27,294 nt of DNA, from the IMG/VR virus record IMGVR_UViG_3300043427_000860, positions 1-27,294 of that record, one strand, 5' to 3'. Below, in pieces: positions 1-27,294 of the stretch (positions are counted from its first letter, which is position 1; each line of letters starts with the position of its first letter). Position numbers and translations under genes: made by a program. A model generated the notes under the pieces. That model did no database searches. It saw only the letters and a list, made by a program, of their open reading frames with translations, and was not told where the DNA came from. This DNA comes from a virus.

Positions 1-862
1 GAATGCTTACGCCTTTATCTGCACGAATGATAGTCTTTGCGAACTGTATTGATGTGTATGCTTCACATTCTAATTTATAATGTTCACGCTGTGCGTCACT
101 TGCGCTATCGATATCGCTAACGCCTAGATCCATTGTTCTTGGATCTCTGCGACCATATGCTATAAAGCCTGGTATTGCCATGCCTGCAGGATAAGTACCT
201 GTACCTATCTCTTCTACATCATTCTTGCTGACATTCTTACCTACACGGTAATTCTTCCAATAACTTGGATATTCGTCAGTACCAAGATGATAGCACTTCA
301 AATAATAATTGTCTTTGTCTTCGGCTTCTAATACTTTGACATGTTTGACCATTGGCTTGCCACCGAACCATTCCCATTCCCAATTCCATACGTTGAGTGG
401 ATTGACAGCGACAACATAAGGTCTGCCTAGATTGCCTTCATCTTGTTTAGGCATGTCTACAAAGACCCAGCAATATCCATATATGCTAGTGAGGTCACCT
501 ACTTGTTCCATGAAACTATCTAATGATCTGTTTTGTAGATCACTATCAAGCAACATCAACTGTGCCCACTCTGTGTTATTAGGATTGATATATGCACCTG
601 TTGGTGTGCAGAATTTTAATTCACGTTTGATGCCTGGTTCAAACAATACATCGTTGATAGTGTCAACGATATAACGGCATATAGGTTGTGCGACTGTGTT
701 GTTTACTAGATCGATATAAAGATTGCTATCTTCGCTTGGTCTTTTCTTGCGCACATATGTCTTAAAAATCTGTCCCCCCAAATATGCATACTGGTATGCT
801 AACATCTGTTCATAGACAGCATTGTATATAGGACTTTTATGAGTTAATTCATGTACATTCAT
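1..862 (-). CDS. Portal-like protein, N-terminal part (runs off left edge)
   Basis: The frame is open from ATG at 862 to the left edge, giving about 287 residues with no stop, so the 3' end is missing. The start MNVHELTHKSPIY is followed by a region typical of portal proteins: an aromatic-rich N-terminus (YQYAYLGG), a segment around residues 60-85 (ICRYIVDTINDVLFEP), then SFMEQVGDLTSIYGYCWVFV and a Trp-rich stretch (NWEWEWFGG). Portals form the dodecameric ring through which DNA enters the capsid and to which the tail attaches. The assignment rests on overall pattern and on position: downstream of TerS, TerL and HNH on the same strand, the classic packaging order. It starts 18 bases after the stop of the acidic gene, with a weak GGAAAC ribosome-binding site. 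A DUF4055-type portal is my best guess; the family is inferred. Confidence 0.7.
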   Translation of the reverse strand, partial: MNVHELTHKSPIYNAVYEQMLAYQYAYLGGQIFKTYVRKKRPSEDSNLYIDLVNNTVAQPICRYIVDTINDVLFEPGIKRELKFCTPTGAYINPNNTEWAQLMLLDSDLQNRSLDSFMEQVGDLTSIYGYCWVFVDMPKQDEGNLGRPYVVAVNPLNVWNWEWEWFGGKPMVKHVKVLEAEDKDNYYLKCYHLGTDEYPSYWKNYRVGKNVSKNDVEEIGTGTYPAGMAIPGFIAYGRRDPRTMDLGVSDIDSASDAQREHYKLECEAYTSIQFAKTIIRADKGVSI

Positions 863-880
863 ATTTGTTTCCGTTGACGA

Positions 881-1192
881 TTATTCACTATCGTCTAGAT
901 ATTCATAATAATCGCCGCCGAATCTTTCATCGAGGTATTCTTCTTGTTCCATGGCAGCGTATTCTTGTGGATCCATGTCCATGACATCTTCAGTTTCTTG
1001 ACTGTACATGTCAAACTCATCTAATGCTTTCATAACTTCTGGGAACTCACCAAAGGCTCTGTCGATCTCTTGTGTGCTATGTCCCATGTCTGTGAGATAT
1101 CTCACGACATCTTTTGCTAGATCATAATGATCGTCTTGCGGAATATAAAATTTACTGATGTTGTACATCTCGACCATCATGTCAAAGTCCAT
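881..1192 (-). CDS. Small acidic protein of unknown function
   Basis: This encodes 103 residues, strongly acidic throughout, especially the C-terminal half (DMDPQEYAAMEQEEYLDERF and an end in EYLDDSE). I recognise no domain. The N-terminal half reads like a helical bundle (MVEMYNISKFYIP, DLAKDVVRYLTDMGHSTQEID). It lies between the HNH endonuclease and the portal. The start at 1192 has a GAGG ribosome-binding site about 7 bases upstream. A CATAAATA late-promoter-like box at 1218-1225 would give a leader of about 20 nt. An acidic protein at this position could be a head-assembly factor or DNA mimic, but nothing in the sequence proves this. Confidence 0.75.
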   Translation of the reverse strand: MDFDMMVEMYNISKFYIPQDDHYDLAKDVVRYLTDMGHSTQEIDRAFGEFPEVMKALDEFDMYSQETEDVMDMDPQEYAAMEQEEYLDERFGGDYYEYLDDSE

Positions 1193-1216
1193 GGCTTTAC
1201 CTCATAATTGTATAAT

Positions 1217-1675
1217 TTATTTATGCTTTAGTACAGGTTTATATGTATAGCATTCATCATGCATACGACCAAACCATATCACATGACTTGTGCCGCCACA
1301 ATAATCGCATGTCTTATATGGCTCTTTTGGTGTTTGCCATTTGTTACCATACTTTGCTATAACTCTTTTTGATCTAGATAATGCATCACCTTCTACTAAG
1401 TGATCAGGATTCACACAATTTTTTGTGAGACATGTATGTTGTGTCTCATTATTTTCTATGTCTAGACCTTTTTCTTTACCTGCGACTCTATGAACTGTTA
1501 TCATTTTTGGTATGCCATGGTCGCCACGAATCATACCATATCCCGCGTTGTTCACTGGTCCAGTCCATAACCAGCATTTACTTTTATCTTTTGGTATATC
1601 GACACGCTTCATCATGCGCTCATATGCGCTTGTCGTTTTTGATTTCTTGCGTATTTTTCCTGTTTTCGTAAGCAT
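1217..1675 (-). CDS. HNH endonuclease (HNH_3-like) with C-terminal zinc motif
   Basis: This encodes 152 residues. A typical HNH_3 start CWLWTGPVNNAGYGMI (residues 34-49) is followed by the first catalytic His in VHRVAGKEKG (H62). Then comes H-x-C-x4-C-x-N-P-x-H, in which C82 and C87 probably bind metal and N89 and H92 complete the HNH. A second zinc-type element is at CDYCGG (C123, C126) with C142. Proteins of this family make single- or double-strand cuts and act as homing endonucleases. Some phage HNH proteins encoded next to the terminase instead assist packaging-site cleavage. It sits between terL (8 bases upstream) and the portal side of the cluster, so either role is possible. No Shine-Dalgarno precedes the ATG; an ACTAAATA box ends exactly 5 bases before it, suggesting a leaderless transcript. 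Confidence 0.88.
   Translation of the reverse strand: MLTKTGKIRKKSKTTSAYERMMKRVDIPKDKSKCWLWTGPVNNAGYGMIRGDHGIPKMITVHRVAGKEKGLDIENNETQHTCLTKNCVNPDHLVEGDALSRSKRVIAKYGNKWQTPKEPYKTCDYCGGTSHVIWFGRMHDECYTYKPVLKHK
1218..1225 (-). promoter_or_regulatory. Late-promoter-like box CATAAATA (acidic protein gene)
   Basis: The minus strand reads CATAAATA at the end of the HNH gene. The predicted start is 1212, with a 20-nt leader before the ATG at 1192. It would serve the acidic protein and portal genes. Confidence 0.45.
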
Positions 1676-1680
1676 ACTAT

Positions 1681-1688
1681 TATTTAGT
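1681..1688 (-). promoter_or_regulatory. Late-promoter-like box ACTAAATA, 5 bases before HNH start
   Basis: ACTAAATA includes the TerL stop codon. T4 spacing puts +1 at 1675, the A of the HNH ATG. No ribosome-binding site lies between, so a leaderless mRNA is predicted. Confidence 0.45.
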
Positions 1689-3123
1689 ATACTTGATAGT
1701 CTTCATTTATTTCATCACCGCTAACGATGTCTTCCCATGTTGGTCCACCAGGATACAATGGACTTTCTGGTTTATATTTGTTTGCAGGATCATTCATTCG
1801 TGCATAGCGTGGATCCATGCCTACATACTCATGTATTTTTTGATCATGTTGTATTGGGAACAGATGATGTATGCCATAACGCAAGCAATCACCTAATCCG
1901 TCTATGTGTGCATACTTCTGCTCAGTATACTTTACTAGACGCTTGCGACTACCATCTTCGAAATGATATGTGGTCAATGCTTCTATCAATAGTTTGTCAT
2001 CTTTCTTGATACGCAATCTGTCTGCGTTGATGAAACCATTCACAGTATTATCTGTATCTGAGATTAATGGATTGCTCTTGCGACTATTGACTATCTGGAA
2101 ACCATATTTCTCAAGTATGATACGATCTGTGACGCCGAATGGGCTAGTCGTGTCACGATTGACTTGAGTACCTGACATGTCAATGATACTATAAAGTCTG
2201 CGTTTTGGGAAATCTTGTCTGATCGCATCTGCTATTCCTTCTGTGCTACAATCTTTGATGGCATAACTCTTCAACACTTCTAATCGTGATGTAGGTAAAC
2301 CTTCATCGATGACTTGTGCAACGATTGCCGTCATCACCCTTTTATTGAAGTCATGAAAAGTGTATAAGTCAGTACGTCTATCTGCTATGTCATCCACTGT
2401 GTGTTTGTGTATATTAAATGAATAATAAAACTGATCAGCCACGCTCTCCCAAGAGCATAGATAATCTTGCGCGAACTTGAGGGGACTGAGTATGCGTTTT
2501 TGTTCATCGATATAATTTCGATTACCACTACGCATCTGCTCATAGTTATAGTGCCGTACGATGTACTTTTCGGGCCTTTCAAGAGCCATCTTGAATAGGT
2601 CGTACAGTGGTCCAGTGCCGCTGGGCGTGCTTATCACGATCAGTCTACCTTGACTATCGGGTTGACCCACACTAGGACGCAATCTGTTTGTGATCTCTTG
2701 TAATGTTTCACTGGTGTACAATGCCGCTTCGTCAGCGATCCATACGCCTACATTGAGACCTCGTAAGTTTTCACGCATCTCTGCGCTTTTACAGCGTATG
2801 AACACGCCATTGGGAAACTTTATCGTTAGTTCACTATTGTTGATATCGATGCCATCACGCAAACCAAAATGATTGATGCACGATTTCTTTAATGGTTCCC
2901 ATATTAGTGACTTGATCATAGCACCAGTAGGTGCGCTATAGATTATGTCTTTGTTTTTGTGATAGCGAACATCAGTGGCAAAGATAGGAAGAGCGATAGC
3001 AGCCAGAAAAGTTTTCCCGGAACCAACAGGCACAATATGGATGCAATGCTTGTCACTATCAAGCATGTCTTTGAGCAAAGTAACTTGCTCACCATATAAT
3101 GGAACATCAATCTTTCTTTGCAT
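1684..3123 (-). CDS. terL: Terminase large subunit (ATPase-nuclease)
   Basis: This encodes 479 residues, a normal length for TerL. It translocates DNA into the prohead with its N-terminal ATPase and cuts the concatemer with its C-terminal RNase H-like nuclease. The Walker A is deviant (PVGSGKTF, residues 32-39), Walker B is VGVWIADEA (125-133, with D131 and E132), and the coupling motif is STPSG (165-169). Nuclease acidic residues are visible in HDFN (D258), IIDMSG (D315) and HIDGLGD (D408 or D412). The start overlaps the 3' end of the TerS gene by 17 bases, so translation is probably coupled. An ACTAAATA box overlaps the stop codon and may start transcription of the HNH gene. All catalytic elements are intact. 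Confidence 0.95.
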   Translation of the reverse strand: MQRKIDVPLYGEQVTLLKDMLDSDKHCIHIVPVGSGKTFLAAIALPIFATDVRYHKNKDIIYSAPTGAMIKSLIWEPLKKSCINHFGLRDGIDINNSELTIKFPNGVFIRCKSAEMRENLRGLNVGVWIADEAALYTSETLQEITNRLRPSVGQPDSQGRLIVISTPSGTGPLYDLFKMALERPEKYIVRHYNYEQMRSGNRNYIDEQKRILSPLKFAQDYLCSWESVADQFYYSFNIHKHTVDDIADRRTDLYTFHDFNKRVMTAIVAQVIDEGLPTSRLEVLKSYAIKDCSTEGIADAIRQDFPKRRLYSIIDMSGTQVNRDTTSPFGVTDRIILEKYGFQIVNSRKSNPLISDTDNTVNGFINADRLRIKKDDKLLIEALTTYHFEDGSRKRLVKYTEQKYAHIDGLGDCLRYGIHHLFPIQHDQKIHEYVGMDPRYARMNDPANKYKPESPLYPGGPTWEDIVSGDEINEDYQVY

Positions 3124-3469
3124 TTTCTAATGAATAGATTGGAGTCCAATCATTCAATTCCTTTTGTGGGAAATTGAATACAGTCTTTAGACTCTCACCA
3201 TTAGTTGTATGATCGATCTGTTGCACATCTTGTATGATGTACTTTGTCAATCCTAGGATATATTTGCTGACTAATTCATCATTCTTGTCTAGTTCAGCAT
3301 CACGTATCTTTTTGTTTATGAACTGACTAAAAGTCATGCCTTGCTCACGACGGAAATCGTTCAGCAACGTTGCAGGACTGATCTTATTAGTTGATCCTTT
3401 GGGTCTGCCGCTGTTTTGTCTGCGTCCACCGCGATTACTTTTTGGTTTTTTTGATTGTTTTTCAAACAT
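3107..3469 (-). CDS. terS: Terminase small subunit-like DNA-binding protein
   Basis: This encodes 120 residues. The basic N-terminus carries GGRRQNSGRPKGSTNK (about residues 14-29), an AT-hook/GRPKG-type segment common at the start of phage small terminases. A helical region follows (TFSQFINKKIRDAELDKNDE and KYILGLTKYIIQDVQQ), then an acidic-hydrophobic tail. Small terminases recognise the packaging site and hand DNA to TerL. Immediate position upstream of terL with a 17-base overlap supports the call. It has a strong ribosome-binding site (AAGGAGAT) 6-8 bases before the ATG. Sequence similarity of TerS proteins is poor in general, so the call rests on context plus the GRPKG motif. Confidence 0.75.
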   Translation of the reverse strand: MFEKQSKKPKSNRGGRRQNSGRPKGSTNKISPATLLNDFRREQGMTFSQFINKKIRDAELDKNDELVSKYILGLTKYIIQDVQQIDHTTNGESLKTVFNFPQKELNDWTPIYSLENAKKD

Positions 3470-3505
3470 TGGCTATCTCCTTTGACTATCTTGACGATAG
3501 TACCA

Positions 3506-3721
3506 TCACTCTTTATTAATTTTGGCAACACTAAATCTTCCACAGCAAGCACTCACTAGTTCATATCCATGCGTTTGTAATCTGTCACTTATCGCTTGTT
3601 TAAGTTCATGGAATTGTTGACTTGTCATGAATCCAAATTTCTTAAAATTTCTGACCTTCAATACGATCTGTTTTTCATCCATAATATTGACACGCTGTAG
3701 TTCTTCAACATGATCATACAT
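3506..3721 (-). CDS. Unknown 71-aa protein
   Basis: I recognise no domain in this 71-residue protein. The middle is basic and helical (KVRNFKKFGFMTSQQFHELKQ), and the end has a CC pair (YELVSACCGRFSVAKINKE). Its start codon at 3721 shares bases with the stop of the 100-aa gene upstream, so the two are probably translated together. It is followed by 36 bases that carry the terS ribosome-binding site. Position suggests a head or packaging accessory protein, which is inference only. Confidence 0.65.
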   Translation of the reverse strand: MYDHVEELQRVNIMDEKQIVLKVRNFKKFGFMTSQQFHELKQAISDRLQTHGYELVSACCGRFSVAKINKE

Positions 3722-4023
3722 CAGATGACTCCTTCATCACGCAATATCTTACTTGCCCATGTCAAGCCAGCAGGTCCGCCCCACAATAGATATGCTTGTG
3801 TACCTTTGGTATTTTCGCCTGGCTTATAATAGACTCTTGCTCTGCTCAAGAATTGATATGTGCGCATGACAGTTTCTAAACTAACACTCTCACGCTTTGC
3901 AAACTGATTTGCTCTAGCAAGACCCACAGCCGTGCCACCTCTGTTGCTAGGTGTGCTTTCATCACGCATTTTTAATCCGCGTTTGGCATTGTTTGCCATT
4001 TGTTCTGTGGGACGGTAACTCAT
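3721..4023 (-). CDS. Small phage protein of the 'NRGGTAVGLARA / YLLWGGPAGLTWA' type
   Basis: This encodes 100 residues. It contains NAKRGLKMRDE, then SNRGGTAVGLARANQ, SLETVMRTYQFLSRARVYY and AYLLWGGPAGLTWASKIL. I recall this arrangement (KRGL, RGGT-VG-ARA, ET--R---F--R, LWGG-AG--WA) from a widespread small module in tailed phages, found alone or inside larger structural proteins, whose function is not established to my knowledge. The start is coupled to the stop of the 49-aa gene upstream (ATGA overlap at 4020-4023). Its own stop overlaps the start of the 71-aa gene. The tight coupling suggests the small proteins here are made in fixed ratios. Confidence 0.75.
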   Translation of the reverse strand: MSYRPTEQMANNAKRGLKMRDESTPSNRGGTAVGLARANQFAKRESVSLETVMRTYQFLSRARVYYKPGENTKGTQAYLLWGGPAGLTWASKILRDEGVI

Positions 4024-4169
4024 TTTTTCTTTACAGGCGTACAGACATCACGACCATTGACTGTGCCACTATATCTGTAACCACTCCAACATGCTTTAGC
4101 GTCTGCGCCAACCTTCTTGCCTTGTTGATTTGTCTGTGGTAATTTCACAGGTTTAGTTGTGTTTTTCAT
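4020..4169 (-). CDS. Very small Cys-containing protein with ACWSGYRYSG motif (49 aa)
   Basis: This encodes 49 residues, starting MKNTTKPVKLPQ. The distinctive part is KACWSGYRYSGTVNGRDVC (residues 25-43), followed by TPVKKK. I remember similar ACW-GY---G---NG---C sequences as tiny proteins or termini in marine phage genomes, with unknown function. The ATG at 4169 has a clear ribosome-binding site (AGAGGTAATC) that lies inside the end of the preceding 18-codon ORF. The stop TGA overlaps the ATG of the 100-aa gene as ATGA. Two cysteines 16 residues apart could form a disulfide or bind metal. Confidence 0.75.
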   Translation of the reverse strand: MKNTTKPVKLPQTNQQGKKVGADAKACWSGYRYSGTVNGRDVCTPVKKK

Positions 4170-4174
4170 ATAGA

Positions 4175-4231
4175 TTACCTCTTTGGTCTTGGGCCTGGCT
4201 TTGGTCTAGGCTTAGGTTTCTTATCATACAT
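4175..4231 (-). CDS. Possible 18-aa Pro/Lys/Arg-rich micropeptide
   Basis: The ORF reads MYDKKPKPRPKPGPRPKR. Its ATG at 4231 overlaps the end of the 124-aa gene (stop at 4224-4226). Its stop lies 5 bases before the ATG of the 49-aa gene. It fills a gap that would otherwise be empty in a very tightly packed cluster, and the alternating Pro-basic pattern is not what random A+T-rich DNA gives. It may be a basic DNA- or RNA-binding peptide, or just a coupling ORF that carries ribosomes to the next ribosome-binding site. No independent ribosome-binding site is obvious. Confidence 0.4.
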   Translation of the reverse strand: MYDKKPKPRPKPGPRPKR

Positions 4232-4598
4232 AAATTTTCTCCCAATCTTCTGGATTATCTGTTGGATCAAGACCATCATACAATGTCTTGTCAGTAGTAT
4301 CTAGTTTGTTTTTAAACTTCAATGTACCAAACACGCTCAATATCTTTTGATTGTTTTGTTTCCATTGTTCAACGATCTCATCATAACGATCACTACCAAG
4401 TATAAGTTTCAATTGTGTCTTGCAATCTGTGACAGTTGGATTGACATCGAATTTGCTATCCTCGATAGTAAACATGAAGTCTAAGCAACGATCTGTTTCT
4501 GTATCGGTCATATACAAACTAAGTTCGGTGACCATCTTGTTCATGATGTCTACTTTTTTATTGTCGAACTTACGATTCCAAATATCTGTCATGAACAT
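4224..4598 (-). CDS. Unknown 124-aa protein
   Basis: I recognise no family in this 124-residue protein. It is mixed-charge and probably helical (KKVDIMNKMVTELSLYM, CKTQLKLILGSDRYDEIV) with a C-terminus ending DNPEDWEKIYV. The start overlaps the stop of the 88-aa gene as TAATG at 4598, with GGGAG about 10 bases upstream. It lies in the small-gene cluster upstream of terS, so a head-morphogenesis or packaging role is possible but unproven. Confidence 0.7.
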   Translation of the reverse strand: MFMTDIWNRKFDNKKVDIMNKMVTELSLYMTDTETDRCLDFMFTIEDSKFDVNPTVTDCKTQLKLILGSDRYDEIVEQWKQNNQKILSVFGTLKFKNKLDTTDKTLYDGLDPTDNPEDWEKIYV

Positions 4599-4864
4599 TA
4601 GTGCAAACTCCCTGTATGTGTGATATCAGGTTTGGCATTGGCAATCATCTCATTGATGTTTTGCTCAGTCATCAAACTACCCAAGAAGTTATATACTGCT
4701 TCCATGCTCAATATAGTGAAATCAACACCACGCTTGTCGTCAGTACTCATCTCACTTGTGTCTATGTTTTTTGCATTGTCTAATGCTTGTTTGACATTAT
4801 TCATCAATGGTTGCACAGTCACCCATACGATACTGTCTTCTGCTCTTACCATCTTGTAATTCAT
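4598..4864 (-). CDS. Unknown 88-aa protein
   Basis: I chose the ATG at 4864 (MNYKMVRAEDSIVWVTVQPL) because AAAGGTGAAC lies just upstream. The longer frame from 4942 would overlap the better-supported 48-aa gene. The protein is 88 residues with an N-terminal beta-like stretch and helical remainder (MEAVYNFLGSLMTEQNINEM). I recognise no domain. The stop overlaps the start of the 124-aa gene (TAATG), indicating coupled translation. Confidence 0.7.
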   Translation of the reverse strand: MNYKMVRAEDSIVWVTVQPLMNNVKQALDNAKNIDTSEMSTDDKRGVDFTILSMEAVYNFLGSLMTEQNINEMIANAKPDITHTGSLH

Positions 4865-4877
4865 TTGTTCACCTTTA

Positions 4878-5024
4878 TTATTTCTTTTTCTCTTTGTAAC
4901 CACTCGCATAAATGGCTCTTGCTTGTTTCTCGGCATCTTCACGTTTGCGATAGACTTTACCTGTAGTACCCCAACGATAGCCCATGATCTTACCTGAACT
5001 GTTTCTGACTTCTTTTACTGGCAT
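4878..5024 (-). CDS. Small phage protein, 'YRKREDAEKQARAIYASGY' type (48 aa)
   Basis: This encodes 48 residues, starting MPVKEVRNSSGKIMGYRWG. The C-terminal half (VYRKREDAEKQARAIYASGY, residues 24-43) is a short sequence I recognise from many phage genomes, either as a free small protein or at the end of structural or protease proteins; no function is established that I know of. The ATG at 5024 has an AAGGAAT ribosome-binding site. It lies 13 bases downstream of the start site predicted from the AATAAATA box at 5043-5050, so it may head its own late transcript. The stop is 13 bases before the next start. Confidence 0.8.
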   Translation of the reverse strand: MPVKEVRNSSGKIMGYRWGTTGKVYRKREDAEKQARAIYASGYKEKKK

Positions 5025-5042
5025 AGATGTATTCCTTTATAT

Positions 5043-5050
5043 TATTTATT
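5043..5050 (-). promoter_or_regulatory. Late-promoter-like box AATAAATA (48-aa gene)
   Basis: It overlaps the methyltransferase stop codon. The predicted start is 5037 with a 13-nt leader holding AAGGAAT at its 5' end. It may head transcription of the small-gene and packaging cluster. Confidence 0.45.
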
Positions 5051-5744
5051 TCACATCTAATGGTCTTATCTTCGTGGCTAATATGCAGAAAAATCGTTCT
5101 TTGACATCTTTGACTGTGTTGTTGACGCCTGGCATCTTTAATGTGAACTCTAATGTCTCAAATCTAGCGATATCGAATCCTGTGCGTAATAATAACGCCG
5201 CAAGCATCTTTTGTGTCAATATGCTATAGTGATTCAAGTTATATTCATGATGACGCTCACAGTCTGGAGCAGGTACTTCTATGTAAATGCTTCTTCCTTG
5301 CTTGAGTATGCGATTATACTCCATGAGGCTAAAGATTGGATATGGGCTATGTTCTAGTGCATGGCGCAAGAATATGAAGTCTACGCTCTCGTCATGATAG
5401 CCATCATTTTGTGGCAAGAAACTTAGATCATATTGCTTGACAGTATGACCTTTATTTTGGCATAACTGTATGTCACCTGGACTTAGTGTGACTCCTGTGA
5501 CATCTGTGTATCCTCGAGTTTTCATCTCGTCTAGGAAATACCCTGGACCACAACCTAAGTCTAGTATCTTGCTTGACAATGGTAACTTTAATTTGTCTAC
5601 ATAGTCACCAACTACTTTAGTAGTCAGTTCTTTGTGAAAGCCGCTATCGCCTTCGTCATATACATGATTGGCATATAACCATTCATTGTAAAATCTTAAT
5701 TTGAGTGTGTCGATTGTTTTGTTGGCATCTAATGATTGATTCAT
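5046..5744 (-). CDS. Class I SAM-dependent methyltransferase
   Basis: This encodes 232 residues. Motif I, the SAM-binding loop, is ILDLGCGPGYF (residues 60-70). An acidic residue expected to bind the SAM ribose lies after VTGVTLSPGD. The post-I region has VDFIFLRHALEHS (121-133), which matches the Methyltransf_11/23 pattern ending in HxLEH. The substrate cannot be told; this family methylates small molecules, sugars, proteins and nucleic-acid modifications. No DNA-methylase NPPY or PC motif is present, so simple DNA methylation is unlikely. It sits among packaging-side small genes, like an added cargo gene. The ATG at 5744 has no Shine-Dalgarno; an ACTAAATA box ends exactly 5 bases before it, so the mRNA may be leaderless. 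Confidence 0.88.
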   Translation of the reverse strand: MNQSLDANKTIDTLKLRFYNEWLYANHVYDEGDSGFHKELTTKVVGDYVDKLKLPLSSKILDLGCGPGYFLDEMKTRGYTDVTGVTLSPGDIQLCQNKGHTVKQYDLSFLPQNDGYHDESVDFIFLRHALEHSPYPIFSLMEYNRILKQGRSIYIEVPAPDCERHHEYNLNHYSILTQKMLAALLLRTGFDIARFETLEFTLKMPGVNNTVKDVKERFFCILATKIRPLDVK

Positions 5745-5749
5745 TAAAG

Positions 5750-5757
5750 TATTTAGT
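5750..5757 (-). promoter_or_regulatory. Late-promoter-like box ACTAAATA, 5 bases before methyltransferase start
   Basis: ACTAAATA includes the stop codon of the zinc-type gene. Predicted +1 at 5744 is the A of the methyltransferase ATG. There is no ribosome-binding site, the same geometry as at the HNH gene. Confidence 0.45.
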
Positions 5758-6046
5758 CAAAGCCATTTGTTTTCATTTTTTGCTTGTTGACAGTACAGAT
5801 ATAACGATGCTTGTCTATGACCCTAGTATCGGTCAATAATGTATTACATAATCTGCAATTCATGCCCTTGAATTGCCATTCTTTGTTCATATAGACATAT
5901 ATCTCGCTCAATGGAACTTGTTCTAGTTCTTCTGTGATCACTAGTTTTTCTATCCTCTTGAGTTGTGCTTTGTTAGTGCTATTAGCGCCTGCCATATGGC
6001 TTTTTATTTTCTGTTCTAATGTATAGGGTTTTCTTTGTCTTGGCAT
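5753..6046 (-). CDS. Small basic protein with a Cys/His zinc-type motif
   Basis: This encodes 97 residues. The N-terminus is basic (MPRQRKPYTLEQKIKSHM), followed by a helical part. The end carries C-x2-C, then 12 residues further H-x3-C (CRLCNTLL...DKHRYIC), which looks like a single C2HC zinc site. Such small zinc proteins in phages are often DNA binding, but no specific family is recognised. The start at 6046 lacks a convincing ribosome-binding site. The stop TAA is part of an ACTAAATA box that may promote the methyltransferase gene. Confidence 0.7.
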   Translation of the reverse strand: MPRQRKPYTLEQKIKSHMAGANSTNKAQLKRIEKLVITEELEQVPLSEIYVYMNKEWQFKGMNCRLCNTLLTDTRVIDKHRYICTVNKQKMKTNGFD

Positions 6047-6056
6047 CTAGTACTTA

Positions 6057-6485
6057 TCAAAAACCCAATCCAAACGCTATCTGAGTGAGTTTATGATTTG
6101 GTTGTAGATCGTACTTTTTGACACTATTGAGTTCTTCAATGACTTCTACCGCGATATTAGTGATTTCTTCATAGAATGGTAATTGCTCTAATGACAGATC
6201 ACGCTGATTGCCGTACATGATATTATTGACTAGTCCTGCCATCATGCTTTCTGGGCTATTATGTCTACCTAACTTCTTGCTGTATGGGTATTTCTTGTCT
6301 ATACCACGCCACCATTTCATGAATGCTTGCACATCAGGATCATTAGTCAAACTAAGTTCCTGCATATAACTATTGATGGCTAACACATTCTTCATGAACA
6401 CATCATGATCGTGATTGTTTACATTGACATATGTGTTATTACTCCTAGTGTTTTTATGGTTGTAAGTTATCTTATACTTGTTCAT
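6057..6485 (-). CDS. Unknown 142-aa protein
   Basis: This encodes 142 residues with an Asn/His-rich N-terminus (YNHKNTRSNNTYVNVNNHDH), then helical segments (VFMKNVLAINSYMQEL, VQAFMKWWRGIDKKYP). I recognise no family. The ATG at 6485 has a strong ribosome-binding site (AGGAGATAAC) inside the end of the upstream 61-aa gene, which it overlaps by 14 bases. The pair is therefore probably translated together. Confidence 0.75.
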   Translation of the reverse strand: MNKYKITYNHKNTRSNNTYVNVNNHDHDVFMKNVLAINSYMQELSLTNDPDVQAFMKWWRGIDKKYPYSKKLGRHNSPESMMAGLVNNIMYGNQRDLSLEQLPFYEEITNIAVEVIEELNSVKKYDLQPNHKLTQIAFGLGF

Positions 6486-6657
6486 TTGTTATCTCCTCAT
6501 AGGCTATCACTTCTTTATCGGTAGCCCATTTTATGAATTTATTACATGATTTGCATGTCATCTTATATAGATGTGGGCCATAGGGCCCTCTTGTTATCTT
6601 CATGTCATGATATAGATGTTTAGTCATTGGTTCGTGCTTATTCGAATTCTTCTTCAT
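6472..6657 (-). CDS. Small protein with YGPHLYKMTCKSC motif (61 aa)
   Basis: This encodes 61 residues. The core KITRGPYGPHLYKMTCKSC (about residues 20-38) with FIKWATDKE resembles small phage proteins of the 'GPYGPHL--L-C--CGK-IKWL' type seen next to recombination or structural genes. Only one CxxC is present, so a full zinc ribbon would need His or a second subunit. The ATG at 6657 overlaps the 3' end of the 276-aa gene by 20 bases and has AGGAG nine bases upstream within that gene. Function is unknown. Confidence 0.7.
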   Translation of the reverse strand: MKKNSNKHEPMTKHLYHDMKITRGPYGPHLYKMTCKSCNKFIKWATDKEVIAYEEITNEQV

Positions 6658-7468
6658 CTGACAAGTCTCCTAGTTCCAATCTATAGATGCCACATGCGTC
6701 ATAATATTTCTGTTGCTTCAATGATAATTTCTGATCTAATGGTATAGTGATGAACTCGCCCAATAGATAAAATTCTGCTTCTAACATGCCATTGTTCTCA
6801 TAGATCATGATCAATGCCGATTTTAGATTCTTTTTATGGAAATCACTAGCAAAGCCGCGTAATGGCTTATAGCGCAATCGACCTACCATGCTATCTGGTC
6901 TGCGTCCTTTGAAACTATTGATGACACCTAACACTTGCTGATTCTCTTTGGCACCTCGTACCAATTCATATTTGCTAGTCGTCATAGCACCTGACAAGAA
7001 AACACTATATTGCTTATCTGTGCTTTCTTTCAATGACACATACACGCGACAACGCATATTCTTGCCCTCATCACGCACATTTGATATCTGTACATTGATC
7101 TCTGTGTATATGGCGCTAGTACTGATTCTTTTATAGCCCATCTTGTCTATTTTGGACTGTGCTGCCATTACACCCCCAAAACCCACAACACTATTCACTC
7201 CCGGCTCTGCCACTAAAGGTTTTTCTGGAACACAGCGCACCTCTGGTGCGCCATCATTTTCGTCACTACCGGGACGAAATGTATTCTTATTCAAGTTAAT
7301 ATTCTTATTAAGATTCAAGTTCAAATTCGAATTAGAGTTTTTTTCTCCAACTACCGTACCTAGATCATTTATGATCACTTTGGTCTTTTCGTTCATTGGT
7401 CTACGATATGTAGTGATGATTTGTCTGACAGTCTCATTATCAAGCCCGTCATTATATTTGTTAACCAT
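6638..7468 (-). CDS. Unknown 276-aa protein with an Asn-rich linker
   Basis: The N-terminus (about residues 1-40) looks like a short folded or helical piece. It is joined by NSNSNLNLNLNKNINLNKN (about 45-63) and a Pro/Gly-rich stretch to a folded C-terminal domain (about 105-265), which contains YTEINVQISNVRDEGKN, VYVSLKESTDKQYSVFLSG and AEFYLLGEFITIPLD and is probably beta-rich. The tail is acidic (LSDEEEFE). I do not recognise a family. It is the first gene of the leftward cluster. A perfect AGGAGG lies before the start, and a GATAAATA box at 7493-7500 would give a 19-nt leader. A nearer upstream ATG is ruled out because it meets a stop after three codons. Confidence 0.8.
   Translation of the reverse strand: MVNKYNDGLDNETVRQIITTYRRPMNEKTKVIINDLGTVVGEKNSNSNLNLNLNKNINLNKNTFRPGSDENDGAPEVRCVPEKPLVAEPGVNSVVGFGGVMAAQSKIDKMGYKRISTSAIYTEINVQISNVRDEGKNMRCRVYVSLKESTDKQYSVFLSGAMTTSKYELVRGAKENQQVLGVINSFKGRRPDSMVGRLRYKPLRGFASDFHKKNLKSALIMIYENNGMLEAEFYLLGEFITIPLDQKLSLKQQKYYDACGIYRLELGDLSDEEEFE
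7269..7335. repeat. A+T-rich direct repeats encoding the Asn-rich linker
   Basis: On the + strand TATTCTTATT occurs at 7282-7291 and 7300-7309 (18 bases apart), and ATTCAAGTT at 7289-7297 and 7313-7321 (24 bases apart). In the minus-strand gene they encode alternating Asn with Leu, Lys or Ser. The repeats are short and spaced in multiples of 3, as expected for linker expansion by slippage. An iteron-like DNA role is possible but less likely. Confidence 0.6.
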
Positions 7469-7492
7469 GCATAGTCCTCCTATATGTTAAAG

Positions 7493-7500
7493 TATTTATC
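7493..7500 (-). promoter_or_regulatory. Late-promoter-like box GATAAATA (276-aa gene)
   Basis: The minus strand reads GATAAATA, close to the T4 late-promoter consensus TATAAATA. At T4 spacing the start would be 7487, giving a 19-nt leader that holds the AGGAGG ribosome-binding site of the gene starting at 7468. Confidence 0.5.
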
Positions 7501-7603
7501 ATATTACACAAATATACTATATAATCCTAGTTATTTGGGTATTTTTGCTTTGTTGCTAAAATACAACATATTTCGGGCAAAAATTTCTTGCAAAAAAGTC
7601 GTT

Positions 7604-7649
7604 ATAAATCAATAACTTACGCTAACATCTGTGTAAGTTGTTGATTTAT
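7604..7649. repeat. 17-bp inverted repeat upstream of the early promoter
   Basis: The arms are 7604-7620 and 7633-7649. They pair at 16 of 17 positions, with a 12-base loop. The right arm ends 15 bases before the -35 box of the rightward promoter. On the minus strand the hairpin is followed, after six bases, by TTTTTT, so it may stop leftward transcripts. It may also be an operator for the promoter. Confidence 0.65.
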
Positions 7650-7664
7650 ATAGGGTTTTTAAGG

Positions 7665-7693
7665 TTGACATTACCTGCATAGTACAGTATTAT
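7665..7693 (+). promoter_or_regulatory. Near-consensus sigma70 promoter of the rightward operon
   Basis: TTGACA (7665-7670, perfect consensus) is followed by a 17-base spacer and TATTAT (7688-7693, five of six). Initiation near 7700 would give a leader of about 30 nt with GGAGAG before the ATG at 7731. A host-polymerase promoter of this strength suggests immediate expression after infection. Confidence 0.8.
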
Positions 7694-7730
7694 AACAACA
7701 TAGCAATTTCGCTGTTTTTCGGAGAGACTA

Positions 7731-8012
7731 ATGAAAAATCTCGTGGTTCTAGCAACATGTCTGTCATTGACAGGTTGCGCTACGATCAATCCACACAATC
7801 AGCCTGATCAGCAACGGGCTGTTGGTTATCATATTGATCGTGAGATCGCTAAACAAGACACTATGACCATATTGAAAACTGTAGGTACTATCGTGGTAGT
7901 TGGCGCTATCGCAGGCGCGTTAGGTAAGCAGAACCAACAAAGTAAGTGTGCCAATAACCGTGCAGGTTTTTGGCAAGATCATACTAGTGGTAAGATTTAT
8001 ACTTGCCCATAA
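7731..8012 (+). CDS. Small lipoprotein with an extra hydrophobic segment
   Basis: This encodes 93 residues. The N-terminus MKNLVVLATCLSLTGC is a lipoprotein signal peptide with lipobox LTGC; Cys16 would be lipidated. A second hydrophobic helix (TILKTVGTIVVVGAIAGALG, about 46-65) and two further cysteines (C73, C92) follow. It is the first gene after a strong host-type promoter, with GGAGAG as ribosome-binding site. Early phage lipoproteins often block superinfection by acting at a receptor or DNA entry channel, which I infer as its likely role. A spanin-type lysis role is less likely because it is not next to the holin-like gene and is not proline-rich. Confidence 0.82.
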   Translation: MKNLVVLATCLSLTGCATINPHNQPDQQRAVGYHIDREIAKQDTMTILKTVGTIVVVGAIAGALGKQNQQSKCANNRAGFWQDHTSGKIYTCP

Positions 8013-8023
8013 TGATTGATTTG

Positions 8024-8047
8024 AATAAATAATTTTGTTACTATAAC
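8024..8047 (+). promoter_or_regulatory. Possible promoter elements upstream of the AAA+ gene
   Basis: An AATAAATA box at 8024-8031 matches the late-type motif seen on the other strand. TATAAC at 8042-8047 could be a -10 box with TTGAAT at 8021-8026, although that spacing is only 15. Either would lie just upstream of the hairpin in the leader of the ATPase gene. Confidence 0.25.
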
Positions 8048-8051
8048 AATC

Positions 8052-8095
8052 GTTCGTGACAATTTCTTGATACGTCAAGGTCTAATGTCACGAAC
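8052..8095 (+). promoter_or_regulatory. Structured leader: 10-bp stem with an inner UACG-capped hairpin
   Basis: The outer stem pairs 8052-8061 with 8086-8095 (ten perfect pairs). The inner stem CTTGA/TCAAG (8066-8070, 8075-8079) is closed by the loop TACG. It lies in the 111-base gap between the lipoprotein and ATPase genes, ending 28 bases before the ATG. There is no T-run after it, so a simple intrinsic terminator is unlikely. It may act in RNA processing, stability or protein binding. Confidence 0.6.
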
Positions 8096-8123
8096 ACTTT
8101 AGATAAACTTTAAGGAGATTTAT

Positions 8124-8948
8124 ATGTCTATCAAACACAACGGCCAATTCGGCATCTATCCTATCAACCCTATTGCCAAAGAAGTACAAGATACTTTCGA
8201 CGGCATCTATGCACAGACAGTCAGTTTTGTGCAAAATCCAAATAGCGCAATCAATGGTCTGATCGTATCAGGCGATGCGGGTACAGGTAAAACACATACT
8301 GTTAAAAAAGCATTGCGTGATACTAATCATGCTTCAAATGTTGAATATATTAAGGGCGGTAAAATTACTGCTGCCGCATTATATGTCAAATTGTTTTTGA
8401 ATCGAGCCAAACATCGTATCTTGGTTGCTGACGATTGTGATATTATCCATCACCATGAAAAACGACAGATTATTCCTATGTTGCTTGGTGCTGTTGATCT
8501 TGGTCAAAATCGTCAAGTAAGTTGGGAAACTACAAAAAGAAATGCATTGATGGAAGAATTTGATGTACCTCATGAATTTGATTTTAATGGTAGCGTAATT
8601 TGGATCACCAATGATCGCAAGCAAGATATCGGTAAGAGTATCAAGCAATGGAAGAATGCTATTCTTAGTCGTTTTAATTTTGCTGAATGCAATTTTAGTG
8701 ACGAACAAAAATTCATGTACACTATGCACCTTGTACAAAACGTAGATATGCTTGGTACAAATTGTATTGATTTTGCAGGTGGCTACCCTAAAAAGGTCAT
8801 CGATCAAACTATCGAATACATGAGCAATAACTATAGGCGTTTGGTAGAAGTTACTCCTCGTCAAGCGATCAAGATTGCCGATATCATTCATCACAATGGT
8901 TATGGCACTGATCTCACTAATCGTATGTTGCAACAATTGTGGAAGTGA
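8124..8948 (+). CDS. AAA+ ATPase
   Basis: This encodes 274 residues. Walker A is GDAGTGKT (residues 50-57), Walker B is LVADDCD (100-106), a sensor-1-like Asn lies in WITND (160-164), and a possible arginine finger is in SRFNF (182-186). The C-terminal quarter is a helical lid-like region (PKKVIDQTIEYMSNNYRRL). The layout fits single-domain AAA+ proteins such as helicase loaders or DNA-remodelling ATPases. No helicase or protease domain is attached. It has a strong ribosome-binding site (AAGGAGAT). It is in the rightward early operon, where it could recruit a replication or transcription factor. The specific partner is unknown. Confidence 0.85.
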   Translation: MSIKHNGQFGIYPINPIAKEVQDTFDGIYAQTVSFVQNPNSAINGLIVSGDAGTGKTHTVKKALRDTNHASNVEYIKGGKITAAALYVKLFLNRAKHRILVADDCDIIHHHEKRQIIPMLLGAVDLGQNRQVSWETTKRNALMEEFDVPHEFDFNGSVIWITNDRKQDIGKSIKQWKNAILSRFNFAECNFSDEQKFMYTMHLVQNVDMLGTNCIDFAGGYPKKVIDQTIEYMSNNYRRLVEVTPRQAIKIADIIHHNGYGTDLTNRMLQQLWK

Positions 8949-8953
8949 TCAAT

Positions 8954-9466
8954 ATGACTAATGACAAAAACGAATGGGGTAATCTTAGTTTACCTGGGCT
9001 GTCACATGAAGAATTGATGGATCCTAATCTTAATTACGTGCTTGCTAATCTTGCACGTAACAAAGATCCTAAATGGTTAAAAAAGCAACAAGAGATTTAC
9101 AAGAGTCCTAAATTCATTAAACTCATGGGCAAAATCAGTAAGGAAAATTGGACTGATCCTGAGTTTCAAGCAAAGCAACATGCAAGTAGAATTTTAGCAT
9201 GGGCGAATGCTAGTGAAGAACGCAGACAACAGGTCATTGATCAATTCAGTCAACCTAAAACTGAAGATCATAAAAAGAATATTGGTAAAGCACAAAAGGA
9301 GTTTTACAAAACACCTGAAGGTAAAAAAGTATTAGAACAAAAGGCGGCTAAACAACGTGGCGTACCTAAAATAAAATTTACTTGCCCGCATTGTGGTAAG
9401 ATAGGAGGGCCTATCTTAAAACGTTGGCATTTTGATAATTGTAAACACAAAGGAGAAAACAAATGA
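8954..9466 (+). CDS. NUMOD3/zinc-finger DNA-binding protein without nuclease domain
   Basis: This encodes 170 residues from ATG 8954. A GTG at 8939 is possible but overlaps the ATPase end. It consists of repeated short helical units with K, W and PEF/PKF signatures (PKWLKKQQEIYKSPKF, WTDPEFQAKQHASRILAW), then a NUMOD3-like segment (PKTEDHKKNIGKAQKEFYKT), then a zinc motif CPHCGK...RWHFDNC (C-x2-C-x14-H-x3-C). The NUMOD3 plus CPHCGK-GG--RWHFDNC end is typical of phage homing endonucleases of the GIY-YIG or HNH type, but no catalytic domain is visible here. It may be a former homing endonuclease turned DNA-binding regulator, or a remnant. The frame is intact. Confidence 0.75.
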   Translation: MTNDKNEWGNLSLPGLSHEELMDPNLNYVLANLARNKDPKWLKKQQEIYKSPKFIKLMGKISKENWTDPEFQAKQHASRILAWANASEERRQQVIDQFSQPKTEDHKKNIGKAQKEFYKTPEGKKVLEQKAAKQRGVPKIKFTCPHCGKIGGPILKRWHFDNCKHKGENK

Positions 9467-9792
9467 ATCAAACTAAAACTATTGACTTTGGAAAATTCAT
9501 CAAGGATGAATTTTTAGAATTGAATAAGCAAGAAGATTTTGCTATTCAGTTGGGTAAAAAAGATACAGATCCTAAAACTGCTAAAGTGGTCAAAATGTTA
9601 TTGGAAAATATTGAAGGAAAAAGAGCAGCCTTGCGTGAAATTCTTTTTATGTTATACAAAGAAATCAATAAAAATTTTCCACATGTTAAAATCAATGACA
9701 ATTATGATTTATTTGAAAATTTTACTTTTACATTGGAAGTAAAAAAATTAGATATGCCATTAATGGATTTCAGTAAACCAATTCACCCATAA
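9463..9792 (+). CDS. Unknown 109-aa protein
   Basis: This 109-residue protein overlaps the previous gene by 4 bases (ATGA), so it is translationally coupled, with AAAGGAGA as ribosome-binding site. It is Lys-rich with a central helix (AKVVKMLLENIEGKRAALREILFMLYKEI) and a beta-like end (NFTFTLEVKKLDMPLMDF). I recognise no family. It is the last gene of the rightward operon. Confidence 0.75.
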   Translation: MNQTKTIDFGKFIKDEFLELNKQEDFAIQLGKKDTDPKTAKVVKMLLENIEGKRAALREILFMLYKEINKNFPHVKINDNYDLFENFTFTLEVKKLDMPLMDFSKPIHP

Positions 9793-9795
9793 TAG

Positions 9796-9824
9796 TTGAT
9801 TTTATTACGAAGGTTTTTTATACT
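9796..9824 (+). promoter_or_regulatory. Sigma70-like promoter in front of the structured RNA region
   Basis: TTGATT (9796-9801) is followed by a 17-base spacer and TATACT (9819-9824), reading rightward. Initiation near 9831 would place the start 9 bases before the first hairpin, and no coding region follows on this strand. Its -35 box begins 4 bases after the stop of the last rightward gene. Confidence 0.5.
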
Positions 9825-9830
9825 GTATTT

Positions 9831-10140
9831 GTGTATCTAGATCAACACTCTTCTTAGTCAATCCATATAAGTTGATCATTTGTAATCTCTGACCACGAAG
9901 GCGCACAAATCGTGGTACTAATTTAGGTCGTGCATATTAGCCCCAAGATTCTTATTTTAAAATAAGGAGCACTCTCAAAATTGTTGCAAGGCTAAAGTAT
10001 CTATCGCCCACAGATCGCACGGAAGTGGGCGACTTTATTAGTAGATGTAGGGTGTGCTATACGGATAGACTATGGCTTAGTCTAAATAGGACGGATTTTG
10101 GCACTCAACATAATGGAAAAGCGCACACCCTACGAATTTA
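9831..10140 (+). ncRNA. Candidate structured noncoding RNA (five perfect stems)
   Basis: This gene-free region holds five clear stems. P1: 9840-9846 with 9871-9877 (7 bp). P2: 9892-9898 with 9910-9916 (7 bp). P3: 9937-9942 with 9990-9995 (6 bp), enclosing a perfect 16-base palindrome at 9951-9966. P4: 10004-10011 with 10025-10032 (8 bp). P5: 10047-10057 with 10123-10133 (11 bp), enclosing TAGACTA/TAGTCTA (10066-10072 and 10078-10084, 7 bp). A sigma70-like promoter precedes it. It is not a tRNA or tmRNA: no TPsiC arm and no CCA-type end. The structure also exists on the other strand, so the transcribed strand is not settled. The boundaries are estimates. Confidence 0.5.
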
Positions 10141-10389
10141 TTTAGTCTTCTTATCGATAAACTCGGTTATAACACTATCATTTTGTTTAAAAATGATCCT
10201 TGGTGGAAAGAATTGTATCTCTTGTATACTATTTGCCCTCTTTCCAATGATGCGTAGTCCACACCATATTCCTGCGAGGAATGTCACAGCAGTCATGAAT
10301 ATGATGGCTACTACCAACACTTCTGCAACTGCACCAAGCCAAGCAGGTAAACTTTTAATAAATGCGATCAATGTTTCTAGCATGTTCAT
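10138..10389 (-). CDS. Small membrane protein, holin candidate
   Basis: This encodes 83 residues (81 if the better-spaced ATG at 10383 is used, with AAGGA 8 bases upstream). The N-terminal half has one long or two short hydrophobic helices (WLGAVAEVLVVAIIFMTAVTFLAGIWCGL, about residues 17-45 with an interior Glu). The C-terminal half is soluble and charged. Size, topology and position after the last fibre gene fit a holin, which forms holes in the inner membrane at lysis. No endolysin is next to it in this window, so a generic small membrane protein remains possible. Its stop TAA is part of an ACTAAATA box. Confidence 0.65.
   Translation of the reverse strand: MNMLETLIAFIKSLPAWLGAVAEVLVVAIIFMTAVTFLAGIWCGLRIIGKRANSIQEIQFFPPRIIFKQNDSVITEFIDKKTK
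10139..10146 (-). promoter_or_regulatory. Late-promoter-like box ACTAAATA facing the structured RNA region
   Basis: The minus strand reads ACTAAATA, overlapping the stop codon of the holin-like gene. At T4 spacing the start is 10133, exactly the first base of the 11-bp stem P5 read leftward. It has no protein gene downstream on its own strand before the rightward operon. Confidence 0.4.
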
Positions 10390-10394
10390 TTTCC

Positions 10395-13946
<3,552 letters not shown>

Positions 13947-13958
13947 GTTATTGACTCC

Positions 13959-14774
13959 TTAATTATATACGCCGTCTGACGCTACCAAGAATAACAAGAA
14001 TATGCTCTCATCATATGCAGGGGTAGTGCCACTCGCGGGAAAACTGATCTTGATTCTACCTGTGAAACATGCTGGATCTGTAGCATTGATGCCAAGATCG
14101 GGGTCACCAGGAAGTCCTGAGTATGTGACTTGCAAACTATCACGACCTATAGTTGCCCATGTTTCTTCATCGATGACTAATGTGAAACTGCCTGTTGCGT
14201 TCACACGATTAGTGATTGATAGACTGATTGGAAGTGCTTCTATGCGATTCATCGTCATAGTGCCACTTGCTGTGCTTAGTGCAAATACTGCACCTGGTGT
14301 GTATGTTGGGCTTGCACCACGACTTGCTGATATTGTGAAACTTGTTGCGTCAATCACTTCTTTGACATAGTATGTCGTATTGATTGCTACACCACCGAAT
14401 ACTGTACCTTTAAATTGTACAGGCATACCAATGAATAGTTCTGCTGTTGAACTACAAGTCAATATGTTTGTACCTGTAGTTGTTTGTGTGATCGTTGTGA
14501 TCTGACTGACTAATGGATAGTCTGATATAGTGAAGTCATATCCACTACGACTATCACGGAAGTTTGTGATGGCTCTGCGAATGATTGTCGCATCAATCGT
14601 TGCACCTGTTAAGTTGATTGGTGTAGTGCCTGTCTGCCAACCACTTGGGTAACTTGTGATGTTACTCCATACTAGATTCCAGAAATCTTTTTGATTGTAT
14701 ACTAGTTCTTGTGCTAGTACTTGCCCATCAAATCCACCGACTTGATTGAGCGTGTTTTGACTGAATTTTGCCAT
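13959..14774 (-). CDS. Tail/baseplate-associated protein with inserted phage-type domain
   Basis: This encodes 271 residues. The N-terminus (MAKFSQNTLNQVGGFDGQVL) and C-terminus (SFTLVIDEETWATIGRDSLQ, ending ESIFLLFLVASDGVYN) look like one structural protein. Residues about 96-175 contain ILTCSSTAELFIGMPVQF and GTVFGGVAINTTYYVKEVID with FTISAS, a repeat-like beta module that I recognise as recurring in many unrelated phage tail proteins, usually written GTxFGGVxxxTTYYVK. The module appears inserted between the two halves. It lies between two collagen-like fibre genes, so it is probably part of the tail tip or fibre base. Ribosome-binding site AGGAAG. Confidence 0.75.
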   Translation of the reverse strand: MAKFSQNTLNQVGGFDGQVLAQELVYNQKDFWNLVWSNITSYPSGWQTGTTPINLTGATIDATIIRRAITNFRDSRSGYDFTISDYPLVSQITTITQTTTGTNILTCSSTAELFIGMPVQFKGTVFGGVAINTTYYVKEVIDATSFTISASRGASPTYTPGAVFALSTASGTMTMNRIEALPISLSITNRVNATGSFTLVIDEETWATIGRDSLQVTYSGLPGDPDLGINATDPACFTGRIKISFPASGTTPAYDESIFLLFLVASDGVYN

Positions 14775-14795
14775 CTCTGCTTCCTCGCATTATTG

Positions 14796-14825
14796 ACGCA
14801 ACATCACTACCTCGCAATGTTGCGT
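14796..14825 (-). promoter_or_regulatory. Perfect 9-bp hairpin in the leader of the 271-aa tail gene
   Basis: ACGCAACAT (14796-14804) pairs with ATGTTGCGT (14817-14825) around a 12-base loop. It lies 22 bases before the ATG and directly after the predicted start at 14829. No T-run follows on either strand, so a terminator is unlikely. It may stabilise a 5' end. Confidence 0.55.
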
Positions 14826-14834
14826 GTTATATCT

Positions 14835-14842
14835 TATTTATA
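14835..14842 (-). promoter_or_regulatory. Late-promoter box TATAAATA (271-aa tail gene)
   Basis: The minus strand reads TATAAATA, identical to the T4 late-promoter consensus, in the 68-base gap between the fibre gene ending at 14843 and the gene starting at 14774. The predicted start is 14829, giving a 55-nt leader with the hairpin. Confidence 0.55.
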
Positions 14843-17206
14843 TTAACCAACTCTCCAATTAGTACCATCGCTGAATACTGGTACATAATTGCTACCGCCA
14901 CCTCCTACTACAGCATAGAATGTTGTAGTATTAGCATCATTTACAAATAATCTAGTACCAGAAATAGTTACATTAGGTAAGTTTGCAAATGCAACATTTG
15001 GAGTTAGTATAGTATTTGCATATAAAATACTTCCATCTATTGGATTATAACTTAATAAATTTTCTTGAGGACTACCTGATTGTGCTATTGGCTTCACATA
15101 TAATGTACTGACCGCAGTAGAAATAGTATTACCTGTCGCATTCAAGATGATAGCATTATTAGTTATAGCACTAGCAAAGCCACCTACGACTATGGCATTT
15201 GAAGCAGGATAACTGACATTGGTCGATATATTAGCGCCGATCGCAATAAAATTATTTGATTGACTATATAAATTGACATTACGCCCAATACTAATACTAT
15301 TATTTGCATTGCTTATTGAATTATTGGCAAGTATAATTTTATTAGTAGTATTGATCGGTGTTGTTATAGAAAACGCATTTGTAGTGTTATTAAAAGTAAC
15401 ACCAGAAATACCACCAAATGCACCACCATTATTATATTGTATTTGAGTATTGCTACCACCAACGCTACCATTGCCGGCATTACCTGTTTGTGCTACCCAA
15501 GTTAAATTACCAGCGCCATCCGTTTGTAATACATATCCATTAGTACCACCGGTGATGCTGATATTTGCAACAGTACCTAAATTCACATCACTAGCATTTG
15601 CTGTATCTAATATTCCTGTTATACTTACAGTATTACTAGTTTTATTGAAAGTAAATGAGTTGCTACCATCAAAATTACCATCATCATTAAATTGAATATT
15701 TGTATTACTTCCGCCTGTTGGTTGTAAATCATATGATACACCATTAGCATATTGTAAATTATCTGTTCTTACTGCATTAGCAGATAGATATCCACCGGTG
15801 ACTGTGACGACATTAGCATTACCTTCAGCACTTATAGTAACATTAGCATTGGCAAATGTTCTTACATTAGCATTACCATTCGATATTAAAGTAGTATCGA
15901 TACCAGTAAGCAATGCACCATTACCAATAAAATAATTTGCAGATACATTTGCTGTAAAGTTTGCACTATTGGCATTAATGTTTGAAGTGATGTTGGCGTT
16001 GTTTACACTAATGTTACCACTAATATTAGCGATGTTGCCTTCTATGATATTGCCTTTTATAGTACCAGTATTTGCATAGATGCCACCTGTGTTACTAAAC
16101 ACATTGTCAGCATATATAAAATTTGCTTCTAATATGGTGTTTAGTAAAATTTTATTATCTGCAACAATCATCTTAGGTGTACTGCCAGCACCACCATATA
16201 TCTCGCTGTTAGCATTTGTGCCTGTGATCACAAATCCAGCATTACCATTACGTAAACTATTGGCTAAGATATTACCTGAAACAGTAAGATTTGATAAAGT
16301 GCCAACACTGGTTATGTTAGGTTGTGCATTAGTAGTCAATGTACCAGTAATGAAATTTGCCAATACAAGATTAGCGTTTGCTGTGAGTACTCGTATCTCT
16401 CCTGCCGAATCACGCAAAACAACTGTTGTAGGTGCGTTAGCAACAAAACTTGGGAAATAGCCTTGCAAGGCATCACAATTTAAATTACTGACTAAACCAG
16501 TAGCAGATACGATGAAAGGTGGCGTGTTACCAATCACATTGCTTACGAATTGTGTTGCTTGTACTTGACCATTGACATTCATGGTATTACCTGTTACAAC
16601 TACAACATTGCTATTACCACTCACACTAATATTAACATTACCATTTGCCGCAGGTATACGAATATTGCTATTGCCATTACTGATTTGACTTGCATCAAGA
16701 CCAGTCAACAAACTACCATTACCAATAAAGAAATTTGCTCTGGCAGCATTACCAAGATTTGCGTTACCGGCTACGAAATTTCCACTAATACCACCTGTGA
16801 TACCTACTAAATTAGTACCACGAATAGTACCAGAATTAGCATAGACATTACCTGCTGAAATATTGGTTGTTACAGTAACATTACCACTGACTGTTAGATT
16901 GCTATTGGTATTATCCCAAAGTAAATTTGCGTTGCCACCAACGTTGCCACTATTGTTGTACAATATCTGTTGATTTGCACCTGTGGCTGCTAATTGCCCT
17001 GTCGCGCCGGTAGCACCAGTCGCACCAGTCGGTCCACCACTTGGTCCTGTAGCGCCAGTGGGTCCTGTCGCCCCTACTGCACCAGGAGGTCCGCTACTGT
17101 ATACGCCTATGCTTGTTGGAGTCGCAGTAACACTAAGGCCCGGCGCATCAGGAGTGATAGTGATACCAAACGGTTGAACTACGAAATTGGCGTTGATCTC
17201 AGCCAT
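14843..17206 (-). CDS. Collagen-like tail fibre (787 aa), paralogous in modules to the 1183-aa fibre
   Basis: This encodes 787 residues. The N-terminal anchor (MAEINANFVVQPFGITITPD) is followed by a short collagen block (about residues 37-74). Repeated units then follow: ANFFIGNGSLLTGLDASQIS and NYFIGNGALLTGIDTTLIS, each followed by NSNIRI/NANVRT and an NVTISAEGNANVVTVTG-type strand pair. QILYNNSGNVGG, NIQFNDDGNFDG and TQIQYNNGGAFGG units alternate with these. The same units occur in the 1183-aa protein ([27 protein letters not shown]), pointing to module duplication. The C-terminus is short (NYVPVFSDGTNWRVG) and lacks the C1q-like head. Very Asn-rich. It is probably a trimeric side or tip fibre. 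It starts one base after the stop of the 166-aa gene (AAGGTATC ribosome-binding site). Confidence 0.85.
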   Translation of the reverse strand: MAEINANFVVQPFGITITPDAPGLSVTATPTSIGVYSSGPPGAVGATGPTGATGPSGGPTGATGATGATGQLAATGANQQILYNNSGNVGGNANLLWDNTNSNLTVSGNVTVTTNISAGNVYANSGTIRGTNLVGITGGISGNFVAGNANLGNAARANFFIGNGSLLTGLDASQISNGNSNIRIPAANGNVNISVSGNSNVVVVTGNTMNVNGQVQATQFVSNVIGNTPPFIVSATGLVSNLNCDALQGYFPSFVANAPTTVVLRDSAGEIRVLTANANLVLANFITGTLTTNAQPNITSVGTLSNLTVSGNILANSLRNGNAGFVITGTNANSEIYGGAGSTPKMIVADNKILLNTILEANFIYADNVFSNTGGIYANTGTIKGNIIEGNIANISGNISVNNANITSNINANSANFTANVSANYFIGNGALLTGIDTTLISNGNANVRTFANANVTISAEGNANVVTVTGGYLSANAVRTDNLQYANGVSYDLQPTGGSNTNIQFNDDGNFDGSNSFTFNKTSNTVSITGILDTANASDVNLGTVANISITGGTNGYVLQTDGAGNLTWVAQTGNAGNGSVGGSNTQIQYNNGGAFGGISGVTFNNTTNAFSITTPINTTNKIILANNSISNANNSISIGRNVNLYSQSNNFIAIGANISTNVSYPASNAIVVGGFASAITNNAIILNATGNTISTAVSTLYVKPIAQSGSPQENLLSYNPIDGSILYANTILTPNVAFANLPNVTISGTRLFVNDANTTTFYAVVGGGGSNYVPVFSDGTNWRVG
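16996..17094. repeat. Collagen-encoding codon repeats in the 787-aa fibre
   Basis: About 33 residues of Gly-X-Y ([16 protein letters not shown]...) are encoded by 9-base units. The block is much shorter than in the neighbouring fibre gene and is placed directly after the N-terminal anchor. Confidence 0.8.
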
Positions 17207-17207
17207 G

Positions 17208-17708
17208 TTATTGATACCTTACTACAAAGCCTAATGGTTCTCTGTTTATATCTGTCAAACTGACGTTGCTATTGCTAGTTCTGCTGACATTCAATGTGAC
17301 GATTACTAGTGTGCTGTTGGCTGCATTATTGGCTAATGCAACATTAGGTATGCCTACGTTAGCAGTACCAGTGATGTTGTTACCAACATATAGATAGCCC
17401 GTACCCGCGTTAGCATTGGTGAATGCTGTGACTAAGGTATATGCGTTAGCATTGGGCTGTGTGTTGTTTACATTGATGTTACCTAACACAACTGTATCAG
17501 TAGCGGTGCCTGCACCATATGTGATATCATCTACAGTATAGAACTTAGCGGCAGCACTCAATGTCCAACCATTGCAGTTGACAGCATTGCCATTAGTATC
17601 TGTAAATGTTAATGGGAAAGTATATGCTTCCCCTGTGTAGATTTCGAGGCATTGCATCTCCGTGCCTGCGAAAGTCATCGTTTTTGCGCCGTTTAATAGT
17701 AGACTCAT
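17208..17708 (-). CDS. Baseplate upper/BppU-like N-terminal domain protein
   Basis: This encodes 166 residues. The pattern of an aromatic-rich opening strand (CLEIYTGEAYTFPLTFTD), NGNAVNCNGWTLSAAAKFY and a C-terminal NVSLTDINREPLGFVVRYQ is like the immunoglobulin-like N-terminal domains of baseplate/receptor-binding adaptor proteins (F-I--G-TY-FPL---D--G and GWTFSA). Such domains attach fibres to the tail tip. It lies between the J-like tip protein and a fibre. Ribosome-binding site AGGAAT. An AATAAATA box at 17728-17735 gives a predicted 14-nt leader. Confidence 0.7.
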   Translation of the reverse strand: MSLLLNGAKTMTFAGTEMQCLEIYTGEAYTFPLTFTDTNGNAVNCNGWTLSAAAKFYTVDDITYGAGTATDTVVLGNINVNNTQPNANAYTLVTAFTNANAGTGYLYVGNNITGTANVGIPNVALANNAANSTLVIVTLNVSRTSNSNVSLTDINREPLGFVVRYQ

Positions 17709-17727
17709 ATTCTTGATTCCTATATAT

Positions 17728-17735
17728 TATTTATT
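17728..17735 (-). promoter_or_regulatory. Late-promoter-like box AATAAATA (BppU-like and fibre genes)
   Basis: The minus strand reads AATAAATA followed by ATATATAGGAATC. The predicted start is 17722, leaving the ribosome-binding site AGGAAT right at the 5' end of the mRNA. It would serve the genes from 17708 leftward. Confidence 0.5.
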
Positions 17736-17740
17736 ATTTC

Positions 17741-20503
17741 TTATACGAAAGGTGTTTGTCCTTTTGAAGATACAATACTTCCCGATGTTATAATGACATT
17801 AGCACTATCAGTTATACATCTTACTAAAACTGCTCCACCTGTAATTGAGGAAGCATTACTAAAGATTTCTGTCTGCAATCTTTCCCAACTAAATTGTGTA
17901 GTATCAGATAGCATCTCTAGTGTGTCCATTCTATTGGTATCACTAAAATAAAATGCATTATTGCCAGTTTTAAAACCTTGTACAATTTGCAATATTGTTC
18001 CTGGTGTATCAGTCACAGCAGTAAATCCAGCATTAATAAAATATGCTTGATTATTGACTAAACTGCCATTAGCAAAACTATCGGTGCAAACTGCATACCA
18101 ATTATCTTCACCATCTCCTGCAGTCAATATGGCTGCCGTAGAAGGAGTCCAGGCGCCAGTACTATTTGCTTGATAATAATTGTTACCATTACTACCAGCC
18201 GTATCTCGTGCCGTACCTTGATAATATGGATAAATGTTGTTAGCGCCAGGATCTACACCAATAAAATATATGGGGACATTTCGTGTGCTATTTGCAGTAG
18301 CATCGACTGGTAATAATACAGGTGCTAGATTTGCTTGAGGATTTCCTTCATTGATGCTGAAATTATTACCACTTATTCTTTGTGATATAGTTAGATTACC
18401 ATCTAAGGCAATATTTGCTCTTGTACTATTTGCGGCAGTAATATCGAAACCAATACCCCTGAAGTTCAATGTCTGACCATTGGTGATGACATTGATCCCT
18501 TCTTCTTGTACTGTAACGCCAACGCTTCCTGCGATAGCATTTGCAGGGATACTATTTGGTCTATAGACATTGCCAGGAAGACCACCATTACCTGTATTGC
18601 TATTATAAGGTTGTATGTTAGCACCGCCCCACGGGAACACATTGCTTGCACCACTGCGCTTACCTGCTGTGTTATTTCTAGCAGTCACGCTCCAATATAG
18701 ATTACCTGCGGGTAAGTCATTGACATCTACGATTACACTTGTGACATTACCATTAGCGATATCAGGACTATTAGTGAATGGAGTACCATTGCTCTGTTGT
18801 AATGTACGATATAACAAATGCGTCAATACATTGCTATTATTACCATAGTTGAAATCCATGTACAATACAAGACCTTCTTCTGGTACGCAACTCTCGACTT
18901 CGAAACCTGTGATCAATCCTTGTGTGTCTGTGAAATTAGTGATGACTGGATCACATGGCGCACTTATGATATTAGGATCTTTCAATCCTGTATTGAATGC
19001 GGGTATAAAATCGGCTACAGGATCATCGACATAAACTGTAGCATTGTATTCGAATGCACGGAAACTTGCAAACAAGTTACCATTCATATCTTTTTCTTCT
19101 ATGACTTCGCTGACACGGAAGAGTTTATCTGTCCAACCATATGTCTCATGTGTTATGCGAACCACATCGCCTGCTTCTACTTGTATGCCTGAATAATCAG
19201 TACGGAAACTAACGACAAGATCCTCACGGCTTTGATATATGCGTCTTGCTGCCAAATATTTTGCTTGTACTGCATTGTTTACCAATGGCAATGTGATGTT
19301 TAATCTATTGACTGCTTCATTTTGTGACAACAACGATGGATTAGTATCAAATAGATTGATGATCTGATAATCAGTCTGATCTTTCACATTTAAATTTGGA
19401 TATGCGACTTCTGTTTGATTATATGTTTCATTGAGATCGATAGGGCTTATCTCTATACCACCAACAAGATTGCTACTGTTTACCAAGAATAGATCATTTA
19501 ATGTCTGTGCATTTGGCGTCTGAGTATATGCTTTGTTAAGCACTACTTTCCATTTGCCTTGTAACTCACTATATTGCAACCAACTATCGCAAGTGTCTAC
19601 AAGATATTGTAGATTGGTCAAGCAATTTTGTGCTGTATCTAGTGGCCCATTGATGCGATATCTTGCTTGTGTAGGGCTTGGACCCCCTGTTACTGTGATA
19701 GTTTGATCGCTATATGTATTGACATCATCTAAACTTGCAGTATCGATCTGCGCTAATGGTATAGCACAACCATAGCGTGTGTTCATCATGTAATCTTTTA
19801 ATGCAGTGCCTGGTCTATAGATACCGCTAGCCGCAGTTTGTCCATTTTCAGTATTCTTGACTTGTGCAGTTAGTGAGCCTAGTCCTGTAGTACCTGCATC
19901 TGTGCTATAAACTACTTTGATTATTGCAAATGCGCAATCAGTCATTGCATATGTGCTAGTGCCCCAACCAGGAAACACATCATATGCGTTTTGTGTAGTG
20001 TTCGTACCGCTAGTAGCACCTGTGCTACCGTTCTTGTAAAGATATATGTTCAAGAATCCATTAACTCTCGTATCAGTCTGCGTTGGGCTGACATTATTAT
20101 TGATCAATGCTGTGACTTTTGTAGTGCCACCTGATCCATCACTACCAAACTGTACTAATTTACCATCATAATAGATATCACCATAACTGATAGTACCATT
20201 ATCAGTTACTTCTGATAACGCTACAACATAGTACATGGTCTTTTGATCTGGTGTCAGATACGCATCAATGATTGGTCCACCTGTGAATGCGCTACCATAT
20301 ACTACAGGTATCTTGTTATCTGTTGCTGGCGGTAATTGTACGCGACCACCACCATCACCACCTGCTTGTGCCTTTGCTATGGCTCTTTTAGCCAATAATC
20401 TACTGACGCCAATACTAAATGCGGTGGTGACTACGAATTTGACTACAGCGGCTACTGTGACTTTTGCTACTGCGGCTGCGACAAATGCTACTACTGGTGC
20501 CAT
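17741..20503 (-). CDS. Tail-tip host-specificity protein (J-like)
   Basis: This encodes 920 residues. The N-terminus is hydrophobic and Ala/Val-rich (about residues 1-40), then GGGRVQLPPATDNKIPVVYG begins a typical phage tip domain (IPVVYGSAFTGGPIIDAYLT, MYYVVALSEVTDNG). The middle (about 290-490) has the beta-rich hub fold found in lambda J-type proteins (CDSWLQYSELQGKWKVVLNK, VVSFRTDYSGIQVEAGDVV, TYGWTDKLFRVSEVIEEKD). A fibronectin-like part follows (LPAGNLYWSVTARNN), then a variable end. It closes the tail tube and contacts the receptor or holds the fibres. It is preceded by a GNAT gene with one base between. Ribosome-binding site AGAGGAAT. Confidence 0.87.
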   Translation of the reverse strand: MAPVVAFVAAAVAKVTVAAVVKFVVTTAFSIGVSRLLAKRAIAKAQAGGDGGGRVQLPPATDNKIPVVYGSAFTGGPIIDAYLTPDQKTMYYVVALSEVTDNGTISYGDIYYDGKLVQFGSDGSGGTTKVTALINNNVSPTQTDTRVNGFLNIYLYKNGSTGATSGTNTTQNAYDVFPGWGTSTYAMTDCAFAIIKVVYSTDAGTTGLGSLTAQVKNTENGQTAASGIYRPGTALKDYMMNTRYGCAIPLAQIDTASLDDVNTYSDQTITVTGGPSPTQARYRINGPLDTAQNCLTNLQYLVDTCDSWLQYSELQGKWKVVLNKAYTQTPNAQTLNDLFLVNSSNLVGGIEISPIDLNETYNQTEVAYPNLNVKDQTDYQIINLFDTNPSLLSQNEAVNRLNITLPLVNNAVQAKYLAARRIYQSREDLVVSFRTDYSGIQVEAGDVVRITHETYGWTDKLFRVSEVIEEKDMNGNLFASFRAFEYNATVYVDDPVADFIPAFNTGLKDPNIISAPCDPVITNFTDTQGLITGFEVESCVPEEGLVLYMDFNYGNNSNVLTHLLYRTLQQSNGTPFTNSPDIANGNVTSVIVDVNDLPAGNLYWSVTARNNTAGKRSGASNVFPWGGANIQPYNSNTGNGGLPGNVYRPNSIPANAIAGSVGVTVQEEGINVITNGQTLNFRGIGFDITAANSTRANIALDGNLTISQRISGNNFSINEGNPQANLAPVLLPVDATANSTRNVPIYFIGVDPGANNIYPYYQGTARDTAGSNGNNYYQANSTGAWTPSTAAILTAGDGEDNWYAVCTDSFANGSLVNNQAYFINAGFTAVTDTPGTILQIVQGFKTGNNAFYFSDTNRMDTLEMLSDTTQFSWERLQTEIFSNASSITGGAVLVRCITDSANVIITSGSIVSSKGQTPFV

Positions 20504-20504
20504 A

Positions 20505-20960
20505 TCATTCCTCTGTGTTTATCCAACTCTCTGCTATCTTATCAAAACCAAATCTAGTGAACTCTATGTCAAACATTGATTTGGCTGTGCTGATCGTATA
20601 AAAGTGTATACGCTTTTGTTTTTTCAATGTCTCGCAATATTCTTGGTATGATTTCAATAACATATAACCTGCTCTGGTATTTCTATATTCTTCATCGACA
20701 TACCATAATAGTTCATTCATCAATAATGTCTTATCACTCCAAATATTTGGTGATATCAATGCCATCAATATACCTATAGGCTCATCGCTTTCTGCGATCA
20801 ATACTAAACCACCACCATTAATGGCAGTAACAAACATACTGTTTAGGTATTGATCATCTAATTCTACTTCGAAGGTACCTATATCACCTAATTGATGTAT
20901 CTTACGCACCATATGTATGAAATATGGTAGATCATGTTTATTTGCTAATCGTATGTTCAT
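20505..20960 (-). CDS. GNAT family N-acetyltransferase
   Basis: This encodes 151 residues from ATG 20960 (MNIRLANKHDLPYFIHMV). An upstream ATG in frame lies inside the neighbouring tail gene and is not needed. GNAT features: the beta1-alpha1 opening RLANKHDLP, LVLIAESDEPIGILMALIS (beta4 strand), LWYVDEEYRNTRAGYMLLKS (motif A, here R-N-x-x-A-G in place of the usual Q/RxxGxG/A acetyl-CoA loop) and HFYTISTAKSMFDIEFTRFGF (beta6 and motif B). It transfers acetyl from acetyl-CoA to an amine; the substrate is unknown. Its position in the middle of the tail-tip cluster suggests it modifies a tail protein or is carried cargo. Confidence 0.82.
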   Translation of the reverse strand: MNIRLANKHDLPYFIHMVRKIHQLGDIGTFEVELDDQYLNSMFVTAINGGGLVLIAESDEPIGILMALISPNIWSDKTLLMNELLWYVDEEYRNTRAGYMLLKSYQEYCETLKKQKRIHFYTISTAKSMFDIEFTRFGFDKIAESWINTEE

Positions 20961-20964
20961 TTGT

Positions 20965-21774
20965 TTAATTCTCTTGCATTTGATCGTTGCCACCACCAGG
21001 ACCACCTGGTATGCCTCCGCGTCCTGGTACTGTGACTTTGCCTTTTGGATCTCGTCCAAAGTCAAACTGCACGCCACTTATGCTATAAACATTGTTCATG
21101 CTAGTGTCTGTGCTATTAAAGAACTGCCAACTTTCCTTGTTTGTCTTTCTTCCTGCAATTCTATTTTCTAACACAGTCTTATATGGACTTGCGTTTATGC
21201 TGACTGTGAAATTATCATCTTGACCTTCACGATCTTCTGTGACAGCATATGTAGTAACGATGCCACGAAAGCGTTGATATACGGGACTTTCTATTACCAT
21301 GTTATTATCATAGAATCCACGATATATCTCTAATTCACTACCTCTGATCTTTGTAGCAAGCACAGTAAAGATATTATTACCATCGATACCACTGAGTGCT
21401 ATGGTAGTATCACCCTGTGCTACACGAATGTTTCTAGCCTGCGTACCAACTTGTAATAGTCCTTGCAATGCACTATATGTATTACCTGCTATGACTTCAT
21501 TTTTATAACTTGTGCTTGCTGTTATGACTGTGACATTGCTAGCAGTACCATTACCTGTACCTGCACTATTTGCAGTAAAGTATGTACCTACTGCATTGCT
21601 ATTTGCACCAATCGCAGTCCAGTTTGTGTTACCTGATGTCTGTATGATGTAAGTAGTGTTGGCAGCGATATTAGCCGCGACTGTTGGCGGATATTCATTG
21701 AATATCGTGAGTTTCACGAACTCTGCGCTATTGATCTGCGTAGCATTGTTACTTACTTGAGGTATCGATTGCAT
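20965..21774 (-). CDS. Tail-tip assembly protein with inserted beta module
   Basis: This encodes 269 residues from ATG 21774, which shares TAATG with the previous stop. A start at 21792 would overlap needlessly. The N-terminal 25 and C-terminal 170 residues (RNIRVAQGDTTIALSGID, SELEIYRGFYDNNMV, QRFRGIVTTYAVTEDREGQD, PYKTVLENRIAGRKTNKESW) fit a DUF2163-like tail protein of the tip. Residues about 38-79 (ANTTYIIQTSGNTNWTAIGA followed by NSNAVGTYFTANSAGTGNGT) are a different unit that I recognise as a recurrent phage insertion (TYxITSVGxTDFTxIGA followed by VGxxFTAxGAGTGxGT). The end is Gly-rich (GRGGIPGGPGGGND). The protein is probably between the distal tail ring and the J-like tip. Confidence 0.75.
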   Translation of the reverse strand: MQSIPQVSNNATQINSAEFVKLTIFNEYPPTVAANIAANTTYIIQTSGNTNWTAIGANSNAVGTYFTANSAGTGNGTASNVTVITASTSYKNEVIAGNTYSALQGLLQVGTQARNIRVAQGDTTIALSGIDGNNIFTVLATKIRGSELEIYRGFYDNNMVIESPVYQRFRGIVTTYAVTEDREGQDDNFTVSINASPYKTVLENRIAGRKTNKESWQFFNSTDTSMNNVYSISGVQFDFGRDPKGKVTVPGRGGIPGGPGGGNDQMQEN

Positions 21775-22460
21775 TATGCTGTTCCTACCCACTCATAAAG
21801 AGTGAAATCATCATTGAATTCTATCAATGCATTGTTCAATGTTGTTCCATTATTTCTAGCATAGCCACCTGGTATCAACTTATATGTTGGCATGTTTGGA
21901 CAGAACATGTAAAATTCACAACTATTACCCACAGTCAATCCTGCGCCTACTACTGAACTTGTTATGATATTTGGTCTATTTGTAGTAACTGTGACTGTAC
22001 CTGCACTACCTCTAGTCACTTGTGTAGTGCTAGTGAATGGATATTTATTATTGCCTATCTGTATCAAATCGTTTGGCTCAAATATAACTCTAGTGCTAGG
22101 TACTGTGGGTAGACCACTCAATACTAATTGATTGCCTACGAAACTTTGCACAGTAAGTCCATTCAATTGATTTGTTGTCAATTGACCTTGATATCTAAAT
22201 ATCCAACTTAAACAACTATTATCGCTGAATGTCACATATTGTGGTGTATATCTATCTATCGTATCTAATGCTTCTAATAGATCACGATTGTTGTAATATT
22301 TTAAACTTGATGGCATAGTCAATACAAAACGCCATGGCTGTTTAGTTGGTGTGAGGCTAGTGCGAGGTATCTCATTGCGTGTTACTTGCACGCCAACGAC
22401 CTTTCTACGATCTATCGTCATACCACTAGCATTGTTTATAATTGTTTGTAAGCCTGCCAT
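21774..22460 (-). CDS. Distal tail-like structural protein
   Basis: This encodes 228 residues. The start MAGLQTIINNASGMTIDRRK, then VGVQVTRNEIPRTSLTP, PWRFVLTMPSSLKYYNNRDLLEALDTIDRYTPQ and a beta-rich remainder (SWIFRYQGQLT, QLVLSGLPTVP, NDLIQIGNNKYPFTS) read like the distal tail proteins that follow the tape measure in several siphophages. This is inferred from style and order; no diagnostic motif is available. It is coupled to the next gene by TAATG. Ribosome-binding site AGGAAAAC. Confidence 0.7.
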   Translation of the reverse strand: MAGLQTIINNASGMTIDRRKVVGVQVTRNEIPRTSLTPTKQPWRFVLTMPSSLKYYNNRDLLEALDTIDRYTPQYVTFSDNSCLSWIFRYQGQLTTNQLNGLTVQSFVGNQLVLSGLPTVPSTRVIFEPNDLIQIGNNKYPFTSTTQVTRGSAGTVTVTTNRPNIITSSVVGAGLTVGNSCEFYMFCPNMPTYKLIPGGYARNNGTTLNNALIEFNDDFTLYEWVGTA

Positions 22461-22471
22461 ATGTTTTCCTA

Positions 22472-24688
22472 TTATGCGTATGCCATCTCTCTGCGAGCAG
22501 TCTCAGTCACACCGAGCAATGTCTTGCGATTCTCAGCGAACAACTGCGCTACAGATTTTGCGTCTAACGCGCTTATGTTATTAGTTATGTAATTGTTAGT
22601 GATAGGAGCATTAACCTTGCCTGTGCCCATCGCTTCTGTGCTTGCACTTAGTTGATTATTTGGTATCACAGTACCTGCACTCTTTGGCACGAACAATTCA
22701 GGACCCTTCTCACCAACGATGTATGGTTGACCTGCATTTGCTGGGCCACCTGTAGCGAGTCCTGGTATGCTGAAACCAAATAAGCCTAATGTCGCTTGTA
22801 TAGCCTTGAATATCTGTGCTTTCAATATCATTTTAGCCAAATCTTGTATAACACTTCGTGCAAAATCACTAAACTTGAATTTACCTGTCTCTACGAATTG
22901 ATCGACTGCGCTACCTATCTTGCCCCATGTTTGTGCGATAGCATCTTGTGCCATCTTATATGGTTTTAGACTATCTGCTATCTGACTGACTGCTTGCACA
23001 ACGCCTGCGGCATAACTTTGTTCTAATGCTTTCTTCTCATCGATCTCACGTTGTTTCTCGCTGATAGCAAAATCTGTAGCCTGCTTAGTAGCATTCAATT
23101 GATTTTGTAATTCTTGTTTTCTGATCGTATCTTTTTCGCCGGCGATTTGTTGTTCTAACTGTAATTGCTTTGCTAAACCATCTTCACGAATTTTATTCAA
23201 TGCGATAACATTATTGGCTTCTGATTGTGTGATCTCGCCAGCAATGACTTTACGCATTTGCTCTGCTTGCATGTTAGCAGTGTTTTGCTGGCTCTGTTGC
23301 TGTATCAAGCCCAATTGTTTCTGTAGATCAACTGCTGTTTGTCTTTCAGCAAAGTTTCTATCGATTGCTTCTTTCTTAAGTGCAGCCATAGCAACTAATT
23401 GCTTATCGGCTAATTGTTGTTGTGTTTGTAACTCTGCTATCTGTGCTTGATTGTTTTTGCTTGTATCTGCCTTCAATGTGGCAATCTGTTTCTCATATGA
23501 AGCCAGAGACTTAGCACGATCTTGTTGCAATTGCGCATCGATTTTTGTAGCATCGGCAATCTCTTGACTTACGCCAATAGTGCCATTGACTATTCTTTCA
23601 TATTCTAATGCAGCCAGATTCTGCTTGCGCATCTCTTCAGTCTGTGCTTTTGCAGTTGCTAATGCTTTGTCAGCAGGTGTCTGACCTATCGTGCGTTGTG
23701 GTGCGCCTGATGGTGTTGCTGGCATGCCGGGTGCAGTTGGTGCACCATCTAATCTTTCCTTCTCATCGGCAGCATCGCCCATAGCCTTGCCTAATGCTAC
23801 ATAGGCTGCTGTGGCTGCTACGCCTGCGGCTGCTACTGCGGCTAATCCAACACCACTCAAGCCTGCTAAAAATGCGCCTGCTGTGCCCGCGGCACGCATT
23901 GCTGTGGCTAATGCTTTTACTGCTTGTATAACCTTAGTGATCTGTATGACTGTGGCTGCGGCAAACGCACCTGCGATTACTGCACCTAATACTTGCATCG
24001 CCTTCTTGGCATCTTCAGTACTGAATTCGAATTTAGATAATTCTTCCAATATTGGCGCTATTGCTTGTAATGCAACTAATTGTAGATTTCTAAATGCAAC
24101 TTCTATCTGACCAATAGCATCTGCGGCTAATCTTAAATTACGTTCTACATTAGGATCTACTGCTTGGTTGAGACCATCTGCTAATTTTTTAAAGTCTACA
24201 CCGGCTGCCGACTTGCCAAACAATTCTGTAGCGATGCGTGTTTTCTCAAAACCATTTTCCATGCCTGCAAGACCTTGCACGACACGATTGAATAATTGTT
24301 CGTCAGTTAAGTTTTCTATCTCACTGCGACTTAATCCTAACTTAGTCAGTGACTCTATGGCTTGTTCACTACCTTTTTCGATATCACCTAAACTTTGACT
24401 GAATGCCATGAGCATTCGTCCACCACTATCGAACTGACCACCAGCGGCTTCTAATGCTGTGCTTAATTGATATATCTTAGCGACACTGAGACCTGTGGCA
24501 TCTGCTAGATCAACGATACCATCTGCCATTCTGGCTGCACTTATTGCTAATGCACTAAATGCGGCTACGCCCGCAGTAGCAGTTCTGGTAAGTGTAGTCT
24601 GCAAGCCATCTAAACTTTTGTTTAGATTTTCAACTTGTTGTTGACCATCGACTTGTATCTTGATTTTATAATTGTCTACTGTTGCCAT
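22472..24688 (-). CDS. Tape measure protein
   Basis: This encodes 738 residues. It fixes tail length and is injected with the DNA. An N-terminal helical, heptad-like region (about residues 1-60) is followed by a TMP core domain (about 60-200), a strongly hydrophobic Ala-rich stretch (about 230-310, QVLGAVIAGAFAAATVIQ and GLSGVGLAAVAAAGVAATAA) that can cross the inner membrane, and a long Gln-rich coiled coil (about 380-560). The C-terminus carries the typical VGEKGPELFVPKSAG motif. By the usual rule of about 0.15 nm per residue the tail would be about 110 nm. The start shares TAATG with the gp10-like gene. No internal stop or frameshift seen. Confidence 0.93.
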   Translation of the reverse strand: MATVDNYKIKIQVDGQQQVENLNKSLDGLQTTLTRTATAGVAAFSALAISAARMADGIVDLADATGLSVAKIYQLSTALEAAGGQFDSGGRMLMAFSQSLGDIEKGSEQAIESLTKLGLSRSEIENLTDEQLFNRVVQGLAGMENGFEKTRIATELFGKSAAGVDFKKLADGLNQAVDPNVERNLRLAADAIGQIEVAFRNLQLVALQAIAPILEELSKFEFSTEDAKKAMQVLGAVIAGAFAAATVIQITKVIQAVKALATAMRAAGTAGAFLAGLSGVGLAAVAAAGVAATAAYVALGKAMGDAADEKERLDGAPTAPGMPATPSGAPQRTIGQTPADKALATAKAQTEEMRKQNLAALEYERIVNGTIGVSQEIADATKIDAQLQQDRAKSLASYEKQIATLKADTSKNNQAQIAELQTQQQLADKQLVAMAALKKEAIDRNFAERQTAVDLQKQLGLIQQQSQQNTANMQAEQMRKVIAGEITQSEANNVIALNKIREDGLAKQLQLEQQIAGEKDTIRKQELQNQLNATKQATDFAISEKQREIDEKKALEQSYAAGVVQAVSQIADSLKPYKMAQDAIAQTWGKIGSAVDQFVETGKFKFSDFARSVIQDLAKMILKAQIFKAIQATLGLFGFSIPGLATGGPANAGQPYIVGEKGPELFVPKSAGTVIPNNQLSASTEAMGTGKVNAPITNNYITNNISALDAKSVAQLFAENRKTLLGVTETARREMAYA

Positions 24689-25014
24689 TATATCTTGATC
24701 CCTAGTTTGTTATACACATAATCACGCACTTCTTGCAACGTAGGTTCAGTCATACCTTTTGGTGCTTGTGTTGACCAACCCTCTTCCAATCTTTGCGCAT
24801 ATGGGTAATTCGCTTGTATCTCATTACTGCGTAACACAGTCTTGCGTCTTGCATTACCAGGTTTATAATTCTTTGGTGCTCTGCGTGATTTCCAACGATT
24901 TGGATCTCCAATTGGTGTATTATCTTTATAAGCATCATAGGCAACTTTGCTGATATTTTTATCATCAAGTGTCTGTAATACTTTGTTAAGACGATTCACG
25001 CAGTTGCTAGCCAT
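24688..25014 (-). CDS. HK97 gp10-like / tail completion protein
   Basis: This encodes 108 residues, basic in the middle (WKSRRAPKNYKPGNARRKTV), followed by YAQRLEEGWSTQAPKGMTEP, which fits the Y---LE-G-S-QAP pattern of HK97 gp10 or neck-type proteins with the later PTLQEVRDYV. These join head and tail or finish the tail tube. The unusual feature is its place after the tail chaperones and directly before the tape measure, while gp10-like genes usually precede the major tail protein. It is coupled at both ends (TAATG). Confidence 0.65.
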   Translation of the reverse strand: MASNCVNRLNKVLQTLDDKNISKVAYDAYKDNTPIGDPNRWKSRRAPKNYKPGNARRKTVLRSNEIQANYPYAQRLEEGWSTQAPKGMTEPTLQEVRDYVYNKLGIKI

Positions 25015-25232
25015 TATTTTTTCCCACTGTTCTTGATCTTGAGCAATTGTTCAGTACTCAAATTATAAAGTTTAGGATCTATAGTACCACCTTTTGCATT
25101 TTTCTTTGCATTCATGTAATTTTCATAGGCAGCAAGGACATCGGTAATCATGAAATCATATGTGGTAGCATGTTGTTCCACTTCATGTGGTAACATACCA
25201 TACTTCTCAGCCATACGACCTATCGTGATCAT
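25014..25232 (-). CDS. Tail assembly chaperone, second (GT-like) part
   Basis: This encodes 72 residues. MITIGRMAEKYGMLPHEVEQ followed by FMITDVLAAYENY resembles the C-terminal half of tail chaperones (GT in lambda), which bridge the tape measure and tube subunits. The ATG at 25232 overlaps the stop of the 114-aa gene. A -1 shift at CAAAAAT (25231-25237) would fuse the two frames with no stop between. The next gene starts inside its stop (TAATG). It could be made as a separate product by re-initiation, as a fusion, or both. Confidence 0.7.
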   Translation of the reverse strand: MITIGRMAEKYGMLPHEVEQHATTYDFMITDVLAAYENYMNAKKNAKGGTIDPKLYNLSTEQLLKIKNSGKK

Positions 25233-25573
25233 TTTTGCGCTTCTCCAATCGTTTGGATCGATGCCTTGCTCTGTGGTTTTCCCAACACTTCTCCTAGTTT
25301 ATTGATGACTGCGGCAGCAATATCAATTGGTAAATCCTCATCATCTGCTAATATACGATTGCCATGACTATCTAAGATCATGCTTTTCATCATCTTGTCT
25401 AGGTTGCTAAATTCGTTATTGCTACGTGCGTTAAAGAAGTCAAAATATGTTGACATACGCACGATGTTGTATGTGTGAAACGTGATAGGTTCACCATACT
25501 TTTCGATGATATCATCATTATCGATGATCATCTCTACTAGTTCTGGTTTACTTGCAAAATCTTTGATATTCAC
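25229..25573 (-). CDS. Tail assembly chaperone, first (G-like) part
   Basis: This encodes 114 residues, started by GTG (25573) with a good AAAGGAGAT ribosome-binding site. It is acidic and helical (DFASKPELVEMIIDNDDIIE, KYGEPITFHTYNIVRMSTYF), with the pattern of tail chaperones that precede the tape measure. It coats the tape measure before tube assembly. An AATAAATA box at 25604-25611 predicts a 25-nt leader. The gene ends with CAA AAA TGA, a possible slip site. Confidence 0.78.
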   Translation of the reverse strand: MNIKDFASKPELVEMIIDNDDIIEKYGEPITFHTYNIVRMSTYFDFFNARSNNEFSNLDKMMKSMILDSHGNRILADDEDLPIDIAAAVINKLGEVLGKPQSKASIQTIGEAQK

Positions 25574-25603
25574 TTGTTATCTCCTTTATGAATTGTTATA
25601 ATG

Positions 25604-25611
25604 TATTTATT
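25604..25611 (-). promoter_or_regulatory. Late-promoter-like box AATAAATA (tail chaperones to fibres)
   Basis: The minus strand reads AATAAATA, in the 36-base gap between the coiled-coil gene and the chaperone gene. The predicted start is 25598, for a leader of 25 nt. It would restart transcription downstream of the terminator at 25822-25850. Confidence 0.5.
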
Positions 25612-25807
25612 AATTACCAGCGTACTTGTCATAGTGTTCTTCTAGTAATTGATTGAGCAATGCTAGACGAAAGGCTTGTTTCGCTTTCATCTGTCTGATA
25701 GTGGCTTCCATGTTAGTCAACATTGGAAGTAATTTTGCCTCGTCGGCGATAAGACTTCTTAATTTTTCTTCCTCAGTCTTTAGGAAGGTATTGTTATTGT
25801 TATTCAT
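25610..25807 (-). CDS. Small coiled-coil protein (65 aa)
   Basis: This encodes 65 residues. After an Asn-rich start (MNNNNNTF), residues about 10-58 form one charged heptad-like helix (EEEKLRSLIADEAKLLPMLT, MEATIRQMKAKQAFRLALLN). It has a GGTGAAC ribosome-binding site and lies just downstream of the intrinsic terminator, so it is made from read-through or a separate start. I recognise no family. Small helical proteins at this site can be chaperones or head-tail accessory proteins. Confidence 0.7.
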   Translation of the reverse strand: MNNNNNTFLKTEEEKLRSLIADEAKLLPMLTNMEATIRQMKAKQAFRLALLNQLLEEHYDKYAGN

Positions 25808-25821
25808 TTGTTCACCATATA

Positions 25822-25850
25822 GAAAAAGAGAGCAGATCGCTCTGCCCTCT
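25822..25850 (-). terminator. Intrinsic terminator after the major tail protein
   Basis: On the minus strand, AGAGGGCAGA pairs with TCTGCTCTCT (10 bp, one G-U) around the tetraloop GCGA, followed directly by TTTTTC. This is a textbook rho-independent terminator, 12 bases after the major tail gene. It limits how much of the abundant tail-protein mRNA reads into the chaperone and tape measure genes. Confidence 0.88.
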
Positions 25851-25862
25851 TTCTTTGGTCAA

Positions 25863-26420
25863 TTAGACCTTAGGACCAGATCCCATATCGCCTGATACCG
25901 CGATAGTGAGTGGTGACACCCATACCGGACTATCTGGTGATACTGTTGGTGCAACAGAACTCAAATAACCTACACCATGATAGATGAAAGTATTTGCTGG
26001 CGCTGCGTTACCAATATTTGCGCTGTTGTTCAACTGCAATCTGAATGCGACTTCAATACGATTCTGACTCAAGCCAGAAACACCTTGGTATGATGCTGAA
26101 GTGTTTGCTGATGCGTTAGCACCAAAGAATCCTTCGTCATCTACTACGATGTTAGTACTGATCTCGTTGTCACTAGGTGTAGTAACCTTGTTGATACTTG
26201 CTGAACAGAAGTCTGTCCAACTGAAGATGCCAGTACTATTTGTGATAGTAACATCTTGCAAGCAAGTAACATTTAACAAAGTTGTGTTGGCTGCGTTACC
26301 AGAAACATATGTTCCAGCAACAAAACCATTACCACTTGCGCCAACGTTAGAGTTCGCTACATCAGTTGACAATATGAGTGCAGGGAAAGTACCTGTCTCG
26401 TTTACTGTAATGTATGCCAT
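25863..26420 (-). CDS. Major tail (tube) protein
   Basis: This encodes 185 residues. It opens MAYITVNETGTFPALILSTD, then beta-rich Asn/Gly/Ala/Thr segments (TTLLNVTCLQDVTITNSTGI, EVAFRLQLNNS, TFIYHGVGYLSSV) and a hydrophobic C-terminal region (WVSPLTIAVSGDMGSGPKV). Position between the connector-type genes and the chaperones, a strong AAGGAGAC ribosome-binding site and a terminator directly after the gene all fit a highly expressed tube protein. No short diagnostic motif exists, so the call rests on order and composition. Confidence 0.8.
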   Translation of the reverse strand: MAYITVNETGTFPALILSTDVANSNVGASGNGFVAGTYVSGNAANTTLLNVTCLQDVTITNSTGIFSWTDFCSASINKVTTPSDNEISTNIVVDDEGFFGANASANTSASYQGVSGLSQNRIEVAFRLQLNNSANIGNAAPANTFIYHGVGYLSSVAPTVSPDSPVWVSPLTIAVSGDMGSGPKV

Positions 26421-26447
26421 TTTATTGTCTCCTTAAAGTTAGTGGCG

Positions 26448-26870
26448 TCAATCATTAAAATCCAAGCGTTTTAAATTGAAAGTATAGGTATGTTTTTCAC
26501 TACGATTACCGATCACTTCGGTTTTACTAAATGTGATTTCATAATAACCATTAAAGAATTGTCTGTCTGCGGCAAGATCATTGATCGTACCTAAAACAAA
26601 AATACTTTGTGGGTCATCTTGGAAACTCACATATAATATCTCAAACTGATCTGTCACGGTGTATATCTGCCCACAAGGGGTCACACCATTGATGTTTACT
26701 TCACGACTGACAGGGTGAGCATCTCTGACATAAACGCCATATGCCACAACATCATCACTACTAGGATATATGCCACTCACTTCCACGATAGGTGTAAGTG
26801 TGTTGCACGTGGCTCTCATATATTCTATGATAGCCTCCTTAGATATTAATGGTTGATGTCTTGATGGCAT
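26448..26870 (-). CDS. Connector/tail-completion-like protein (140 aa)
   Basis: This encodes 140 residues. Mixed alpha/beta: an N-terminal helix (SKEAIIEYMRATCN), then beta strands (YGVYVRDAHPVSREVNI, DQFEILYVSFQDDPQS) and FSKTEVIGNRSEKHTYTFNL. Size and place directly before the major tail protein fit a tail terminator or head-tail completion protein. It starts within the stop of the preceding gene (TGATG), so translation is coupled. Family not recognised. Confidence 0.65.
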   Translation of the reverse strand: MPSRHQPLISKEAIIEYMRATCNTLTPIVEVSGIYPSSDDVVAYGVYVRDAHPVSREVNINGVTPCGQIYTVTDQFEILYVSFQDDPQSIFVLGTINDLAADRQFFNGYYEITFSKTEVIGNRSEKHTYTFNLKRLDFND

Positions 26871-27294
26871 CAGAAATATCTCCTGTCATTGTTGAAATAG
26901 TCTACGTCTGCTGTCCAATTCTCTTCTAACTTAGTCGTTGGACCGTTAGGAGCGTCTTGGTTCAGATCATAGAAATTCATCAATTGCAATGCTTTTTCCC
27001 ATTCACTCTGATATCTACGCAATGCATGATCAAAGTTAACACGGTCGACATCGTTGACGTTGCTAGTATCTGACACGATTGATTCGTAGAATACTTTTAC
27101 AGCCATGAATGTATCAAGGCGTATTAGTGTCTGATCATTTTTGATGAGCAGACTTGGGTTGAATGAGGATATCAATGCACCGTTAGGTAAGTTAGTGTAA
27201 TATGTTGCCCCTAGCACCGTATCGCAATACTTTTGCCACCAACCAAATTCAAGTTGATAAAGGATCTCTTGACTACCTACTTTGAAGTAGTCAT
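26870..27294 (-). CDS. Connector-like protein, 5' end cut by right edge
   Basis: The frame is open to the right edge. Beyond the possible GTG at 27217 it continues with DYFKVGSQEILYQLEFGWWQ and KYCDTV, which is clearly coding, so the true start lies outside. About 140 residues are visible. It is helical with a conserved-looking end (RRYQSEWEKALQLMNFYDLN). Position fits a head-tail adaptor or completion protein placed after capsid genes. I do not recognise a family. Confidence 0.65.
   Translation of the reverse strand, partial: DYFKVGSQEILYQLEFGWWQKYCDTVLGATYYTNLPNGALISSFNPSLLIKNDQTLIRLDTFMAVKVFYESIVSDTSNVNDVDRVNFDHALRRYQSEWEKALQLMNFYDLNQDAPNGPTTKLEENWTADVDYFNNDRRYF

Follow-up and report, generated by a model that had tools for sequence, protein, structure and literature searches.

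Whether the five stems crowded into a single gap of this viral DNA belong to one early RNA, as the first-pass annotation proposed, or to separate transcripts is the question that this locus raises. The window, by which we mean the whole stretch of 27,294 bases that was analysed, is a virus record and possibly a fragment. Its - strand holds the terminase among a set of genes that reaches 7468 and, farther on, the tail genes (10138-27217), and an operon of four genes (7731-9792) is on the + strand; the RNA-bearing gap lies between the convergent ends of the + strand operon and the 83-aa gene (Table 1). The terminase is of the ordinary large type, which argues against taking the P5 structure for a phi29-type packaging RNA, a class that belongs to phages with a phi29-type packaging ATPase and binds the portal. 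It shares about 28% of its residues with those of the nearest named phages. Comparison with related contigs gives good support to the conclusion that the gap holds two convergent RNAs and not one: RNA-A, comprising stems P1-P4 on the + strand, and RNA-B, built on stem P5 on the - strand.

Table 1. Features in and around the RNA-bearing gap (positions in the window; paired strands of a stem are separated by a slash).
Feature	Position	Strand	Evidence or remark
109-aa gene, last in the + strand operon, upstream neighbour of the gap	9463..9792	+	no family match
RNA-A putative promoter, TTGATT-17-TATACT	9796..9824	+	consensus match; -10-like box in relatives
RNA-A, early-type structured RNA, P1-P4	about 9831..10033	+	conservation, covariation
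P1 hairpin, GATCAAC/GTTGATC, 7 bp	9840-9846/9871-9877	+	double changes in all 7 pairs (relatives)
P2 hairpin, ACCACGA/TCGTGGT, 7 bp, 11-nt loop AGGCGCACAAA	9892-9898/9910-9916	+	
P3, TTAGCC/GGCTAA, 6 bp	9937-9942/9990-9995	+	encloses 16-nt palindrome, 9951-9966
Possible H-type pseudoknot helix at P4, ATCT/AGAT	9999-10002/10012-10015	+	
P4, TCGCCCAC/GTGGGCGA, 8 bp	10004-10011/10025-10032	+	
P5 closing stem, 11 bp	10047-10057/10123-10133	-	encloses 7-bp hairpin
RNA-B inner hairpin, TAGACTA-AGCCA-TAGTCTA, 7 bp	10066-10072/10078-10084	-	
RNA-B body, late-type structured RNA (P5)	10133 to about 10047	-	z -4.6, covariation, covariance model
Late-promoter-like octamer of RNA-B, ACTAAATA (degenerate)	10139..10146	-	overlaps stop codon of 83-aa gene
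83-aa membrane-type protein gene, last in the tail operon, other-side neighbour	10138..10389	-	
Other octamers, ahead of Shine-Dalgarno sites and late-strand gene starts	25611, 17735, 14842, 7500, 5050, 1225	-	

Every stem named by the first-pass annotation (6-11 bp, nested ones included) is at its place, and its claim that the stems exceed chance is borne out: the stretch has six perfect stems of 7 bp or longer, whereas dinucleotide shuffles average 1.6 and reach that number once in 300, and an 11-bp stem appears in three of 300 such shuffles. The folding energy of the entire stretch is unexceptional (z of -1.3 on the + strand and -1.9 on the - strand) and becomes exceptional only in the P5 part, on the - strand (z of -4.6). 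Its exclusions also hold, as a survey of open reading frames finds no plausible gene in the gap, ARAGORN predicts no tRNA or tmRNA, and no terminator-like site is present on either strand between 9500 and 10600, including the vicinity of RNA-B. Nor could the structure be matched to a known class: the window has no match to Rfam 15 at or above the gathering score, the best weak match being far below threshold, and RNA-A and RNA-B are unmatched in 17 related loci.

Searches that started from the 83-aa protein's relatives and from DNA patterns of the gap brought nine further contigs that carry the greater part of the element, and diverged copies came from further searches. Additional matches to the pattern CCCACAGA..GTGGG (L037-L044) and a match to another pattern (L030) were set aside as chance or coding DNA. 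A DNA similarity search of named phages matched neither RNA, and the RNA-A motif was found in no bacterial or archaeal genome. Among the listed matches to the RNA-B motif in bacterial and archaeal genomes (at least 117 stretches) there is no credible case, so these stretches serve as a control for chance. Base pairs were counted in stem segments that had been chosen by hand and linked by common spacers, because alignment of bare stems misplaced two sequences, and the hairpin inside P3 was excluded from the counts. Covariation in homologues had been named as a check of the structured noncoding RNA, and the stems of both RNAs covary.

RNA-A, approximately 205 nt long, is conserved in the nine other contigs and has a diverged form in L006, L054, L079, L093 and L143. 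In P1 and P2 of 12 distinct sequences, 99.3% of the cells are paired and 10 of the 12 pairs have double changes; the double-change cells number 34 compared to 9.9 in shuffles (none of 500 as many), and this signal disappears once the partner is slid. Double changes occur in five pairs of P3 and P4, and P3 reads TGATCC/GGATCA in L004. The folding energy of RNA-A is ordinary (z of -0.8 and -1.5). A short helix at P4, AUCU/AGAU, is conserved, with GUCU/AGAC in L004 and L143, and could possibly turn P4 into an H-type pseudoknot. A pseudoknot of P2 that had been noticed by eye, UUUGU with ACAAA, is not preserved in L006 and L010 and was therefore abandoned. The promoter claimed ahead of the stems, TTGATT-17-TATACT, is present at 9796-9824, and its match to the consensus is not significant by itself (4 found, 5.2 expected); support for it comes from conservation in relatives, most copies having a TATAAT-like box 6-7 nt ahead of the RNA-A start and several a TTG-type -35 element. 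A sigma-70-type promoter on the + strand implies that RNA-A is probably early.

RNA-B has a body of 75-106 nt, a closing stem of 10-14 bp, and a GCCAUA loop motif that is kept in all copies. Its fold stands out in relatives (z of -5.0 in L053, -5.2 in L008 and -3.3 in L006) as in the window. In the stems of 14 distinct sequences, 99.5% of the cells are paired and 12 of 15 pairs have double changes, with 59 double-change cells compared to 14.3 in shuffles (none of 500 as many). In most relatives the octamer nATAAATA is located exactly 5 nt ahead of the first base of the stem, and in this group of phages the same motif is also found ahead of late genes that have Shine-Dalgarno sites. On the - strand of the window, six of seven octamers are 20-101 nt ahead of a gene start; the number of octamers is not above expectation, and only their placement is good. 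T4-type late promoters have TATAAATA at -13 to -6, which is similar to the octamer and its spacing from the start; both fit in relatives, the window copy being degenerate, but the window phage is not T4-like in terminase or genome size. A T4-like late motif, TATAAAT, has also been used for a marine phage (PMC9004378). The predicted first base of RNA-B is 10133, with an accuracy of 1-2 nt or so because offsets of -1 and +1 score alike, the stem often extending by one base. Stems of 9 bp or more with their anchor at +1 accompany 15 of 185 distinct viral octamer sites compared to 0.05 in shuffles, a result that tests the stem and not the motif because part of the loci were chosen for carrying the motif.

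A scan of viral contigs with a pattern and a stem filter located RNA-B in L060, L062, L067, L079, L082, L084, L100 and L143. A covariance model built only from lineages with the 83-aa gene, applied to 294 kb, ranked the RNA-Bs of L082, L067, L053, L100, L060 and L062 at the top (E of 0.001-0.02) and missed that of L008. The neighbouring genes differ in L060, L067 and L100, yet RNA-B is again behind tail or late genes. RNA-B is thus a recurrent element at the end of tail genes in many uncultured phages, as judged from these contigs, with differing neighbourhoods. Behind RNA-B and on the same strand, some relatives have the COG2908 RNA of Rfam (RF02939; L053:3380-3424+, L079:10445-10489-, L084:1037-1081-), a separate 45-nt element to which neither RNA-A nor RNA-B is matched and which is absent from the window. 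It is the sole Rfam match in the 17 related loci, outside RNA-A and RNA-B (located in L053/L093, L079 and L084), and L006, L054 and L143 show variants of it. Small ORFs in L006, L007, L053, L054, L079, L084 and L143 are preceded by recurrent hairpins of the form CCCGA-loop-UCGGG, at most three per RNA.

What the two RNAs do, including their transcription, timing, action and partners, we infer as follows. The reading that we judge rather probable on comparative grounds is that of two convergent small RNA genes, one for an early regulatory RNA with a sigma-70-type promoter and the other for a late, stable, trans-acting RNA. RNA-A would be transcribed on the + strand, probably early, and would fold into P1-P4 as a modular regulatory RNA. 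RNA-B would be transcribed on the - strand from the octamer, acting as a late-type promoter, and would begin right at the base of the closing stem, which would lock its 5' end so that the RNA should be stable. The conserved GCCAUA hairpin loop is a likely recognition element, and RNA-B most likely acts late and in trans by binding a protein or a host RNA while virions are being produced. In addition, late transcription that begins at RNA-B could continue, as antisense, into RNA-A and on through the early operon and so contribute to the shutdown of that operon; the window has no terminator between RNA-A and RNA-B, so such read-through could occur, but the terminators at that place in relatives argue against it as a general role.

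The stems can also be read in other ways. A single early RNA on the + strand that carries all five would account for the one + strand promoter-like site ahead of them and for the lack of a + strand terminator between P4 and P5. P5 is nevertheless assigned to the - strand because of its anchoring to the - strand octamer, its wobble pairs (in eight cells a G-U pair of the - strand would become a mismatch if the other strand were read), its covariance model score (74 bits on the - strand, and no more than 24 bits on the opposite strand in any copy) and the intrinsic terminators, separate from RNA-B, that lie behind it in L006, L008, L053, L054, L067 and L143. Moreover, P5 occurs in L008, L060, L067 and L100 with no P1-P4 adjacent and none seen. 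A single RNA is therefore very unlikely, and the early character that the first-pass annotation gave to all of the stems stands for P1-P4, behind the sigma-70-like promoter, and fails for P5, which is on the opposite strand behind a late-type promoter. The one-sided G-U tolerance also bears on the idea that the inverted repeats act as DNA (a terminator pair, or a replication or packaging site): repeats between convergent genes are where terminators usually are, but the loops are conserved, the promoters are at constant distance, and the window stems have no U-tract behind them, which together make this highly improbable. RNA-B could instead be a 3' end structure that stabilizes or ends the late tail transcript, given that it is always behind tail genes, from which read-through would reach it; such a role would not need the conserved inner hairpin and loop, nor an octamer at constant spacing before the stem with the same motif as before late genes, nor the separate terminator behind RNA-B in several relatives, and we consider it unlikely. 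Another role, in which RNA-B would pair as antisense with ribosome binding sites on mRNAs of its own phage and block them through the GCCAUA loop and the UCC that follows, is suggested by the order and spacing of GCCAU and UCC, which would suit a ribosome binding site, and by several late genes of the window that begin with AUGGC. Pairing tests left it scarcely credible, as pairing no worse than that of the best site was seen in 31 of 200 shuffled segments, and RNA-B pairs with start sites of its own phage no better than do the RNA-Bs of other phages; no partner or target was found among the start sites of its own phage.

In relatives, small ORFs are inside or just after RNA-A, from which it may be proposed that RNA-A is probably a structured leader or scaffold that controls small accessory genes and that stands alone in the window, where no such ORF is present. 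An 81-aa ORF without a family match is embedded after P2 in L004, L007, L033 and L036, and L093 and L143 have an intrinsic terminator and another small ORF after RNA-A. Both arrangements would suit an RNA-A that does no more than act in cis, as leader or attenuator, on a small early gene, with the terminator ahead of the ORF in L093 and L143 and with the window copy as a remnant after gene loss. Six copies without an ORF, however, keep the stems and loops, which indicates that the fold is kept without the ORF, and the placement of the ORF varies between relatives while P1-P4 stay; we regard a mere leader as doubtful, though to be taken seriously. Because of the embedded ORFs, RNA-A was also considered as a self-splicing intron or HEARO-type element, and this identity was rejected: the element is located between genes, is unmatched in Rfam, and its 81-aa ORF belongs to no family. 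A peptide read through P4 was rejected as well, as its start is absent in the window, its frame and length differ among relatives, and L035 alters the protein yet keeps the stem. In five relatives, a second hairpin follows, with a loop complementary to that of P2 (GGCGCA with UGCGCC in L093, GGCGC with GCGCC in L007, GGCGC with GUGCC in L006, CGCGCACA with UGUGCGCG in L079, and GCGCA with UGCGC in L143), which suggests a kissing interaction between the two loops; RNA-A of the window lacks the second hairpin.

To our knowledge, few phage noncoding RNAs have strong covariation support. RNA-A and RNA-B are absent from Rfam 15 and from the literature searched, which is not proof that they have gone unseen. 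GOLLD and ROOL are likewise structured phage RNAs without a known function, GOLLD rising during lysis (PMC12286853), but GOLLD exceeds 800 nt and both are often near tRNA islands, whereas RNA-A and RNA-B are far smaller and the window has no tRNA; the GOLLD and ROOL covariance models of Rfam match neither the window nor its relatives. The phage small RNAs OOP, PreS, VpdS and sar (reviewed in PMC12197685) are also short and have promoters of their own, and some are antisense to neighbouring genes; unlike them, RNA-B consists largely of a single locked stem and a conserved loop, comes from uncultured phages, and found no target among the start sites of its own phage. The manA and wcaG RNAs, structured leaders that also occur in marine phages (PMC2864571), offer a parallel from aquatic phages to those copies of RNA-A that have an ORF behind them and may be leaders too, but RNA-A has no Rfam match and no metabolic gene behind it. 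It is a tentative proposal, one that we hold to be less probable than its negation, that RNA-B is a new and widespread class of late RNA, dedicated to an important task in the making of virions or the takeover of the host, and RNA-A a second new, modular class; if so, RNA-B is kept across lineages of uncultured tailed phages, and RNA-A gains and loses small genes with its fold retained. As a family, RNA-B is compact and open to test, with its start, structure and terminator predicted and its place behind tail genes fixed, and RNA-A shows how a structured RNA can hold its fold through the gain and loss of small genes. The locus also illustrates that stems in a single gap can belong to two RNAs of opposite strands.

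Other elements were noticed in these phages. A late octamer is followed by a leader in L003:9776+, L032:3491+, L033:3514+, L034:14230+, L010:2472-, L035:11581+ and L005:7069+, in which GCUCCU pairs with the Shine-Dalgarno sequence AGGAGC and the loops of two hairpins, UUUAGCG and CGCUAAA, are complementary to each other; it is a candidate translational switch before small genes. A different conserved leader is behind the late octamer in the window (14842 to 14775, - strand), with a hairpin stem that varies and repeated GCGAGG motifs, and has relatives at L010:9529-, L034:4956+, L035:3211+, L006:2015+, L004:1099+ and L008:879+. The divergent gap ahead of the early operon contains a long inverted repeat at about 7600-7655 (TTATAAATCAATAACTTACG.../...GTAAGTTGTTGATTTATA), possibly an operator. 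A 175-aa protein of the window (8939-9466, + strand) has a zinc-finger-like C-terminal stretch and matches the homing endonuclease family phrog_655 (E of 4e-7). The - strand genes at 10395-13946 and 14843-17206 encode two large proteins that resemble tail fibres and have collagen-like GATGATG repeats.
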